In this document: one piece after another, positions 1 through 64,000 of the stretch
Layout: every line of letters starts with the position of its first letter
How positions within the stretch are numbered: the first letter of the stretch is position 1
From: Sphingobium sp. AP49
GTDB lineage: Bacteria; Pseudomonadota; Alphaproteobacteria; Sphingomonadales; Sphingomonadaceae
DNA: 64,000 nt
NCBI RefSeq assembly: GCF_000281715.2
Contig: NZ_CP124576.1
Location: 2,053,501 to 2,117,500 of the forward strand
Direction of reading: 5' to 3'
The notes under the pieces: model-generated
What the model was told of the DNA's origin: nothing
The model's database searches: none
Seen by the model: the letters and a program-made list of their open reading frames with translations, nothing else
Made by a program: the position numbers and the translations under genes

Positions 1-1154
1 AACTCGGTCGCGTTCTTGACTTCGCCCTCGACGGTCGAACCGATCGGGTGACGTTCTGCGAACGAATCCCACGGATTGCTCTGGGCCTGCTTGAGGCCGA
101 GCGAGATGCGGCGCTTCTCGGGATCGACTTCGAGAACGATGACTTCCACTTCCTGGCTGGTCGAAACGATCTTGCCGGGGTGGACGTTCTTCTTGGTCCA
201 GGACATTTCCGAAACATGGACCAGGCCTTCGATGCCCGGCTCCAGTTCGACGAACGCACCATATTCGGTGATGTTCGTGACGCGGCCCGACAGCTTCGCA
301 CCGACCGGGTACTTGGCGGCTGCGCCTTCCCACGGATCGCTTTCCAGCTGCTTCATGCCGAGGCTGATGCGCTGGGTTTCGCGGTTGATGCGGATGATCT
401 GGACACGGACGGTGTCGCCGATGTTGATCATCTCGTTCGGGTGGTTGATGCGCTTGTACGACAGGTCGGTGACGTGCAGCAGGCCATCGATGCCGCCCAG
501 ATCAACGAACGCACCATAGTCGGTGATGTTCTTGACGACGCCTTCGATGATCTGACCTTCGGCCAGGGTCTGGATCAGGCCGCTGCGCTGTTCGGCGCGG
601 GTTTCTTCCAGGATGGCGCGACGCGACACGACGATGTTGCCACGACGGCGATCCATCTTGAGGATCTGGAAGGGCTGCGGAATGTCCATGAGCGGGGTGA
701 CGTCGCGAACCGGGCGAATGTCGACCTGCGAACCGGGCAGGAAGGCCACGGCGCCGTCGAGGTCGACGGTGAAGCCACCCTTGACGCGGCCGAAGATGAC
801 GCCTTCGACGCGGGCGCTTTCGGTGAACTCGGCTTCGAGCTTGTCCCAGGCGGCTTCGCGGCGCGCGCGGTCGCGCGACAGCATGGCTTCGCCATGGGCG
901 TTTTCGACGCGGTCGACATAGACTTCGACTTCGTCGCCGACCTTGAGGTCAGCCTTCTGGCCGGGTGCGGCGAATTCGCGCAGCGGCACGCGGCCTTCCG
1001 ACTTCAGGCCGACGTCGATCAGCGCCATGTCGTTTTCGATGCCGGTAACGGTGCCCTTTACGACGCGGCCTTCAAAGCCGCCGTCTTCGCCACCGAGAGA
1101 ATCATTGAGAAGCGCGGCGAAATCGTCGCGCGAGGGGAATGCCGTAGAGGCCAT
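1..1154 (-). CDS. rpsA: 30S ribosomal protein S1 (3' end outside window)
   Basis: Ribosomal protein S1 helps the small subunit bind mRNA through tandem OB-fold S1 domains. The frame opens at ATG 1154 (MASTAFPSRDDF) and stays open to position 1, giving the first 384 residues; the C-terminal repeats lie outside the window. Successive S1 repeats are visible, for example VVKGTVTGIENDMALIDVG near residue 30 and repeated GAFVDLGGIDGLLHVTDLS / GAFVELEPGIEGLVHVSEMS units that are typical of repeats 3 and 4. GAAGGA at 1161-1166 is a well-spaced ribosome binding site, six bases before the ATG. It lies directly downstream of cmk on the same strand, the usual aroA-cmk-rpsA order in alphaproteobacteria. 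Confidence 0.96.
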   Translation of the reverse strand, partial: MASTAFPSRDDFAALLNDSLGGEDGGFEGRVVKGTVTGIENDMALIDVGLKSEGRVPLREFAAPGQKADLKVGDEVEVYVDRVENAHGEAMLSRDRARREAAWDKLEAEFTESARVEGVIFGRVKGGFTVDLDGAVAFLPGSQVDIRPVRDVTPLMDIPQPFQILKMDRRRGNIVVSRRAILEETRAEQRSGLIQTLAEGQIIEGVVKNITDYGAFVDLGGIDGLLHVTDLSYKRINHPNEMINIGDTVRVQIIRINRETQRISLGMKQLESDPWEGAAAKYPVGAKLSGRVTNITEYGAFVELEPGIEGLVHVSEMSWTKKNVHPGKIVSTSQEVEVIVLEVDPEKRRISLGLKQAQSNPWDSFAERHPIGSTVEGEVKNATE

Positions 1155-1289
1155 GGTTGGTCCTTCACTCATCATTGCTGGCCAATCGGTTGTGTCCGAT
1201 GGTCTTTGGCCAAACCACGCATGCGGCCGAATACCGCCTGCATATCCAAGGGGTTAGGCTGTAGAACGCTCAGGCTGGAAAAGCGAAAG

Positions 1290-1313
1290 GGCGCCCGGAA
1301 ATGTCCGAGCGCC
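1290..1313 (-). terminator. hairpin between cmk and rpsA, possible terminator
   Basis: Read on the minus strand the sequence is GGCGCTCGGA-CATT-TCCGGGCGCC, a 10-bp stem with one G-T pair and a 4-base loop. It is followed by a weak pyrimidine stretch (CTTTCGCTTTT). It sits 17 bases past the cmk stop and before the rpsA leader. It could end or attenuate aroA-cmk transcription. The broken T run makes it a moderate call. Confidence 0.5.
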
Positions 1314-1329
1314 TTATCGGGTCACACGC

Positions 1330-1959
1330 TTACGGGCGACCTTCAAGCTGGGCGTCCACAAGCGCGATGGCCCGCTGGACGGCGGCGTCTATAGTCAAAT
1401 TGCTGGTATCTAGCAAGTCGGCGCCATCGGCGATCTTGAGCGGGGCATGATCGCGGCTCATGTCGCGGGTGTCGCGGGCCTGGATGTCGGCAATCAGGCT
1501 GTCCATGTCGGGTTCGCCGCCATGGGCGAGGGCATCCTTGAAGCGGCGTTCGGCGCGGACATGGACGCTGGCGGTGACGAAGATTTTGGCATCGGCGTCC
1601 GGCGCGATGACGGTCCCAATGTCGCGTCCGTCGAGGATGGCGCCGCCTGGCTGGGTGGCGAAGTCGCGCTGGCGCTGGACCAGCGCGTCGCGTACGCTCT
1701 GATGCACCGACACGCGCGAGGCGAGGCTGCCGACCGCTTCGCTGCGCAGCGCCGGATCGGCCAGGATGGCGTCGTCGAAACCGCAGGCGGCGAGTGCATC
1801 GGCCTGATGATCCGGATCGCCCCCATTTTTCAGTACGGAAAGACCCACGGCGCGATAGAGCAGGCCGGTGTCGAGCACCGGCAGGCCATAATGGCGCCCC
1901 AGCGCCTTGGCGATCGTGCCCTTGCCCGATGCGGCGGGGCCGTCGACGGCGATGATCAT
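1330..1959 (-). CDS. cmk: cytidylate kinase
   Basis: Phosphorylates CMP and dCMP with ATP in pyrimidine nucleotide recycling; cytosolic. The protein has 209 residues, within the usual range (about 205-230). The N-terminus carries the P-loop GPAASGKGT (residues 7-15) followed by LDTGLLYRAVG, the conserved nucleotide-binding start of Cmk. LDGRDIGTVIAPDADAKIF near residues 109-127 is the conserved GRDIGT segment. The ATG at 1959 overlaps the aroA stop by four bases (ATGA), so translation is probably coupled within an aroA-cmk-(rpsA) operon. Confidence 0.96.
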   Translation of the reverse strand: MIIAVDGPAASGKGTIAKALGRHYGLPVLDTGLLYRAVGLSVLKNGGDPDHQADALAACGFDDAILADPALRSEAVGSLASRVSVHQSVRDALVQRQRDFATQPGGAILDGRDIGTVIAPDADAKIFVTASVHVRAERRFKDALAHGGEPDMDSLIADIQARDTRDMSRDHAPLKIADGADLLDTSNLTIDAAVQRAIALVDAQLEGRP

Positions 1960-3296
1960 GCGATGGCTCCGAGTGTCTGGAGGAGCGTGGTGAAGGTCGG
2001 GAAGCTGGTCGCGACCGGGCGCATGTCGTCGATGGTGACGCCGTCGCGCGAGACGAGGCCGGCGACCGCGAAGCTCATGGCGATGCGGTGATCGAGCTTG
2101 GTGGCGATCGGGCCGCCGCCGGGCAGGGGCTGGCCGGCGCTCCCTTCGATGATGATGCCGTCTTCCAGTTCCTCGACCGTGACGCCGATCGCGCGCAGGC
2201 CGGTGGCCATGGTGGCGATGCGGTCCGATTCCTTGACCCGCAGTTCGTCGAGGCCGCGGAAGATGCTGCGGCCATGTGCGAACGCCGCCGCGACGAAGGC
2301 GACGGGATATTCGTCGATCATGCTGGGCGCGCGGGCAGGATCGGGTTCGACGCCGTTCAGGGCGGAGGCGGTGACGACCAGGTCGCCGACCGGCTCGCCG
2401 CCGACGTCGCGGGCGTTGATGATCTCGATCGATCCGCCCATTTCGCGCAGCAGGTCGATCAGGCCGGCGCGGGTGGCGTTGAGGCCGACATTTGCGATCG
2501 TCACCTGCGATCCCGGCACCAGCAGCGCGGCGACCATCGGGAAGGCGGCCGACGAGGGGTCACCGGGCACGACGATATTCTGCGGCTTGAGTTCGGCTTC
2601 GCCCTTCAGCGTGATGATGCGGGTGCCGTCGGCCTGGACCTCGACATCAAGGTCCGCGCCGAAGCCCTTGAGCATGCGTTCGCTATGGTCGCGGGTCGGG
2701 ATCGGCTCGACCACGCGGGTGATGCCGGGCGTGTTGAGGCCGGCGAGCAGTATCGCCGACTTCACCTGGGCCGAGGCGACCGGGAGGGTATAGTCGAGCG
2801 GCACGGCCGGGCAGGCGCCGGTCATGGTCAGCGGCAGGCGATCGCCCGGGCTGGTGGTGAAGCTGGCGCCGACGCGGGAGAGCGGTTCGGTGACGCGCGC
2901 CATCGGGCGCTTGCTGAGGGACGCGTCGCCCACGAAGGTGGCGGTGATGGCGTGGCTGGCGACCAGGCCCATCAGCAGGCGGGTCGAGGTGCCGCTATTG
3001 CCCATGTCGAGCGCTTCCTGCGGCTGGAGCAGGCCGCCGACACCGACGCCGTGGATATGCCATACGCCGTCTTCATCGCGTTGGATGTCGGCACCCATGG
3101 CTCGCATCGCGGCGGCCGTGGCGAGGACATCCTCCCCCTCCAGCAGGCCTTCGACCCGGCTTTCGCCGACGGCCAGGGCGGACAGCATGAGCGAGCGGTG
3201 GGAAATGCTCTTGTCGCCCGGAACCGCGACGCTGCCCGAAAGCGCGGGGGCGGCGGTGAAGGTCATCGGACTGGGTTGGTCATTATGGCTGGTCAC
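1956..3296 (-). CDS. aroA: 3-phosphoshikimate 1-carboxyvinyltransferase (EPSP synthase)
   Basis: Transfers the enolpyruvyl group of PEP to shikimate-3-phosphate in chorismate synthesis. Length 446 aa is typical. Visible motifs: VPGDKSISHRSLML (residues 25-38), the PEP loop DMGNSGTSTRLLMG (97-110), SLSKRPMARV, IPTRDHSERMLKGFGADL and LRVKESDRI. The RDHSERML and SKRPM forms resemble class II enzymes (CP4 type) rather than the E. coli type. The residue equivalent to E. coli Gly96 / CP4 Ala100 is Gly102. An alternative start is the internal ATG at 3266. It overlaps cmk by four bases and is divergent from the TIGR02300 gene. Confidence 0.95.
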   Translation of the reverse strand: MTSHNDQPSPMTFTAAPALSGSVAVPGDKSISHRSLMLSALAVGESRVEGLLEGEDVLATAAAMRAMGADIQRDEDGVWHIHGVGVGGLLQPQEALDMGNSGTSTRLLMGLVASHAITATFVGDASLSKRPMARVTEPLSRVGASFTTSPGDRLPLTMTGACPAVPLDYTLPVASAQVKSAILLAGLNTPGITRVVEPIPTRDHSERMLKGFGADLDVEVQADGTRIITLKGEAELKPQNIVVPGDPSSAAFPMVAALLVPGSQVTIANVGLNATRAGLIDLLREMGGSIEIINARDVGGEPVGDLVVTASALNGVEPDPARAPSMIDEYPVAFVAAAFAHGRSIFRGLDELRVKESDRIATMATGLRAIGVTVEELEDGIIIEGSAGQPLPGGGPIATKLDHRIAMSFAVAGLVSRDGVTIDDMRPVATSFPTFTTLLQTLGAIA

Positions 3297-3442
3297 GGGG
3301 TATCCATCATCTTGGAACCGAAAAAATGCGCCCGGCTTTTGACAGCGCGGTTTCGCTATGGCAAGGCGCCCGACGTTTCGTGGACGACTTCCGTCGTACC
3401 GCGTGATTTCTGTTTGAGCATCGAAGAAGGAACAGGCCGGAC

Positions 3443-3781
3443 ATGGTGAAGGCTGAATGGGGCACGAAGCGGACCTGCCCGAAATGCGCGACTCGCTTCT
3501 ACGACCTGGGCAAGGATGACCCGGTGACCTGCATCAATTGCGGCGCCGCTTGGGAGCCCGAACCGGTGCTGAAGTCGAAGCAGCCGCTGCCTTATGAAGA
3601 GGTCGCGCCCAAGAAGGTCATCGAGACCGCAGACGGTGAGGTCGAGACGGCCGACGACGATCTGGACATCGATATCGACGTCGATGACGATGAAGATTCG
3701 CCGGACAATGACGTCGATCTGGGTGGTGATGACGACCTGGGCGTTGACGCCGGCAGCGACGATAATGACGACGATAATTAA
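3443..3781 (+). CDS. TIGR02300 family protein (FYDLN acid domain)
   Basis: A 112-residue protein of the alphaproteobacterial FYDLN-acid family; no molecular function is established. The N-terminal third is a zinc-ribbon-like segment with CPKC at residues 12-15 and CINC near 30-33, flanking the conserved RFYDLGKDDP. The C-terminal half is almost entirely Asp/Glu (long DDD runs), so the protein is very acidic and probably disordered there. A purine-rich stretch (GAAGAAGGAACAGG) precedes the ATG. It is transcribed away from aroA and towards the two tRNA-Ala genes. Confidence 0.9.
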   Translation: MVKAEWGTKRTCPKCATRFYDLGKDDPVTCINCGAAWEPEPVLKSKQPLPYEEVAPKKVIETADGEVETADDDLDIDIDVDDDEDSPDNDVDLGGDDDLGVDAGSDDNDDDN

Positions 3782-3869
3782 TTGAAAATTGTGCTTGCCA
3801 ACGGGGTCGCCTCCTCCTAGAGGCAGCGACCTCCGAGGCGCCGGACCCAACGGCGCTTCATGATGGTAA

Positions 3870-3945
3870 GGGGCCTTAGCTCAGCTGGGAGAGCGCCTGC
3901 ATGGCATGCAGGAGGTCAGCGGTTCGATCCCGCTAGGCTCCACCA
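3870..3945 (+). tRNA. tRNA-Ala (anticodon GGC), copy 1
   Basis: A 76-base cloverleaf with encoded CCA. The acceptor GGGGCCT pairs with AGGCTCC (one G-U). The anticodon stem CCTGC/GCAGG encloses ATGGCAT, giving anticodon GGC (alanine). The T-arm contains GGTTCGATCCC. It is identical to the copy at 4084. Confidence 0.97.
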
Positions 3946-4083
3946 ATTTTTCGGAACCAGAAAATGTCCCTCGGGCATTTTCCCGAAAAATACCCAAGCG
4001 CAAGCGCGGGTTTGGACATATGACCGACGGCATTGCCGGACATGGTCTGATCCATCGGGACGCGGCCAGTGCCGTATCAGGAT

Positions 4084-4159
4084 GGGGCCTTAGCTCAGCT
4101 GGGAGAGCGCCTGCATGGCATGCAGGAGGTCAGCGGTTCGATCCCGCTAGGCTCCACCA
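4084..4159 (+). tRNA. tRNA-Ala (anticodon GGC), copy 2
   Basis: Base-for-base identical to the tRNA at 3870-3945, again with encoded CCA, 138 bases downstream. The spacer is unrelated to the flanks of copy 1, so the repeat is confined to the tRNA itself. Confidence 0.97.
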
Positions 4160-4242
4160 TTTCCGGAAAAGATAGCCCGGATATTACCTCACATCGTCGA
4201 TGACCTGCCCGCATCCTTGCGGTGCGAGCCATCATCTGTGCG

Positions 4243-4728
4243 TCATTTCAGCGGCAGAAACAGGTCCGTGACCGCTGCATGTTCCGCAACTTCGGGAAAG
4301 AAGGCGAGGCGCTGGCAATAGAGCGGGAAATCGCGCGTTTCCTCCCCACTGGCCGGTAGCCAGTCACGGTAGAGATAGAGGGCGGCAGGCTCCAGATTGT
4401 CGCTGTTTCCCGTCACTCGCAGCACGGCGCAGCGGCCGCCCGGAATGATGCCGACTTCTATCGGCACGCCATGGGCGTCGAAGGGGCGGCTGGTGCCCGC
4501 GCACAGATCGAGTCGATAGTCGAGCGATGGCGTGGTGCGCGGGTCATCATGAAAGATGTTGAAGGTCGCGCTGCTCGACGGCGGCAACCCCGCCGCCTTG
4601 CGCCAGGCGATGAAGCGCCGGATCGTATCGCCGATCGTTGCGGGATCGCCGCGATGCTGCATGATCGCGACCGGCGTTTCGGTCACATCGCGAATGACGA
4701 CGGCGTCCCGGGTGAATTTCGTCTGCAT
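4243..4728 (-). CDS. GyrI-like effector-binding domain (downstream half of a split AraC regulator)
   Basis: About 161 residues forming a GyrI-like / AraC effector-binding domain, the small-molecule-sensing fold found at the C-terminus of Rob/BmrR-type regulators. Visible hallmarks are VAIMQHRGDPATIGDT near the start and the IEVGIIPGGRCAVLR strand pair. It lies in the same frame as the AraC HTH half upstream; only a TGA at 4780-4782 and twelve sense codons separate that half from the first in-frame start-like codon (GTG 4743). ATG 4728 has an AGGAG seven bases upstream (4736-4740), so this half could be translated alone. Most likely this is the C-terminal domain of one ancestral 293-residue protein. 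Confidence 0.8.
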   Translation of the reverse strand: MQTKFTRDAVVIRDVTETPVAIMQHRGDPATIGDTIRRFIAWRKAAGLPPSSSATFNIFHDDPRTTPSLDYRLDLCAGTSRPFDAHGVPIEVGIIPGGRCAVLRVTGNSDNLEPAALYLYRDWLPASGEETRDFPLYCQRLAFFPEVAEHAAVTDLFLPLK

Positions 4729-4779
4729 ATGCTTGCTCCTCACTTCGTCAAATGGCCCAAGGGCGGCAAGCCACGGTTC

Positions 4780-5124
4780 TCAGGCGGGAGAGGAGCGGAA
4801 GGAAGACGGTGATTGCCCGAAATTCCTGCGAAAGGCGCGGGCAAAGGCATCGGGCGCGTCATAGCCGGCATCCAGCGCAATGGCGGTGATCATCTGCCCA
4901 TGGCGATAGGCCAGCCGATAGGCGGCGCGCTTCATGCGGGCCAACTGGACATAGCGATGGACCGACAGGCCGAATATCGCGCTGAATTGGCGATGGAAAT
5001 GATATTTGGAAAAGGCCGCGACGCTGCTGATCGCATCCAGATCCAGATGATCGTCCAGATGCCGATCGATATGATCGAGCACCCGCTGCATCCGGTCCTG
5101 ATATTGATCCAGCATCGCCTTCAT
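4780..5124 (-). CDS. AraC-family HTH protein, truncated by an in-frame TGA
   Basis: A 114-residue AraC/XylS DNA-binding domain with two HTH units: LDLDAISSVAAFSKYHFHRQF (first) and ITAIALDAGYDAPDAFARAF (second), ending in the conserved FGQSPSSFR. AraC proteins with this N-terminal HTH normally continue into a GyrI-like sensor. Here the frame stops at TGA 4780-4782 and then resumes as EPWLAALGPFDE and the GyrI-like domain without a frame change. A TGG to TGA change (Trp to stop) is the simplest explanation. The DNA-binding half may still be made, but without its sensor. Confidence 0.82.
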   Translation of the reverse strand: MKAMLDQYQDRMQRVLDHIDRHLDDHLDLDAISSVAAFSKYHFHRQFSAIFGLSVHRYVQLARMKRAAYRLAYRHGQMITAIALDAGYDAPDAFARAFRRNFGQSPSSFRSSPA

Positions 5125-5200
5125 TTTCGTCCTCCGTGGCGAGGCCAGTTAGGCGCTTTCGGGCGGCGGGTGCTCGACTGATCTTGCGGTCTTGAGCCGG

Positions 5201-7477
5201 TCAGGCCAACGAGACGAAGCTGTCCATCACCCGCTTGCGGCCGGCGGTCTCGAAATCGATTTCCAGCTTGTTGCCCTCGATCGCGGCGATCGTGCCATAG
5301 CCGAATTTCTGGTGGAAGACGCGCTGGCCGAGCGCCACATCGTCGCGTCCCTTGTTGCCGATCGACACCGCCGAAGTCCGCGCCTCGACGATTCGCGCCG
5401 GCTCGCGGTTGAACTGACCGCTGGTCTGGGCGCGCTGCCAGCCGGGGCCGCGGGCGGAACCGCGTGCGACATTGGCGAAGGGATCGTCCCGTTCCGACCA
5501 GTTGGCGCGCCAGAGCGAGGCGCCGCCGGACATGCTGCTTTCCTCATCCACATGTTCGGGCGGCAATTCGCCGACGAAGCGGGAGGGGATGGAGCTAGTC
5601 CATTGGCCATAGATGCGGCGGTTGGCGGCATGGAGGATGGTGCAGCGCTTGCGCGCGCGGGTGATCGCGACATAGGCGAGGCGCCGTTCCTCCTCCAGGC
5701 TGTTGAGCCCGCCCTCGTCCAGCGCACGCTGCGAGGGGAAGATGCCTTCCTCCCAGCCGGCGAGGAAGACATTGTCGAACTCCAGCCCCTTGGCGGCGTG
5801 GATGGTCATGATGGTGAGCTTGCGCTCATCCTGCTGCGCCTCATTGTCCATGACCAGACTGACATGTTCGAGGAAGGCGCCCAGCGTCTCATATTCCTCC
5901 ATCGCGCGCGTGAGTTCGCTCAGGTTTTCGAGGCGGCCGGCGCTCTCGGTCGAGCGTTCGGCCTGGAGCGTGGCGGTATAGCCGCTTTCGTCCAGGATCT
6001 GGCGGGCCAGTTCGGCATGGGGCAGTTGTGCGGCGCGATCGCGCCAGCGGGCGAGGTCGCCGATGAAGGCCCCGAGCGCGCGGCGTGCCTGGGGCGTCAG
6101 TTCGTCGGTGTCGAGGATGCGGGCGGCGGCAAGGGCGAGCGGGATGCCCTCCGCGCGCGCCAGACGGTGCAGCTTTTCGACCGCCTTGTCGCCCAGGCCG
6201 CGCTTGGGAACGTTGACGATGCGCTCGAAGGCGAGATCGTCCGCCGGCTGGTTGACCAGGCGCAGATAGGCGAGCGCATCGCGGATTTCGGCGCGCTCAT
6301 AGAAGCGGAAGCCGCCGACGATGCGATAGGGCAGGCCGATCTGGATGAAGCGGTCTTCAAACTCGCGGGTCTGGTGCTGGGCGCGGACGAGGATCGCCAC
6401 CTCGTCCAGCGATCCGCCGGCGCGGGTGATCGCCTCGATCTCGTCGCCGACGCGGCGGGCTTCCTCCGGCCCGTCCCACACGCCGAGCACGCGCACCTTT
6501 TCGCCGACGTCGATGTCGGTCCACAATGTCTTGCCCAGGCGATTGCCATTTTCCGCGATCACCCCGGATGCGGCGCCCAATATGTGCGGGGTGGAGCGGT
6601 AGTTTTGTTCCAGCCGGACGATTACGGCGCCCGGAAAATCCTTTTCAAAGCGCAGGATATTGGCGACTTCTGCGCCACGCCATGAATAGATGGACTGGTC
6701 GTCGTCGCCGACGCAGCAGATATTCTTGCGGGTCTGGGCGAGCAGGCGGAGCCAGAGATACTGGCTGCTATTGGTGTCCTGATATTCGTCCACCATGATA
6801 TATTTGAAGCGCTGTTGATATTGCTCCAGCACGTCGCGGTGACGCTTCAATATGGTCAAAACATGTAGAAGCAAGTCACCGAAATCGCAGGCATTCACCT
6901 CGCGCAGTCGGGCCTGGTAGGCGGCATAGAGCTTCTGCCCCTTGCCATGGGCATAGCCCTCCGCCTCGCCGGCGCCGACTTCCTCCGGAGTGAGGCCCTT
7001 GTTCTTCCACTGGTCGATCAGGCCGGCGAGCTGGCGCGCGGGCCAGCGCTTTTCGTCGATCCCCTCGGCCTGGATCAGCTGCTTCATCAGGCGCAACTGG
7101 TCGTCGGTGTCGAGGATGGTGAAATTGGACTGGAGCCCGACCAGTTCGGCATGGCGACGCAGCATCTTAGCCGCGATCGCATGGAAGGTGCCGAGCCAGG
7201 GCATGCCCTCAACCGCCGGGCCGATCATCCGGCCGACGCGCTCGCGCATTTCCCGCGCCGCCTTGTTGGTGAAGGTGACGGCCAGGATTTCCGAGGGCCA
7301 GGCGCGCTGGGTCGCGACCAGATGGGCGAGGCGGGCGGTCAGTGCTGCGGTCTTGCCCGTCCCCGCGCCGGCCAGCACCAGCACCGGCCCCTCCGTGGTC
7401 AGCACAGCCTGACGCTGCGGTTCGTTGAGACCCTTCAGATAGGGCGGGTCATTGGGCGAGGGAGCAGGCACGGTCAT
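5201..7477 (-). CDS. uvrD: ATP-dependent 3'-5' DNA helicase UvrD/PcrA
   Basis: SF1 helicase that unwinds DNA in nucleotide-excision and mismatch repair and removes RecA filaments. Length 758 aa matches the UvrD/PcrA family. Motifs in order: GLNEPQRQAV (Q motif, about residue 17), Walker A AGAGTGKT (about 36), AVTFTNKAAREM (Ia), VDEYQDTNSSQY (II), VGDDDQSIYSWRGA (III), LEQNYRSTPHIL (IV), MTIHAAKGLEFDNVFL (V) and VAITRARKR (VI). The C-terminus has the Tudor-like FGYGTIAAIEGNKLEIDFE segment of PcrA/UvrD. Transcribed alone, divergent from the GFA gene. The choice between the uvrD and pcrA names is arbitrary here. Confidence 0.95.
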   Translation of the reverse strand: MTVPAPSPNDPPYLKGLNEPQRQAVLTTEGPVLVLAGAGTGKTAALTARLAHLVATQRAWPSEILAVTFTNKAAREMRERVGRMIGPAVEGMPWLGTFHAIAAKMLRRHAELVGLQSNFTILDTDDQLRLMKQLIQAEGIDEKRWPARQLAGLIDQWKNKGLTPEEVGAGEAEGYAHGKGQKLYAAYQARLREVNACDFGDLLLHVLTILKRHRDVLEQYQQRFKYIMVDEYQDTNSSQYLWLRLLAQTRKNICCVGDDDQSIYSWRGAEVANILRFEKDFPGAVIVRLEQNYRSTPHILGAASGVIAENGNRLGKTLWTDIDVGEKVRVLGVWDGPEEARRVGDEIEAITRAGGSLDEVAILVRAQHQTREFEDRFIQIGLPYRIVGGFRFYERAEIRDALAYLRLVNQPADDLAFERIVNVPKRGLGDKAVEKLHRLARAEGIPLALAAARILDTDELTPQARRALGAFIGDLARWRDRAAQLPHAELARQILDESGYTATLQAERSTESAGRLENLSELTRAMEEYETLGAFLEHVSLVMDNEAQQDERKLTIMTIHAAKGLEFDNVFLAGWEEGIFPSQRALDEGGLNSLEEERRLAYVAITRARKRCTILHAANRRIYGQWTSSIPSRFVGELPPEHVDEESSMSGGASLWRANWSERDDPFANVARGSARGPGWQRAQTSGQFNREPARIVEARTSAVSIGNKGRDDVALGQRVFHQKFGYGTIAAIEGNKLEIDFETAGRKRVMDSFVSLA

Positions 7478-7587
7478 GGGCGATCAACTAGGGATGGGCG
7501 GTTGTGGGGGCAAGGGCGGATGGCCTTGCAGCGGGACGTAATCTATGAGAACAAAAAGAGAATCACGCAAGATGCGAATGGAGCAAG

Positions 7588-7986
7588 ATGATGGTGACGG
7601 GGCGGTGCCAGTGCGGGGCGATCCATTATGCGGCGGTGGATGAGCCGGTTTATAGCGCGCTCTGCCATTGCAGCGATTGTCGGATGAGCGCGGGTGCGCC
7701 GATGGTCGGTTGGGCTTTGTTCCCGCATGACAAGGTGACGATAGAGGGCGATCCGGTCGCCTATCAGTCGTCCGACAATGCGACTCGCCATTTCTGCGGC
7801 ACTTGTGGCACCGGGCTGTTCTACACCAATCCCACGGTGTTTCCCGGCATGATCGACATCCAGACCGCGACGCTGGATGACCAGTCGGCCTTCCCGCCGG
7901 CGATCCATGTCCAATATGCCGAGGCGGCACCGTGGATGGCGGCGGCGCACGACCTGCCCCGGTTCGAGCGTTACCCGGCGGACTGA
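7588..7986 (+). CDS. GFA (glutathione-dependent formaldehyde-activating-like) family protein
   Basis: A 132-residue zinc-binding beta-tent protein of the GFA/CENP-V family. The zinc ligands are visible: GRCQCGAI near the N-terminus, CHCSDCRMSAG (about residues 30-40) and FCGTCGTGLFY (about 70-80). The family is named for Gfa, which combines glutathione with formaldehyde, but most members have unknown substrates. GGAGCAAG precedes ATGATG. It stands alone, divergent from uvrD. The reaction catalysed cannot be read from sequence. Confidence 0.88.
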   Translation: MMVTGRCQCGAIHYAAVDEPVYSALCHCSDCRMSAGAPMVGWALFPHDKVTIEGDPVAYQSSDNATRHFCGTCGTGLFYTNPTVFPGMIDIQTATLDDQSAFPPAIHVQYAEAAPWMAAAHDLPRFERYPAD

Positions 7987-7992
7987 GCGCGA

Positions 7993-8030
7993 CCCGCGTC
8001 AGCGACGGCACGGCTCGTCGCTGACGCGGG
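7993..8030 (+). terminator. perfect 15-bp hairpin downstream of the GFA gene
   Basis: CCCGCGTCAGCGACG (7993-8007) is exactly complementary to CGTCGCTGACGCGGG (8016-8030) across an 8-base loop, starting seven bases after the GFA stop. There is no T run after the stem, so it may terminate poorly and could instead protect the transcript 3' end. Confidence 0.5.
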
Positions 8031-8093
8031 GAACGGAGCAGTGGGTGGCCGGTTTCTCCCTTGCTCGGGGCAAGGAGCAGAAGGACCAACCCG

Positions 8094-8435
8094 ATGAAGA
8101 TCGTCATGATCGCCGGTTTCGCCGCTCTGTCGCTGGCGGCGCTACCCAGTCAGGCCGGCGCACAGGCAATGTCACCGCCCGCCCAGAATCAGGATCCCAA
8201 TGCGGCGCAGCCGGCTGGCACGGTTCCGGCCGAAACGGGCATGGCGCCTGCGCCCGCCAATGTGCCGCGCGATCCGGCGGCACCGGTGGGGTCCTCGTCC
8301 AATCCCGTGACTGTGGGCGGCAATATGACGCCGCCGCCGACCGAGGCGAAGGCTTATCCGGTCTGCGGCAAGAACGTGCAGGACAGTTGCGTCAATCCGG
8401 GCGAGGCGAAGAGGAAGATGCGCAGGCCGGGCTGA
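8094..8435 (+). CDS. small secreted Ala/Pro-rich protein of unknown function
   Basis: 113 residues. A signal peptide is clear: MKIVMIAGFAALSLAALP then SQAGAQA, with probable cleavage after AQA near residue 25. The mature part is low-complexity and rich in Ala, Pro and Asn, ending in AYPVCGKNVQDSCVNPGEAK, with two cysteines that could pair. The ATG at 8094 has AAGGAGCAGAAGGACC upstream and is preferred to an in-frame codon at 8061. Its last 44 bases overlap the convergent end of the Rrf2 gene. No family is recognised beyond short periplasmic proteins of sphingomonads. Confidence 0.65.
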   Translation: MKIVMIAGFAALSLAALPSQAGAQAMSPPAQNQDPNAAQPAGTVPAETGMAPAPANVPRDPAAPVGSSSNPVTVGGNMTPPPTEAKAYPVCGKNVQDSCVNPGEAKRKMRRPG

Positions 8436-8886
8436 AATCCGGCTTGGGGTCGCCGGTTGAAGGGCCGGGCAGGGCGGCGATGAGCGCGGCGAGGCCGGTT
8501 CTGTCGCGCGCCGCATCGGCCAGGCTATAACCGTCCAGCACCGTCAGGAAGGCGCCGACCGCCTGTGCCAATATGCTTGACAGGCCGCAGGCCGGACGGA
8601 TCGCGCAGGACGCGCAATCGGCCATCGCCATGTCCGGTTCGCTATGGCGCACCACTGCGCCGATGCGGATATCGGCAGGATCGGCGGCGAGGGCAAAGCC
8701 GCCACCCCGGCCGCGCTGGGTATGGATGAAACCACCTTGGCCCAGGCCATGCACCACCTTCATCAGATGATTGCGCGACAGGCCATAGGCGCCGGCAATC
8801 TCCGGGATCGTCGCCCGTCCGCCCGGCACGGCGGCAAGATGGATCAGCACGCGCAGCGCATAATCGGTATGGCGGGTCAATTGCAT
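8392..8886 (-). CDS. nsrR: Rrf2-family transcriptional repressor, NsrR type (nitric oxide sensing)
   Basis: 164 residues. The N-terminal winged helix begins MQLTRHTDYALRVLIHLA, the standard NsrR opening, followed by TIPEIAGAYGLSRNHLMKVV (HTH) and TQRGRGGGFALA (wing). Three cysteines in CASCAIRPAC (about residues 90-99) sit where NsrR binds an iron-sulfur cluster that reacts with NO. The next segment, LAQAVGAFLTVLDGYSLAD, also matches NsrR. It is divergent from a globin gene, a classical NO-detoxification partner, and two NsrR-like operators lie between them (8920-8967). The far C-terminus is extended and overlaps the convergent upstream gene. Confidence 0.88.
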   Translation of the reverse strand: MQLTRHTDYALRVLIHLAAVPGGRATIPEIAGAYGLSRNHLMKVVHGLGQGGFIHTQRGRGGGFALAADPADIRIGAVVRHSEPDMAMADCASCAIRPACGLSSILAQAVGAFLTVLDGYSLADAARDRTGLAALIAALPGPSTGDPKPDFSPACASSSSPRPD

Positions 8887-8919
8887 CGCGCCCTCCTATC
8901 CTGCGGGCAGACCGTCATA

Positions 8920-8942
8920 AACATATATTCAATTTACATCTT
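8920..8942. promoter_or_regulatory. NsrR-like operator 1
   Basis: The 23 bases from AACATATATTC to ATTTACATCTT fit the 11-1-11 NsrR pattern (AAGATGYATTT-N-AAATRCATCTT, recalled from gamma- and beta-proteobacteria) at 8 of 11 positions on the left and 9 of 11 on the right. It lies 33 bases upstream of nsrR. Confidence 0.6.
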
Positions 8943-8944
8943 AA

Positions 8945-8967
8945 AAGATGTATATTAAACGAACCTT
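8945..8967. promoter_or_regulatory. NsrR-like operator 2
   Basis: AAGATGTATAT-T-AAACGAACCTT matches the NsrR half-site at 10 of 11 on the left arm and 8 of 11 on the right. The left arm, with the end of site 1, makes the inverted repeat TACATCTT-AA-AAGATGTA (8935-8952). It lies 27 bases upstream of the globin start, so an occupied site would block that promoter. Confidence 0.6.
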
Positions 8968-8994
8968 ATCGAGTCCCCCGATGAGGAGCCTGTC

Positions 8995-9441
8995 ATGCGC
9001 GAAATTCTGTCCCCCGAAACCATCGCCATCGTGAAGGCGACTGGCCCGGCGCTGCGCCGCCATGGCGTCGAGATCACTACCCGCATGTATGCGCGGCTGT
9101 TCGAGGATGCGTCGATCAAGGACATGTTCGACCAGGCGGCGCAGGCCAGTGGAGAGCAACCGCGCCGGCTGGCGGCGGCGATCCTGGGCTTTGCGGAAAA
9201 TGTCGACAAGTTGCAGGCGCTGGACGGTGCGATCGCGCGCATGGTGCAGCGCCATGTCGATACCGGGGTGCAGCCGGACCATTATCCCAAGGTGGCGGCC
9301 GCGCTGCTGCCGGCGATCCGCGAGGTGCTGGGTGAAGCGGTGGCGACGGATGAAGTGCTGGCCGCCTGGGCCGAGGCCTATGGCTTCCTGGCCGATATCC
9401 TGATCGGCAAGGAACAGGCGGCCTACGCAGAGGCCGCCTGA
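8995..9441 (+). CDS. single-domain globin of the flavohemoglobin type (probable NO dioxygenase/carrier)
   Basis: 148 residues resembling only the globin domain of flavohemoglobin Hmp. It starts MREILSPETIAIVKATGPAL, as Hmp proteins do, and contains TRMYARLFEDASIKDMF, then AAILGFAENVDKLQAL and the proximal-histidine region QRHVDTGVQPDHYPKV. The FAD/NAD reductase domain of a full Hmp (about 400 aa) is absent, so it would need a separate reductase. GAGGAGCC precedes the ATG. Divergence from nsrR and the operators between them imply induction by NO. Confidence 0.87.
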   Translation: MREILSPETIAIVKATGPALRRHGVEITTRMYARLFEDASIKDMFDQAAQASGEQPRRLAAAILGFAENVDKLQALDGAIARMVQRHVDTGVQPDHYPKVAAALLPAIREVLGEAVATDEVLAAWAEAYGFLADILIGKEQAAYAEAA

Positions 9442-9456
9442 TATTCCGCCTGATCG

Positions 9457-10011
9457 TTACGCGGCGGGTGCGCTATCCTCTGCGCGGAGCAGGGTGAGGC
9501 GCGCCTTGCCGACGTCGCGCACGGCGTCGACGGTGAAGCCCTTGACCGTCACATCCTCGCGCCGGTCGGTTTCGATGCTGATCCAGGTGGACAGGCTGGT
9601 CCAGCCGAGGCGTGCGAGCTTGTCGAGCGCGACCTGGCCCGCGCCGGTGTCATAGGGCGGGTCCATGAAGATGAGGTCGAGCGGCTTTTGCGTCGGGCCG
9701 AGCGCTAGTACGCTGGTCTGGCGGATGTCCGGGCGCAGGCCGAGCTTGTCGCCATTGGCGCGGATCGCGTCGATCGCCGCCTTGTCCTGCTCGACGAACA
9801 GGCAGGAGCCGGCGCCGCGCGACAGCGCCTCGAACCCCAGCGCGCCCGAGCCGGCGAAGAAATCGCCTACGGCCAGCCCCTCGAATGAGCCGAGGCGGCT
9901 CGCCAGCATCGAAAAGAGCGTCTCACGCGTGCGGTCGCCGGTAGGACGGGTGGCATCACCCTTGGGCGCGACCAGCGGACGGCCGCGCCATTGACCCGAA
10001 ATGATCCTCAT
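9457..10011 (-). CDS. rsmD: 16S rRNA (guanine966-N2)-methyltransferase
   Basis: Methylates G966 of 16S rRNA with SAM. 184 residues, normal for RsmD. It begins MRIISGQWRGRPL and has RPTGDRTRETLFSML, the SAM-binding motif I DFFAGSGALGFEAL (about residues 50-63), LFVEQDKAAID (motif II), and the catalytic FMDPPYDTG (motif IV, D/NPPY type). Its ATG overlaps the stop of the upstream pseudouridine synthase by four bases, so the two rRNA-modification genes form a coupled pair. Confidence 0.94.
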   Translation of the reverse strand: MRIISGQWRGRPLVAPKGDATRPTGDRTRETLFSMLASRLGSFEGLAVGDFFAGSGALGFEALSRGAGSCLFVEQDKAAIDAIRANGDKLGLRPDIRQTSVLALGPTQKPLDLIFMDPPYDTGAGQVALDKLARLGWTSLSTWISIETDRREDVTVKGFTVDAVRDVGKARLTLLRAEDSAPAA

Positions 10012-11516
10012 TCGGCCCCCTTCTTCAGGCTGTTGCGGAAGACGATCAGGTCATGCTGGCGCACTTCCTCGACCGCGCCGCTGGCCAGTTCGCCCAGCTC
10101 GAACGGGCCATAGCTGGTGCGGATCAGGCGATTGACCTTGAGATCGAAATGTTCGAGCACGCGGCGGACTTCGCGGTTCTTGCCTTCGGTCAGGGTCATT
10201 TCGACCCACTGGTTGCGGCCGGTGCGCCGTTCCAGATTGGCCTCGATCCGGCCATATTGGATGCCCTCGATCTCGATGCCGTCGAACAGATCCTCCAGCT
10301 GCTGCTGGCTGACCTCGCCAAAGGCGCGGGCGCGATAGGTGCGCGGCACGCCGGTGGCGGGCAATTCCATCTCGCGCTTGAACTCGCCGTCGGTGGTGAG
10401 CAGCAACAGCCCTTCGGTATTCATGTCGAGCCGACCGATCGGCATCAGGCGCGGCAGGTCGTCGGGCAATATGTCGTAGATGGTCGGACGGCCGGCGGGA
10501 TCCCGCTCGGTGGTGAGGAAGCCGGTCGGCTTGTGGAACAGGAACAGGCGCGTGGGCGCGGGCGCGGCGACGGCGTTGCCGTCGACGGTCACGCCGTGCA
10601 GCGAGGTCAGCAACGTCGCCGGCGTGTCGATCGCGACGCCGTCCCTGGCGATGCGGCCTTCCTCGATCATCCGCTCGATCTCGCGGCGCGAGGCAATGCC
10701 GGCACGGGCGAGCAGCTTGGCGATGCGCTGCGGCTCGCCCTTGCCACCGGCCTCCGCTGCGGCGTGGGCCGGGTGCGGGTTGGCAATATGGGCGGCGGCC
10801 GGTTTCTTCGGACCAGGACGGCGCGGCGGATAGGAAGTGCCGGGGGTGCGGCCTTCGGGGCGCGGACGGGCCGAGCGGTCACCAAAAGCGGGACGCGCGG
10901 GGCGCTCGCCAAAGGCGGCGCGGGCAGGGCGGTCACCAGCTATGCGTTCGGGCCGCTTGCCTTCGGTCGGACGGCCGCTGCGGGCAGGACGCTCTGCACG
11001 ATCCTGCGGGGCGGTGCGATCGGGGCGTTGGCCACGGGGCGGGCGTTCGGTACGCCCCTCGCCGCGCTCGTCGAAACGGCCGCCACGGCCGTCGCCGGCA
11101 ACATTGCGATCCGGACGGGCGCCACGCGCCGGCCTTTCGCCCCGGCTCTCGCCCTGGCGTTCGCCGAAGCGACCGCCAGGGGCTTCGTCCGCATTATTGC
11201 GATCGGGGCGCGGGCCACGACCTTCCCCGCGCTCGCCTCGGCTTTCGCCGAAGCGGTTGCCACGGGCTTCACCGGGGCCATTGCGATCAGGGCGCGGGCC
11301 GCGTGCCGGGCGCTCTCCCCGCAGGGCGGGGCGTTCCGAACGACCTTCGCCCCGTGCGTCATAGCGACCTTCGTTACGACCTTCCGATCGGGCCGGGCCA
11401 CGGCCAGTGCCGCGCTCAGTGCCGCCGCGCGATCCGGGGCCGGAAGGACGCTTGGGACCGCCCGGACCTGACCGGCGCGGCGGACCAGATTTTTTTGGCG
11501 GTTCCACTTTGAGCAT
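10008..11516 (-). CDS. rRNA pseudouridine synthase (RluB/RsuA family) with long RG-rich N-terminal extension
   Basis: About 502 residues. The C-terminal 250 form an RsuA/RluB enzyme: an S4 domain (RIAKLLARAGIASRREIERM), then the catalytic IGRLDMNTEGLLLLT with the essential Asp, and EGKNREVRRVLEHF. It isomerises uridine in 23S or 16S rRNA. The first ~250 residues are low-complexity Arg/Gly/Pro/Glu repeats (units such as RGERPARG and PDRN), probably disordered and RNA-binding. The frame is open further upstream to 11804, but that part lacks protein-like composition. AAGGA abuts ATG 11516; GTG 11507 is better spaced from the same AAGGA, so the start is uncertain by three codons. Confidence 0.86.
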   Translation of the reverse strand: MLKVEPPKKSGPPRRSGPGGPKRPSGPGSRGGTERGTGRGPARSEGRNEGRYDARGEGRSERPALRGERPARGPRPDRNGPGEARGNRFGESRGERGEGRGPRPDRNNADEAPGGRFGERQGESRGERPARGARPDRNVAGDGRGGRFDERGEGRTERPPRGQRPDRTAPQDRAERPARSGRPTEGKRPERIAGDRPARAAFGERPARPAFGDRSARPRPEGRTPGTSYPPRRPGPKKPAAAHIANPHPAHAAAEAGGKGEPQRIAKLLARAGIASRREIERMIEEGRIARDGVAIDTPATLLTSLHGVTVDGNAVAAPAPTRLFLFHKPTGFLTTERDPAGRPTIYDILPDDLPRLMPIGRLDMNTEGLLLLTTDGEFKREMELPATGVPRTYRARAFGEVSQQQLEDLFDGIEIEGIQYGRIEANLERRTGRNQWVEMTLTEGKNREVRRVLEHFDLKVNRLIRTSYGPFELGELASGAVEEVRQHDLIVFRNSLKKGAE

Positions 11517-11681
11517 TCCTTTTCGTGACGGGTGGCCATCCCCATATGAGGGCGGCACGTGCAATATGATGAACGGTGCCATACCGCCGCCCATGCGAAC
11601 GGCGGAGCCCCGGCCGGGCGCAACCCGGCGCCGGGGCGCGGCGTTGGTCGGTTGCATGGCGGAAACGGGGCAGGACAGCAA

Positions 11682-12152
11682 ATGTTTTTCGGGCGAATCA
11701 GAGGGGAAGATGCTGCCGGAGATGCCGGCGCCACGGTGCGCAGCGCCATTCGCAGCGTGCTGGTGGTGGAGGATGAGCCGCTGGTCGCCTTCGACCATGA
11801 ACATATCCTGCTACAGGCCGGCTATCGCATTGCTGCCACGGTCGACAGCCATGCCCATGCCGCCCGCGTAATCGATGCTGGTTCGGTCGACCTTGTCGTC
11901 ACCGACATCAATCTGCGTGGGGGGCGTTGCGGCATAGAGGTCGCGCGTCATGCCCATGCAAGGCAATTGCCGGTGCTGTTCGTCACCGGTGCCTGTCCGG
12001 CCGATGCCCGGTCGCTGGCGGTCGGTTGCCTGGCCAAACCTTTCGCGCCGCGCGATCTGCTGGCGGCGATCGCGGTGGTCGACGCGGTGCTGGCCGGGCG
12101 CGCGCCACCGCGCAAGCCACGCGGCATGAAGCTGTTCGCCGAGATCGCCTGA
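11682..12152 (+). CDS. single-domain response regulator (receiver domain only)
   Basis: About 156 residues. After ~25 unconserved residues a CheY-like receiver runs to near the end: SVLVVEDEPLVAFD (acidic pocket), VVTDINLRGGRCG (the Asp in TDIN is the phosphate acceptor), VLFVTGAC (conserved Thr) and LAKPFAPRDLL (conserved Lys). No output domain follows, so it probably acts through protein contact, as stand-alone receivers do. The start at ATG 11682 follows CAGGACAG; the frame is open further upstream but not protein-like. No kinase gene is adjacent. Confidence 0.78.
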   Translation: MFFGRIRGEDAAGDAGATVRSAIRSVLVVEDEPLVAFDHEHILLQAGYRIAATVDSHAHAARVIDAGSVDLVVTDINLRGGRCGIEVARHAHARQLPVLFVTGACPADARSLAVGCLAKPFAPRDLLAAIAVVDAVLAGRAPPRKPRGMKLFAEIA

Positions 12153-12243
12153 ACCGGGCCATGGCAGCGGCGGTGCCGCTTGCCTCTGCCGCATTTGCTC
12201 ATATGGTGGCGCCCGGATCGCATCATCGGGGGCATCACGGATC

Positions 12244-13569
12244 ATGACGGAATTGGCCGGCGGCACGCGCAGTTGGAGCGACGCGGTAAAGCCCTATGTG
12301 CAGAAGGAGCCGCTTGCCGCCTTCTTCCTGGGGGTTTCGTCCGGCTTTCCTTATGCGATGATCGGCGCGACGCTGACGACGCGGCTGGCGCAGGATGGCA
12401 TCGACAAGAAGGCGGTGACCGCCTTCACGCTCGCCTTCCTGGTCTATAACCTCAAATGGCTATGGGCCTGGATGGTCGATGGCGTGCGCCTTCCGATCAT
12501 CGGCCGGCTGGGGCAGCGCGTGTCTTGGCTGTTGCTGACCGGGGTTCTGGTGATGGCCGCCGTCGCCAATCTGGCGCTGGTCGATCCTACGGCCGGCCTG
12601 TTGCAGACCGCCTATGCCGCGATCCTGGTCGGGGCGGCGGGCGCGACCTTCGACATCGTGATCGATGCCTATCGGATCGAGACGCTGAAGCCCGAGCAGT
12701 TGGGCGTGGGGTCGGGCATGTCGCAATATGGCTGGCGGATCGGGTCGGTCGCGGCCGGCGCGCTGGCGCTGGTGCTGGCGGCGCGGATCGGTTGGCACGG
12801 CGCCTATCTGGCCTGCGCGGTCTTCGCCCTGCCGGCGATGCTGACCGGCCTGGTGCTGGGCGAGCCGGAACGGCATCGCGAGGCAGCAGCGCGGCGCGGG
12901 ATGGGTGAGGTGTGGCAGTCGATCGCTGGGCCACTGGTGGAGTTTTTCCGCCGTCGGGGCGCGGTCCTCGTCCTCTGTTTCATCCTGCTACACAAGATCG
13001 GCGATACGCTCGCCAACCTCACCTTCCGCCTGCTGTTCGATGACATGGGATACAGCAATGACGAGATCGCCATCTATGATGTGGGCATTGGCTTCTGGGC
13101 CTATCTGATCGGCATCTTCGTTGGCGGCATCCTCTATGCGCGGATGGGCATGAAGCGCTCGGTGCTGGTCAGCCTCGTTCTGATGGGCGTGTCCAATTTC
13201 AGCTTTGCCGCGCTGGCGGCATTGGGGAAGAGCAACTGGGGCATGGCCGGCGCGATCGGCTTTGAGAATTTTGCCAGCGGCATCGGCGGCGTCACCGTCG
13301 TCGCCTATTTCTCCGCGCTATGCGACCTGCGCTTCACCGCTGCCCAATATGCGCTGATCTCGGCGGCGGCCAGCATCGTCGGCCGTTTCCTGACCGGGAC
13401 GACGGCCGGCGCGCTGATCGAACGGTTCGGCTATGTCGACTTCTATCTGCTGACGACGGCGCTGGCCGTGCCGGGCATCTTGCTCTTCTGGCTGATGATG
13501 CGGGCCGGATTGATCGATGCCAGTATCGGTACGGCCGCCAGCGTCGCGGGGGATCAGCCCGCTGCGTAG
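12244..13569 (+). CDS. ampG: AmpG-like muropeptide MFS transporter
   Basis: 441 residues with about twelve hydrophobic segments. AmpG imports anhydro-muropeptides from the periplasm for cell-wall recycling. Visible features are GVSSGFPYAMIGATLTTRLAQDGIDKK at the first helix-loop, FLVYNLKWLWAWMVD, and the characteristic ATFDIVIDAYRIE motif after helix 4, which is typical of AmpG. The second half starts near the cytoplasmic loop GEPERHREAAARRG. It ends 16 bases inside the convergent DUF6628 gene. No beta-lactamase gene is nearby, so peptidoglycan recycling is the probable role. Confidence 0.87.
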   Translation: MTELAGGTRSWSDAVKPYVQKEPLAAFFLGVSSGFPYAMIGATLTTRLAQDGIDKKAVTAFTLAFLVYNLKWLWAWMVDGVRLPIIGRLGQRVSWLLLTGVLVMAAVANLALVDPTAGLLQTAYAAILVGAAGATFDIVIDAYRIETLKPEQLGVGSGMSQYGWRIGSVAAGALALVLAARIGWHGAYLACAVFALPAMLTGLVLGEPERHREAAARRGMGEVWQSIAGPLVEFFRRRGAVLVLCFILLHKIGDTLANLTFRLLFDDMGYSNDEIAIYDVGIGFWAYLIGIFVGGILYARMGMKRSVLVSLVLMGVSNFSFAALAALGKSNWGMAGAIGFENFASGIGGVTVVAYFSALCDLRFTAAQYALISAAASIVGRFLTGTTAGALIERFGYVDFYLLTTALAVPGILLFWLMMRAGLIDASIGTAASVAGDQPAA

Positions 13570-13994
13570 AGGTCCAGCGGCCGGCCAAGGTCGCTATGCG
13601 CCTGCGCCACCGCCTGCAGGCAGGTGAGCGCGCCCAGCGCATCATCATTGCCGAGCAGTCCCGAAACATTGTCAAACGCGATGCGCGGATCGCGCAGCGC
13701 ATCGCCTACCGCCTGCATGATCGCTGCCTCGTCCGCCGTCATCCGCGCGCAGCAACAGGGCGCGACCAGGATCTTGCGGCTGGCGGCGCGCGCCAGTTCC
13801 AGCATCATCGCCCGCATCAGCACCAGCGGCCGGCGATAGCTTTTGCCAAAGGCGCCCAGCATCGCATTGGCGGCATGGGCATCATTGACCCCGGCCGTCG
13901 CCATGCGGCGCATGACGAACAGGAACAAGCGATTGCCATAGCCGCCCGGAATGGGCCGGGGCAGTTCGACGGGGTAGCTTTCTCCATATGCCAT
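13554..13994 (-). CDS. DUF6628 family protein
   Basis: 146 residues from ATG 13994; no characterised function. The N-terminus PRPIPGGYGNRLFLFVMRRM is followed by helices with HAANAMLGAFGKSYRRPLVLM and a cysteine cluster CCCARM near residue 95, then an acidic Ala/Leu-rich end. I recognise the overall pattern as a sphingomonad-restricted family. The start at 13994 was chosen over 14027 because the intervening residues are Arg/Thr-rich and not conserved-looking. It overlaps the end of ampG by 16 bases on the opposite strand. Confidence 0.7.
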   Translation of the reverse strand: MAYGESYPVELPRPIPGGYGNRLFLFVMRRMATAGVNDAHAANAMLGAFGKSYRRPLVLMRAMMLELARAASRKILVAPCCCARMTADEAAIMQAVGDALRDPRIAFDNVSGLLGNDDALGALTCLQAVAQAHSDLGRPLDLYAAG

Positions 13995-14062
13995 GCGGGT
14001 GCGCCTTTGTGTGACTCGGGGACACACAAGCTACGCTATTGCGAGGCATTCGCAAGTCTAAA

Positions 14063-15397
14063 TCAGTCGGGCAATTGTCCGTTCAACCGCAAAATCTCTC
14101 CGGCAAGGTAGAGCGAGCCGGCGATCAGCAGGATGGGCGTTGCGTCATCGGCCTGGGCCGCATCCTGGGCGATCGCCGCGATCGCTTGCTCTGGTTCGGC
14201 ATGGGCCGTGCAGGAGATGCCCCAGCGGGCGGCGATGGCGGCAAAGCGCTCGGGCGGATGATGGTCGTGCCCCGGCACCGGCAGGGCATGGATGTGCGCG
14301 ATCCGGCCGGCAAAGGGGGCGAGATAGGCATCCATATCCTTGTTGGCCAACATGCCGATGACCAAATGGATCTGGCGACTATGCAGTCGCTCGGCGGTGA
14401 AGAAGGCGCTGATCGCCTGGCCAGCGGCCTCATTATGGCCGCCGTCGAGCCAGGCCTCGGCGGCCAGCGGCAGAATGGTCAGCAGCGGGCCGCGGTCGAG
14501 CCGTTGCAGCCGGGCGGGCCAATGCGCCCAGAGCGGCGCAGCCTTGAGCGCGGCCTCGCTGACCGGCACAACCTGCTGATGGCGCAACATCGCGATGGCC
14601 AGCGCTGCATTCTGGGCCTGGTGCGCGCCGGGCAGGCGGGGCAGGGGGGCGTCGAGACGGCCCTGTTCGTCGCGATAATGGAGCCGGTCACGATAGATGG
14701 CGGCGTCCCAGTTGTCGCCCATCGCCAGCCAGCTGGTGCGGGCGCGGGCTACCGCGTCCAGGATCACCGGGAAAAGCGCATCGGGATAGCGCTGGGTCAC
14801 CAAAGGCGCGCCGGGCTTCGCGATGCCGGCCTTTTCCCCCGCGATGGCGGTCAGGCTGTCGCCCAGAAAAGCCTGATGGTCGATACCAAGCTGCGCGATG
14901 CCACAGACGACGGGATCAGTGATGACGTTGGTGGCGTCGAGCCGGCCGCCAAGCCCGACTTCGATGATGCAGGCATCGGCGGGATGTTCGGCAAAGGCCA
15001 GGAAGGCAGCGGCGGTCGTCACCTCGAAGAAGCTGGCACCAATTCCCTCCGCGACGTCCAGCACCCGCTCCAGATAGCGGGCGAGCATGGTGTCGCTGAT
15101 CAACTGGCCTGCGATCCGTATCCGTTCGTTGAAGCGGACCAGATGGGGCGAGGTGAAGACATGGACGGTCTTGCCATCCGCTTCCAGCGCGGCGCGCAGG
15201 AAGGCGCAGGTCGACCCCTTGCCGTTGGTACCCGCGACATGGAAGACCGGCGGCAGGCGGCGATGCGGATTGTCCAGCCGCTCCAGCAGTTGCGTGATCC
15301 GTTCCAGCCCCAATATGTCGGCGCCCGGCGACAATGACCAGAGCCGGTCAAGCTGCGCCTGGACCTCTGGATCGTCCGAAACGGCGTGATCGGCCAT
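14063..15397 (-). CDS. folC: bifunctional folylpolyglutamate synthase / dihydrofolate synthase
   Basis: Adds glutamate to dihydropteroate and to tetrahydrofolate (Mur-ligase fold). 444 residues, normal length. Motifs: HVAGTNGKGSTCAFL (ATP-binding P-loop, about residues 53-67), FTSPHLVRFNERI, FFEVTTAAAFLAF, EVGLGGRLDATNV and LLDGGHNE-type AWLDGGHNEAAG. Last gene of the trpF-trpB-trpA-accD-folC set, 33 bases after accD, a common alphaproteobacterial arrangement. Confidence 0.95.
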   Translation of the reverse strand: MADHAVSDDPEVQAQLDRLWSLSPGADILGLERITQLLERLDNPHRRLPPVFHVAGTNGKGSTCAFLRAALEADGKTVHVFTSPHLVRFNERIRIAGQLISDTMLARYLERVLDVAEGIGASFFEVTTAAAFLAFAEHPADACIIEVGLGGRLDATNVITDPVVCGIAQLGIDHQAFLGDSLTAIAGEKAGIAKPGAPLVTQRYPDALFPVILDAVARARTSWLAMGDNWDAAIYRDRLHYRDEQGRLDAPLPRLPGAHQAQNAALAIAMLRHQQVVPVSEAALKAAPLWAHWPARLQRLDRGPLLTILPLAAEAWLDGGHNEAAGQAISAFFTAERLHSRQIHLVIGMLANKDMDAYLAPFAGRIAHIHALPVPGHDHHPPERFAAIAARWGISCTAHAEPEQAIAAIAQDAAQADDATPILLIAGSLYLAGEILRLNGQLPD

Positions 15398-15430
15398 GGC
15401 GCGCTGATCCCCCTATCGCGCTATATATGG

Positions 15431-16279
15431 TCAGGCCGCAGCGCGCGGCGTCAGATAGCCGATCACGCGGGCCAGCGTATCGCGCAGGTCGCTGCGATGG
15501 ACCACCATGTCGAGCATGCCATGATCCAGCAGATATTCGGCGCGCTGGAAGCCTTCGGGCAGCTTTTCGCGGATCGTGCTTTCAATGACGCGCTGGCCGG
15601 CGAAGCCGATCAGGGCATTGGGCTCCGAAATCTGGATGTCGCCCAGCATCGCATAGCTGGCGGTGACGCCGCCGGTGGTCGGATCGGTCAGCACGACAAT
15701 ATAAGGCAGTCCGGCGGCATGTAGCTTCTGGATCGCCACGGTCGAACGCGGCATCTGCATCAGCGAGAGGATGCCCTCCTGCATCCGCGCGCCGCCGGCG
15801 GCGGTGAAGATGACATAGGGGCATTTGTGCGCGATCGCATCGTTGACGCCCTGGATGAAGGCCGCGCCCACGCCCATGCCCATCGACCCGCCCATATAGG
15901 CGAAATTCTGCACTCCCATGACCAGCGGCACATCGTCGATCGCGCCGCGGGCGTTGATCAGAGCGTCCTGATCGCCGGTCGCGGCGCGGGCAGCCTTGAT
16001 CCGGTCGGGATAGCGCTTGCTGTCGCGAAACTTGAGCGGATCTTCGGTCACATGTGGGGTCGGCAGCAGGATGAAGCCGGCGTCGAGGATCTGCTCGAAA
16101 CGCGCATCCGGACCGATCCGGCCATGATGGTCGCAACGCGGGCAGACCGACAGATTTTCTTCCCATTCCTTGATGAAGATCATCTCGGCGCAGGACGGGC
16201 ATTTGTGCCACAGCGTCTCTGCGGTGGTTTCCTTCTTGGTGAAGGGCAGGGCGTTACGAACGCGGTTGATCCAGCTCAT
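15431..16279 (-). CDS. accD: acetyl-CoA carboxylase carboxyltransferase subunit beta
   Basis: Beta subunit of the carboxyltransferase that makes malonyl-CoA for fatty acid synthesis; works with AccA. 282 residues. The zinc ribbon is visible as C27-PS-C30 and C46-PR-C49. Catalytic-domain motifs include [42 protein letters not shown] and GFAGQRVIE. The ATG at 16279 overlaps the trpA stop by four bases. A longer open frame to 16741 exists but is antisense-like Arg/Gly sequence over trpA, so the start at MSWINRV is preferred. Confidence 0.96.
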
Positions 16280-17100
16280 GCTGCGGTCTCCCGGGAGAAA
16301 GTGGTAAGGGCGCCGCTGAGCGACGCGACGAAGTCCTGGACGAAGGGGGCGGCGGCATCGCCATGCGATCCGACGATGTCGACGATCGCCGAGCCGACCA
16401 CCACACCATCGGCAACACGGCCGATGGCGGCGGCCTGTTCGGGCGTGCGGACGCCAAAGCCGACCGCGATCGGCAGGTCGGTGGCGGCCTTCAGCCGATC
16501 GACGGCGATTTCGATATTGGCCTGTGCCGCCTGCTGCTTGCCGGTGATGCCGGCGACGGCGACATGATAGAGGAAGCCGCTGGCGCCATTGAGCACGGCG
16601 GGCAGGCGGGCCGCATCCGTGGTCGGGGTGGCGAGGCGGACGAGATGGACGCCGACGGCGCGCAGGGCCGGGCCGAGTTCGGCATCTTCCTCCGGGGGGA
16701 TATCGACGCAGATCACCCCGTCGACGCCGGCGGCCTGGCACTGATCGGCGAACCAGTCGGAACCGCGCACCAGCATCGGATTGGCATAACCCATCAGGAT
16801 CAGCGGCGTTTCCGGGTGGCGCGCGCGGAAATCGGTGGCCAGCGCGAACACGTCCCTGGTCTTGGTGCCCGAACCGAGGCTGCGCAGATTCGCCAGTTCG
16901 ATCGCTGGGCCATCGGCCATCGGATCGGTGAAGGGCATGCCCAGTTCGATGATGTCTGCGCCGCCTGCGACCAGCGCATCGAGGATGGCTGGGGTCGCGG
17001 CGACGTCCGGATCACCGGCGGTCACGAAGGTGATGAGGGCGGCGCGGCCCTGTGCCTTGCAGGCGGCGAAGCGGGTGGCGAGACGGTCGGTCATGCTCAC
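16276..17100 (-). CDS. trpA: tryptophan synthase alpha chain
   Basis: Cleaves indole-3-glycerol phosphate to indole and glyceraldehyde-3-phosphate inside the alpha2beta2 complex. 274 residues. [12 protein letters not shown] (residues 20-32), [16 protein letters not shown] (catalytic Glu52) and a [14 protein letters not shown] segment are diagnostic. [11 protein letters not shown] is the phosphate-binding loop. The start overlaps the trpB stop by four bases; an internal ATG six bases later (17094) is an alternative. Confidence 0.96.
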
Positions 17101-18350
17101 ATCTCCACTCCCAGGGCGTCGGCGACGGTGAAGATGTCCTTGTCTCCTCGGCCCGACAGATTGACGACGATGATCTTGTCTGCGTCCAGCGTCGGCGCGA
17201 CCTGTTCGGCCGCCGCCACGGCATGGGCGGATTCGAGCGCGGGGATGATGCCTTCGAGGCGGGAAAGGGTCTGGAAGCTGTCCAGCGCCTCATCATCCTT
17301 GATCGGCATATAGTTCACCCGGCCGATCTCGTGCAGCCAGCTATGTTCTGGGCCGATGCCGGGATAGTCCAGACCCGCCGAAATGCTGTGCGCTTCGGTG
17401 ATCTGGCCGTCCTCGTCCTGCAGCAGATAGGTGCGGTTGCCGTGCAATATGCCCGATGCGCCGCCAGCCAGCGATGCGGCATGCTTCTTGTCGAGGCCTT
17501 CGCCGGCGGCTTCCACGCCGATCATCGCGACTTCGGGATCGTCCAGGAAGGGGTGGAACATGCCGATGGCGTTGGAGCCGCCGCCGACCGGGGCGATCAG
17601 CATGTCGGGCAGGCGGCCTTCGGCTTCCATGATCTGCGAGCGGATTTCCTTGCCGATGATCGACTGGAAATCACGCACCAGCTCCGGATAGGGGTGCGGG
17701 CCGGCGGCGGTGCCGATGATGTAGAAGGTGTCATGGACGTTCGACACCCAGTAGCGCAGGGCGTCGTTCATCGAATCCTTGAGCGTCGACGACCCCGAAT
17801 GGACCGGTATGACTTCCGCGCCGAGCAGCTTCATGCGGAAGACATTGGGCTTCTGCCGCTCGACATCCTTGGCGCCCATGAAGATCTTGCATTCCATGCC
17901 GAACAGGGCGGCGACGGTTGCGGTGGCGACGCCATGCTGGCCCGCGCCGGTTTCGGCGATGACCTTCTTCTTGCCCATGCGGCGGGCGAGCAGCGCCTGG
18001 CCGATACAATTGTTGATCTTGTGCGCGCCGGTGTGGTTGAGTTCCTCGCGCTTTAGGTAGATCTTGGCGCCCTTGCCCGGTTCCGCCTTGGCGCGCAGCG
18101 CCTCGGTCAACCGCTCGGCATAATAAAGCGGGTTGGGGCGGCCGACATAGGAGCGCAGCAGTTCCGCGAACTCGGCGTCGAACGTCGGGTCAGCTTTGGC
18201 GGCCTTGTAGACCTGCTCCAGTTCCAGAATCAGCGGCATCAGCGTTTCGGCGACATAGCGGCCACCAAAGGCGCCGAAATGGCCATTATCGTCCGGCTGA
18301 GTCCTCAGGCTATTGGGAAGACTGTTGGGCAGGGTGATGGTGTCGGTCAT
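17097..18350 (-). CDS. trpB: tryptophan synthase beta chain
   Basis: PLP enzyme joining indole and serine to make tryptophan. 417 residues. [19 protein letters not shown] is the usual N-terminus; the PLP lysine is in [29 protein letters not shown] and [13 protein letters not shown] are the substrate and phosphate-binding loops. The start is ATG 18350 (MTDTITLP) rather than the open frame's upstream codon, which would add unconserved residues. It lies 99 bases after trpF. Confidence 0.96.
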
Positions 18351-18449
18351 GAATATCTTTCCGGGGACAAATGATGGGCGTTCGCTTCGGTTCAAGAGGA
18401 AGCGATCAGCGCCATCGTCCTTCAATGCGCACGGCAGGGGCGTTCAGCG

Positions 18450-19094
18450 TCAACATGCGGACACCGCTTTGCAGAAGGCCATGATCTTGTCCACACTCTT
18501 GATGCCGGGGGCATCCTCGACGCCGGATGAAACGTCGATCAGCGGCGTGCCGGTCAGGCGGATCGCCTCGCAGACATTGCCGATGCCAAGGCCACCCGAC
18601 AGGCCCCAGGGCGTCGGGATCGCAAGACCGCGCAGCAAGGTCCAGTCGAAGCGCAGGCCCATGCCGCCGGGCAGCGCGGCGCCATCGGGCGTCTTCGCGT
18701 CGAACAGCAACCGGTCGACCGTGCCGGCATAGGCATGGGCGGCGTCGATGTCGGCGCGGGTCTTGACCGAAATCGCCTTCCAAACCGGCAGACCGAAACG
18801 TTGGCGGATGGTGGCGACGCGCTCCGGACTTTCCTTACCGTGCAACTGCAATGCAGTGATGCCTCCGGTACCGGTCAGGCGGGCCAGTTGCTCATCATCG
18901 GCATCGACCACGACGGCGACGCGTTCGACATGGGCGGGGACGGCGACGGCGAGCGCGCGCATCTGGTCCGGTTCGACATGGCGCGGGCTTTTGGGAAAAT
19001 GGACGAAGCCGACATGGCTTGCGCCCGCATGCACGGCGGCGCCCACCGTCTCCGGCGTCGACAGGCCACAGATCTTGGTCGCGATTCGGGACAT
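18450..19094 (-). CDS. trpF: phosphoribosylanthranilate isomerase
   Basis: Isomerises phosphoribosylanthranilate in tryptophan synthesis (TIM barrel). 214 residues. It begins with the diagnostic KICGLSTPETV (catalytic Cys9) and has HVGFVHFPKSPRHV, ALQLHGKESPE, LLFDAKTP (catalytic Asp) and the phosphate-binding PWGLSGGLGIGNV and LIDVSSGVEDAPGIKS. Start ATG 19094. It is 32 bases downstream of the acyltransferase gene on the same strand, so that gene may share the promoter. Confidence 0.95.
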   Translation of the reverse strand: MSRIATKICGLSTPETVGAAVHAGASHVGFVHFPKSPRHVEPDQMRALAVAVPAHVERVAVVVDADDEQLARLTGTGGITALQLHGKESPERVATIRQRFGLPVWKAISVKTRADIDAAHAYAGTVDRLLFDAKTPDGAALPGGMGLRFDWTLLRGLAIPTPWGLSGGLGIGNVCEAIRLTGTPLIDVSSGVEDAPGIKSVDKIMAFCKAVSAC

Positions 19095-19126
19095 GGGCGG
19101 GCCTTTAAACCGTAAGGGCAGGGAAG

Positions 19127-20017
19127 TCACATCGTCGCGGGGAAAGGCGCATGGCCTTCGCGGGTCAGGTCCATGTCGTGCAGCGCCAGCCATTCGTCTG
19201 CATGGGCAATGCAGGCCTGGCCGAGAAAGGCGTCGGCGGTTGCGATGATCGCCTTGTCATCTAGGGTCGCCGGGTCGAGTGGAGGGTGCCAGTGGAGGTC
19301 GAAGCGGGCGCCCGATGTCCGGGCAAGATAGAAAGGCGTGAGGCAGGCCCCGGTCTTGCGCGCCAGCCGCAGGGCGATCGACAGATTGCCCGACGGTGGC
19401 AACGGCCGGCCGAAGCGTGGAAACCAGACTTGCTGCTCGCGTCGCTCATCGACCAGGATGTAGAGCATCGCCCGGTCCTTGGCTAAATGGCGCATGATCT
19501 CGCGCGCGGCGCCGCCGCTGCCGGTGATCGCTTCCCCCATATAGCTTTGCCGCGCGCGCTTGAGCTGCGCGGCCACGCGGGGATCCTCAGGCGGATCGTA
19601 GACGCCCAGCGGCGGCCGGTCGGTCGCATGCTTGAGATGCGCCGCCATCAGATCCCAATTGCCCATATGCGTGGTGAGGAAGATCATCGGCCCGGGCATA
19701 TCCAGCACCGTCCGATAGCCGGCGGCATCGATCACATGGACATGGCGGGGGCTCACCAGCCGGTCGATATTGGCCAACTCGGCCAGCGTTCGACCGATAT
19801 TGAACCAGCGCCGAGTCAGGATGTCCTCCCGCGCCGTTTCCGACAGGTCGGGCCGCAACAGCGCCAGATTGGCGCGGGCGCGGGCATCGCGCAGCTTCAT
19901 CCTGGGGCGGGCAAGCCGCACCGACAGCCAGCCGCCCAGCCAGGAAGCGACGCCGGCTGGCAGGAGGCGGAGCAGGGTGAAGAGAAAGGGGTTGGAGAGC
20001 ATGGTCCTGCCCGTCAT
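19127..20017 (-). CDS. LpxL/HtrB-like lipid A lauroyl (lysophospholipid) acyltransferase
   Basis: About 296 residues. The LpxL/LpxM family acylates lipid A precursors at the inner membrane. Visible: a hydrophobic N-terminal helix (NPFLFTLLRLLPAGVASWLGG), NLALLRPDLSE, the catalytic HxxxxD as THMGNWDLMAAHL near residue 117, and DERREQQVWFPRFGRPL with the family's conserved substrate-site pattern. The start is uncertain: ATG 20017 or ATG 20002, the latter preceded by GGCAGGACC. Immediately upstream of trpF and divergent from the glycosyltransferase, so two envelope-lipid genes flank one promoter region. Confidence 0.82.
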   Translation of the reverse strand: MTGRTMLSNPFLFTLLRLLPAGVASWLGGWLSVRLARPRMKLRDARARANLALLRPDLSETAREDILTRRWFNIGRTLAELANIDRLVSPRHVHVIDAAGYRTVLDMPGPMIFLTTHMGNWDLMAAHLKHATDRPPLGVYDPPEDPRVAAQLKRARQSYMGEAITGSGGAAREIMRHLAKDRAMLYILVDERREQQVWFPRFGRPLPPSGNLSIALRLARKTGACLTPFYLARTSGARFDLHWHPPLDPATLDDKAIIATADAFLGQACIAHADEWLALHDMDLTREGHAPFPATM

Positions 20018-20067
20018 ACAGGAGCCGTTGAGGCGGTAAAGAGCCGCGAAGGGGGCTGGTGGTGACG

Positions 20068-21183
20068 ATGATGCTGGCGCTGTGGCTGCTGCTCCAGGCA
20101 CTGAGCCTGCTGGGCGTGGTCAATTATTGGCGGCATCTGCCGGTGGACCGGCAGGAGGAGGCGCCGGACGGCGCGGTGATGATCCTGTCGGTGCGTGATG
20201 ACTGGGAAGGTGACAGCGACCTTGTCACCCGCCTGAAGGCACAGAGTGCGCCTTTTCGTCTGCTGCTGGCTACCTCCGGGACGTGCGCGGCGGCGGAGGC
20301 GCTGGCGGCGTCCGACCCGGACTGGGTGCAGATCGCGCGGGCGGGCGTGGCGAGCGACGAGGGGCAGAAGGTCCACAAGTTGCGGGCGGCGCTGGCGGCG
20401 CTGCGTGACACCGATCGATATCTGATCTTCATCGACGCGGATATCGAACCGCCGGCGCGGCTGGTCGGGCGGCTGCTCTTTCCGCTGGCGCGGGACAAGG
20501 CGGATATGGTGACAGGCTATCGCCTGCTGCTGCCGGCCGGGGCTGGCATGCCGGCACTGGTCGGCGCGGTCGAATTACAACTGGCGACGCTGCCGCGCGC
20601 GGCCAGTTCGACCATGCCCTGGGGTGGAGCGATGGCGATGACGCGGGCAGCGGCCGAGCGGATCGACATCGATGCGGCGCTGGCCGGGCGCCTGTCCGAC
20701 GACATGGCGATCGGGCTGGCTGGCTGGCGCGCCAAGCTGCGGATGCGGCCGGTGCGCGACCTGCTGGTGGCGAGCCCGCTGGACGGAAATATCGGCGCGC
20801 TCTGGGCTTTTGGCGTGCGCCAATATCGCCATATCATCACCAACAGCCCGCGCATGTGGGCGGTGGCGACTGGCGCGGTCGCGCTGCAATCGGGTTTCTG
20901 GCTCTGGGCGCTGGGCTGGGGCGGCTGGCCGGCGATCGTGATCGGCTATGGCGCGGCCTGGGGCCGGGCGGCGGCGCGGCGGCGGATATTGGGCGCTGTG
21001 CTGGAACCGGCGCAGGCAGCGCGTGCGCGGCGATCGCTCTGCTGGGATATGGTGACGCCCTTTGCCGTCTGCTGGGCGCATTTGGCAGTCCAGCTCCAGG
21101 CCTCACTTTCCAACCGCATCCGCTGGGGCGGCTGGACCTATCGCGTCGTGCGCGGCCGGGTGGTGGAGATGGAGCGGGGGTAG
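20068..21183 (+). CDS. family 2/21-type glycosyltransferase (ceramide-glucosyltransferase-like)
   Basis: About 371 residues. An N-terminal hydrophobic helix is followed by a GT-A domain: FIDADIEPPARL (about residues 120-132; metal-binding DxD), a later LSDDMAIGLAG (third Asp) and FGVRQYRHI, the (Q/R)xxRW-like acceptor motif of GT21. Two or three hydrophobic C-terminal segments (FWLWALGWGGWPAIVIGYG) anchor it in the membrane. Sphingomonads use glycosphingolipids in place of much of their LPS, so ceramide is a plausible acceptor. That is inference; a polyprenyl acceptor is possible. Upstream GTG codons at 20059/20062 are alternative starts. Confidence 0.75.
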   Translation: MMLALWLLLQALSLLGVVNYWRHLPVDRQEEAPDGAVMILSVRDDWEGDSDLVTRLKAQSAPFRLLLATSGTCAAAEALAASDPDWVQIARAGVASDEGQKVHKLRAALAALRDTDRYLIFIDADIEPPARLVGRLLFPLARDKADMVTGYRLLLPAGAGMPALVGAVELQLATLPRAASSTMPWGGAMAMTRAAAERIDIDAALAGRLSDDMAIGLAGWRAKLRMRPVRDLLVASPLDGNIGALWAFGVRQYRHIITNSPRMWAVATGAVALQSGFWLWALGWGGWPAIVIGYGAAWGRAAARRRILGAVLEPAQAARARRSLCWDMVTPFAVCWAHLAVQLQASLSNRIRWGGWTYRVVRGRVVEMERG

Positions 21184-21223
21184 TTCCATTCCTCCCCGAG
21201 ACTGGCTCGGGAAGGAATGGGAA
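21184..21223. terminator. bidirectional hairpin between convergent genes
   Basis: CATTCCTCCCCGAG and CTCGGGAAGGAATG form a 14-bp stem with one mismatch around a 5-base loop, between the stop of the glycosyltransferase and the stop of the DUF952 gene on the other strand. There is no long T run. Confidence 0.55.
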
Positions 21224-21227
21224 TGGC

Positions 21228-21571
21228 TCAGAACCCGGCTGGAAACAGGTGGTTGCCGGCGTCGTCGAGGCGCAGGATCACCTTGCCGGCGACGGCGCCG
21301 ATCGGCAGGTCGCCATAGAGATGGGGGAAGAGCGCGCCGCCGCGCGACACTTCCCATTTGATCGCCTCGCCAAAGGGGGCGAGGTCGATCATCAGCATGA
21401 CCAGCCGATCCAGTCCCGCGAAATGCTTGGCCGCCGTCTCGGCCGCCTGATCGCGGGTGGACATGTGGATATAGCCGTCCTGCAGGTCGATCGGCGCGCC
21501 CTTGAACACGCCGTCGGCCTTGAACTGGTCATATTGTTCGGCGGTCAGTATCTTGTAGGCGAAAAGCTCGC

Positions 21572-21575
<4 letters not shown>
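21228..21575 (-). CDS. DUF952 domain-containing protein
   Basis: 115 residues covering the whole DUF952 domain, a small fold of unknown biochemical role related to glutathione S-transferase-associated proteins. Conserved pieces are YKILTAEQYDQFKADGVFKG, DLQDGYIHMSTRDQAAETA and FPHLYGDLPIGAV. Its ATG overlaps the gyrA stop by four bases, so it is translationally coupled to gyrA. Confidence 0.85.
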
Positions 21576-24295
<2,720 letters not shown>

Positions 24296-24571
24296 TGCGA
24301 TTCTCTTTTTGGATGGGTGTGATGTGCTGCCACCGCACTAGCCGAGCGAAACAATCCTGTCACCCCTCGCGCGTACGCGCGCGCTCGCACGTGCAGCCAA
24401 GGCGGTAATCGGCGGGGCGGCGAAAAGCGGAACGAACGCGCAGCATGACAGTTGCAAAATACGCCGATATAGGCTTGTTCAAAGCCCGTTCACGCGCCGC
24501 CCCCTAATCGGCGCACAACCCGGATGTCGCCTGTGGTCCCGGCTGTCAGGCACGAAAAGGAGATGAGGATC

Positions 24572-25843
24572 ATGCGTTTTGTTACCCCGCTGTCGCTCGC
24601 GCTGGCTCTGGCGCTGACCGGCGGCGCCGTTTCGGCTCCCGCCTCCGCCGCGAAGAAGGAAGAAAAGCAGGCCGGCCCCAAGCTGAACATTTCGCCCGAA
24701 GTGCTGAAGTCGCTGCAGGCCGCGCAGAAGGCTGCCGAAGCCCAGGACTTCGCCGGTGCCAAGGCGGCTTTGGCCGAAGCCGACAGCAAGGCTGCGTCGA
24801 ATGATGACAAATATCAGATCGGCGCCATCAAGTTGAACACCTCGATTGCTGCCAAGGATACGGCGATGCAGAGCGAGGCGCTGGCCCAGATGCTCGACAG
24901 TGGATTGACCCCGCCTGAGCAGGCCGGGCAGTTCAATGCCGTGGCGGCCGATCAGGCGCTCGCTGCCAAGGATTATGATCTTGCGATCAAGCGTGCCCAG
25001 GCTGCGCTGGCGGTGAACTACAAGCCGGAATCGGTCAACCCGACCCTGGCGCAGGCCTATTTCGGCAAGGCCGGTACGGCCAACGCATCGGCTGAACCGG
25101 CGCGTGGCCTGAACCAGCAGGGGTTGGCTGCGCTCAAGGCGGCGGCAGACGCGACCAAGGCTTCGGGCCAGGCAGTGCCCGCCCAATGGTATCAGATCGG
25201 TGTCAGCCGGGCTGCCGCCGCGCGTCTGCCTGAAGTGACCGAATGGGCGAAGCTGGCCTATACCGCCAATCCGAGCGGTGAAAATCTGCGTACCCTGATC
25301 CGGCTGTTCCAGCAGGCCAATCCGAACATCACCAACCGCGAAAATCTCGACGTATTGCGCCTGATGGCAGCATCGGGCGGGCTGGTCGTCGCGGCCGACT
25401 TCACGGAATATGCCGAAATGGCGTCGAAGACCGGCATTTATGGCGAGGTCAAGTCGGCGATCGACGCAGGGCGCAGCAAGGGTGTCCTGAACGCGAGCCA
25501 GGGCGGCGAAACCTATCAGGCGGCTGTCGGCAAGATTCCGGGTGACAAGGCGTCGCTGGCGTCGGCGGAAGCAGACGCGGCAAAGGCTGCCAATGGCAAG
25601 ATCGCTGCGGCAACGGCCGATGCCTATATGGGCTATGGTGATTATGCCAAGGCATCGAAGATGTTCGAGCTGGCCAAGCAGAAGGGCGGGGTGGATGCCG
25701 ACGAAATCAATACCCGCATGGGCATCGCCAAGGCGCTGGGTGGTGATGTGGCATCGGCCAAGACTGCGCTCCAGTCGGTTCAGGGCGGCGCACGCAAGCA
25801 GATCGCGGATCTGTGGCTGACCTATCTGGCTACCAAGGGCTGA
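24572..25843 (+). CDS. periplasmic TPR-repeat protein, paralogue 1
   Basis: About 423 residues. A signal peptide (MRFVTPLSLALALALTGGAVSAPASA) is cut near residue 26, followed by a Lys-rich stretch and Ala-rich helical repeats of TPR/Sel1 type (for example ADAYMGYGDYAKASKMFELAKQKGG near the C-terminus). No enzyme motif. ATG 24572 was chosen because AGGAGATGAGGATC precedes it and the signal peptide starts there. It is followed after about 100 bases by a paralogue with the same architecture, including a shared AD(A)YxxxGxYxxA repeat and QxKGGVDxxxxNxRxGIA(K/M)A. Function unknown; a periplasmic scaffold is an inference. Confidence 0.8.
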   Translation: MRFVTPLSLALALALTGGAVSAPASAAKKEEKQAGPKLNISPEVLKSLQAAQKAAEAQDFAGAKAALAEADSKAASNDDKYQIGAIKLNTSIAAKDTAMQSEALAQMLDSGLTPPEQAGQFNAVAADQALAAKDYDLAIKRAQAALAVNYKPESVNPTLAQAYFGKAGTANASAEPARGLNQQGLAALKAAADATKASGQAVPAQWYQIGVSRAAAARLPEVTEWAKLAYTANPSGENLRTLIRLFQQANPNITNRENLDVLRLMAASGGLVVAADFTEYAEMASKTGIYGEVKSAIDAGRSKGVLNASQGGETYQAAVGKIPGDKASLASAEADAAKAANGKIAAATADAYMGYGDYAKASKMFELAKQKGGVDADEINTRMGIAKALGGDVASAKTALQSVQGGARKQIADLWLTYLATKG

Positions 25844-25851
25844 TTGGAACG

Positions 25852-25880
25852 ACGCGCCGCCGGCTGGTCCGGCGGCGCGT
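25852..25880 (+). terminator. perfect 12-bp hairpin between the two TPR paralogues
   Basis: ACGCGCCGCCGG-CTGGT-CCGGCGGCGCGT begins nine bases after the first TPR stop. Only a weak T-containing tail (ATTCATTG) follows, so partial termination or mRNA stabilisation is likelier than complete termination. Confidence 0.6.
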
Positions 25881-25940
25881 ATTCATTGTGACGACATGAC
25901 CGGTCGCGGGGCCGGGGATATTATTCGGGGGAGGCCTGTC

Positions 25941-27221
25941 ATGGCCATGCGACGCGTTTCTATTCTGACTTTCGGCCTGCCGGTGGCATTGGCCGGTGCC
26001 ATGTTGCTGGCGGGGCCGGCGTCCGCAAAGAAGAAGATCGTGGTGGCTGGCCCACCGATCCAGATGTCTGATGCCTTCCGGGCGGATGTCCAGGCTGCCG
26101 AAGCTGCGATCAAGGCACGCGACGCATCGACCGCAAATCTGCGGATCGCGACGCTCAGCCCGACAACGGACTTCGAGGCCTATGTGGCCGCGGGCCTGCG
26201 GTTCGAGACTGCCGTATTGCGGCGTGACGTCCAGGCGCAGCGCATCGCGCTGACCGACATGTTCAAGACCAGTTCGGTTCCCAAGACGGATGCGCCGCGC
26301 CTGCGCTTTGTGGCTGCCTATCTGTCCTATACCGTTGGCAATTATGCTGATGCGGTTGCCCAATTGGATTATGCCAAGACGCTCGGTTATGATGGTCTCG
26401 ACGCCACCATGCTGCGGGCCGACATTGCGATGCGCAAGGGCAAGCCCAAGGATGCGCGCCCCTTCGTCCAGGAAGCGCTGGCGCGTCAGAAGGCGTCCGG
26501 CCAGCCAATTCCGGCAGCCTGGTATGACCGGGCCATTTCCATGGCGTATCAGGCGGGTGACTGGAACGAGGTCAGCAGCCTGTATCGCGAAAGGCTGGAA
26601 ACCTATCCCTCGACGCCGGAATGGCGTTCGGCGCTGATCAATTATCTGGCGGGGCAGGAGAATGACGCCCAGGTCCAGCTCGACCTGTATCGTCTGCAGG
26701 CCGCAAATGGGGCCATGGCCAGCGAGCGCGATTATCAGGCCTATGCCCAGCTTGCGGAAAAGACCGGCAATTTCGCCGAGGCCAAGGCGATCATCGAAGC
26801 CGGTCGCGCTGCGGGCAAGCTGACGACGACCCAGGCGACCACGGCGCAACTGCTCAAGGCGGTGACGCCCAAGGCGACCAAGGATATCGCGGCGATGCCA
26901 GCGCTGGCCAAGAAGGCGGCTGCTGCAAAGGATGGCAAGGCTGCGCTCGACGCGGCCGATGCCTATTTTTCGCTGGGTCAGTATCCGCAGGCGGTGGAGC
27001 AGTATCGCGCGGCGCTCAGCAAGGGCGGGGTCGATGAAGGTCGGGCCAATGCACGATTGGGCATCGCCATGGCCCGGTCCGGCGATCTGACGGGGGCCAA
27101 GACGACATTGGCCCAGGTAAATAGCGGAGGCTGGAGCAATGTTGCCGGCTTCTGGTCGGTCTGGGTCGATCTCCAGAACCGCAAGTCGGCGCAGCAGAAC
27201 GCGGCGCCGACTGCCGGCTGA
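25941..27221 (+). CDS. periplasmic TPR-repeat protein, paralogue 2
   Basis: About 426 residues. Signal peptide MAMRRVSILTFGLPVALAGAMLLAGPASA, then repetitive helical sequence with TPR-like units such as FVAAYLSYTVGNYADAVAQLDYAKTLG and ADAYFSLGQYPQAVEQYRAAL. It shares the N-terminal domain order and the C-terminal QYRAALSKGGVDEGRANARLGIAMA block with the upstream gene, so the pair arose by tandem duplication. GGGGGAGG precedes ATG 25941. It ends at a strong terminator. Role unknown. Confidence 0.8.
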   Translation: MAMRRVSILTFGLPVALAGAMLLAGPASAKKKIVVAGPPIQMSDAFRADVQAAEAAIKARDASTANLRIATLSPTTDFEAYVAAGLRFETAVLRRDVQAQRIALTDMFKTSSVPKTDAPRLRFVAAYLSYTVGNYADAVAQLDYAKTLGYDGLDATMLRADIAMRKGKPKDARPFVQEALARQKASGQPIPAAWYDRAISMAYQAGDWNEVSSLYRERLETYPSTPEWRSALINYLAGQENDAQVQLDLYRLQAANGAMASERDYQAYAQLAEKTGNFAEAKAIIEAGRAAGKLTTTQATTAQLLKAVTPKATKDIAAMPALAKKAAAAKDGKAALDAADAYFSLGQYPQAVEQYRAALSKGGVDEGRANARLGIAMARSGDLTGAKTTLAQVNSGGWSNVAGFWSVWVDLQNRKSAQQNAAPTAG

Positions 27222-27227
27222 TGAACA

Positions 27228-27262
27228 AAACGGCCGGATCCCGATGGGACCGGCCGTTTTTT
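27228..27262 (+). terminator. rho-independent terminator
   Basis: AAACGGCCGG pairs with CCGGCCGTTT, and the inner ATCCC/GGGA extends the stem; six T follow (27257-27262). It sits seven bases after the second TPR stop and before the convergent Lrp gene end, so it can act for both. Confidence 0.9.
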
Positions 27263-27302
27263 CACCCACAAGGGGGCACATTGGCCATGATGGCTCGGGC
27301 CG

Positions 27303-27776
27303 TCAGACCGGCAGGGGCACGCCCGGGACATTTTTCGACGTCCGGATGGTGAGCGATGTCTTGACGCTCACCACATTGGGGGCGGGTGTCAGCTTCGACG
27401 TCAGAAACTGCTGGAAGCTCTGCAGGTCGCGCGCGACCACCTTCAGGATGAAATCGATCTCGCCGTTCAGCATGTGGCACTCGCGGACTTCGGGCAGCGC
27501 TGCGACATGGTCCTGAAACGCCTTCAGGTCTGCTTCGGCCTGGCTCTTGAGGCTGACCATCGCGAAAACCGTGATGGTATAGCCCAGCATGGCCGGATCC
27601 ACGACGGCATGATAGGCCGTGATTGCACCCGCCTCCTCCAGGGCGCGCACGCGGCGCAGGCAAGGCGGAGCGGTCAGCCCGACTTTCCTTGCCAGTTCCA
27701 CATTCGTCATCCTGCCGTCCTGCTGCAATTCGCCCAGGATCTGCAGGTCGATGTCGTCGATATTAGGCCCCGCCAT
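27303..27776 (-). CDS. Lrp/AsnC-family transcriptional regulator
   Basis: 157 residues. N-terminal HTH: DDIDLQILGELQQDGRMTNVELARKVGLTAPPCLRRVRALEEAG; C-terminal RAM (AsnC ligand-binding) domain: TVFAMVSLKSQAEADLKAF, then VRECHMLNGEIDFILKVVARDLQSFQQFL. Such proteins form octamers and sense amino acids. It is divergent from the histidine kinase with about 200 bases between them; whether it regulates that gene or only itself cannot be told. Confidence 0.92.
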   Translation of the reverse strand: MAGPNIDDIDLQILGELQQDGRMTNVELARKVGLTAPPCLRRVRALEEAGAITAYHAVVDPAMLGYTITVFAMVSLKSQAEADLKAFQDHVAALPEVRECHMLNGEIDFILKVVARDLQSFQQFLTSKLTPAPNVVSVKTSLTIRTSKNVPGVPLPV

Positions 27777-27976
27777 TAGATTGATTATTTCCTTACCTGT
27801 TACGCCCGGCGTATCATAATAATGTTTCAGAGCAATGCAATTGTCCCACTATGCGACGATCCGATTGTGCGCGGGACTAGGCCCTTTCCCTTTAGGAGAG
27901 GAGGGCTTATCGGTAAGGAATATCGGTCCGCCGGTGGGGATGATGTTCACGCCTGGCGCGCAAATGGGGACTGTAG

Positions 27977-29716
27977 TTGCGTTTCAACGATATCATGCAG
28001 ACAGTGCTCGCGGCAGAAAATCGCGGCGGCCTGGGCGCAGTGACGCTATGGCGTCAGTGCGTCGATCTGCTGGCGCAGCATGACCGCTATGATCGCCCGC
28101 CGATGATGGAGGCGGACCGCGATGCGTTGCTCGACCGGCTCGACAGTCTTCGTGGGCGGGTCTCGGAAGTTCAACGAATCGCGACCGTGGTGGAATTGGG
28201 GGGGCGGCTGCGTTCGCCCAGCCTGATCCGCTTCTTTGCCAATGATCGTCCCTCGATCGCAGCGGCGGCCATGGCGCGCGCGCAGTTGGCGGACACGCTG
28301 TGGGCGCAATTGCTGCCGCAACTGACGCCGACGGCCCGTGGCGTGTTGCGTGGTCGTCGCGACATGGGCGCGGAAACCCGGCATGGGCTGGAGGCATTTG
28401 GCCCCGCAGACCTGGTGTTGACGGTGGCGGCCCCGGTGCAGGGCACATATCCGCTGCCGGCGGCGGACATCGCGACATCCGCGATCGTGGAAGCGCCCGC
28501 ACTATTGCCTATGGCCCGGGACAGGGCGGATGCGGCGCCGACGCACGGCGTGGTGGACCAGGGACAAGATCAGATCCGCAATCTGGTGGATCGCATTGCG
28601 CGGTTCACCAGTACGCGCCGTCCCACCGATGCGACCGACGACGTCGCGCCCGCCCGGGCGACGGAGGCGCGCGCCTTCGCATTTGAAACGGATGCCGCCG
28701 GCTTGCTGGTCTGGGTCGATCAGGGGCCGCGCGCCGCGCTGGTCGGATTGTCGTTGGGGGAAATGCCGTTGGAAGGGGCCAGTGGTCCCGACGGCCATGT
28801 CGCCGGTGCCTTCCAGCGGCGCAGTGGTTTCCAAAATGGACGCTTCACGATTGTCGGTGGGGCGATGGAGGGCGAATGGCGGCTTTCCGCGACGCCGTTC
28901 TTTGACCCCCGATCGGGGCGGTTCCAGGGCTATCGCGGACAGGCACGACGGCCTTATTTGCATGAAGTGGCTGCGACGCCGCCGGCAGGGCCAGTCACCA
29001 TTGCGGGGCTTTCGGCCGATTCCCTGCGCCAGCTGGTGCATGAACTGCGGACCCCCTTGAATGCCATCTTGGGCTTTGCGGAAATTATCGAGCAGGAACT
29101 TTTCGGGGCGGCCGGTCCGGAATATCGGGAGATGGCAGGAAATATCGCGGTTGATGCCCGACATCTTCTGGCCGCATTCGACGATCTCGATCTAGCGGCC
29201 AAGGTGTCGCGCGGTGATGCGGGCGGCGCGCTGCAGGCGATTGATCCTGCCCTGCTGGTCATGCAGGTTGCAGCGCGATTTCGTGACCAGGGGGGCGATG
29301 CCGGCACGCCGATCGATATCGTCATCGCGCCCGACCTGCCGCAGGTCAGTATCGATCCCGTTCAGGGTGAACGCATGATCCAGCATCTGCTGCGCACGCT
29401 GATCTCTGTGGCGCCGGTCGGCGAAGCGGTTACCGGGGCCTGCTGGTTCCAGCCGGACGGGGGGGGCGGCCGCGTGGTGCTGTCGATCGATCGGCCTTCG
29501 ACGCTGGCCGGGATGGAGGAAGCCCATCTGCTTGATCCGGGCTATACGCCCGATGGCGACTGGGCCGACGGGCCGCTGCTGGGCCTGGGCTTTTCATTGC
29601 GGCTGATCCGCAGTCTTGCCGCAGGGTGCGGTGGCAGCCTGGATATCGAGGCGGGGCGGGTCATGCTGGTAATCCCGGCGCAGGTGCGGCAGGAAGATGC
29701 GGCGGGGAACGCCTGA
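27977..29716 (+). CDS. sensor histidine kinase (PAS-like region plus HisKA/HATPase)
   Basis: 579 residues if started at TTG 27977, which directly follows an in-frame TAG and has GGGGA upstream; ATG 27995 is the alternative. No transmembrane segment is evident, so it is probably cytosolic. A degenerate PAS-like domain lies around residues 235-330 (FAFETDAAGLLVWVDQGP...). The phosphoacceptor is in LRQLVHELRTPLNAILGFAEII near residue 354. The HATPase part is divergent: LLGLGFSLRLIRSLAAGCGGSL is recognisable as the G2 region, but the N box is weak. No response regulator is adjacent. Confidence 0.83.
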   Translation: MRFNDIMQTVLAAENRGGLGAVTLWRQCVDLLAQHDRYDRPPMMEADRDALLDRLDSLRGRVSEVQRIATVVELGGRLRSPSLIRFFANDRPSIAAAAMARAQLADTLWAQLLPQLTPTARGVLRGRRDMGAETRHGLEAFGPADLVLTVAAPVQGTYPLPAADIATSAIVEAPALLPMARDRADAAPTHGVVDQGQDQIRNLVDRIARFTSTRRPTDATDDVAPARATEARAFAFETDAAGLLVWVDQGPRAALVGLSLGEMPLEGASGPDGHVAGAFQRRSGFQNGRFTIVGGAMEGEWRLSATPFFDPRSGRFQGYRGQARRPYLHEVAATPPAGPVTIAGLSADSLRQLVHELRTPLNAILGFAEIIEQELFGAAGPEYREMAGNIAVDARHLLAAFDDLDLAAKVSRGDAGGALQAIDPALLVMQVAARFRDQGGDAGTPIDIVIAPDLPQVSIDPVQGERMIQHLLRTLISVAPVGEAVTGACWFQPDGGGGRVVLSIDRPSTLAGMEEAHLLDPGYTPDGDWADGPLLGLGFSLRLIRSLAAGCGGSLDIEAGRVMLVIPAQVRQEDAAGNA

Positions 29717-29777
29717 CGCGGAATGGCGCGCGGGCGGGGGAAACGCTATCGCAACCATTCTGTGCCAGGGAAGAGAG

Positions 29778-30815
29778 ATGCAGCCTTCCTTCCATGACGG
29801 CAATCTGCTTCGGGCGCCCTTGCCAGAGGACATGATTGCGCTCGATCCCGCCTTCGGTACCCGGTTCATGCTGTTCGTGGATACCGAGGAGGAGTTTGAT
29901 TGGAACGCGCCGTTCAGCCGTCAGGCGCAGGGTGTGACTGCGCTGGCGGGCATGGCGCGCGGGCAGGCCTATTTTGCCGCCGCCGGGGTCAAGCCGATCT
30001 ATGTCACCGACTATCCGGTAGTCGAAAATGATGCCGCTGCGGCGATGATGGCGGAATGGGTCGATGCCGACGCGGCGGATATCGGGGCGCATCTGCATCC
30101 TTGGGTCAATCCGCCCCATGTGGAAGAGGTGTCGGCGCCGAACAGCTATGTCGGCTTTCTTCCCGAAGCGGTCGAGGCGGCAAAGCTGGAAGCGCTTGCG
30201 CGACGGATCGCCGATCGTTTTGGCCAGCGGCCTACGGTCTATCGCGCCGGTCGCTACGGTGTTGGCATGAACAGTGCGCGGCTGCTCGAAGCGGCCGGGT
30301 TTCGGCTCGATACGTCGGTTCGCAGCCGATTCGACTATAGCGACCAATATGGGCCCGATTTTCATGGCCTGCCGCAGAACCCCTATTGGGCCGGGCCGAA
30401 CAGATCCCTGATGGAATTGCCGCTTTCGACCGCGATTACCGGGCTGTTGCGGGCTGGGGGCGAGCGCTTCTATCGCGCGACCCGGACGATCGGGCCGCTG
30501 GCGGGAATGCTCGCGCGCGCACGCATGCTTGCGCGCGTTCCCCTGACGCCTGAGGGCATTTCGGCACAGGAGGCAATGGCGGCGATCGACGCGTTGATGG
30601 AGGAGGGGGTTCGCGTCCTCAATTTCAGCTTTCACTCGCCCACATTGGAGCCGGGCCATACGCCCTATGTGCGCGAGGAACGGGATCGGACGGCCTTTTA
30701 TGCGTGGTGGGACGCGGTCCTTAACCATCTGGCACGACGCGGGGTCAGGGCCGCCACATTGGATGCGCTGTTTGACGCAGTTCCGGTGCGTGTGGAGGCT
30801 TGCAAAGCGGCCTGA
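29778..30815 (+). CDS. polysaccharide deacetylase family protein (WalW-like)
   Basis: 345 residues. A NodB-like fold with FMLFVDTEEEFDWNAPF (the D-x-E metal-site start), IGAHLHPWVNPPH (HxxHP zinc ligands, about residue 110) and YRAGRYGVGMN. A late FSFHSPTLEPGHTPYV carries the catalytic-His-type motif. It resembles proteins called WalW in sphingomonad polysaccharide clusters. Substrate unknown; a carbohydrate N- or O-acetyl group is likely. GGGAAGAGAG precedes ATG 29778. It lies 61 bases after the histidine kinase and may be co-transcribed. Confidence 0.78.
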   Translation: MQPSFHDGNLLRAPLPEDMIALDPAFGTRFMLFVDTEEEFDWNAPFSRQAQGVTALAGMARGQAYFAAAGVKPIYVTDYPVVENDAAAAMMAEWVDADAADIGAHLHPWVNPPHVEEVSAPNSYVGFLPEAVEAAKLEALARRIADRFGQRPTVYRAGRYGVGMNSARLLEAAGFRLDTSVRSRFDYSDQYGPDFHGLPQNPYWAGPNRSLMELPLSTAITGLLRAGGERFYRATRTIGPLAGMLARARMLARVPLTPEGISAQEAMAAIDALMEEGVRVLNFSFHSPTLEPGHTPYVREERDRTAFYAWWDAVLNHLARRGVRAATLDALFDAVPVRVEACKAA

Positions 30816-30841
30816 TGCTGCCTATCCCGCGACCCGGGGTG

Positions 30842-30917
30842 GGGCCTGTAGCTCAATGGTTAGAGCTGGCCGCTCATAACGGCTAGGTTGCGGGTTCGAG
30901 TCCTGCCAGGCCCACCA
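30842..30917 (+). tRNA. tRNA with CAU anticodon (probably tRNA-Ile2, possibly tRNA-Met)
   Basis: 76 bases with encoded CCA. The acceptor GGGCCTG pairs perfectly with CAGGCCC; the anticodon loop CTCATAA gives CAU. The D-loop AATGGTTAGAGC and the variable region AGGTTGC resemble lysidine-modified tRNA-Ile2 more than elongator Met, but only TilS identity elements would settle this. An integrase remnant begins 163 bases downstream, so the 3' end may have served as an attachment site. Confidence 0.9.
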
Positions 30918-31031
30918 AATATTGCTTCCAGAACAGCTCATGTGGTATGGATAAATCCTTGTAAAGCAAGGAGTTGTCGAGCCATGATGGTCCAAAACAG
31001 TTCTTAACAGATCAGGTCGGTTCACCGAATC

Positions 31032-31076
31032 TGGGGGCGAAATTGGGGGTAGAGCGCGCCGAATTGGGGGCTAAAT
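31032..31076 (+). repeat. TGGGGG repeats in front of the integrase (possible arm sites)
   Basis: TGGGGG occurs at 31032-31037, 31044-31049 and 31065-31070, each next to an AATT-rich step (GCGAAATT, GCTAAATT). Clusters like this are common just upstream of P4-type integrase genes, where they may be arm-type binding sites. They end five bases before the integrase ATG. Confidence 0.45.
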
Positions 31077-31080
31077 TCCC

Positions 31081-31822
31081 ATGCCGCTTACCATTAATGA
31101 CATAAAAAACGCCAAGCCTGCTCGCAGCGATTACAAGCTCGCTGATTCCGGAGGGCTTTATCTTCTCGTATCGAAGGCTGGGGGTAAGACCTGGCGCTTC
31201 AAATATCGCGTGGGGATCGTTGAAAAGGCCATCACGCTTGGACGCTACCCGGAACTGGGATTAGTCGCTGCGCGAGATGCTCATCATGAGGCCAGGAAGT
31301 TACTGGCCGAAGGAAAAGACCCAGCGATAGAGAAAAAAAGGTCAAGCTCGCCAAGGCTGAGGCCTCTAAAGCCACATTCAGGAAACTGGGCAATGAGTGG
31401 CTCCTGGATCAAGAGCCCATATGGTCTGTGTCGAACTTCAAACGGGTTCGACATCGTCTCGAGCGCGATCTCTATCCGCTATTTGGCAACATGCCTGTCG
31501 GGCAGATCGAGAGTGCAGCCATCCTGCGTGCCCTACGCCGCATAGAAGCGCGTGGATCGATCGAGACCGCCAAGCGGGTGCGTGGCTATATCAAATGCAT
31601 TTTCCGCCGGGCAAAGGCTGAGGGCTATGTCGATCATCCGATCCTGCTGGAAATCGACGAGATCAAGGATGCTCTCAAGCCAGCTAGGAGAGGAGCGAGG
31701 CAACCTGCGTTGACCGAACTGCCCGAACTGCTGGAGCTCCAAAATTGCGTGGACAGATCGACGTCCAATCTACTGGTCAAACTTGCCTCTCGCCTGCTTT
31801 CCCTGACCCTTGTGCGGGTGGG
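31081..31822 (+). pseudogene. tyrosine recombinase (P4-type integrase), frameshifted and 3'-truncated
   Basis: The N-terminus MPLTINDIKNAKPARSDYKL...GGLYLLVSKAGGKTWRFKYR is the arm-DNA-binding domain of P4-type integrases. After DPAIEKK the frame breaks in a run of seven A (31333-31339). Adding one A restores EKKKVKLAKAEASKATFRKLGNEWL and the core-binding domain (NFKRVRHRLERDLYPLFGNMPVGQI). The homology stops after LLVKLASRLLSLTLVRVG, before the catalytic R-H-R-Y residues. It runs directly into a dnaE2 fragment, so it cannot be an active recombinase. Confidence 0.85.
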
Positions 31823-32178
31823 ACGTGGCTGGCGTGGTCCTAGTTCGGCAGCGGCCAGGCTCTGCCAAAGGCGTGCTGTTCGTCACGATCGAGGACGAAA
31901 CCGGGGTGGCGCAAGGGATACTCTGGCCCGACCGTTTCGAAATCTACCGGAGGCAGGTGATGTCCGCTTCAATGATCAGCATGCGGGGGCGGCTTCAGAA
32001 GGAAGGGGAGGTCATCCACATCATCTGCGATCGGATCATCGATCAGGATGACATGTTGCGCTCAATTGGCACAACGGACGTTCGTCTGGCCACCGGGTGG
32101 GGGATGGTGCAAAGCATGGAGCCGGTCCGGACCCGCGCGTAAAGTTGTCGCTACCCAATAGGGCGCTGGCGTCAGCGC
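31816..32178 (+). pseudogene. 3' fragment of error-prone DNA polymerase dnaE2
   Basis: The segment VAGVVLVRQRPGSAKGVLF followed by TIEDETGVAQGILWPDRFE and GRLQKEGEVIHIICDRI is the C-terminal OB-fold region of DnaE2/ImuC. It begins within a few bases of where integrase similarity ends (about 31816-31822). Near 32085 the frame slips: the other frame gives HRVGDGAKHGAGPDPRV, the expected DnaE2 C-terminal tail. No imuA/imuB or remainder of dnaE2 is present, so it is a dead recombination remnant. Confidence 0.78.
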
Positions 32179-32571
32179 CGTTCGATCAGGTCAGGGATTG
32201 AGAGGATTTGGTCCGCATCCGTAGCCATGACTTTCATTGAGCTTCTGACCGTCAAGAGGCGGTCGGCAATACTTAGGTATAACTAGATCGGATGCAAAAT
32301 GAATTGAATTTCCGATGCTACGCCGTTCTAATGGTTCGCTATTCGAACCTGCTTGAAGGATAAATATCCGGCGCAGGAGAGGTGCCAAAGGCCGGAAGGG
32401 ACTGTCAAAATGCCCACGGCTTCGGGAAAAGTAATACTCAAATAGAGAGGTTCGAGAATTGTGCCGACCCAGTCGGCCTCGGAAGCCGGCGCCGTGTTTG
32501 GCAGCCCTCATTTGGACCGCCTCAGAGCGGTGAATTGGCCATCGCTGGCCAGATTGAGGGAGTGCGACATC
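32179..32571. other. non-coding stretch with a palindrome upstream of the luxR fragment
   Basis: No convincing gene on either strand; open frames here lack domain-like composition. The one distinct element is GGTTCG-CTATT-CGAACC at 32333-32349, a perfect 6-bp inverted repeat about 220 bases before the LuxR-type fragment, which could be an operator. Confidence 0.45.
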
Positions 32572-32890
32572 ATGGACAAGCCTTTTTGGAACCTGATCGA
32601 TCGGATCAGAGCCGCTTCGGACGATGGCGAACTCTTTAACCTGCTCGATGAAGGAACCCATTTCATCGGCTTTACCCAATTTGCCATGGGTCATCACGTT
32701 GATCTGAACCAACCACCTGAGGCGGCGATCAGGCTCACCAATTACAATCCGGCGTGGGTCTCAGAATCAATCGGAAGAAAATATTACCGGGACGATCCCG
32801 TCCATCGCGCAAGCGTGCTCGATAACGCGCCTTTCGCGTGGGATGATCTCAAGCACATGCTCAATCTGACGTCCAAGCAGAGCAACATAC
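32572..32890 (+). pseudogene. LuxR-type autoinducer-binding domain fragment (no HTH)
   Basis: From ATG 32572 (GAGGGAG upstream) the sequence MDKPFWNLIDRIRAASDDG...LNQPPEAAIRLTNYNPAWV...YYRDDPVHRAS...FAWDDL follows the N-terminal half of an AHL-binding LuxR regulator, including the conserved YxxDPV segment. Similarity ends after NLTSKQ near 32880; the frame then runs to 33045 through sequence that is antisense to another gene. The C-terminal HTH is missing, and no luxI is nearby. A defective receptor is the likely state. Confidence 0.7.
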
Positions 32891-33157
32891 TGCGTCTGCA
32901 ATGTGTTCGATGCTTGGCCGCTCTCCATTCATCTGACGCTGCCATAATCGCGCGCTTGTTTGGATATCGTTGGCTCGCTGAAGACTTATACCTGTGTCTC
33001 GCTCCCCGCGATGCGCCGCAAAGTGGCCGATCTCTTGCACGCTAGCTCGCCCAGGTTTGGCCAAGCGCAAGTCAGCGAACAGCCGATCAAGGTCGGTTAC
33101 ACGCCGTTCGCCCCGCAATAGCCGTGCCACTCTGCGCTTATGGTCTTCGTTGAGCAT
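32885..33157 (-). pseudogene. N-terminal fragment of an unidentified conserved protein
   Basis: ATG 33157 is preceded by AGGAACT. The ~90 residues DLDRLFADLRLAKPGRAS and VQEIGHFAAHRGERDTGI have balanced, protein-like composition. I recognise the pattern as a conserved hypothetical but cannot name it. Past residue ~90 the frame continues into DNA that is antisense to the LuxR fragment, then stops at 32861. The join near 32880-32890 truncated both genes, tail to tail. Confidence 0.5.
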
Positions 33158-33544
33158 AGTTCCTGATTGATCAAAATATGCTAATTATCAAGGCCATGCT
33201 ATGATGTTTCATTTAGGATGTCATCTGTGGTCGCCGTTGGAACCGCAAGTCGGACACCGCAATTCTTGCGGCGCGCTACTGATGTCAGCAGAGGCCGGCG
33301 TATTGCTGGCCACGAAGCGGTTGTCCCGTCTCAGGAGGGACAAGATTTTCGCGGTCGTTCCCGATCTAGGATCTGTCGGGGTGGTTGGTGTATCAAAGAC
33401 GCGGTCGCTCCTCCAGATCCTCGAGCCGGCCATTCGTCCCAGCTGCCGCGCTGAGGTCGACCCTTATTGGTCACTCATTTCCGATTTTTCGTTTCCAGAA
33501 TACGGACCGGCAGCCTTTTCCCATGGTGAGCGCTCGTCCCTCGC
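33158..33544. other. no recognisable gene
   Basis: Lies between the truncated minus-strand fragment and the TetR gene. Open frames on both strands (one from 33201) have no family-like features. The first 40 bases are AT-rich (TTGATCAAAATATGCTAATTA) and may hold the promoter of the fragment ending at 33157. Confidence 0.4.
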
Positions 33545-34162
33545 TTACCAACCGTTTCGGCCATTGCAGAAAATACCTACGAGATATCCAGCATGCTCAC
33601 TGGCTTCTGCATCGGACAGTGGCTTCCTGCTGGAGCGGAATGCAAGGATCCCCGAGAGCATCGCCATGAATGTCGTCGCAGCCTTGTAGGCATCCGCAAA
33701 CTCATTCTGCGCGAATGTCTTGATGTCGAGCGCGATGTAATCGATCATTTCGGTGTGACCGAGGACGGCATAGCGTTCGGCCGCATCATCGGGCCAAGCA
33801 TGGGTAGCAAGCTGGGTGACAGCCTGAACCTCCGCTTCGGTCGCCCAGGTCAATAACCATGTCGCATAGAATTCGAGACGCTCATCCAATCGTTCGCTGA
33901 GCATCCAATTCTTGCGGGAGTTGACCTCACTCCACGCCCTGACGCGTTGCCCGATCACCGCCTTCAATAGAGCCGTTTTGTCGGAATAGCGCTTGTACAG
34001 GGTACTGCGTGGCACGCCGGCGCGTGTCGCAACCGCATCCATGCTTGTCCGCTCAAATCCTTCCGCGAGGAAAATCTCGGTCGCCGCATCCAGGATATTG
34101 CGGGTGATCGCCGCAGCCGTCTCGGCAGTCGGCCTGCCTTGCTTCACACCATATGAGTTCAT
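33545..34162 (-). CDS. TetR/AcrR-family transcriptional regulator
   Basis: About 205 residues. The HTH is standard: ILDAATEIFLAEGFERTSMDAVATRAGVPRSTLYKRYSDKTALLKAVI. The C-terminal ligand domain is helical with no named match. ATG 34162 is preferred because GGGAGAG lies about eight bases upstream; ATG 34195 would also work. A 21-base perfect palindrome (34206-34226) stands just upstream, in front of the divergent small ORF and GH2 gene, and is its probable operator. Confidence 0.85.
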   Translation of the reverse strand: MNSYGVKQGRPTAETAAAITRNILDAATEIFLAEGFERTSMDAVATRAGVPRSTLYKRYSDKTALLKAVIGQRVRAWSEVNSRKNWMLSERLDERLEFYATWLLTWATEAEVQAVTQLATHAWPDDAAERYAVLGHTEMIDYIALDIKTFAQNEFADAYKAATTFMAMLSGILAFRSSRKPLSDAEASEHAGYLVGIFCNGRNGW

Positions 34163-34205
34163 CCTCAATTCTCTCCCGAGCGCGTCACGGGCCATCCCCT
34201 CTTGA

Positions 34206-34226
34206 AACGCTACACATTGTAGCGTT
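34206..34226. promoter_or_regulatory. 21-bp palindrome, probable TetR operator
   Basis: AACGCTACA-CAT-TGTAGCGTT has perfect 9-base arms around a 3-base centre. It lies between the tetR start and the divergent 95-aa ORF/GH2 pair, the usual place and size for a TetR-family operator. Confidence 0.65.
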
Positions 34227-34297
34227 AATTTGCCACGACACATCGTCGCACACGTACGGCAACACACAAAAGATCAAGCAGGAGAGGATCACTAGGC

Positions 34298-34585
34298 ATG
34301 GATGCTCCACTTTTTCCGCCGGCCACCGATTTCGCCCAGCCACGACGCCTACCGCAAAGATTGAGCGCAGCCGAAACCCCGATTGCGATACTCAAGACCA
34401 TCCCGCAGGCATGGGCAATCGTCACAAGGGAGATCCCCGGCATGGATCGTCGGGTTGGTGGTGACCAGATCCGGCCCCACCTCAACAATTTCTCGCTAGA
34501 ATCGCTGCTGCCTTTCGGAGCGGTACCACGCGACGCTGTGGCGCGCATCGACAGCCAGTTCCTCGCACTGGGAGTGGAGTGGTGA
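34298..34585 (+). CDS. small conserved-looking protein coupled to the GH2 gene
   Basis: 95 residues; no family recognised. The N-terminus is Pro-rich (MDAPLFPPATDFAQP), followed by a compact segment with IPQAWAIVTREIPGMDRRVGGDQIRPHLNNFSLESL and ending VARIDSQFLALGVEW. AGGAGAGG stands about a dozen bases before the ATG. Its TGA overlaps the GTG start of the glycosidase (GTGGTGA), a coupling signature that argues it is real. It lies between a TetR operator and the GH2 gene, so the two are probably co-regulated. Confidence 0.6.
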   Translation: MDAPLFPPATDFAQPRRLPQRLSAAETPIAILKTIPQAWAIVTREIPGMDRRVGGDQIRPHLNNFSLESLLPFGAVPRDAVARIDSQFLALGVEW

Positions 34586-37080
34586 TCGACAGCGATTTGC
34601 AAACGGATCGACGGAACGTTCTGGCTATGACAGCGGGTACGGCGTTGGTTTCACTGGGGCAGGGCAAAACGGCCTCCGCCGCTGCCACGTCCCGCAGCGC
34701 CGGCTCTGTCGGCCGCGCTATTTCGTTCGACGACGACTGGCGCTTTCATCGCGGCGAAGGGCAAGGCTTCGAGGCACTCGGCCTCGATGATACGACGTGG
34801 CGGCGGGTGGACCTCCCACATGACTGGAGTGTCGAGGACATTCCCGGAGGCCAGCCGCCCGATCAGTTGGGACCGTTCGACAAGCATGCCCTTGGCGGCA
34901 ACGCGACCGGGTTCACGGTGGGCGGCGAAGGCTGGTATCGAAAGCGCTTCAGGGTCGATGGTTACCCAGCGGAAGCGATGATCGAGATACTCTTCGGCGG
35001 CGCCTATCTTGAGACCGACGTCTGGCTGAACGGCCGACATATTGGCGGCAATGTTCACGGCTACATCCCATTCGCCTTCGATCTGACACCTGCTCTCGAT
35101 CGAAAGGGCGACAATGTCCTTGCAGTGCGCGTGCGCAACCTCGGCAGGAACACACGTTGGTACGCAGGCTCTGGCCTCTACCGGCAAGTCACGCTCAACG
35201 TCCTCCCCGCCTCCACCCGTATCGCGCGTTGGGGCGTTGCCGGCTGGACCCGTCGGATCGAGGGAGGTCGCGCCGAGATCGACATTACCACTCGCATCGA
35301 AGGGGCACGGGCCGATATGGACCTTGTCACGCGCCTGCGTGACGAAAATGGAGCGGTGATTGCCGAAGCCGTGGCACCGGTAGATGCAGAGGTCAGCCAG
35401 GCGCTGGTGGTGCGCGGACCCCGGCTATGGTCACCAGAAAGCCCCGCCCTTTATACGCTTGAAACGGAACTGAGGCAGGCCGGTCGGACGATCGACCGCA
35501 CTGAACAGCCTTTTGGTATCCGCATCGTCACCTTCGATCCGCATCGCGGAGTTGCGATCAACGGGACGCCGATCAAACTCCATGGCGGTTGTATTCACCA
35601 TGATAATGGCCTGCTTGGTGCACGCGCTTTCGCCGATGCCGATGAACGGCGTATCCGCCTGCTCAAGGCGCGTGGCTTCAATGCGGTTCGCAGTTCACAC
35701 AATCCGTCGGCAGCCAGCCTGCGTAGCGTATGCGACCGCCTGGGCATGCTGCTGATCGAGGAAGCGTTCGACGTCTGGCATGAGAGCAAGGAACCGCAGG
35801 ACTTTGCCACTCAGTTCCGCGCGCATTGGCAGGACGTCATATCAGCGATGGTCCTGCCAGCACGCAACAGCCCTTCGGTCATCATGTGGAGCATCGGCAA
35901 CGAGATTCCGAGCCGCGCCACTGACGAAGGCGTGCATTGGGCCTGGACGCTGGCCAATGCGGTCAAGAAACTCGATCCAACGCGCCCGGTGACGGCCGGG
36001 CTCAACGGCGTGCTCGGCGCCGAGATGATTGCAGAGGCTGCGACTGCACGGCCGGGTATGGCAGGGAAGCGGGATAATGCGTCGACCATCTTTCTGGATG
36101 TTCCGGGCTATAATTATCGGCTGGAGGAGATGCAGCGGGAGTTCGCCCGGCATCCGGAGCGGGTCGTTTATGCCTCCGAGACTTTTCCCAAGAACATGTT
36201 CGACTATGCAGAATTATTGCGTCATGAGCCGTCATTCCTGGGCGAGTTCGTCTGGACGGCGATGGATTATATCGGCGAAGCAGGGATCGGCGCCCAAGCC
36301 CAGCTCAAGACTGGGAGCCCGCCATTCTACATTGCCGCTTGGCCCTGGGCGAATGCGTGGTGCGGCGATCTCGATCTGCTGGGCTATCAGAAGGCGCAAT
36401 CGCTAGCTCGCGACGTTGCCTGGGGTTTAAGCTCGCTGGAGATGGCCGTCCAACGACCGGTGTCTGAAGGTATGTTCGAATGGGTCTCAGCCTGGGGTTG
36501 GTCAGACGAATTGGAAAGCTGGAGTTGGGCCGGGAACGAGGGCAAGCCACTCGCCGTGCGCCTCTATTCCTCGGCTGACCGGGTCGTGCTGCTGCTGAAC
36601 GGCAAGCCTGTCGGCGAGAGAAATTTGGCAGCCGGGGACAAGATGTGCGCGGAACTGCAAGTACCTTATGCTCCGGGCGTTTTGGAGGCCATCGCTTATC
36701 GCGGCAGCGTGGAAGTCGCCCGCCGCAAGTTGGAGACAGTGGGAGGTGCCGCAAGGCTGCGCCTGCTGCCCGAGCGCCATAGGATAGACAGCAGCCGCCA
36801 ATCGCTCGCTTTCGTGCCGATCGAGGTGCAGGACAAGGCGGGTCGCCGGCTGCCCGACGACCAACGTCGCATCAGGCTAAACGTCATTGGCGCTGCCGAA
36901 ATCATCGCCTTTGGCAGCGCCGATCCAATCGGAACGGGTTCGTTGCAGGCGCCCGAGGCGCAAACTTTCCGTGGTCGAGCAATGGCAATTCTGCGTTCAC
37001 AAGGTGAGCCGGGGACCGTTTGCATTGAAGCACGCTCGGAAGGATTACCGGTAGCTTCGACGACCATAAAGTTTGTTTGA
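34579..37080 (+). CDS. glycoside hydrolase family 2 (beta-galactosidase-like), Tat-exported
   Basis: 833 residues. N-terminal DRRNVLAMTAGTALVSLG is a twin-arginine-type signal. The GH2 sugar-binding domain starts at FDDDWRFHRGEG and includes LPHDWSVED. The TIM barrel has LHGGCIHHDNGLLG, FNAVRSSHNPSA, then the acid/base Glu in WSIGNEIP (about residue 442) and the nucleophile Glu in YASETFPK (about residue 534). C-terminal Ig-like domains follow (LNGKPVGERNL). Substrate cannot be assigned beyond beta-galactoside or beta-glucuronide-like. The start is GTG 34579 or 34582, overlapping the 95-aa ORF. A sulfatase is encoded convergently next door, suggesting sulfated glycans. Confidence 0.88.
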   Translation: MVIDSDLQTDRRNVLAMTAGTALVSLGQGKTASAAATSRSAGSVGRAISFDDDWRFHRGEGQGFEALGLDDTTWRRVDLPHDWSVEDIPGGQPPDQLGPFDKHALGGNATGFTVGGEGWYRKRFRVDGYPAEAMIEILFGGAYLETDVWLNGRHIGGNVHGYIPFAFDLTPALDRKGDNVLAVRVRNLGRNTRWYAGSGLYRQVTLNVLPASTRIARWGVAGWTRRIEGGRAEIDITTRIEGARADMDLVTRLRDENGAVIAEAVAPVDAEVSQALVVRGPRLWSPESPALYTLETELRQAGRTIDRTEQPFGIRIVTFDPHRGVAINGTPIKLHGGCIHHDNGLLGARAFADADERRIRLLKARGFNAVRSSHNPSAASLRSVCDRLGMLLIEEAFDVWHESKEPQDFATQFRAHWQDVISAMVLPARNSPSVIMWSIGNEIPSRATDEGVHWAWTLANAVKKLDPTRPVTAGLNGVLGAEMIAEAATARPGMAGKRDNASTIFLDVPGYNYRLEEMQREFARHPERVVYASETFPKNMFDYAELLRHEPSFLGEFVWTAMDYIGEAGIGAQAQLKTGSPPFYIAAWPWANAWCGDLDLLGYQKAQSLARDVAWGLSSLEMAVQRPVSEGMFEWVSAWGWSDELESWSWAGNEGKPLAVRLYSSADRVVLLLNGKPVGERNLAAGDKMCAELQVPYAPGVLEAIAYRGSVEVARRKLETVGGAARLRLLPERHRIDSSRQSLAFVPIEVQDKAGRRLPDDQRRIRLNVIGAAEIIAFGSADPIGTGSLQAPEAQTFRGRAMAILRSQGEPGTVCIEARSEGLPVASTTIKFV

Positions 37081-37265
37081 CCGACATTGTAGGAGAGACG
37101 GAGGTGGAGATGGGCGCGCGCCAATGACGACCCATTATTGCCATTCAGAGATCAATTATCGATGCCCAGCTGCAGAAGGTCAGCTTTTGCAGCTGGCACC
37201 ATCAGCAACGAGTGATGTTCGGAGCATTCTGGTTATACGTTCAAGCTCGACATGAAATAGGATCT

Positions 37266-39599
37266 TCAGTCGAGATTGATCCTGATACGGGAGATGTCGC
37301 CATCGAGCATGCCATGCGGCGTTCGATAGTCCGTCACCGGCACACCAATGTCCCGGCCGGTGTCCAGTGTTTCAGTGTTGCCGCTGGGCATAAGAATGCT
37401 TGAAGGCAAACGGCCTCGCGCGAGTTCTCCTGTTCCACTGCTGATGGACAGCTCGGCCGGACCAGCACGCCCCTCCACCGCAAACCGCATGCGCAGCGTT
37501 GTCGCGCCTTTCGGAAGCGTGGCATCGGCTCTGATGCGGATGATTTCCGCCGGGTCGGTCGAACGCGCCCAGACAAATGTGGGATGCCCCTCATCCAGAA
37601 AAAGGCTCCAACCGCCAGAGTGGCTGCCCAGCGCCAGGACAACGCCCGAAGCATCGGCCTTGTCGAGCACGATATCCGCATCGAGCGTGAAAGAACGGCC
37701 GATCAGGCGCGGCTCGGCAGATGCCGGCAGGCTGACATCCTTGCCCCAGTAATTGAACTGCTTGCGCCCACTGCCTTTCATCATCGCCGGGGTTGCACGG
37801 CCGCGGCCGGCGGTATGAAACAGCGGAAAGACATTGTTGCGCCTGGCCTCATCGCGCCAGGTTGCGATCATCGCCTGCACACGCGCAGGGTCTTTGGCCG
37901 CAAGGTCCGTCGACTGGCTGAAGTCATGATCCAGATCATAGAGCGACCATTGCAGCGCAGGCTTGGCCCCGTTCCGGGGGACCATCTCCCAGGATAGCCG
38001 ACCATCCTCGCCGCTCAGGAACCAGCCGTCCTGGTACAGGCCGACCTTGCCGCCCATCTCGAAATATTGCGTGCGCGGCTTGGCTGGCTCGCATCGGTTC
38101 AGGCTGGATAGCAGGCTCTGTCCGTCGATAGCCTTCTGCGCGGTGCCCAGCACCATAGTGGGGGCAGGCAGGTGGGTGGCCTCCAGAACGGTGGGGACAA
38201 TATCGATCAGGTGGCCGAACTGGCCGCAAACCGCGCCAGGATGCGCAACATGCCCCGGCCAGGACAAGATCATGCCATCCCTGATGCCGCCCAGCATCGA
38301 CGCATATTGCTTGCTCCAGCGCAGCGGCGCATTCATCGCCAGCGCCCAGCCAGCAGCATAATTGCCGTAACTCATCGGCCCGCCCAGCTTGTCGATGTTG
38401 GCGTGGGTGTAGACCTCATTTTCGTCATCCGCGCCCATCGCGCGCAGTTCGTTGAACGCCCCTTTCGGGCTGCCCTCCGCGCTGGCGCCATTGTCGCCGA
38501 TGATAACGGAAACCAATGTATGGTCGAGTTCGCCCATGCGTTCGAGTTCATCGAGCACGCGGCCAAACTGCTCATCCTGATAGGCAAGCTGGGCCGCAGC
38601 GACTTCCATCCCCCGTGCAGCATAGGCCTTGTCCTCGGCGGAGAGACTTGCCCATGCGGGGATTTCGGCGGGCCGCGGCGTCAGCTTCGTGCCCTTTGGA
38701 ACGATCCCTGCTGCAATCTGGCGTTTCAGGGTCTGTGCGCGCACCTCGTCCCAGCCCAGGTCGAACTGGCCCTTGAAGCGCGCAATATATTCGGCGGGTG
38801 CCTGATGCGGCGCATGGGTCGAACCGGGGGCGTAGTAGATCAGGAAGGGCTTGTCCGGGGCGCCGGCCTTTTGGTTGTGCACCCAGCGGATGAGATCGTC
38901 GGCAAGGCGCCGGTCCAGCATCTTGCCGCCGTTGCCGATGCCGCCTTCGTCCGGGTCAACCCGGCTGGTGCCGCGATACAGGTTGGGCGCGAACTGGTCG
39001 CTGTCGCCGGCGTTGAAGCCATAGAAATACTCGAAGCCCAGCCCGGTCGGCCAGTTGTCGAAGGGGCCAGCCTCGCTGCGTTCGTCGGCAGGCGTATTAT
39101 GATGTTTGCCGATCATGGCAGTGCTGTAGCCGTTGAGACGCAGCATCTGCGCAATGGTAGCCGTTTCGGGCAGGATGGCGCCGCCATATCCAGGAAAGCC
39201 GAGGCGCAGGTCGGAAAGATAGCCGACGCCTGCATTATGGTGATTGCGTCCGGTGAGCAGCGCTGCCCGGCTGGGCGAACAGATGGCCGTAGTATGAAAG
39301 CGATTGTAACGCTGTCCCATCATCGCCAGCCGCTGGAAGTTCGGCGTGGGTACCGGACCGCCAAATGTGCTCGCCATCGCGAAACCCGTATCGTCCGACA
39401 TGAATAGCAGAATATTTGGCGCCCCTTCTGGTGGGCGAACGGAGTGGAATGGCATGGGGGTCGAGTCTACGGCTTCTTCGGCAATGACGCCGGTGAAGAC
39501 AGGCGCAGGGATCGGCAGGACTGTGCGATCCTGCGCGAAAGCGGGGCCGGCGGCGATCATCGCCAGTGTCGCACAGGCGCGGTTGAAATAGCTCTTCAT
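37266..39599 (-). CDS. arylsulfatase, exported
   Basis: 777 residues. Signal peptide MKSYFNRACATLAMIAAGPAFA, cleaved near residue 22. FMSDDTG (Asp69, Asp70) supplies metal ligands, and ICSPSRAALLTGR with Cys107 is the formylglycine signature (C-x-P-S-R-xxx-TGR), so it needs a formylglycine-generating enzyme, none of which is encoded here. GDNGASAEG is the second metal site. The C-terminal ~150 residues form a beta-rich extra domain (lectin-like by appearance). It overlaps the stop of the upstream TetR gene by four bases, so its expression is coupled to that regulator. Confidence 0.92.
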   Translation of the reverse strand: MKSYFNRACATLAMIAAGPAFAQDRTVLPIPAPVFTGVIAEEAVDSTPMPFHSVRPPEGAPNILLFMSDDTGFAMASTFGGPVPTPNFQRLAMMGQRYNRFHTTAICSPSRAALLTGRNHHNAGVGYLSDLRLGFPGYGGAILPETATIAQMLRLNGYSTAMIGKHHNTPADERSEAGPFDNWPTGLGFEYFYGFNAGDSDQFAPNLYRGTSRVDPDEGGIGNGGKMLDRRLADDLIRWVHNQKAGAPDKPFLIYYAPGSTHAPHQAPAEYIARFKGQFDLGWDEVRAQTLKRQIAAGIVPKGTKLTPRPAEIPAWASLSAEDKAYAARGMEVAAAQLAYQDEQFGRVLDELERMGELDHTLVSVIIGDNGASAEGSPKGAFNELRAMGADDENEVYTHANIDKLGGPMSYGNYAAGWALAMNAPLRWSKQYASMLGGIRDGMILSWPGHVAHPGAVCGQFGHLIDIVPTVLEATHLPAPTMVLGTAQKAIDGQSLLSSLNRCEPAKPRTQYFEMGGKVGLYQDGWFLSGEDGRLSWEMVPRNGAKPALQWSLYDLDHDFSQSTDLAAKDPARVQAMIATWRDEARRNNVFPLFHTAGRGRATPAMMKGSGRKQFNYWGKDVSLPASAEPRLIGRSFTLDADIVLDKADASGVVLALGSHSGGWSLFLDEGHPTFVWARSTDPAEIIRIRADATLPKGATTLRMRFAVEGRAGPAELSISSGTGELARGRLPSSILMPSGNTETLDTGRDIGVPVTDYRTPHGMLDGDISRIRINLD

Positions 39600-40246
39600 G
39601 AATGGAGTTCCTTTGCCGCGGGGGCACCGAATGCGGCGGCGGCCATGACAATCGCATTCTCGAACATGTGGCGGGTGTTGCCGGGCGACACCCCGTCGTG
39701 ATCAAGCATCTGGATGGCGGTCGTGAGCATGCTCAAGACCAAGCGCAGCCGGCGATGGCCCTCATGGCGGGTCTCAGGCGGCAGACAGGCGACGAGCAAT
39801 TGGGTCACCCGCTCTGATTGCGGATAGTCTCCAACGACGAAGCCGCGTGCCGCAATCTTGCCGGAGCGTTCCAGCGCGCCCAGGAAGCGAACGAAGCTAT
39901 GCTGGCCATTGGCGCCGGTTTGCTCGAACAACGGCAGCGCAAACACGGTCATTAAATCGAGAATGGTGGGCGTTTCATCACGCACATCGAGAGCAGCCAG
40001 TAATGCACCGCGCCGAGCGTCGATGCCAGGCAGGCGACGGTGAAGGACTGCCTGGATCAGCCCGTCCTTGCTGCCAAAATGATAGGCCACGACGTTAGTG
40101 TTCAGCGCGCCGATTGCCGTCGCGATCTGCCGCGTCGAGGTCTTCTCCAGCCCCTCCTCGGAGATCAGCCGTTCCGCCGCATCGATGAGTGCATCGCGCG
40201 TCGCTTCCCGGCGCGGATCGTCACGTTGCCGCTTCAAATTCGTCAT
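39596..40246 (-). CDS. TetR-family regulator of the sulfatase
   Basis: 216 residues from ATG 40246, which has GGGGAGAG upstream; an open codon at 40294 adds unconserved residues. HTH: ALIDAAERLISEEGLEKTSTRQIATAIGALNTNVVAYHFGSKDGLIQAVL, the long-linker CerR/PsrA-like type of TetR. Four-base overlap with the sulfatase start makes a regulator-first two-gene operon. A candidate operator (AAATAA...TTATTT) lies 20 bases upstream. Confidence 0.87.
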   Translation of the reverse strand: MTNLKRQRDDPRREATRDALIDAAERLISEEGLEKTSTRQIATAIGALNTNVVAYHFGSKDGLIQAVLHRRLPGIDARRGALLAALDVRDETPTILDLMTVFALPLFEQTGANGQHSFVRFLGALERSGKIAARGFVVGDYPQSERVTQLLVACLPPETRHEGHRRLRLVLSMLTTAIQMLDHDGVSPGNTRHMFENAIVMAAAAFGAPAAKELHS

Positions 40247-40622
40247 CTCGCTCTCCCCATCATCTAAATAAGGCGAGTGAGTTATTTTATGCAATCTGTG
40301 AGAGAGATCGATTGAAATGCACCGTCTCAGCGATGTTTGAGCCTCACGTCAGCGCCAGTGACTGACGTGCGATGGCAAATAGCTGGCAGATGATGTGATC
40401 CGAGGGCTCAATGCTCGATATGTCAGCGGAAAGCATGAGGCTGTGGGATGGTCAGGCTGACAGATTTCGGCTTCCGTCGCCGACCCTTTGCAGCCGCTCA
40501 GGGTGCTAATCCTGATCCCCAAGTGCGGAAGGTCCGGTATTTTGGCATGTCGACCCTGGTACCGCCATTCAGCCTAGCACGGAGAATGGCAGTTGATGGC
40601 AAAAGCAGTCCCGGCAAGTCGG
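40247..40622. other. intergenic region with one possible operator
   Basis: AAATAA-GGCGAGTGAG-TTATTT at 40266-40287, an inverted repeat with 6-base arms, lies 20 bases upstream of the TetR start and may be its operator. From 40290 to the convergent LysR gene I see no gene; small open frames on plus (from 40448) have no family features. Confidence 0.4.
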
Positions 40623-41516
40623 TTACACGGGTGATTGTCGCGCCATCTCGATCAGGGCCCTGAAAGCAGCTGAAGCATTTCGCCGGCTAGGATAATAGAG
40701 GCACAAGGGTGCGAGCGGCGGCGTCCAGTCTTCCAAAACACGGATCAGGCGTCCCGCCTGGATGTCGTCCCGGACATCGATTTCCATGAAATAACCGATG
40801 CCGACATGATCGAGCACGGCGATGCGCGACAAGCTCGCCTCGTCCAGCGTTATGGGGCCGGAAACGTCGATTAAAACGGGCTGGCCGTTCTTCTCGAAGT
40901 GCCAGCGATGCAGCGCGCCGTTTGGCAGCCGGATGCGCAAGCAGGAGTGGTGAAGTAGGTCCGGGGGTGTGCGTGGTTTGTCGTTGGCCTCGAAATATTC
41001 AGGCGACGCCACGACGGCAAAACTGCGCGGAGGTCCGACTGGAATGGCGATCATGTCGGTCGGCACCAGGTTTGCGGTTCGCAATCCGAGGTCGAACCCC
41101 TCAGCGACGATGTCGACAATCCGGCCCTCGGTGACGAGATCGATATGAACCTTGGGATAATGTCGCAGGAACTTCAGCAAAAGTGGGCCGAGTATCTCCC
41201 GTGCGCCTGTGGCGAAGGCATTGATCCGCAGAGTTCCGGAGGGTGTTTCCTGCTGTGACCGAGCGGCTCCCATCGCTTCGTGGAGAGTGCTCACAGCGGG
41301 TCCAACCTGCTCGACGAAATTTCGTCCAGCATCGGTGAGGGACACGCTGCGAGTCGTGCGATTGAACAGTCGGACGCCAAGCTGCCCTTCCAACTTGCCG
41401 ATGGCATTGCTTAGCGCAGTGGTGGAAAGCCCCAGTTCCAGCGCTGCCGCGCGGAACGATGCCCGCCGCGCTATCGCGAGCACAGCGTCAAATTCGATCA
41501 AACCGTGTTTCGACAT
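40623..41516 (-). CDS. LysR-family transcriptional regulator
   Basis: 297 residues. [59 protein letters not shown], then the LysR substrate-binding domain ([42 protein letters not shown]). It closely resembles the LysR at 61582, particularly at LFNRTTRSV and the C-terminal [18 protein letters not shown] versus DEWTPPFAGLSLYFAGRR, so the two are paralogues. Divergent from the NTF2-SDR pair. Confidence 0.92.
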
Positions 41517-41561
41517 TGTCCCGCCTTTCGCAACGCCACATGCCGGTTTAGCCCGATTATC

Positions 41562-41572
41562 ACAATCATTGT
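41562..41572. promoter_or_regulatory. ACAAT-C-ATTGT palindrome in the lysR divergent promoter
   Basis: A perfect 5+1+5 inverted repeat in the 96-base divergent region, containing the T-N11-A type spacing preferred by LysR regulators. It lies about 40 bases before the NTF2-like gene. Confidence 0.4.
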
Positions 41573-41612
41573 ACGGCGCTAAATTCTCCTCGTCACCGCA
41601 AGGAGCATAGCA

Positions 41613-41942
41613 ATGCCGATCGAACTACCCGAACCCATCGCCGACTATGTCGCGGCCAACGCACGGCTCGATGCAGACGCCATGCTCAAGCCGTTTGCTG
41701 CTGACGCGGCTTTCCTGGATAATGGGAAGCGCTTTGAGGGCCACGACCAGATCCGGACCCTGTTCGAGGAAGAGGTCATCGCCGTGAAAGCCATCTTCAC
41801 ACCGGATGCGATCCGCCGCGAAGATGGTCTGGTCGTCGTCGAAGGCCCCGCCCATGGCGACTTTCCCGGTAGTCCCATCCGCTTCACCTACCGCTTCGCG
41901 ATCGAAGCCGATGCGATCAAGGCAGTGGAGGTCACGGCATGA
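41613..41942 (+). CDS. SnoaL/NTF2-like protein
   Basis: 109 residues forming one NTF2-like cone. [47 protein letters not shown] is the usual first half and [20 protein letters not shown] the last strands. Such proteins are polyketide cyclases, isomerases or ligand carriers; the activity here is unknown. AAGGAGCATAGCA precedes the ATG. Its TGA overlaps the SDR start by four bases, so the two were an operon under the divergent LysR. Confidence 0.87.
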
Positions 41943-42205
41943 CGATCAAGGCTGATCGGACCGAGTTCGCAGGAAAGCGCGTACTCGTCAGCGGCGGCAC
42001 CAAAGGTGCGGGCCGCGCCACGGTCGACCAGTTTCTGGCCGGAGGCGCGCGCGTCATCACCGCCGCGCGCGGAACGCCGGAGCCCATCGACGGAGTGGAG
42101 TTCGTCCAGGCCGACCTCGCAACCCCGGAAGGCAGCAAGGCGCTGGCGGATGCTGCTCTCGAACGCCTGGGCGGCATTGACATTCTCGCGCATGTCATCG
42201 GCGGT
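41939..42205 (+). pseudogene. SDR oxidoreductase, N-terminal fragment
   Basis: Starts TEFAGKRVLVSGGTKGAGRATVDQFL, a Rossmann nucleotide-binding motif (GGTKGAG), and continues through DLATPEGSKALADAALERLGGIDILAHVIGGSS, equivalent to the NNAG strand. Similarity ends near 42205, about residue 90, and the frame then runs in non-homologous sequence to 42319. The catalytic Ser, Tyr and Lys are missing. The break coincides with the start of VWA-gene sequence in another frame, so a deletion joined two genes. Confidence 0.8.
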
Positions 42206-43197
42206 TCGTCTTCATTACCGAAAATCCCGACCGATGTTTCGGAAAGGTCGAGCTGGAGAAGGCGGTGCTGGAGAAACGCGGAAGGCCGATCGGCACCGCT
42301 GTTCCGCCGACACGCGTGATCATCGCTATCGACGGGTCAGGTTCCATGGCCGGGGCGATCGGTGGCCAGAGCAAGCTTGAACTGGCGCGTCAGTCCGCGC
42401 TCGGCTTCATCGATGGTCTCCCGTCCACCGTCCAGGCTTCGCTGCTTGTGTTCGGCCAGCAAGGTGACAATAGCGAGGCTGGCAAGGCAAAGTCCTGTAG
42501 AGGCGTTGACGTACTCGCGCCGATGTCGATTGATCGGGCGAGGCTTACTGCCGCGGTGAAGGAAGTTCGCGCCATCGGCTGGACACCGCTCGCCGCCGGG
42601 CTCGAGCGCGCGCAGGTGCTACTGGACACTGCCGCGAAGCCCGGCGAACAGGTGATCTACGTCGTCTCCGACGGCAAGGAGACATGCGGCGGTGATCCGG
42701 TTGCCGTCGCGCGTCGAATAAATGGCGGCAACACACGGGCGGTGGTGAATATAATCGGTTTCGGACTTCCATCAAAGGACGCGGCAGCGCTCAAGGCGGT
42801 TGCAGATGCCGGCGGCGGCGGCTTCGTCAACGTCCAGACCCGCGCCGACTATGATCGGACCATCGCAATGGTGCGGGAGTCAAATCGTCAGTCGGCGAAC
42901 GCCGTCCGGACGAGCAATGCGATCAGCCGCAACGCGGTCAATACGTCCGACGTGGTCTCCGATGCCTCGCTGTGCATCAGCGACCTGGTAGATGGCGAGA
43001 GCAAGCGCATGAGCGATGATCTTTCAGCGCGATGGAAGCGCGGTGAGAAGGTGCCATTCTCCAGCGAGGCGTTGAGGCTCGCGCAGGAACGCCATCGCGG
43101 CCTCCTCGATCGTGCGGAGGCCTTTTCGAAAAAGCGTGGTAGCGACGAGGACGCGGCCAGTAGCGAAATGCGTAATGCGGAAAATGTTCAGCGCTGA
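42206..43197 (+). CDS. von Willebrand factor A domain protein, 5' end missing
   Basis: The VWA domain begins RVIIAIDGSGSMAG, a full MIDAS motif (DxSxS). It continues with VIYVVSDGKETCGGDPVAVARRI and VVNIIGFGLPSKDAAALKAVADAGGGGFVNV, typical of secreted VWA proteins. A ~100-residue C-terminal tail is helical and charged (ERHRGLLDRAEAFSKKRG). Upstream, in the same frame, FVFITENPDRCFGKVELEKAVLEKRG looks like genuine protein back to about 42206 with no start codon, where it meets the SDR fragment. If expressed at all, translation could start at a later codon such as CTG/GTG near 42265. The N-terminus, including any signal peptide, is lost. Confidence 0.7.
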
Positions 43198-43236
43198 AGT
43201 GCAATCAACCTCCCGGTGCGAAGGTAGAATAGCGCT

Positions 43237-43446
43237 TCATTTGGTCGCATATTGTCCGGATTCGGCTTGGAAGACATCGCGCGCGAAATTGCGGGCAGCC
43301 GTCGCAGTCTTGAAAAGTTCCGCCTGCAACTGGGATGTTACCAGCGGATAGCCTTGAGAATTATGGCGCGTCTCTCGCGTCGTGAGACGGTAATTCCCAT
43401 CCTCATCCGTGTTGATCAGAAAGGGTTTAACATTTGCACGGGACAT
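43237..43446 (-). CDS. small protein of unknown function (69 aa)
   Basis: MSRANVKPFLINTDEDGNY followed by a basic-polar segment and ending ARDVFQAESGQYATK. AGGAGCGCCT stands directly before the ATG, a good ribosome binding site. Composition is ordinary and cytosolic, with no cysteine and no membrane segment. No family recognised. It follows a 42-residue peptide gene by 60 bases on the same strand, so they may be one mini-operon. Confidence 0.6.
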   Translation of the reverse strand: MSRANVKPFLINTDEDGNYRLTTRETRHNSQGYPLVTSQLQAELFKTATAARNFARDVFQAESGQYATK

Positions 43447-43506
43447 AGGCGCTCCTGGTTGAGGGACAGCAGGCCGGCGACGCGAATGCTCCGCCGGTAG
43501 AAGAAG

Positions 43507-43635
43507 TCAGCCCAGCACAGCGGCAACGATCCGCTTAAGTTCGCTGCTGGACAGGGTAGCGGACAACGGCTGATGCGACGGGTGGCCCGGTGGCAGCAGG
43601 CTCGCGCCTTTGCCGGCCTTGGATATGGTTTTCAT
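43507..43635 (-). CDS. 42-residue peptide with leader-like C-terminal motif
   Basis: Too short for routine gene calling. ATG 43635 has AGGA eight bases upstream. The product is MKTISKAGKGASLLPPGHPS then HQPLSATLSSSELKRIVAAVLG. The segment LSSSELKRIVAA resembles the LSxxEL-xx-I-xx leader pattern of small ribosomally made peptides, but hardly any core follows it, so it may instead be a helical signalling or regulatory peptide. No modification enzyme is adjacent on the same strand, although a DUF692 enzyme is encoded 4 kb away. Function unknown. Confidence 0.5.
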   Translation of the reverse strand: MKTISKAGKGASLLPPGHPSHQPLSATLSSSELKRIVAAVLG

Positions 43636-43753
43636 GAAGTTGGTCCTAGCGGCATCATGCCGCATCAATTGGGCTGTTGCCCGGAAATGATGGGTGGGAT
43701 TGAGCCGCAGTGCACCGGTAGGGCCTCCAGCCCATATGGTGCGCTACAAGCCG

Positions 43754-44079
43754 TCACGACGACGCCCGATTCTTACGTGCGAGATAGCGCGCATCGCGCG
43801 CGGCCTTGCGCTCGGCTTCGGTCAGAACCGGCTTTTGCTTTACTGCTGCTGCGGCGGCCGCTTCCTGCGCCTTCGCATGCTTGAGCGCCTTGGCAGCAAG
43901 CAAGGCATGCTGCCGCTTTTCCCGCTTGGCTGCTTCTTTGGCCAGCCGACTGGCCAAGCGGCCGGCGGCAGCCGCCTCATCTATTGGCGGCTTGGCCCGC
44001 AGTTGATCGAGTGCCCCTGTACGAGCCCGCGCTGCGGCACCGATGCGCACCTGAAAGCCTGGCTCCTTGTATTTTTCAT
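43754..44079 (-). pseudogene. DUF6481 family protein with apparent one-base frameshift near its start
   Basis: An Ala/Lys/Arg-rich helical protein (about 107 aa) ending LTEAERKAARDARYLARKNR, a DUF6481 hallmark; central LDQLRAKPPIDEAAAAGR also fits. The open frame begins only at GTG 44050. Upstream in that frame KYKEPGFQ is the family's usual N-terminus, and ATG 44079 precedes a run of five A (44072-44076). With one more A the reading MKKYKEPGFQVRIG would be intact. So either a single-base deletion or a sequencing error breaks the start; translation from the GTG remains possible. Confidence 0.65.
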
Positions 44080-44781
44080 GCGGTTGGAAAATGTCCTGTT
44101 ATATATGTGTATTGAAATGGCCGGCCCGGCCACATGATGTTACGGCGTGGCCCGTCCAGACTATCCGATGGACACCGACCGTTGGGAAGAGAAAGCCCCA
44201 GCCGCGGATGTCGATGGCGATTTCCATATCGCTGCTTCACGGTGAGAAGCGGCGTCTGCGCCATGGAAATCTTTGCTTTGGCGATCAGAAAGACTGTCCT
44301 TATCCCATCATTCATTCGGACGCGCGACCATTCGCGCGTCCTGGCTTCATGAGGGCAATAGTGGACAAAGGGAGAGCCGTGGCGGCCCAATAGCCGTCAA
44401 AGTCGACGTTCAGCGACATGCTTGTAGCACGTATCGTCGAATATTGAAACTCTGCGTGGAAGCAAGGCGCTCCGCCTGTCTCTATCGCAGCAGCGCATCG
44501 GAGCCGGCCTTTCACAGTCAGCTTCGAGGGGGCAATTCCAATAGCTGACTGTCCGGACCGCAGAGCCAAAAAATGGCCGCCGAACGGCCGCCATGGGTCG
44601 GTTGTGATGCATCCGACTGCCCGGCCGTGGGATCATGCCGTCGTCCCAACCGGCTTGGTCCAACGACAAATTTTCATATAATCTGGCGTTCGCGGTCGGT
44701 GCTGCGAAGCTGGCCTCCCGTGAACGCGGTGCGGGAGAATATCGGTTGCTGTCAGGCAAAATTTCTGACGCTCCCTGTGCC
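44080..44781. other. 700-base region without a recognisable gene
   Basis: No open frame has family-like features on either strand. Distinct elements: an AT-rich patch TTATATATGTGTATTG near 44099; an inverted repeat ACAGTCAGCT (44514-44523) / AGCTGACTGT (44543-44552) with a 19-base loop; and a tandem GGCCGCC pair near 44577-44595. It may hold the DUF6481 promoter or an RNA gene, but nothing decides this. Confidence 0.4.
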
Positions 44782-45234
44782 TCACATCCTTGATCGGGGA
44801 AAAATGAGCGCATCCATGGAGAATATGCCGCCACCATGGGCGACAAGGGGAAGCAGGATCGCGGCCCAGCTGAGATGAGTCGGCCATGCGTCGGGATAGA
44901 CAAATGTCTGGATGACCAGGGTCATGCCGAGCAGGGCGAGTGCCGAAAGCCGTGTGAACAGGCCCAGCAACAGCAATATCGGGAAGAGATGCTCCGCCCA
45001 GGTTGCCATTGTTGCCGCAAGCTCGGGCGGAACGATCGGCAGAGCATATTCGGTGCGGAATAATTCATATGTGCTGTCTGTGATGGTGATGATACCCTCT
45101 ACCTTCGTTCGTCCCGACAGGAAGAATATGGCGGCAATGCCCAGCCGGGCGACCAGCAGCAATAGCGCATCGAGCAACTGCGCCTTGATCCGTCGGACGG
45201 TGGTGTTGCGCATTTGCAGGGGCATGTTCATCAT
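44782..45234 (-). CDS. DoxX-family membrane protein of the bufferin locus
   Basis: 150 residues with four hydrophobic helices. [24 protein letters not shown] is the characteristic DoxX opening, then [36 protein letters not shown] with the conserved E-H and R residues. DoxX proteins are regularly encoded with bufferins and DUF692 enzymes, probably handling redox partners or peptide export at the inner membrane; the exact role is unknown. ATG 45234 has GGAGACGA in front. It is downstream of bufA1 on the same strand, so it falls under the minus-strand SigF-type promoter. Confidence 0.86.
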
Positions 45235-45251
45235 TCGTCTCCAGGAAGGTT

Positions 45252-45277
45252 GGCCGGGACGGAATGGTGCCCCGGCC
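45252..45277 (-). terminator. hairpin between bufA1 and doxX
   Basis: GGCCGGG and CCCGGCC pair around a 12-base loop in the 63-base gap. No T run follows. It may lower doxX expression relative to the abundant peptide or stabilise the bufA1 message. Confidence 0.45.
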
Positions 45278-45297
45278 GCCATGATCAGTCCTTGGGA

Positions 45298-45573
45298 TCA
45301 GGCCTTGGGGGAAAGCGCGCCGTTGCCCTTGGGCGTCTTGATCGACGTGCAGGTGCCGGCCTTCACCAGTTTCCAGGCATTGCCCTGATAATCGACCTTC
45401 GACGTTCCCGCACAGCTAGTGCCGGCACCGGCCGCGCAGTCATTCTTGCCGGCGAGCGAGACGCCGTAGCATTTCTCCATCTTCGGCGTCGTTTCTGCAT
45501 GGGCGGACGCGGCGAGCGTGGTCGCCGAAGCGATGGCGATGCTGGCGGCGAGTGCCGCATGGGTGGTACGCAT
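45298..45573 (-). CDS. bufA1: bufferin BufA1 (DUF2282 periplasmic Cys-rich RiPP precursor)
   Basis: 91 residues. A Sec signal peptide ([20 protein letters not shown] then AASAHA) is followed by the mature [20 protein letters not shown] segment. Cysteines at 35, 46, 54 and 75 match the four-Cys DUF2282 family, with the EKCYG and GKNDCA motifs. Such bufferins are modified on cysteine by DUF692 enzymes and bind copper or related metals in the periplasm; the modification is known from family members, not seen here. The start at 45573 fits the signal peptide; the open frame to 45693 covers promoter DNA. The SigF-like promoter at 45681-45707 is about 110 bases upstream. Confidence 0.92.
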
Positions 45574-45680
45574 GATGATGATGTCCTCTTCGATCCAGCG
45601 CCTCTGCGCGCGGCCCGGACACAGGGCCGGGCCGCGCGGTGACCGGGGAGGAGGCGGGAAGCCCGTGTCACATTGGCAGG

Positions 45681-45707
45681 TTCGGGGAAGCACAAGCTGC
45701 GGTTACA
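45681..45707 (-). promoter_or_regulatory. SigF-type ECF promoter for bufA1-doxX
   Basis: On the minus strand TGTAACC (45701-45707) is followed by exactly 16 bases and CGAA (45681-45684). This is the GTAACC-N16-CGAA pattern reported, as I recall, for SigF in Caulobacter crescentus, and it is repeated at 45739 and 47024. Confidence 0.82.
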
Positions 45708-45738
45708 ATCGAACGGCGTAAAAATTATCCGTCGATGC

Positions 45739-45765
45739 TGTAACCGATGGTCGGTCCGGCCCGAA
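45739..45765 (+). promoter_or_regulatory. SigF-type ECF promoter for sigF-nrsF (autoregulation)
   Basis: TGTAACC (45739-45745), 16 bases, CGAA (45762-45765), ending 20 bases before the sigF ATG. With the minus-strand copy it forms a back-to-back pair whose -35 elements are 31 bases apart. Confidence 0.83.
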
Positions 45766-45785
45766 CATGCGGGCGAGGAGATTGA

Positions 45786-46325
45786 ATGCAGACCACAGAG
45801 GAGCATCTGCGCGCGTTGATGATCGATGGGCTTGACGGCGATGCCGCCGCCCATGCGGCATTGCTGCGCCTGCTTGTTCCGCTGCTGCGGGGTTTCTATC
45901 GACGCCGTGTTCGCGGCGCCGACGACGATGTCGAGGATATGGTGCAGGACACTCTTATTGCCGTTCACACCCGCCGCGCGACCTACGATCGCGGGCGTGC
46001 CTTCACCGCCTGGCTCTATGCAGTCGCCCGTTACAAGATGATCGACCATTTCCGCCGTGTCGGCAGATTGTGGCCGATCGACGATCTGGAAGACTTGCTG
46101 GTCGCCGACGAATTTGAGGCAAGCAGCATCGCAAAGCTCGACATACACGATCTTCTGGAGCAGTTGCCGCCCAAGCAGGCGCGGATGATCCGCGCCACCC
46201 GGCTGGAGGGATTGAGCGTCGCCGAAGCGGCAAGCGCGGAAGGCATAGGCGAATCCGATGTGAAGGTTTCGGTGCATCGCGGGCTGAAGGCGCTGATGGC
46301 ACGGGTGCAGGGGGCGATGCGATGA
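45786..46325 (+). CDS. sigF: ECF RNA polymerase sigma factor SigF
   Basis: 179 residues: sigma-70 region 2 with DDDVEDMVQDTLIAVHTRRATYDRGRAFTAWLYAVARYKMIDHFRR, and region 4 with LEQLPPKQARMIRATRLEGLSVAEAASAEGIGESDVKVSVHRGLKAL. It directs polymerase to GTAACC/CGAA promoters. GAGGAG precedes ATG 45786. Its TGA overlaps the nrsF ATG by four bases, the standard sigma/anti-sigma coupling. It sits inside the bufferin locus it is predicted to control. Confidence 0.93.
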   Translation: MQTTEEHLRALMIDGLDGDAAAHAALLRLLVPLLRGFYRRRVRGADDDVEDMVQDTLIAVHTRRATYDRGRAFTAWLYAVARYKMIDHFRRVGRLWPIDDLEDLLVADEFEASSIAKLDIHDLLEQLPPKQARMIRATRLEGLSVAEAASAEGIGESDVKVSVHRGLKALMARVQGAMR

Positions 46326-46963
46326 ACACGGATGATCTGATCCGGCATCTTGCCAGTGATACTCACCCGGTAGCCCGAAACAGCGTCGCGCGACGATTGG
46401 TTATCGGTATCGTCGCTGGCGGGATCGCATCAGCGCTTCTCATTCTGGCGTCGATCGGTGTCCGCCCGGATCTGGGCATCGCAATGCAGGGCACGTCCTT
46501 TTGGGTGAAATGGGGCTATACCTTCTCCCTGTCGATCGCCGCGCTGATGACCACGGCCCAACTCGCACGCCCCGATAGCGGTCGATTGCGCGGATTGTGG
46601 GTGCTTGCAATACCTGTCCTGCTTCTTGCGGCGGTCGGCCTGCTCGAACTGGCGCGCACGCCCTCGTCGCAATGGCTGGCAATGTGGCTCGGCCATAGTT
46701 GGAAGAGTTGCCCCTGGCTGGTCCTGTCGCTGTCGGCCCCGATCTTCGCCGGTTTGCTATGGTCCTTCCGCAGGCTTGCCCCGACCCGGTTGCGCGCGGC
46801 CGGAGCGGCCGCTGGGCTGTTGGCGGGGGCCTTCGCGGCAACAGTCTATTGTATCCACTGCCCCGAAGTGTCGGCGATCTTCGTCCTGACCTGGTATTCG
46901 CTGGGAATATTGCTCGCGACCTTGCTCGGCATGCTGGTCGGGCCGCGGCTGTTGCGCTGGTGA
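46322..46963 (+). CDS. nrsF: membrane anti-sigma factor NrsF (DUF1109)
   Basis: 213 residues, six hydrophobic helices after a short cytosolic N-terminus (MNTDDLIRHLASDTHPVARN), the DUF1109/NrsF layout. It holds SigF at the membrane until heavy-metal stress. Cysteines at 130 (HSWKSCPW), 177 and 180 (YCIHCPE) are placed like the two cysteines that, as I recall, are required for metal response in Caulobacter NrsF (near 131 and 181). This supports redox or metal sensing by a Cys pair. It overlaps sigF by four bases and is followed by the third SigF promoter and bufA2. Confidence 0.9.
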   Translation: MNTDDLIRHLASDTHPVARNSVARRLVIGIVAGGIASALLILASIGVRPDLGIAMQGTSFWVKWGYTFSLSIAALMTTAQLARPDSGRLRGLWVLAIPVLLLAAVGLLELARTPSSQWLAMWLGHSWKSCPWLVLSLSAPIFAGLLWSFRRLAPTRLRAAGAAAGLLAGAFAATVYCIHCPEVSAIFVLTWYSLGILLATLLGMLVGPRLLRW

Positions 46964-47023
46964 AGCGGAAGCCGCGCCATTGCGCGGCATGTTGCCATCG
47001 GTTCGGTAAATTTCTGCCGCCCC

Positions 47024-47050
47024 TGTAACCGGGGGCCGCTCCAGACCGAA
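47024..47050 (+). promoter_or_regulatory. SigF-type ECF promoter for bufA2-bufB-bufC
   Basis: TGTAACC (47024-47030), 16 bases (GC-rich), CGAA (47047-47050), 44 bases before the bufA2 ATG. It is the third exact copy of the motif in 1.4 kb. Confidence 0.83.
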
Positions 47051-47094
47051 AGACAGGGGCCAGATTGGCTTAACATTCTTTCGGAGAGATCATC

Positions 47095-47364
47095 ATGCTC
47101 ACCTATAACAGCGGCATTGGCATGGCTGCTTCGGCGGCCGCCATCGCGATCGTTTCAGCAGCAGCGGCCCCGGCCGGGGCGCAGGACAGCGCGGATACGA
47201 AAGTCGTTCACTGCTACGGCATCAACAGCTGCAAGGGCACGTCGGACTGCAAGACCGCCAGCAACGAATGCAAGGGGCAGAACGTCTGCAAGGGGCATGG
47301 TTTCAAGGCCATGACCGTCAAGGCGTGCAAGGCCGCCGGAGGCAGCCTGACCGAGCCGAAATGA
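47095..47364 (+). CDS. bufA2: bufferin BufA2 (Cys-rich periplasmic RiPP precursor)
   Basis: 89 residues. A signal peptide ([23 protein letters not shown]) is cleaved near residue 29. The mature part has six cysteines (40, 46, 52, 59, 65, 78) in a repetitive pattern: [16 protein letters not shown], then [14 protein letters not shown] and [19 protein letters not shown] is typical of the second bufferin class. GGAGAGATCATC precedes the ATG. A 7-bp hairpin separates it from bufB, so peptide mRNA is probably made in excess of the enzyme. Metal bound and modification are inferred from the family. Confidence 0.92.
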
Positions 47365-47371
47365 CGTTTCA

Positions 47372-47401
47372 CTGCCCGGCGTGCACAGGCGCGTCGGGCA
47401 G
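47372..47401 (+). terminator. intercistronic hairpin between bufA2 and bufB
   Basis: CTGCCCG (47372-47378) pairs with CGGGCAG (47395-47401), with an inner GCG/CGC. It lies eight bases after the bufA2 stop, with no T run: probably a partial terminator or 3'-end stabiliser that sets peptide-to-enzyme ratio. Confidence 0.55.
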
Positions 47402-47425
47402 CCCTAATCAGCAGGGAGTGTACCC

Positions 47426-48256
47426 ATGATCCCCTCCTTCTTCGGTTTCGGACTTGGCCTGCGCAAACAGCATTATGCCGACTTTCTGGACCATCGCATT
47501 GCGGTCGATTTTCTTGAGGTGATTTCCGAGAATTTCATGATCGACGGCGGTCGGCCGCGACATATTCTGCGCGATATTCGTGCCCGCTACCCCGTCGCCC
47601 TGCATGGCGTGTCCATGTCCATCGGTTCCGCCGACGGACTTGATCGGGCCTATCTCACGCGGCTACGCGCGCTTGTCGATGATATCGAGCCGCTGTTCGT
47701 GTCGGACCATCTCAGCTGGTCGCGGATCGAGGGCTTCAGTTCGCACGATCTGCTGCCGCTGCCCTACACGCAGGAAGCATTCGATATCGTCAGCTCCAAT
47801 ATCGACCGCGCACAGAACGCGCTGGGCCGTGCGATGCTGATAGAGAACCCGTCGACCTATATTGATTTCGCTCCGGCGGACATGACCGAATGGCAGTTCA
47901 TCGACGCCCTGTGCGCGCGAACGGGCTGCGGACTGCTGCTCGATGTCAACAATGTGTTCGTCAGCGCCAGCAATCACGGCTTCGACCCTGTCGCCTATCT
48001 CGACGGCGTGCCGCATGACCGCGTGCGGCAGATTCATCTCGCCGGGCACAGCCATGGCGACCATCTGCTGATCGACACGCATGACCAGGCGGTGCCTCGG
48101 TCCGTGTGGCAACTCTATGCGCATGTCCTGCCGAAACTTGGACCGGTCGCGACGATGATCGAACGCGATGACGCCATCCCGCCGCTGGCCGACCTGCTGG
48201 TGGAGCTTTCCACCGCGCGCGGGATATCCGCCGGGAAGTTGGAGGAAGCGGCATGA
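47426..48256 (+). CDS. bufB: DUF692 multinuclear non-heme iron oxidase BufB
   Basis: 276 residues, TIM-barrel DUF692/MNIO. These enzymes oxidise cysteines of peptide precursors (oxazolone or thiooxazole formation) with a partner protein. Metal-ligand segments are all present: FLEVISENFM (Glu35), VALHGVSMSIG (His60), FVSDHLSW (His95), SSHDLLPLPYT (His107), LIENPSTY (Glu140), LLDVNNVFVSASNHG (Asp173, Asn176, His184), IHLAGH (His204, His208), IDTHDQAV and MIERDDAIPPL. It overlaps bufC by four bases and shares the third SigF promoter with bufA2. It is the only MNIO in the locus, so it must serve both BufA1 and BufA2 if both are modified. Confidence 0.95.
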   Translation: MIPSFFGFGLGLRKQHYADFLDHRIAVDFLEVISENFMIDGGRPRHILRDIRARYPVALHGVSMSIGSADGLDRAYLTRLRALVDDIEPLFVSDHLSWSRIEGFSSHDLLPLPYTQEAFDIVSSNIDRAQNALGRAMLIENPSTYIDFAPADMTEWQFIDALCARTGCGLLLDVNNVFVSASNHGFDPVAYLDGVPHDRVRQIHLAGHSHGDHLLIDTHDQAVPRSVWQLYAHVLPKLGPVATMIERDDAIPPLADLLVELSTARGISAGKLEEAA

Positions 48257-49029
48257 GCCTGCTGGCGCTTCAGCGCGACATGCGAGACTGGCTGCTACGG
48301 GAAGACATGGCTGCTGCCGATCGCATCGGTGCAGAGGCCGGGCCTGGCCTTGCCCTCTATCAGAATAATTACCGCACCCAGCTTGTCACCTGTCTGGAAG
48401 TCAGCTTTCCGCGAACCCGTGCGTGGATCGGTGAGGATATGTTTCTTCATGCCGCCGTACATCACATCGACAGCGTCCCGCCGAGCAACTGGACACTAGA
48501 CGCATATGGACGCGATTTTCCGGCAACACTTGCACGGCTTCACGCTGCCAATCCCGAGATAGCGGAAATCGCTGGCATTGAGCTTGCACTGGAAGAGCTA
48601 TTCGTCGCAGCCGACAGCCCCGCCGTTCGGCTGGGCGGTTTGGGCAATGTCGACTGGGATCGCGCGGTGTTGACATTCGCGTCGTCGGTCGACCTTATAC
48701 ACCTCCAAACCAATGGCTTTGTCATATGGTCGGCTCTGGTTGATCAGAAAGAACCACCCGCGCCGCAATATCTGGACATGCCCGATATCGTCATTTTGTG
48801 GCGTCAGGGCGAGCAGTGCCGCATCAGGACTATCGACGATGCCGAGTCGCAGGCGCTGATCAAACTGCGTCACGGCATGACATTCGGCGCATTGTGCCGT
48901 GACATCGCACTGTCGCTCGGAGAAGAGGCTGGCATGACGCTTGTTGGACGGTGGCTGGGCTTATGGCTTTCCGATCATATAGTGGTTGCCATAGACGATC
49001 ACGGGCAAGCTTCGTCGCCGTGCTTATAG
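48253..49029 (+). CDS. bufC: DUF2063 MNIO partner protein BufC
   Basis: 258 residues. The N-terminal DUF2063 domain (LLALQRDMRDWLLRED, GLALYQNNYRTQLVTCLEVSFPRTRAWIGEDMF, LDAYGRDFPATLA) is the usual precursor-recognition partner of DUF692 enzymes. The C-terminal half has a mixed alpha/beta region ending in a helical segment. ATGA overlap with bufB (48253-48256) means equimolar synthesis. No terminator is obvious downstream. Confidence 0.92.
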   Translation: MSLLALQRDMRDWLLREDMAAADRIGAEAGPGLALYQNNYRTQLVTCLEVSFPRTRAWIGEDMFLHAAVHHIDSVPPSNWTLDAYGRDFPATLARLHAANPEIAEIAGIELALEELFVAADSPAVRLGGLGNVDWDRAVLTFASSVDLIHLQTNGFVIWSALVDQKEPPAPQYLDMPDIVILWRQGEQCRIRTIDDAESQALIKLRHGMTFGALCRDIALSLGEEAGMTLVGRWLGLWLSDHIVVAIDDHGQASSPCL

Positions 49030-49217
49030 TCAGATGTTAAGGTTGTGTTTTGAAGATACGACTACTGCGGCTCTCTTTGCAGAACGGCAAAATTGTTCGC
49101 CAGTTTGCCGAAAAGGCGGAAGGTCTGCATTTTGGGCGCCGGACTCTGGCTCTGAGCGGCTGATAAGGGGCGTTCCAGGCTCTCCTACGCCCAAGCGAAC
49201 CCATCCGCCAACAGCCG

Positions 49218-51962
49218 TCACGAAGAAGCCAGATCACCGGCGGCCCGCAACTCCCATCCGGCAGCGCCTTGCCGACGGGAGAGCGTGATAGCGCCATCCA
49301 AGAAGGAAATTGCAGTTGCGCTGTCTTCCCGCGCGTTTGCGACCCTAGCCTTGATCCGCAACAGTTCCGGCATCAGGCATTGTTCGCCATTCGCCTCGCA
49401 CCGCTGGATGGTGGCGTCGATCACATTGCCAGCCTCCGTGAAACGCGAGTCGAACATCAGGCCCTGGGCCAGTGCGATGGAAAAAGGCGTCGTCAGCAGA
49501 TCATAGCGGGCAGCGCGTAGCCGGACGAGACATTGCTCGATGGCGGCCAGTGCGTCGCCACCTGCTTGCCCGCGCAGGATCGCGAACTCGCCGGCAAATC
49601 CGCTGGCGGCGGCGATATAGGGACCGAGCGCATTGGCTTCGGCGCAGTCGGCAAAGGTGGCGAGCGTTTCCTCCGCAGCTGCAAAATCCATCATCCAGCT
49701 GTGGATTGACAGCGACCAGATCAGCGCGATGCAGAGCGTCACGGGATGATTGAGCGTCGCGGCTTCCTCGACGGCCTGGCGCGCCAGCGCCCTGGCTCGC
49801 TGTTCATCACCGGTCAGCCAGAGCGTGCGGGCCAATGCGATGATCGAGCGATTGCGATGGTCGAAGCCATAGCGGACGGTCCGGCTGCGCAGCGATGGAG
49901 GCGAGCAAGCAAGGGACATGTCCAGATCAGCACGCGCCTGAATCTGGTTGCCGGCCAGATGGTGCGAGATGCCCGACAGGGAATAGGCGACGCCGATCGC
50001 CTCATCCTCGCCAATCGCTTCCGCTATTTCGATCGCTCGTTCCGCATGGTCCATTGCGACCTGATATTCGCCGATCCGCTCATGAAAAATGTGCAGTCGG
50101 CCGAGAATGCGCAACTCGCTCCAGCGATCCTCCAGCCGCCGGGCGATTTCCAGCGCGCGGTCGAGCGCTTTGCCGACTTCCGGTCGGTTGCCGCGGGTGA
50201 ACATCAGCGCGATGGCCAGCGCGCCCTGCAATTCCAGCTCGATCGCGGTGCCGCGTTCGCTGTCCGCCATTTCGGCAAGCGCCCGGCTGCACCAGTTGCG
50301 GCATTCGATAAGGTGCGAGAGATTGAGGAAGACCGGCGCACTGGCAGCGGCAAGGCGCACGGCGATGCGCCGATCCCCGTCTTCGCCAAAGGCCCAGTCG
50401 AGCGCGCTGCGGATATTGCCCAGTTGCTGCCGCAAGGGGCGCTGATCCTGAAGGACGTCATCCTCCTGCGCGAGCAGGGCTTCCAGTTCCGCCAGATAAT
50501 AGGCAGCATGGCGCCGGGCATTGGCATGGAAATCCGACTGCCCACGGGCGAGCAGATGCTGACGCCCATGGGCGCGGGTCATCTCCAGGAGGCGATAGGT
50601 GCCCGCGCCACGCATCCGATTGGGCGCGATCAGCGACTTGGCGACCAGTTGATCGACGGCGGCCGCGATATCGTCCGCGCCCACCAGCGCATCGGCCACC
50701 ACCGCCAGCGCCGCGTCGATCGAGAAGGGGCCGACGAAGATGGCGAGCCGCTCCAGCACGATCCGCTCGACGTCGGGCAGGAGGTCATGGCTCCAGTCGA
50801 GCGTCGCCTGCAACGTCTGCTGACGCGGCAGGGCGGTGCGCCGCCCCGGCCACATCAGGCTGAAGCGTTCGCCCAGTTGCCGGGCTGTCGCTTCCAGACC
50901 ATGGGTCGCGGCGCGCACGGCCGCCAGCTCGATCGGCAGGGCCATGCCGCCCAGCCGGGCGCACAGATCCCCGATCAGGCGCGCATCGCCTTCATCCACC
51001 TGGAACAAGCTGTCGGCCGCGCTCGCCCGTTCCAGGAACAGCTCAATCGCGGGATAGGCGCGCAATTGTGTAAGCGTCAGAGCTTCGCCATCGTCGGGAT
51101 AGCCCAGCGCGTCGAGGCGATGGACGTGTTCGCCACGCACCCGCAACGGCTCGCGCGAGGTGGCAAGGATGCGCACTTGCGGCGCCGCGTCGATGATATG
51201 TTCGACCAGTTCGGCGGTGGGGCCGATCAGATGTTCGCAATTGTCGAGCAGCAGCAGAAAGGATTGATCGCGCAGATGGCCCAGGATCACCGCCAGCGGA
51301 TCGTCGCTCTGCACGGTCAGGCCCATGGCGCCGGCGATCATCGGCCGCACCAGGCCGGGGTTTTCCAACATGCTGAAATCGACGAAGGCGACGCGATTGG
51401 CGAATTGTGGGGCGAGGGCGTGGCCGATCTCGATCGCCAGCGACGTCTTGCCGACCCCGCCGGCCCCGACGATGGTGAAAAGGGGGGTGTCTGCAACCCG
51501 ATCCTGCAACAAGGCCAGATCATCCGAGCGTCCGATCAGATGGGGCAGGCGGGGCGGGATATTATGCGCTGGCGCCAATGGAACGGCTGCCGCCTGCGCA
51601 GGGGACGCCATATTTGCAGGGCTCTGCACCGCGACCGGGGCGACGAAGGCATAGCCGACCCCGACCTGGGTCGCGATGTAGCGCGCGCCATCGGTGCCTT
51701 CGCCCAGCAGCTTGCGCAGTCCCGCCATGTGGAAACGCAGGCTGCCATCCTCGACCACCACATCGGGCCAGACGCGCTTGAGCAGATCGCGCTTGGAAAG
51801 GATTTGGCCCGGTTGTTCGGTCAGCACCACCAGCAGGTCGAAGGAGCGGCCGCCAATCTCCACGGGCATGCCGTCGCGGGTGAGCAGCCGTTCGGCCGGC
51901 AGTAGCGCGAAGGGGCCGAAGCTGCGCCGTTCGCCCAGAAGCTGCTTCTCTCCGTCCGCCAC
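49218..51962 (-). CDS. winged-helix regulator with NTPase and TPR domains
   Basis: 914 residues. An OmpR-type winged helix at 1-110 (FGPFALLPAERLLTRDGMPVEIGGRSFDLLVVL then YIATQVGVGYAFVAPV) is followed by a STAND-like NTPase: LIGRSDDLALLQ, Walker A IVGAGGVGKTSLAIEI (about residue 164), Walker B FLLLLDNCEHL, and ILATSREPLRVRGE. The C-terminal ~450 residues are TPR-like helices. Such proteins are ligand-gated transcription activators. It is encoded head-to-tail with a thioredoxin-like gene and beyond that a divergent epoxide hydrolase-ohr-hydrolase operon whose promoter region holds 20-bp-phased TAACGG repeats, likely targets. CGTTAG also occurs upstream of this gene at 52020. Confidence 0.85.
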   Translation of the reverse strand: MADGEKQLLGERRSFGPFALLPAERLLTRDGMPVEIGGRSFDLLVVLTEQPGQILSKRDLLKRVWPDVVVEDGSLRFHMAGLRKLLGEGTDGARYIATQVGVGYAFVAPVAVQSPANMASPAQAAAVPLAPAHNIPPRLPHLIGRSDDLALLQDRVADTPLFTIVGAGGVGKTSLAIEIGHALAPQFANRVAFVDFSMLENPGLVRPMIAGAMGLTVQSDDPLAVILGHLRDQSFLLLLDNCEHLIGPTAELVEHIIDAAPQVRILATSREPLRVRGEHVHRLDALGYPDDGEALTLTQLRAYPAIELFLERASAADSLFQVDEGDARLIGDLCARLGGMALPIELAAVRAATHGLEATARQLGERFSLMWPGRRTALPRQQTLQATLDWSHDLLPDVERIVLERLAIFVGPFSIDAALAVVADALVGADDIAAAVDQLVAKSLIAPNRMRGAGTYRLLEMTRAHGRQHLLARGQSDFHANARRHAAYYLAELEALLAQEDDVLQDQRPLRQQLGNIRSALDWAFGEDGDRRIAVRLAAASAPVFLNLSHLIECRNWCSRALAEMADSERGTAIELELQGALAIALMFTRGNRPEVGKALDRALEIARRLEDRWSELRILGRLHIFHERIGEYQVAMDHAERAIEIAEAIGEDEAIGVAYSLSGISHHLAGNQIQARADLDMSLACSPPSLRSRTVRYGFDHRNRSIIALARTLWLTGDEQRARALARQAVEEAATLNHPVTLCIALIWSLSIHSWMMDFAAAEETLATFADCAEANALGPYIAAASGFAGEFAILRGQAGGDALAAIEQCLVRLRAARYDLLTTPFSIALAQGLMFDSRFTEAGNVIDATIQRCEANGEQCLMPELLRIKARVANAREDSATAISFLDGAITLSRRQGAAGWELRAAGDLASS

Positions 51963-52069
51963 GCTTGCACCATCCCATTTCCGGCGACGCTCGCGCCGCT
52001 GTCTGCTGCATTGCCATATCGTTAGCGAAAGGCAACGACCAGTAGGATGGCGAGAGATGGACCGGGAAA

Positions 52070-53155
52070 TCAGCCGAAGGTGAAGGAATAGGCTCTGGCT
52101 CCCGGCCGGGCGAACTGGATAGCGATGGTGCGATCGCGAACGGGGCCGCTCTGGCGGACAAGCTGGTAGAGCCGGTCTTCCCGCACTTCGCCCCAGCCCT
52201 GCGCATCGGTATCGGCGCCATGGCTGGCACCGGGCGCCGCGCCATCGATCGTCACGCGGAAACGGATCGGGTGGCCATCGGGTGCGCCGCCCAGGACCAG
52301 ATGCGCGTCACGTGCATGGAAGCGATAGCGCAGCGTGCCATTGGGTGCATCCAGGCGGGTAAATTCCGATCCGACGGTCCAGTCGCCTGACACATCCCAC
52401 CCGCCCAGCGGCAGATCCGTTGCTGCCCTGTAGCTTGCGGTCGCATCCCGGCGCAGGCCGCCGGGCGATTGGAAGCCGGTTGCCTTGTCATGGCCCAGAT
52501 AAGCTTCGCCCGATGCCAGATTACGCCAGTCGGCCGGCGCCTCGATCCCGCTCCCCTGGGTTGGCGTCACGGGAATGGCGGCAGGATCGTGGCCGGCCTC
52601 GGCCAGCAGGCGGCGGATCAATTGTTCGGATTCGGCATAATCGCCCTCGCCGACGCGATAGCCGCGCACCTGCCCCTTGGCGTCGATGAAATAAAAGCCG
52701 GGCCAGCCCTGATTGCCGAACGCCTGCCAGACGGCATAGTCATTGTCTTGAAGATTGGGATAGCCCACGCCCAACCGGGCTGTGGCCTGACGGACCTTGG
52801 CGGGATCATGCTCGAACCGGAATTCGGGCGCATGGATGCCGACCACGACCAGTCCCTTATCGCCATAACGTTCCTGCCAGGCCCGTAGATAGGGCAGGGC
52901 GCGCAGCGAGTTGATGCAGGAATAGGTCCAGAAATTCACTAGCACCACCTTGCCGCGCAGCGAGGCCACGCCACCCGGCACGGGCGTCAGCCAGGGGCCT
53001 GCATGATCGAGCACGTCAATGGCCTTTCGAGGAGTGCCGAACGGCGCGGCAAGGGAAGGGGCTGCGCGGATCGCATCGGCGCAGCAGGCGATGGTGGTGG
53101 CACCGGCTGCCAGCAGGGCGGCGGCGATGAAGCGGATCGAACGGGTTCTGGTCAT
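52070..53155 (-). CDS. exported thioredoxin-like (TlpA/DipZ-type) protein lacking the second Cys
   Basis: 361 residues. Signal peptide MTRTRSIRFIAAALLAAGAT then a Cys pair (ACCADA) that could be a lipobox variant. The thioredoxin fold has VVLVNFWTYSCINSLRALPYL with Cys80 but Ser83, where relatives have CINC, so the resolving Cys is absent. It continues GIHAPEFRFEHDPAKVRQA and NQGWPGFYFIDAKGQVRG. A C-terminal beta domain (~150 aa, with GGWDVSGDWTVGSEF) matches the DipZ C-terminal type. With one Cys it cannot act as an ordinary dithiol exchanger; a peroxidase-like or mixed-disulfide role is possible. ATG 53155 fits the signal peptide. Confidence 0.82.
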   Translation of the reverse strand: MTRTRSIRFIAAALLAAGATTIACCADAIRAAPSLAAPFGTPRKAIDVLDHAGPWLTPVPGGVASLRGKVVLVNFWTYSCINSLRALPYLRAWQERYGDKGLVVVGIHAPEFRFEHDPAKVRQATARLGVGYPNLQDNDYAVWQAFGNQGWPGFYFIDAKGQVRGYRVGEGDYAESEQLIRRLLAEAGHDPAAIPVTPTQGSGIEAPADWRNLASGEAYLGHDKATGFQSPGGLRRDATASYRAATDLPLGGWDVSGDWTVGSEFTRLDAPNGTLRYRFHARDAHLVLGGAPDGHPIRFRVTIDGAAPGASHGADTDAQGWGEVREDRLYQLVRQSGPVRDRTIAIQFARPGARAYSFTFG

Positions 53156-53214
53156 GGCGGGCGGCCTTGTGGTTGCTTTCTTGCCCGCAATGTAGCGCCC
53201 GGTCGCGCGGGCGC

Positions 53215-53308
53215 CCGTTAGGTCCCATGCGCGCGTGTTAGTTGGCGGCAGCGGCGCGTCGGCGGATCGCATTTGCAACGGCTAACGGTTCATCATCCCA
53301 ACTAACGG
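53215..53308. promoter_or_regulatory. two mirror-image pairs of TAACGG repeats spaced 20 bp
   Basis: CCGTTA at 53215 and GTGTTA at 53235 face one way; TAACGG at 53283 and 53303 face the other. Both pairs are 20 bases apart (two helical turns), one near each divergent promoter. The direct-repeat, two-turn arrangement suits an OmpR-type winged helix such as the 49218-51962 protein. Confidence 0.5.
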
Positions 53309-53368
53309 GCGTTCCGCGCCCGCTCCTCTATCTCCGGGACCATGACTTCCCGGATCGAGGAAATGAAC

Positions 53369-54640
53369 ATGACGGAACCCTATTCGACATCACGCCGCCG
53401 GTTCATGGCAGGCGCTGCATTGGCAGGCGCGGCCGGGACCATGCCGTCCGCGCTGCGGGCCGCGATCGACGACACGGCTGTTCGGCCCTTTCGCGTCGCC
53501 ATCCCGCAGGCGGACATTGCAACGATGAAGCGGCGCATCGCCGAAACCCGCTGGGCCGACGCCCAGCCGGTCTCCGACGACAGCCAGGGCGTGCGCCGCC
53601 AGACGCTGGAACCGCTGATGGGCTACTGGGCTGGCGCCTATGACTGGCGTCCGGTCGAGGCACAGCTCAATGCGCTGCCGATGTTCAGCACCCGGATCGA
53701 CGGGCTCGACATCCACTTCATCCATGTCCGCTCGCATCATGCGGGCGCTATGCCGATGATCCTGACCCATGGCTGGCCGGGTTCGATCCTGGAATTTCTG
53801 AAGGTCATCGGCCCGCTGACCGATCCGACCGCGCATGGCGGCACGGCCGACGATGCCTTCCACCTCGTCATCCCCTCCATCCCTGGCTTCGGCTTTTCCG
53901 AAAAGCCCCGCGTGCCGGGCTGGGGATCCGACCATATCGGTCGGGCCTGGTCAGTGCTGATGCGACGGCTGGGCTATGACCGCTATGTCAGCCAGGGCGG
54001 CGATTGCGGATCGGTGATCTCGCAGCGCATGGCGTTGCAGCATGTGCCGGGCCTGATCGGCATCCATCTCAACATGCCGGCCGTCGTGCCGGCCGAGATC
54101 GCCCATATCCTTGCCGCCGGCGATCCCGCCCCCGCCACCTTGAGCGCGCCGGAACGCCGGGCCTTCGACCAACTCGCCGTCTTCTGTCGCGACAATGCCG
54201 CCTATGCCGCGATGATGAACACGCGGCCGCAGACGATCGGCTATGCGCTGGTGGACTCGCCGGTCGGCATGGCGGCGTGGATGTATGAGAAGATCGCGCA
54301 ATGGACCTATAGCGACGGCCAGCCCGAGAAAGTGCTGGGCCGCGATGCCATTCTCGATGATCTTTCGCTTTACTGGCTGACCGGCACCGGCGCCTCGGCC
54401 GCCCGGATCTATTGGGAAGATCATAGCAATAACTTCAACGCGCGCGGCGTCATCGACCTGCCGGTCGCGATCAGCGTCTTCCCCGGCGAGATTTTCCGCG
54501 CGCCCAGAAGTTGGGCCGAGCGCTGCTACAGCCGCCTCCATTATTTCAACGAGGTGGCCGATGGCGGCCATTTCGCCGCCTGGGAACAGCCGATGCTGTT
54601 CACGCAGGAACTGCGCGCCGCCTTTCGCTCGCTGCGCTGA
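53369..54640 (+). CDS. epoxide hydrolase (EHN-type alpha/beta hydrolase), Tat-exported
   Basis: About 423 residues. TSRRRFMAGAALAGAAG is a Tat signal. The EHN N-terminal domain (FRVAIPQADIATMKRRIAETRW) precedes the alpha/beta hydrolase fold: LTHGWPGSILEFLKVI (oxyanion HGWP, 134-137), IPSIPGFGFSEKP, and the nucleophile Asp212 in SQGGDCGSVIS. A late GGHFAAWEQP carries the catalytic His. ATG 53369 has GAGG eight bases upstream; ATG 53363 is the alternative. First gene of a plus-strand set with ohr and another hydrolase, under the TAACGG-repeat region. Confidence 0.88.
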   Translation: MTEPYSTSRRRFMAGAALAGAAGTMPSALRAAIDDTAVRPFRVAIPQADIATMKRRIAETRWADAQPVSDDSQGVRRQTLEPLMGYWAGAYDWRPVEAQLNALPMFSTRIDGLDIHFIHVRSHHAGAMPMILTHGWPGSILEFLKVIGPLTDPTAHGGTADDAFHLVIPSIPGFGFSEKPRVPGWGSDHIGRAWSVLMRRLGYDRYVSQGGDCGSVISQRMALQHVPGLIGIHLNMPAVVPAEIAHILAAGDPAPATLSAPERRAFDQLAVFCRDNAAYAAMMNTRPQTIGYALVDSPVGMAAWMYEKIAQWTYSDGQPEKVLGRDAILDDLSLYWLTGTGASAARIYWEDHSNNFNARGVIDLPVAISVFPGEIFRAPRSWAERCYSRLHYFNEVADGGHFAAWEQPMLFTQELRAAFRSLR

Positions 54641-54666
54641 ACTCCCTCAATAAAAGGAGACTTGCC

Positions 54667-55080
54667 ATGTCCGACACCAAGACGCTCTACACCGCCCAGG
54701 TCCATGTGACCGGCGGACGTGAAGGCCACGCCCGCAGTTCCGACGGTCGTCTTGACCTCCCTCTGTCCACACCCGGCGGATCAGGGCAGGGGACCAATCC
54801 CGAACAATTGTTCGCGGCCGGCTGGTCTGCCTGTTTCGAAGGCGCGATGGCGATCGCCGCGAAGGCAAAGGGCGTGGCCCTGCCGGACGACCTTGCCATC
54901 GATGCGGAGGTGTCGCTGCGCCATGGCGACGAAGGCTATTCGCTTGCCGCCCGGCTCAATGTTTCGGTGCCCGGCCTCGCATCCGACATGGCCCGGCAGA
55001 TCATCGAACAGGCGCACCGCACCTGCCCTTATTCCAAGGCGATCAAGGGCAATATCGATGCCCTGGTTACGCTCGTCTGA
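54667..55080 (+). CDS. ohr: organic hydroperoxide resistance protein (Ohr/OsmC)
   Basis: 137 residues. Ohr reduces organic peroxides using two cysteines. They are visible in GWSACFEGAM and HRTCPYSKA, with the OsmC-fold start TLYTAQVHVTGGREGHARSS and TNPEQLFAAG. AAAAGGAGACTTGCC precedes ATG 54667. It lies 26 bases after the epoxide hydrolase, so co-transcribed. No ohrR is adjacent; the winged-helix NTPase may be the regulator. Confidence 0.94.
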   Translation: MSDTKTLYTAQVHVTGGREGHARSSDGRLDLPLSTPGGSGQGTNPEQLFAAGWSACFEGAMAIAAKAKGVALPDDLAIDAEVSLRHGDEGYSLAARLNVSVPGLASDMARQIIEQAHRTCPYSKAIKGNIDALVTLV

Positions 55081-55105
55081 AACCCCGAACCTCAGGAGAT
55101 TTGAC

Positions 55106-55876
55106 ATGCGGACTCTCATCATGGGCGCATTGCTGGCGGGCCTCGCGGCGGGCAATGCGCAGGCGCAGCCAACCAAGCCGACCATCGTCCTCGTCCATGG
55201 CGCCTTTGCCGACAGTTCCAGCTGGAACGGGGTGATCTCCTTCCTTGAACAGGATGGCTATCGGGTGGTCGGCGCGCCCAATCCGCTGCGCGGCGTGCGC
55301 GCCGATGCCGATGTCGTGGCCGATCTGGTTCGCAGCATCGCGGGACCGGTGATCCTGGTCGGTCATTCCTATGGCGGGTCGGTGATCAGCGAGGCGGCGG
55401 CTGGCGACGCCAATGTAAAGGGGCTGGTCTATGTCGCGGCCTTCGCACCTGACGTTGGCGAAACTGCCATCGGCCTGACTGGCAAATTCCCTGGCAGCAC
55501 GCTTGGGCCGGCACTGGCGCCGCCGGTCTCGCTCGGTTCGGGAGGCAAGGATCTCTATATCCTGCAGGCCCGCTTCCATGACCAGTTCGCCGCCGACGTG
55601 CCGCCGGCCGAGGCGCGGCTGATGGCGGCGGGGCAGCGCCCGATCGCCGAAGCCGCCCTGTCGGAAGCCGCGACCCAGGCGGCGTGGAAGACCGTGCCGT
55701 CCTGGTTCATCTATGGCGACGCCGACCGCAACATCCCGCCCGCTGCCATGGCCTTCATGGCGCAGCGCGCAGCGGCGCGGCAGAGCGTGGTGATCCGCGG
55801 CGCATCGCATGTCGTGATGGTGTCGCACGCGCCCGAGGTCGCCCGGCTGATCGAGAAGGCAGCGACTGCGGACTGA
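55106..55876 (+). CDS. exported alpha/beta hydrolase
   Basis: 256 residues. Signal peptide MRTLIMGALLAGLAAGNAQA. The hydrolase core has IVLVHGAFADSSSW, the nucleophile elbow VGHSYGGSVI (Ser in GHSYG), VYVAAFAPDVGET and WFIYGDADRNIPP, with the catalytic His in RGASHVVMVSHAP. It resembles small esterases of the YdeN/SabP type found with Ohr. CAGGAG precedes the ATG. Third gene of the stress operon, ending at a strong hairpin. Substrate unknown. Confidence 0.87.
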   Translation: MRTLIMGALLAGLAAGNAQAQPTKPTIVLVHGAFADSSSWNGVISFLEQDGYRVVGAPNPLRGVRADADVVADLVRSIAGPVILVGHSYGGSVISEAAAGDANVKGLVYVAAFAPDVGETAIGLTGKFPGSTLGPALAPPVSLGSGGKDLYILQARFHDQFAADVPPAEARLMAAGQRPIAEAALSEAATQAAWKTVPSWFIYGDADRNIPPAAMAFMAQRAAARQSVVIRGASHVVMVSHAPEVARLIEKAATAD

Positions 55877-55904
55877 AGACGCCTGCCGAAGGTGGGGCTG
55901 ATAT

Positions 55905-55939
55905 AAGGATCGGCTGCGCGTGCCGTGCAGCCGATCCTT
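55905..55939. terminator. 13-bp hairpin terminator between convergent operons
   Basis: AAGGATCGGCTGC pairs perfectly with GCAGCCGATCCTT around nine bases, followed by TTT. It separates the ohr operon (plus) from the quinone oxidoreductase (minus) and can serve both. Confidence 0.8.
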
Positions 55940-55945
55940 TCGCGT

Positions 55946-56908
55946 TCACGGAATCAGCAACAGCTTGCCGGTGGTGGCACGGCTTTCCATCGCGGCATGG
56001 GCGATGGCGGCATCGGCTAGCGGGAATGTCGTGGCCGGGGCGATCGTCAGTTGGCCCGTGCGCACCCAGTCGAACAGTTGCGCGGTACGCGCCCGAAGGC
56101 GATGGGGCGTCGGGATATGATCGAAGAAGACCGCGTAGCCGAGCTTGATGCTGCGTGGCAGCTTCATGAGGTCGAAGTCCGTCGGGGCGCCCAGCACCGG
56201 GCCATACCAGCAGAAGGTGCCCGAACTGCGTAGCGACGCCAGCGATCCTTCAAAGGTGGCCGGTCCCGATCCGTCATAGACGACATCGACGCCGCGTCCG
56301 TCCGTCAGGCGCAGCACGGCATCCGCGAAGTCGCCATTGGCGTCGACGATGACATGCTCAGCGCCAGCCGCCTCGGCAGCGGCGACCTTGTCGGCGCTCG
56401 ACACCCGGCCGATGACGCGACCGCCGCGCAGGCGGATGATCTGGGTCAATATCTGCCCCAGGCCGCCGGCGGCGGCATGGACCAGCGCTATGTCTCCAGC
56501 GCGGACGGGATAGAAATCGGTGGCGAAATGGCTGGCGGTCAGGCCCTGCATCATCAGCGACGCGGCGGTCCGGTCGTCAATATCGTCGGGGATCGGTACG
56601 GCGGAACCGGCCGGCATGATTACCCGGTCGGCATAGCTGCCCTGCGCATAGACCCAGGCGACCCGCTGGCCGATCGCCAGCCCTTCGACATCGGCCCCCA
56701 GCGCGAAGATCCGGCCCGCGCCCTCGACACCGGGTATATGGGGCAGCGGCACATTCATCATGCCGCGACGGATACCGATGTCCATGAAGTTGACACCGAC
56801 AGCGACAGGCGCGACGGCGATTTCGCCCGGCCCCGGTTGCGGGTCGGGCAATGCCTCCATTTCCAGTACATCGGACCCGCCATAGGCCCGCATGGTGACA
56901 GCTTTCAT
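55946..56908 (-). CDS. NADPH:quinone oxidoreductase (zinc-free MDR family)
   Basis: 320 residues. The MDR fold shows GEIAVAPVAVGVNFMDIGIRRG, HIPGVEGAGRIFALGADVEG and the NADPH site DIALVHAAAGGLGQILTQIIRLRGGRVIG. The structural-zinc cysteines are absent, as in quinone oxidoreductases (Qor). YDGSGPATFEGSL is the next conserved block. ATG 56908 is preceded by AAGGAGACTGACG. The tetR gene lies directly upstream on the same strand, with a TetR-site copy in the 51-base gap. Confidence 0.88.
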   Translation of the reverse strand: MKAVTMRAYGGSDVLEMEALPDPQPGPGEIAVAPVAVGVNFMDIGIRRGMMNVPLPHIPGVEGAGRIFALGADVEGLAIGQRVAWVYAQGSYADRVIMPAGSAVPIPDDIDDRTAASLMMQGLTASHFATDFYPVRAGDIALVHAAAGGLGQILTQIIRLRGGRVIGRVSSADKVAAAEAAGAEHVIVDANGDFADAVLRLTDGRGVDVVYDGSGPATFEGSLASLRSSGTFCWYGPVLGAPTDFDLMKLPRSIKLGYAVFFDHIPTPHRLRARTAQLFDWVRTGQLTIAPATTFPLADAAIAHAAMESRATTGKLLLIP

Positions 56909-56924
56909 CGTCAGTCTCCTTATA

Positions 56925-56940
56925 TTGAATGATCGTTCCA
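56925..56940. promoter_or_regulatory. TetR operator copy in front of the quinone oxidoreductase
   Basis: TTGAATGATCGTTCCA. Its reverse complement, TGGAACGATCATTCAA, differs by one base from TGGAACAATCATTCAA upstream of tetR (57546). The core GAATGATCGTTC is a near-palindrome around GATC. Confidence 0.72.
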
Positions 56941-56959
56941 TAATTGGGAAAAAAAGGGG

Positions 56960-57526
56960 TCAGCGAAGTGCTCGCATCGCAAAGGGGATCATCGCGGCGA
57001 CATGATCGGCACTGGCGCCGGCCCGTGCGGCAAGGCGGATGCTGGAAATGGTCTGGAGCAGGAAGGTGGCGAGCGGATCGATGGCAATGTCCGCGCCAAG
57101 GTCGCCCTGTTGGCGCGCGCGGTGCAGTGCATCGGTCATCGACTGGGCGAGCACCGCGCCGAAACTATCCCGGATGCGGACGAGTTCGGGACGGGTGCAG
57201 CCGAACTCGACGACCGAACCGATGCCCATGCAGCCGGCCGCCGCATCCGCCACCACCCGTTCCAGCATGGCGCGGATTCCGTCGATCGCGCGCGGCGCGT
57301 TGGCCAGCGCCGCGACATGGGCGGCAACCTCCTGCTGGCAATATTGGCGCAGGGCTGCGCAATAGATGCCCCATTTGTCGCCGAACGTGTCGTAGAGGCT
57401 CTGGCGACCGATCCCCATGGCATCGACCAGCATCTGCGCGGATGTGCCTTCATAACCATGGTCGCGGAACACGCCTACGGCTGCAGCAACGGCGGCATCG
57501 ATATCGAATTGTTTGGGGCGGGCCAT
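56960..57526 (-). CDS. TetR-family repressor of the quinone oxidoreductase
   Basis: 188 residues. N-terminus ARPKQFDIDAAVAAAVGVFRDHGYEGTSAQMLVDAMGIGRQSLYDTFGDKWGIY is the YxaF/LmrA-type TetR HTH; the C-terminal domain has GCMGIGSVVEFGCTRPEL. It is followed by the quinone oxidoreductase. Near-identical 16-base sites stand before both genes, so it probably represses itself and the oxidoreductase until a quinone or electrophile binds. Confidence 0.88.
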   Translation of the reverse strand: MARPKQFDIDAAVAAAVGVFRDHGYEGTSAQMLVDAMGIGRQSLYDTFGDKWGIYCAALRQYCQQEVAAHVAALANAPRAIDGIRAMLERVVADAAAGCMGIGSVVEFGCTRPELVRIRDSFGAVLAQSMTDALHRARQQGDLGADIAIDPLATFLLQTISSIRLAARAGASADHVAAMIPFAMRALR

Positions 57527-57545
57527 GCCCTTCTAGATAGAGTAA

Positions 57546-57561
57546 TGGAACAATCATTCAA
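57546..57561. promoter_or_regulatory. TetR operator copy in front of tetR
   Basis: TGGAACAATCATTCAA, 20 bases upstream of the tetR ATG; one mismatch to the copy at 56925-56940 read on the other strand. Confidence 0.72.
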
Positions 57562-57649
57562 GATGTGTCAAAATGCCCATCGCGAAATTTTGCGAGGCCA
57601 TCATGGGGGTATGTCGCATGCGCGCTCACAGCAGATCACAGCGATTAAC

Positions 57650-57673
57650 AGGCGCATCGCTGGCGATGCGCCT
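57650..57673. repeat. 11-bp hairpin in the leader of the alpha/beta hydrolase gene
   Basis: AGGCGCATCGC-TG-GCGATGCGCCT, perfect arms. It is flanked by a looser outer pair GCTCACAGC (57624) / GCTGTGAGT (57687). It lies 70 bases before the hydrolase start: leader structure or operator. Confidence 0.5.
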
Positions 57674-57742
57674 ATCAGAAAGCGGTCGCTGTGAGTGCCG
57701 GCCAGCTTGGATCCGGTTCAACCCATGGATGGGAGAATGATG

Positions 57743-58777
57743 ATGCGTCAGGATATTGCAGACCCGGTTCGCCGGGATTTCGTTCGCGTCGCCGCCGCCA
57801 TGGCCGCGACGCTGGTGGCTGGCGGATCGGCGGGGCGGGCGCTTGGCGCTCCGGTTGCCGGTGCGAACCCGCCTGCGCTGGGACAGATCCGTCAGATCGA
57901 CGCGGGCGTGCTCAATATCGGCTATGTCGACATGGGGCCGCGCGATGGCGCGCCGGTCCTGCTGCTTCATGGCTGGCCCTATGACATCCACGCTTTTGCC
58001 GAGGTCGCGCCGCTGCTGGTGGCGCAGGGGCATCGGGTCATCATCCCGCATCTGCGCGGCCATGGCAGCACCGTCTTCCGCGACGCCGCCACCCCGCGCA
58101 ATGCACAGCAGGCGGCGCTGGGCGCGGATGGCATCGCGCTGATGGATGCGCTGGGCATCCGCCAAGCGGTGGTGGCCGGCTTCGATTGGGGCGCGCGCAC
58201 GGCGGACATCATGGCGGTGCTGTGGCCCGAACGGTGCAAGGCGCTGGTGTCGGTCAGCGGCTATCTGATCGGCAGCCAGGCGGCCAATGCCAAGCCGCTG
58301 CCGCCAGCCGCGGAGCTGCAATGGTGGTATCAATATTATTTCGCGACGGAGCGCGGCAAGGCCGGCTATGCCGCCAATACCAACGCCTTCAACAAGCAGA
58401 TCTGGCAATTGGCGTCGCCGCGCTGGGCGTTCGACGATGCGACCTTCACCCGGTCGGCAGCCTCCTTCGTCAATCCCGATCATGTTGCGATCGTCATCCA
58501 CAATTATCGCTGGCGGCTCGGTCTGGCCGAAGGCGAGCCGCAATATGATGCGCTGGAGGCGAAGCTGGCTGCTGGCCCGCCAGTGACGATCCCCGCGATC
58601 ACGATGGAAGGCGATGCCAATGGCGCGCCGCACCCCGATCCGGCCGCCTATCGCGCCAAGTTCACCGGCGCTTATGCGCATCGTCTGATCGACGGCGGCA
58701 TCGGTCATAATCTGCCGCAGGAGGCGCCGGCTGCCTTTGCAAAAGCCGTGCTCGACGCCGCACGCATGGCCGGATGA
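57743..58777 (+). CDS. exported alpha/beta hydrolase (haloalkane dehalogenase/epoxide hydrolase-like)
   Basis: About 344 residues. The N-terminus DPVRRDFVRVAAAMAATLVAGG is Tat-like. Hydrolase core: VLLLHGWPYDIHAFAEVAPLL (oxyanion HGWP), IIPHLRGHGST and the nucleophile Asp in VVAGFDWGARTADI (GFDWG), as in haloalkane dehalogenases and epoxide hydrolases. The catalytic His is in GGIGHNLPQEAP. Three ATGs follow GGGAGA; 57743 has the best spacing. The cytochrome P460 gene follows after 12 bases. Confidence 0.85.
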   Translation: MRQDIADPVRRDFVRVAAAMAATLVAGGSAGRALGAPVAGANPPALGQIRQIDAGVLNIGYVDMGPRDGAPVLLLHGWPYDIHAFAEVAPLLVAQGHRVIIPHLRGHGSTVFRDAATPRNAQQAALGADGIALMDALGIRQAVVAGFDWGARTADIMAVLWPERCKALVSVSGYLIGSQAANAKPLPPAAELQWWYQYYFATERGKAGYAANTNAFNKQIWQLASPRWAFDDATFTRSAASFVNPDHVAIVIHNYRWRLGLAEGEPQYDALEAKLAAGPPVTIPAITMEGDANGAPHPDPAAYRAKFTGAYAHRLIDGGIGHNLPQEAPAAFAKAVLDAARMAG

Positions 58778-58789
58778 GGGAGCCAAGCG

Positions 58790-59323
58790 ATGACAAGGAT
58801 CGGCACTCTGGCCCTGGGCATGGCGGCATTGCTGCTGGGCGGATCGGTGGTCTTCGCCAGCCCGGCCCGCAAGGCGCAGGCGTCCCCTATCTATGGCGTG
58901 ACCCTGCCCAAGGGCTATCGCGACTGGACGCTGATCGGCGTGGCGCAGGAAAATGGCAAGAATGATGATATTCGGGCGATCCTGGGCAATGCCATTGCGG
59001 TGAAGGCCTTTCGCGATGGCAAGCGACCTTTTCCCGATGGCGCGGTGATCGTCCGGCTGGCCTGGCGCTATCAGGCCTCTCCGCGCAACGACGCGGTGTT
59101 TCCCGCCCCGCAATCCTTCGTTGCCGGCGCGCCAACCAATGTGCAGGTCAGCGTCAAGGATGCGAAGCGCTATGCCGCGACCGGCGGCTGGGGCTATGGC
59201 CAGTTCGAGGGCGGTCGCCCCAATCCCGACCCCGCCGTGGTCCAGAGTTGCTTTGCCTGTCACCAGAAGCTGGAGGGGCTGGAAAAGGGCAAGGATTTCG
59301 TCTTCACCGACTATGCGGAATAA
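58790..59323 (+). CDS. cytochrome P460 family heme protein
   Basis: 177 residues. Signal peptide MTRIGTLALGMAALLLGGSVVFA. The P460 domain has YGVTLPKGYRDWTLIGV and AWRYQAS, and the c-type heme motif SCFACHQ (Cys154, Cys157, His158). P460 proteins oxidise hydroxylamine or NO, but this general family also has members of unknown role. A Lys cross-link to heme, expected in true P460, cannot be judged from sequence. Co-transcribed with the hydrolase upstream. Confidence 0.9.
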   Translation: MTRIGTLALGMAALLLGGSVVFASPARKAQASPIYGVTLPKGYRDWTLIGVAQENGKNDDIRAILGNAIAVKAFRDGKRPFPDGAVIVRLAWRYQASPRNDAVFPAPQSFVAGAPTNVQVSVKDAKRYAATGGWGYGQFEGGRPNPDPAVVQSCFACHQKLEGLEKGKDFVFTDYAE

Positions 59324-59337
59324 GGGGCGGCCTTGCT

Positions 59338-60069
59338 TTACCAGGGCAGGGGGCCATCCTCATTGAAGAAGCCGCCATTGGGGCCGTCTTCCGGCAGCGT
59401 CGCAAAGGTCATGACCACCCGCGCGCCCTGTTCGACCGTGCGGGTGCCGGCATGGCCGTTGAGGTCGGTGGCGATATGGCCAGGCGTCACGCTGTTGATG
59501 CGGATGTGCCGGTGCGTCGCGCTGCGCTGGAAGGCGTGGGCATAATGTTGTGTCAGCATCAAAATGGCGGTCTTGGACGAGGCATAGGCCAAGATCGTGT
59601 CCGACTGGCCGAACAGGGTGGCGGGATCGCTGGTGAGTGCGAGCGAGGCGCTGGTGCTGGAGACGTTGACGATACGCGGCGCGTCGGATCGGACCAGCAG
59701 CGGCAGCATCTGCCGCGTCACCCGCACCAGGCCGAAGACATTGGTGTCATAGGTTTCGCGCATGTTTGCCGCCGACGTCTCGATCGTCGGCACGCGCCGC
59801 AACATGCCGGCATTATTGACCAATATGTCGATCCGGCCATGCTCGGCCTCGATCTGAGCGGCGGCCGCGATCACGCTGGCGTCGCTGGTCACGTCGATGA
59901 GGATCGACTGGACATCGATCCCTTCGGCGCGCAGCTCTGCCGCCGCCTCTGCGCCGCGCCCGGCATCGCGGCTACCAAGCAGCATCGTCATGCCGGCCTG
60001 GCCGAGCTGGCGCACCACTTCCTTGCCCAGCCCCTTGTTGGCGCCGGTGACGAACGCGATCCGGCTCAT
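59338..60069 (-). CDS. short-chain dehydrogenase/reductase
   Basis: 243 residues. TGANKGLGKEVVRQL (cofactor Rossmann motif), NNAGMLRRVPT, the catalytic Ser in IVNVSSTSASL and YASSK with catalytic Tyr and Lys. It resembles NADP-dependent carbonyl-reductase-like SDRs (TGANKGLG). It overlaps the aldehyde dehydrogenase stop by four bases and is co-transcribed, downstream of it. Substrate unknown. Confidence 0.92.
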   Translation of the reverse strand: MSRIAFVTGANKGLGKEVVRQLGQAGMTMLLGSRDAGRGAEAAAELRAEGIDVQSILIDVTSDASVIAAAAQIEAEHGRIDILVNNAGMLRRVPTIETSAANMRETYDTNVFGLVRVTRQMLPLLVRSDAPRIVNVSSTSASLALTSDPATLFGQSDTILAYASSKTAILMLTQHYAHAFQRSATHRHIRINSVTPGHIATDLNGHAGTRTVEQGARVVMTFATLPEDGPNGGFFNEDGPLPW

Positions 60070-61481
60070 GCGAGCACCGTGCGCGGTTCGAGGAAGGCGT
60101 CGAGGCCGAAGCTGCCAAATTCGCGGCCGATTCCCGACTGCTTCACCCCGCCAAAGGGGGCGAGCGGCTCATGCGCGGCGCCGTTGATGACGACCCGGCC
60201 GGAATCCAGCTGTCGTGCCACGCGCTTCAGCCGGTCGGGGTCGGTACCCAGCAGATAATTTTGCAGGCCATAATCGCTATCGTTGGCGATCCGGATCGCA
60301 TCCGCCTCGCCCTGATAGGCGATGATCGACAGCACCGGGCCGAATATCTCCTCGCGCGCGATGCGCATATCATTGTCGACATCGGTGAACAGCGTGGGCC
60401 GGACGAACCAGCCGCGATCCAGCCCCATGGGCCGCCCATCGCCGCCCGCCAGCAGGGTCGCGCCCTCCGCCTGGCCGAGCCGGATATAGGATTGTACCCG
60501 GTCCCATTGCCTCTGGCTGACCATTGGGCCGATGCGCGATGCCGGGTCGCTGGCCGGGCCGACCTGCCAATCCGCCAGTGCGGCAATCAGGCGATCCTGC
60601 AACGCGCCCTTCAGCCGCGCGGGAACCAGGATGCGGGTACCGGCGATACAGGCCTGACCGCTGTTGATGAAGCCGCTCGTCAGGACCTGAACGGCAGCGG
60701 CGTCGAGATCTGCATCGTCGAGGATGATCTGCGCGCCCTTGCCCCCAAGTTCGAGCGTGACGCGGGCCATGCGTTCGGCGGCAGCGTGGAGGATCGCCCG
60801 GCCGGTGCCGGTCGATCCGGTGAAGCTGATTTTGGCGATGTCGCGATGGGCCGTGAGCGCGGCGCCGGCGACCGCGCCCGATCCGTTGACGATGTTGAGC
60901 GCGCCGGCTGGCAGGTCGGCCCGGTGCAGCGCCTGCAGCAGGACATGGGTCTGCAGCGCGCTCATCACGGACGGCTTGATGACGATCGAAGTGCCCGCTG
61001 CGATGGCGGTCGCTAGCTTGGCGCAGATGAAGCCGAAATTGCTGTTCCACGGCGTGATCGCCGCAGCAACGCCGATCGGGCGCATTTCGACCTCGGCAAC
61101 TCCGATCCGGCGCTGCCAGGCATAGCTTTCCAGCACATGTGCCATGTCGAGGAAGACCGAGCCTGCGCGCCGCGCGCTATAGTCGATGAAATAGGTCGGG
61201 GCGCCATATTCCTGGCCCATCGCGGATGCCATCGCATCGCCATTGGCGGCTACCACGTCGGCCAGCCGTCGCAGCATCGCGATGCGCTCGGCCACCGTGC
61301 TATGGGCCATCACGGGAAAGGCCCGCTTCGCCGAAGCCACGGCCGCATCCACATCCGCCGCGTTCGACAGGCGGACAATGCCGATCCGTTCCTCCGTGGC
61401 GGGGTTGAACAAGGGTACCTGTTCATCGCCCGAAACGGGCAGGAACCGGCCGTTGATATAGTTTTCGCTGATCATCTGCAT
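60066..61481 (-). CDS. NAD(P)-dependent aldehyde dehydrogenase
   Basis: 471 residues. ALDH motifs: ITPWNSNFGFICAKLATAIAAG (cofactor), FTGSTGTGRAI, LELGGKGAQII (general-base Glu), and the catalytic Cys in NSGQACIAGTRI. EEIFGPVLSIIAY and FGGVKQSGIGREFG are also present. ATG 61481 has GGAGG ten bases upstream; ATG 61475 is possible. The open frame to 61898 is antisense to the LysR gene and not used. The divergent LysR at 61582 is its probable activator. Confidence 0.93.
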   Translation of the reverse strand: MQMISENYINGRFLPVSGDEQVPLFNPATEERIGIVRLSNAADVDAAVASAKRAFPVMAHSTVAERIAMLRRLADVVAANGDAMASAMGQEYGAPTYFIDYSARRAGSVFLDMAHVLESYAWQRRIGVAEVEMRPIGVAAAITPWNSNFGFICAKLATAIAAGTSIVIKPSVMSALQTHVLLQALHRADLPAGALNIVNGSGAVAGAALTAHRDIAKISFTGSTGTGRAILHAAAERMARVTLELGGKGAQIILDDADLDAAAVQVLTSGFINSGQACIAGTRILVPARLKGALQDRLIAALADWQVGPASDPASRIGPMVSQRQWDRVQSYIRLGQAEGATLLAGGDGRPMGLDRGWFVRPTLFTDVDNDMRIAREEIFGPVLSIIAYQGEADAIRIANDSDYGLQNYLLGTDPDRLKRVARQLDSGRVVINGAAHEPLAPFGGVKQSGIGREFGSFGLDAFLEPRTVLA

Positions 61482-61581
61482 GGCGTGAATCCTCCATCTT
61501 GCATATGCGCAGCATGTGGACCCGCGCCGTCGATCTGATAAGAAGGACAAAATTGCACAGATTGATGAGGAATTTCGCGCA

Positions 61582-62505
61582 ATGATGCCCAGCATCGCGG
61601 AGATGGAAGCGGTGCTGGCGGTCGCCCGCCATGGCGGCTTTCGGGCGGCTGCTCGTGATCTGCGCCTGTCTTCCTCCGCGCTCAGCCATGCAGTTGCCGC
61701 GCTGGAGGAAAGGCTGGCCGTGCGCCTGTTCAACCGGACGACGCGCAGCGTGGTACTGACCGCTGCGGGCGAGCAGTTCTTGGCCGGGATCGGGCCGGCA
61801 TTGCAGGCGATCAGCCAGACCGTCGATGATCTGGGCGCCAACACCAGCGAACCGTCCGGTACGCTGCGGATCAACACCTCGCCAGGCGCAGCACGCATGA
61901 TGCTTCAGCCGATCATTCTCGAATATGGCCGCCGCTATCCTCAGGTCATGGTCGAAGTCGTGACCGAAAGCGCGCTGGTCGACATTACCGGCCAGGGCTT
62001 CGACGCGGGCGCGCGGCTGGCCGATGCGATCCCGCCTGACATGATTGCCGTGCCGATCTTTCCGCAACTGCGGATGATAGTCGTCGGCGCACCGGCCTAT
62101 CTGGGTGGGCATCGTGCCCCGATGGTGCCGGCTGATCTGCTCGACCATCGCTGCATCGGCATGCGACTGTCCAGCGGGCGGCTCTATCGCTGGGAGTTCG
62201 AGCGACATGGCGAGGCCATGCTGATCGACGCGCCGGGCAATCTCATCCTGGACGCGACCGACCTGATCCTAGACGCGGCCGTCAATGGCGCTGGGCTGGC
62301 CTATGTCGAGGAGTGCGGCGCGCTACCCCATATCGCGGCCGGGCGACTGGTCCCGCTGCTCGACGAATGGACACCGCCCTTTGCCGGCCTGTCGCTCTAT
62401 TTCGCCGGGCGGCGCCATATTCCGCGCAAGTTGCAGGCACTGATCGAACTAATCCGCGAGATGCACAGGCAGAACGAAGATTTGACCAACCTCATTCTGC
62501 GCTAG
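61582..62505 (+). CDS. LysR-family transcriptional regulator
   Basis: About 307 residues. [58 protein letters not shown]; effector domain starts at GTLRINTSPGAARMMLQPII. It is a paralogue of the LysR at 40623. Divergent from the ALDH-SDR operon with 100 bases between them, the normal LysR layout. ATG 61582 follows GAGGAA. Confidence 0.92.
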   Translation: MMPSIAEMEAVLAVARHGGFRAAARDLRLSSSALSHAVAALEERLAVRLFNRTTRSVVLTAAGEQFLAGIGPALQAISQTVDDLGANTSEPSGTLRINTSPGAARMMLQPIILEYGRRYPQVMVEVVTESALVDITGQGFDAGARLADAIPPDMIAVPIFPQLRMIVVGAPAYLGGHRAPMVPADLLDHRCIGMRLSSGRLYRWEFERHGEAMLIDAPGNLILDATDLILDAAVNGAGLAYVEECGALPHIAAGRLVPLLDEWTPPFAGLSLYFAGRRHIPRKLQALIELIREMHRQNEDLTNLILR

Positions 62506-62655
62506 AGGGACCACAAGAAGCTATGATCGCCACAATGGTCGAAGAGATGCCTTACGTCTGATGCATTCTTTTCACCGTCTACTTCTCGCACTGCATGGGA
62601 AAGCGGACGGTCGGCACTTAGATGATCAAAATTGCTGCCGGAATGACCGGCGTGG

Positions 62656-63262
62656 GTGTGCGCCGTGCGAAGGCGGCACTTTCTAGTGGGTGAAAGGCCC
62701 ACCCGGCGATGCTCCAGCCGGAAGCAACCGGGGCAGGCATGGAGGTGACGATATGTCTGAAGCCCTCGGATGACGGTCACGTAGGTGACCGTGCGAGCGT
62801 ACAGGTCGTAACGTGAGTGAACGCTGAGCAATCCTCGAAAAAGACGATGTGCAGGCCGACCCGTTAACCCTTACGGGGAAGGTTGATATGGACGGGCAAG
62901 TTTGAGCGACGTTTGAGCCCGTCTGCTGCACCGGGGTAGTGGCGACAGCATGTACGCAAGGAAAGTGCACGCAACACGGGAAGCCCCATGGCGTGCCGAG
63001 GGATCGGCAACCGGACGCCCGCGAGGGATGGGACGGGCGCGATGGGGTGGCGGAGAGGCCCGTAATACCGAGGAAGTCGGGTAATGCCGGTGGAGGGAAG
63101 GAGCCTCAGTTCAAGATGAACGCAACAAGTGGTGAGGGCAGGAGATTGGGAAACCTATCAACTCCGAAAAGCGTCCAGAAACTACAGAAGGCGTTGCACG
63201 CGAAAGCGAAGGCGGAAGCCGGCTATCGTTTCTACGCGCTGTACGACAAGATCATCCGCGTC
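62656..63262 (+). mobile_element. group II intron, 5' portion only
   Basis: From a GTGTGCG start (62656 or 62658, matching the GUGYG intron 5' end) the sequence shows densely paired intron-like RNA: TAGTGGGTGAAAGGCCCAC, GAGGTGACGATATGTC, CACGTAGGTGACCGTG, and a GTGAGTGAACGCTGAGCAATCC segment. A maturase start follows. The catalytic domains V and VI and the intron 3' end are missing: the element passes straight into TonB-receptor coding sequence near 63262. It cannot splice or retrohome. Confidence 0.75.
63116..63262 (+). pseudogene. ltrA: group II intron reverse transcriptase/maturase, first ~49 codons
   Basis: From ATG 63116 the reading is GRRLGNLSTPKSVQKLQKAL then HAKAKAEAGYRFYALYDKI, the invariant start of bacterial intron-encoded reverse transcriptases (STPKxVQKLQxALHAKAKxExxxRFYALYDKI). 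RT motifs, the maturase domain and the endonuclease are absent. The frame continues without a stop into the receptor plug, giving a 176-residue chimeric ORF. Confidence 0.8.
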
Positions 63263-64000
63263 GACGTCATCAATCGTGAGGAAATTGAGGAGAAGCTCCT
63301 CATTCGCCCTGGCAACATCGCCATGCTGGTCAGTGAGACGCCGGGCGTGCGGGTTCAGGCCACATCGCCCGCCCTTGGGGCAGCCAATGTCCGCATCCAG
63401 GGCCTCAAGGGTCGCTACACGCAGATACTGGCTGACGGATTGCCGCTCTACGGCGGGCAGACGCCTTCCATCGGTTTGCTGCAAATCCCACCGACCGATC
63501 TTGGCCAAGTGGAGATCATCAAGGGCGCTGCCTCGGCGCTCTACGGCCCCTCCGCATTGGGCGGGGTCATCAATCTGGTCTCGCGTCGTCCGGCCGGCGA
63601 ACCGCAGGGCGAACTGCTGTTCAATGCCACTAGTCGCGACGGGTAGGATGTCACGGGCTATGTGGCCACGCCGCTCAGCAGCGTACTCAGCGCTTCGCTC
63701 ACGGCCGGCTACGACCGACAAAGCCGGAAGGACCTGAACGACGACGGATGGGCCGACATGCCCGGCTATGAGCGCTTCACGGCCCGACCACGGCTGTTTC
63801 TCGATGCTGCCGATGGCACCAAGGCCTTGTTGACTTTCGGCGCGATGGCAGAGCAACGCGACGGCGGAACGATGCCAGGCGCGAATGCGCTGGACGGATC
63901 GCCTTTCGCGCAGACGCTGCGCAGCCGACGCTACGATCTGGGCCTTACTGCCGAAACGCCCCTGGAAGGCATCGGGACGCTGCATCTGCGCGCCTCAGGC
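63263..64000 (+). pseudogene. TonB-dependent receptor, 5'-truncated and with an in-frame TAG (continues past window)
   Basis: The plug domain appears from VINREEIEEKLLIRPGNIAML, through ETPGVRVQATSPALGAANVRIQG, YTQILADGLPLYGG and ASALYGPSALGGVINLVSRRP. The signal peptide and TonB box are missing, replaced by intron sequence. TAG at 63644-63646 interrupts ...TSRDG-stop-DVTGYVATPLSS; relatives have Gln there, so CAG to TAG is likely. After the stop the same frame is open to 64000 with barrel strands (LTAGYDRQSRKDLNDDGW). Substrate class (iron-siderophore, cobalamin or other) cannot be called. Confidence 0.82.

Follow-up and report, generated by a model that had tools for sequence, protein, structure and literature searches.

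A predicted SigF-controlled bufferin locus in Sphingobium sp. AP49 with two precursor families beside one MNIO gene

Bufferins, peptides that bind copper, form a very large class that came to light recently. Among the closest described systems is that of Caulobacter, whose SigF regulon is, as far as the extract of PMC8224329 goes, induced by copper, with a sigF mutant being copper-sensitive, and is induced also by chromium and cadmium (extract of PMC3511200). The latter extract gives the Caulobacter SigF consensus as GTAACC-N16-CGAA and both Caulobacter precursors as DUF2282; the model for six-Cys BufA2 precursors, NF050166, has no match in 14 control genomes, Caulobacter included, and lends no support to a six-Cys identity for the second of them. 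Aspartate following the catalytic base of an MNIO has been tied to Cys-Lys (Buf2) substrates (extract of PMC13097082). A published survey found sigma factor and NrsF genes in Buf1 and not in Buf2 clusters (PMC12452194). How general is that division? The locus described here departs from it in having sigF-nrsF with Buf2 genes, and qualifies the generalisation.

The window, a 64,000-nucleotide stretch of the genome of Sphingobium sp. AP49 (one contig, 4,506,188 bases), has at 44782-49029 seven genes that make up a bufferin (copper-binding RiPP) locus. In order of position, doxX and bufA1 (DUF2282) are on the minus strand, and sigF, nrsF, bufA2 (six-Cys), bufB (MNIO) and bufC (DUF2063) on the plus strand. 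Positions and strands are as the first-pass annotation had them, and the families it named were found with Pfam or NCBIfam models, the Pfam matches of DoxX, DUF2282, Sigma70_r2/r4_2, NrsF, MbnB_TglH_ChrH and DUF2063 each being above the curated cut-off; its claim that two precursor families, one MNIO with its partner, a DoxX protein and a SigF/NrsF pair share one bufferin locus is supported. The features are as follows.

44782..45234, minus strand: doxX, DoxX-family membrane protein, downstream of bufA1 (PF07681, 66.1 bits)
45298..45573, minus strand: bufA1, Buf1-type (DUF2282) precursor, 91 aa (PF10048, 86.7 bits; cut-off 22.4)
45681..45707, minus strand: predicted SigF promoter of bufA1-doxX, exact TGTAACC-N16-CGAA motif
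45739..45765, plus strand: predicted SigF promoter of sigF-nrsF, exact TGTAACC-N16-CGAA motif
45786..46325, plus strand: sigF-like ECF sigma factor, 179 aa (PF04542/PF08281, 53.0/48.0 bits)
46322..46963, plus strand: nrsF-like anti-sigma factor, 213 aa (PF06532, 254.5 bits)
47024..47050, plus strand: predicted SigF promoter of bufA2-bufB-bufC, exact TGTAACC-N16-CGAA motif
47095..47364, plus strand: bufA2, Buf2-type precursor, 89 aa, six Cys (NF050166, 109.7 bits; cut-off 60)
47426..48256, plus strand: bufB, MNIO (formerly DUF692) maturase, Buf2 clade (PF05114, 361.4 bits; NF050167, 376.2 bits, cut-off 310)
48253..49029, plus strand: bufC, DUF2063 partner protein (PF09836, 62.6 bits; cut-off 27.2)

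BufA1, the only DUF2282 match in the whole one-contig genome, has, from its sequence and by comparison, four conserved cysteines after a hydrophobic N-terminus, with alanine and not lysine after both central ones, and a C-terminal tail of the class common to hybrid loci; TPKGxGSL is the distinct tail of Buf1 peptides adjoining Buf2-clade MNIOs. By eye, the N-termini of BufA1 and BufA2 are both hydrophobic with AxA-like ends, and the six-Cys precursor has no Pfam match (E up to 0.1). The spacing of an upstream GGAGA, also judged by eye, makes a doxX start near 45234 more likely than one at 45282, and the product, with 55 bits against the cut-off of 80 of the HvfX model NF050144, is DoxX-family only. 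That there is one modifying enzyme, as had been proposed, is borne out genome-wide, BufB being the sole PF05114 (MbnB_TglH_ChrH) match. A tree puts it in a Buf2 MNIO clade of 33 rows (96/84), and in its ERDD sequence (D248-D249) aspartate follows the catalytic base. The DUF692 ligands, whose absence would by the earlier proposal have counted against it, are present in the BufB alignment: N175, D217 and H219, invariant in 18 rows, correspond to HvfB N175, D242 and H244 needed for activity (mapped by alignment to 3BWW with the residue names in the extract of PMC13419390, and with a presumed one-residue offset between HvfB and 3BWW). The bufC gene overlaps bufB by four bases; for a C-terminal RRE fold in BufC, a PDB sequence search gave no match up to E = 1. 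A low-GC segment was noted; an integration site at tRNA-Met was considered and rejected, as the genome has no second copy of the tRNA-Met end.

The sigma factor gives 179.1 bits with NF009191 (cut-off 171), and the SigF-NrsF equivalog NF042994 is not reached (174.3 of 300 bits), which makes for a family member and not the named equivalog. In the columns of NrsF Cys130 and Cys180, cysteine is present in 97 of 98 NrsF rows each. The motif TGTAACC-N16-CGAA, which is the Caulobacter consensus plus one base, occurs exactly three times in the 4,506,188 bases, always here, once before each operon and correctly oriented; three of the four exact genome sites of the shorter GTAACC-N16-CGAA are also at the bufferin locus. 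Across 61 loci there are 58 sites for the longer form (attributed to Buf1 in 20 cases, to Buf2 in 21 and to SigF genes in 6), with a scrambled control motif giving 0 in the same 738,815 bases, and four of nine loci with the arrangement of the window (L126, L150, L151, L157) have no match to it. Predicted SigF control of the locus, which the first-pass annotation had also put forward and which the three exact motifs fit, is well supported. Does a wider SigF regulon exist? None is claimed, because with mismatches or loose spacing allowed the motif is not enriched genome-wide and scores below its reversed control (5 against 21, 111 against 240 and 450 against 851).

In many genomes MNIO genes have this same set of neighbours, and the grouping is therefore more than chance. 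Among 149 genomes of the family, an MNIO is present in 44 of the 46 that have DUF2282 as against 4 of the 103 without it, the two DUF2282 genomes that have no MNIO match being those with the lowest scores. A DUF2282 precursor adjoins 28 of 34 Buf2-clade MNIO genes in that set, and no second MNIO match occurs in 19 of the 27 genomes with such a neighbour. Precursor types were told apart by motifs, profile typing having merged both, and on this basis both precursors are present in 64 of 80 named loci spanning Alpha-, Beta- and Gammaproteobacteria, though the motif used for named loci misses some Buf1 genes (L130, L137, L142). The pairing is found across many genera, in differing gene orders and also on replicons held as plasmids: in five Massilia loci both precursors are encoded on the same strand as a single MNIO, accompanied by bufC and doxX, and in L235 one precursor gene directly adjoins the other. 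An apparent class in Massilia and Luteibacter with a Buf2-clade MNIO and Buf1 alone was discarded, as a divergent Buf2 is present in at least L231, L235, L242 and L244. BufA2 matches occur in 42 genomes; in G041 and G121, which are not among them, MNIO and BufC genes adjoin Buf1 (DUF2282) without any six-Cys match. There these two genes are stop-free, with pN far below pS (for the MNIO 0.164 against 0.76), and nested in the hybrid clade; G121 retains the exact SigF motif before its MNIO, and each genome has a second DUF2282 gene elsewhere. Thus the rarity implied by the first-pass annotation does not stand as to occurrence, since many sphingomonads, and plasmid records too, show the arrangement, but literature searches found no paper describing it; overall, that first interpretation is partly supported. 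The locus is not unique: by its sequence it combines known gene families anew, with the pairing conserved.

What might such a locus do? By extension from Caulobacter, NrsF would keep SigF at the membrane until a thiophilic metal, with excess copper the likeliest, acted on its two conserved cysteines and freed it; copper appears the best-supported metal for the locus. SigF would then fire the three same-motif promoters, that of sigF-nrsF giving self-amplification, and one BufB-BufC complex would oxidise cysteines of BufA2 and also of BufA1, the DUF2282 peptide, with thiooxazoles as the probable product. After export through Sec, both peptides would serve as metal binders in the periplasm; for DoxX a redox role is presumptive. 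Gene content, promoter motifs, the single MNIO and the conserved pairing are observed, and from the last two, together with the keeping of MNIO-BufC in G041 and G121 without a six-Cys match, it is likely that one Buf2-type MNIO-BufC pair matures both precursors. We think it reasonably probable that this is a SigF-controlled dual-precursor locus with one BufB-BufC serving both. The broader proposition, that one Buf2-type MNIO-BufC matures a TPKGxGSL-subtype DUF2282 peptide and a six-Cys peptide into a periplasmic metal buffer of two components, with the pairing having spread between proteobacterial classes and been wired to two SigF-NrsF lineages, we would place just on the favourable side of even.

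Could BufB-BufC act on BufA2 only, with BufA1 an unmodified cysteine peptide, or the remnant of a lost MNIO-bearing second cluster, kept for thiol metal binding or its linkage to doxX? BufB D249 suits Buf2 substrates (extract of PMC13097082), which with the alanines after the central BufA1 cysteines tells against a shared enzyme, as does the divergence of the DUF2282 gene from bufB, with sigF, nrsF and bufA2 in between, where published clusters keep strictly to bufABC. In the survey a sizeable share of precursors is recorded without an MNIO gene (PMC12452194), and conserved cysteines prove nothing, because the one of the second DUF2282 genes of G041 and G121 that was read, L117, keeps the same central ones apart from any neighbouring MNIO match. 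Back-to-back double clusters are present in Asticcacaulis excentricus (L194), G020, L273 and L275, and because a second MNIO shares the stretch in Asticcacaulis, in G020 and in five of the named loci (the second precursor of L269 was left untyped), the Buf1 of the window could formerly have been served by a separate enzyme, and the pairing could survive without it. However, G041 and G121 retain MNIO and BufC with Buf1 and no BufA2 match, few genomes have DUF2282 without an MNIO match (2 of 46), and the pairing persists through many genera and differing gene orders; action on BufA2 alone seems unlikely. Lysine after the second Buf1 cysteine was considered as a sign of adaptation to a Buf2-type enzyme and rejected: of the loci with the arrangement of the window, 7 of 9 from family genomes, 4 of 5 from plasmid records and 21 of 24 among the named ones have it, yet it is missing in the window itself and present alongside a second MNIO (L194, L266).

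The locus might also answer thiol-oxidising or general envelope stress and not copper as such, oxidation of the NrsF cysteines freeing SigF and the peptides being sacrificial thiols or multi-metal binders. The response of Caulobacter NrsF-SigF to chromium and cadmium, with the two NrsF cysteines mattering (extract of PMC3511200), a system repairing oxidised methionines within its regulon (extract of PMC8224329) and the Brucella ECF system, which in the source extract regulates hypochlorous acid resistance, would all suit this, but agents generating ROS do not induce the SigF-dependent genes (extract of PMC3511200) and the copper induction and sensitivity given above point elsewhere; we regard it as improbable. 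Hardly to be credited is a chance neighbourhood of two independent, complete units: transcription is divergent and the NrsF proteins of the two arrangements fall in two separate clades, but nowhere in the genome is there a separate MNIO for bufA1-doxX, the adjacency is conserved, and the frequency of both precursors among the named loci disfavours it strongly.

On the favoured reading of a shared enzyme, the locus could reveal how a single enzyme handles two peptide types. Here one enzyme naturally stands next to precursors of two families, and with relatives that have no second precursor or have two enzymes the substrate range of MNIOs is directly testable.

How does it stand beside known systems? 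The Caulobacter bufferin 1 cluster and SigF-NrsF regulon (CC3252-CC3257; CC2905-CC2907) have the same gene families, SigF consensus and an NrsF with two conserved cysteines (extract of PMC3511200), and there too SigF controls two precursor-MNIO-DUF2063 operons (extracts of PMC3511200 and PMC8224329); however, each of the two precursors there has an MNIO to itself in its own operon, whereas in the window one MNIO, the sole genome match, is beside both precursors. The gig operon of Cupriavidus metallidurans and Legionella, induced by gold and copper, is described as the homologous cluster (extracts of PMC8224329 and PMC5413113). With the canonical sphingomonad Buf1 cluster (Buf1-MNIO-BufC-DoxX-SigF-NrsF) the window has in common a DUF2282 precursor, MNIO, DUF2063, DoxX, SigF and NrsF, but that cluster has a Buf1-clade MNIO, a GGSL-type Buf1 tail and no Buf2. 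The Buf2, or Cys-Lys captophorin, clusters (bufA2B2C2) are like the window in that a six-Cys precursor gene immediately precedes those for MNIO and DUF2063, and in the aspartate after the catalytic base, but in the published survey are without sigma/NrsF genes (PMC12452194), whereas here sigF-nrsF is directly upstream of bufA2.

The first-pass annotation had placed seven genes between 44782 and 49029, and ORF calls with Pfam and NCBIfam profiles find all of them at the locus:

bufA1, minus strand: DUF2282 (Buf1-type) precursor, 91 aa, four Cys
doxX, minus strand: downstream of bufA1 by 15 or 63 bases, depending on the start codon chosen
sigF and nrsF, plus strand: a four-base overlap between the two
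bufA2, plus strand: precursor, 89 aa, six Cys
bufB, plus strand: MNIO (formerly DUF692)
bufC, plus strand: DUF2063 partner, with a four-base overlap with bufB

NCBIfam places BufA2 among the Buf2-type bufferins (109.7 bits, cut-off 60) and identifies BufB as a bufferin maturase (376.2 bits, cut-off 310). The doxX product is below the HvfX cut-off and NrsF below its equivalog cut-off, so the names of both go no further than the family. The predicted identity as a bufferin locus is well supported from sequence; it is a real bufferin-type variant, conserved in relatives, and by analogy copper would be the best guess for the metal. A single modifying enzyme had also been claimed, and the whole genome (one contig, 4.5 Mb) indeed yields one MNIO match, together with one DUF2282 match. 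The minus-strand neighbour, at 49218-51962, encodes 914 aa; its matches to an OmpR-type DNA-binding domain and to TPR are above cut-off, those to NTPase families under it.

The DUF692 ligands, whose presence on alignment had been made a test of the reading, are there in BufB. Three essential HvfB residues reported in PMC13419390, N175, D242 and H244, correspond to N175, D217 and H219 when mapped through alignment to 3BWW, presuming that the HvfB and 3BWW numberings differ by one residue, and these are invariant among 18 aligned MNIOs. BufB also has an Asp directly after the catalytic base (ERDD), a feature linked in sections of PMC13097082 with Cys-Lys, i.e., Buf2-type, enzymes.

How widespread is such a locus? 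The 149 genomes of the family gave 60 MNIO matches, spread over 48 of them, and the stretches around the 59 outside the window genome were typed. Arrangement I, NrsF< SigF< DoxX< Buf1< followed by Buf2> MNIO> BufC>, is found in 15 genomes, in one of which a contig end truncates it; a further genome, G036, has it with neither the regulators nor DoxX close by. Arrangement II is the window's own order and accounts for nine loci in eight genomes, with a tenth apparently split across two contigs (L135, L184) of G031. The canonical order, Buf1> MNIO> BufC> DoxX> SigF> NrsF>, is that of 11 loci, three with tandem Buf1. A tree of 57 of the 60 MNIO genes, three being too short, sets a Buf2/hybrid clade (33 rows, 96/84) apart from a Buf1 clade (19 rows, 96/86). 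Buf1 adjoins the MNIO at 28 of 34 Buf2-clade places (the 33 rows and a truncated gene in L182), and three of the remaining six (L129, L135, L136) are close to contig ends.

The claim that the locus is SigF-controlled gains its backing from three exact promoter motifs, one per operon. The Caulobacter SigF consensus is given in PMC3511200 as GTAACC-N16-CGAA, and exact TGTAACC-N16-CGAA occurs at three sites in the genome, all within the locus:

45681-45707, minus strand: predicted SigF promoter of bufA1
45739-45765, plus strand: predicted SigF promoter of sigF
47024-47050, plus strand: predicted SigF promoter of bufA2

The chance expectation is about one exact N16 match per genome (GC assumed 64%), and of the four sites that match the published ten-base consensus exactly, three are in the locus. 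Permitting spacings of 14-20 adds two sites (spacing 18 and 20), and the reversed control then has 21. With mismatches allowed the motif is no commoner genome-wide than its reversed control, and because of this the promoter case stands on exactness and position. Across 61 loci, 60 fetched from relatives and the window's, there are 58 exact matches (Buf2 21, Buf1 20, SigF 6, other locus genes 5, unassigned 6) and none for a scrambled motif; even with looser patterns, 15 of the 61 have no match, and these 15 include four of the nine arrangement II loci (L126, L150, L151, L157). For SigF control in Caulobacter two conserved Cys are important (PMC3511200), and the columns of NrsF Cys130 and Cys180 are each Cys in 97 of 98 aligned rows. 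Putative SigF control of the locus is well supported from sequence. A tree of 85 of the 98 rows, the first by file order, has arrangement II in one NrsF clade and arrangement I with canonical Buf1 clusters in another (support 100/100 each), and therefore alike structural genes are wired to two regulator lineages. The exception, L127_9766, an NrsF in the clade opposite to its arrangement II locus, is from a second gene downstream of that locus; it belongs to a second sigF-nrsF pair directly 3' of the locus (L127:9766-10985) in a same-genus genome, G076.

Does one Buf2-type MNIO-BufC pair serve both precursors? That is likely, in part because 19 of the 27 genomes with a pair of Buf1 and Buf2-clade MNIO have no second MNIO match, and in one of the other eight, G018, the two matches look like halves of one gene. 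It is also argued for by two genomes, G041 and G121, which the BufA2 profile does not match and in which MNIO and BufC still adjoin Buf1. The two are of one genus, nested within arrangement I in the MNIO tree, and upstream of the MNIO G121 has an exact SigF motif; at the same place in G041, inspection by eye shows a copy that differs at one base. Between them pN is 0.164 and pS 0.76 for MNIO, and 0.288 and 0.73 for BufC, with synonymous sites near saturation; both genes look to be under purifying selection. Each genome has another DUF2282 gene elsewhere. Co-occurrence points the same way, MNIO being present in 44 of 46 DUF2282 genomes versus 4 of 103 without DUF2282, a figure partly due to co-transfer of one locus.

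Alternatively, the pair may have descended from a double cluster whose Buf1 is now unmodified, a possibility raised by second MNIOs within the same stretch in Asticcacaulis, G020 and five named loci (among the best 80 of at least 580 stretches). The shared enzyme is further favoured by Buf1 having its own tail type beside Buf2-clade MNIOs, TPKGxGSL-like, and mostly GGSL before Buf1-clade ones. There are exceptions: L258 has GGSL beside a Buf2-type MNIO, the tail of L138 is a variant, and those of L161, L177 and L178 are of other kinds. In G020, too, the Buf1 that precedes a Buf1-clade MNIO has the TPKG tail.

The locus sits inside a low-GC segment, 30842-50000: directly past the gene for a tRNA-Met (30842-30917) the GC fraction, about 0.65 until then, drops to 0.55-0.62, and it rises again around 50 kb. 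This segment may be acquired DNA; there is no integrase among the 40 window ORFs (of 61 called) put through Pfam, and no second copy of the tRNA-Met end was found. Elsewhere in the window, 62684-62816 on the plus strand matches RF02003, a domain of group II introns, at 102 bits; just downstream, at 62939, is an ORF that encodes a TonB plug domain. In three loci of relatives (L160:3572-6963, L159:3509-6910, L140:5944-7696) an ORF of 237-274 aa lies ahead of the MNIO-BufC pair. It has no Pfam match, carries NDC-x-SLGSCA-x-PINAERF and, towards its C-terminus, TACG-SG-SGAGGC, and may encode another type of MNIO substrate. The L160 ORF matches BufA2 weakly (20.4 bits, cut-off 60), and farther upstream is a ferritin-like protein (PF12902).

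Among the matches listed, the nearest MNIOs are one at 90.6%, encoded on a 1.25 Mb plasmid of Sphingobium sp. V4, and that of Sphingobium abikonense (86%). Because the best 80 of at least 580 confirmed stretches were kept, the named sample is biased to near relatives; with two typings joined, 64 of these fetched stretches have both precursors, 12 Buf2 alone, two Buf1 alone and two neither, and an untyped precursor is present in L251, L264 and L269. Within these 80, the window's gene order is seen in Lysobacter, and both precursors lie on the MNIO strand in Pseudomonas, Cupriavidus, Dyella and Massilia. Asticcacaulis excentricus pASTEX01 (L194) carries two full clusters back to back, with one MNIO each and two NrsF genes in series. 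The window's order is in five of ten plasmid records examined, of 360 matching, and bufA2 is a hypothetical protein in all three annotated of those five (Sphingomonas sp. R1, S. paeninsulae, Novosphingobium sp. EMRT-2).

Literature searches found no paper on this gene composition, nor on MNIO precursors in Sphingomon- taxa, and no word starting with 'sphingo' is in the main text of the MNIO survey, PMC12452194. Passages of that survey place sigma and NrsF genes with Buf1, not Buf2, clusters, and loci such as the window's may be among those that it treats as Buf1 clusters; the survey also takes tandem precursors to suggest more than one substrate for some MNIOs.
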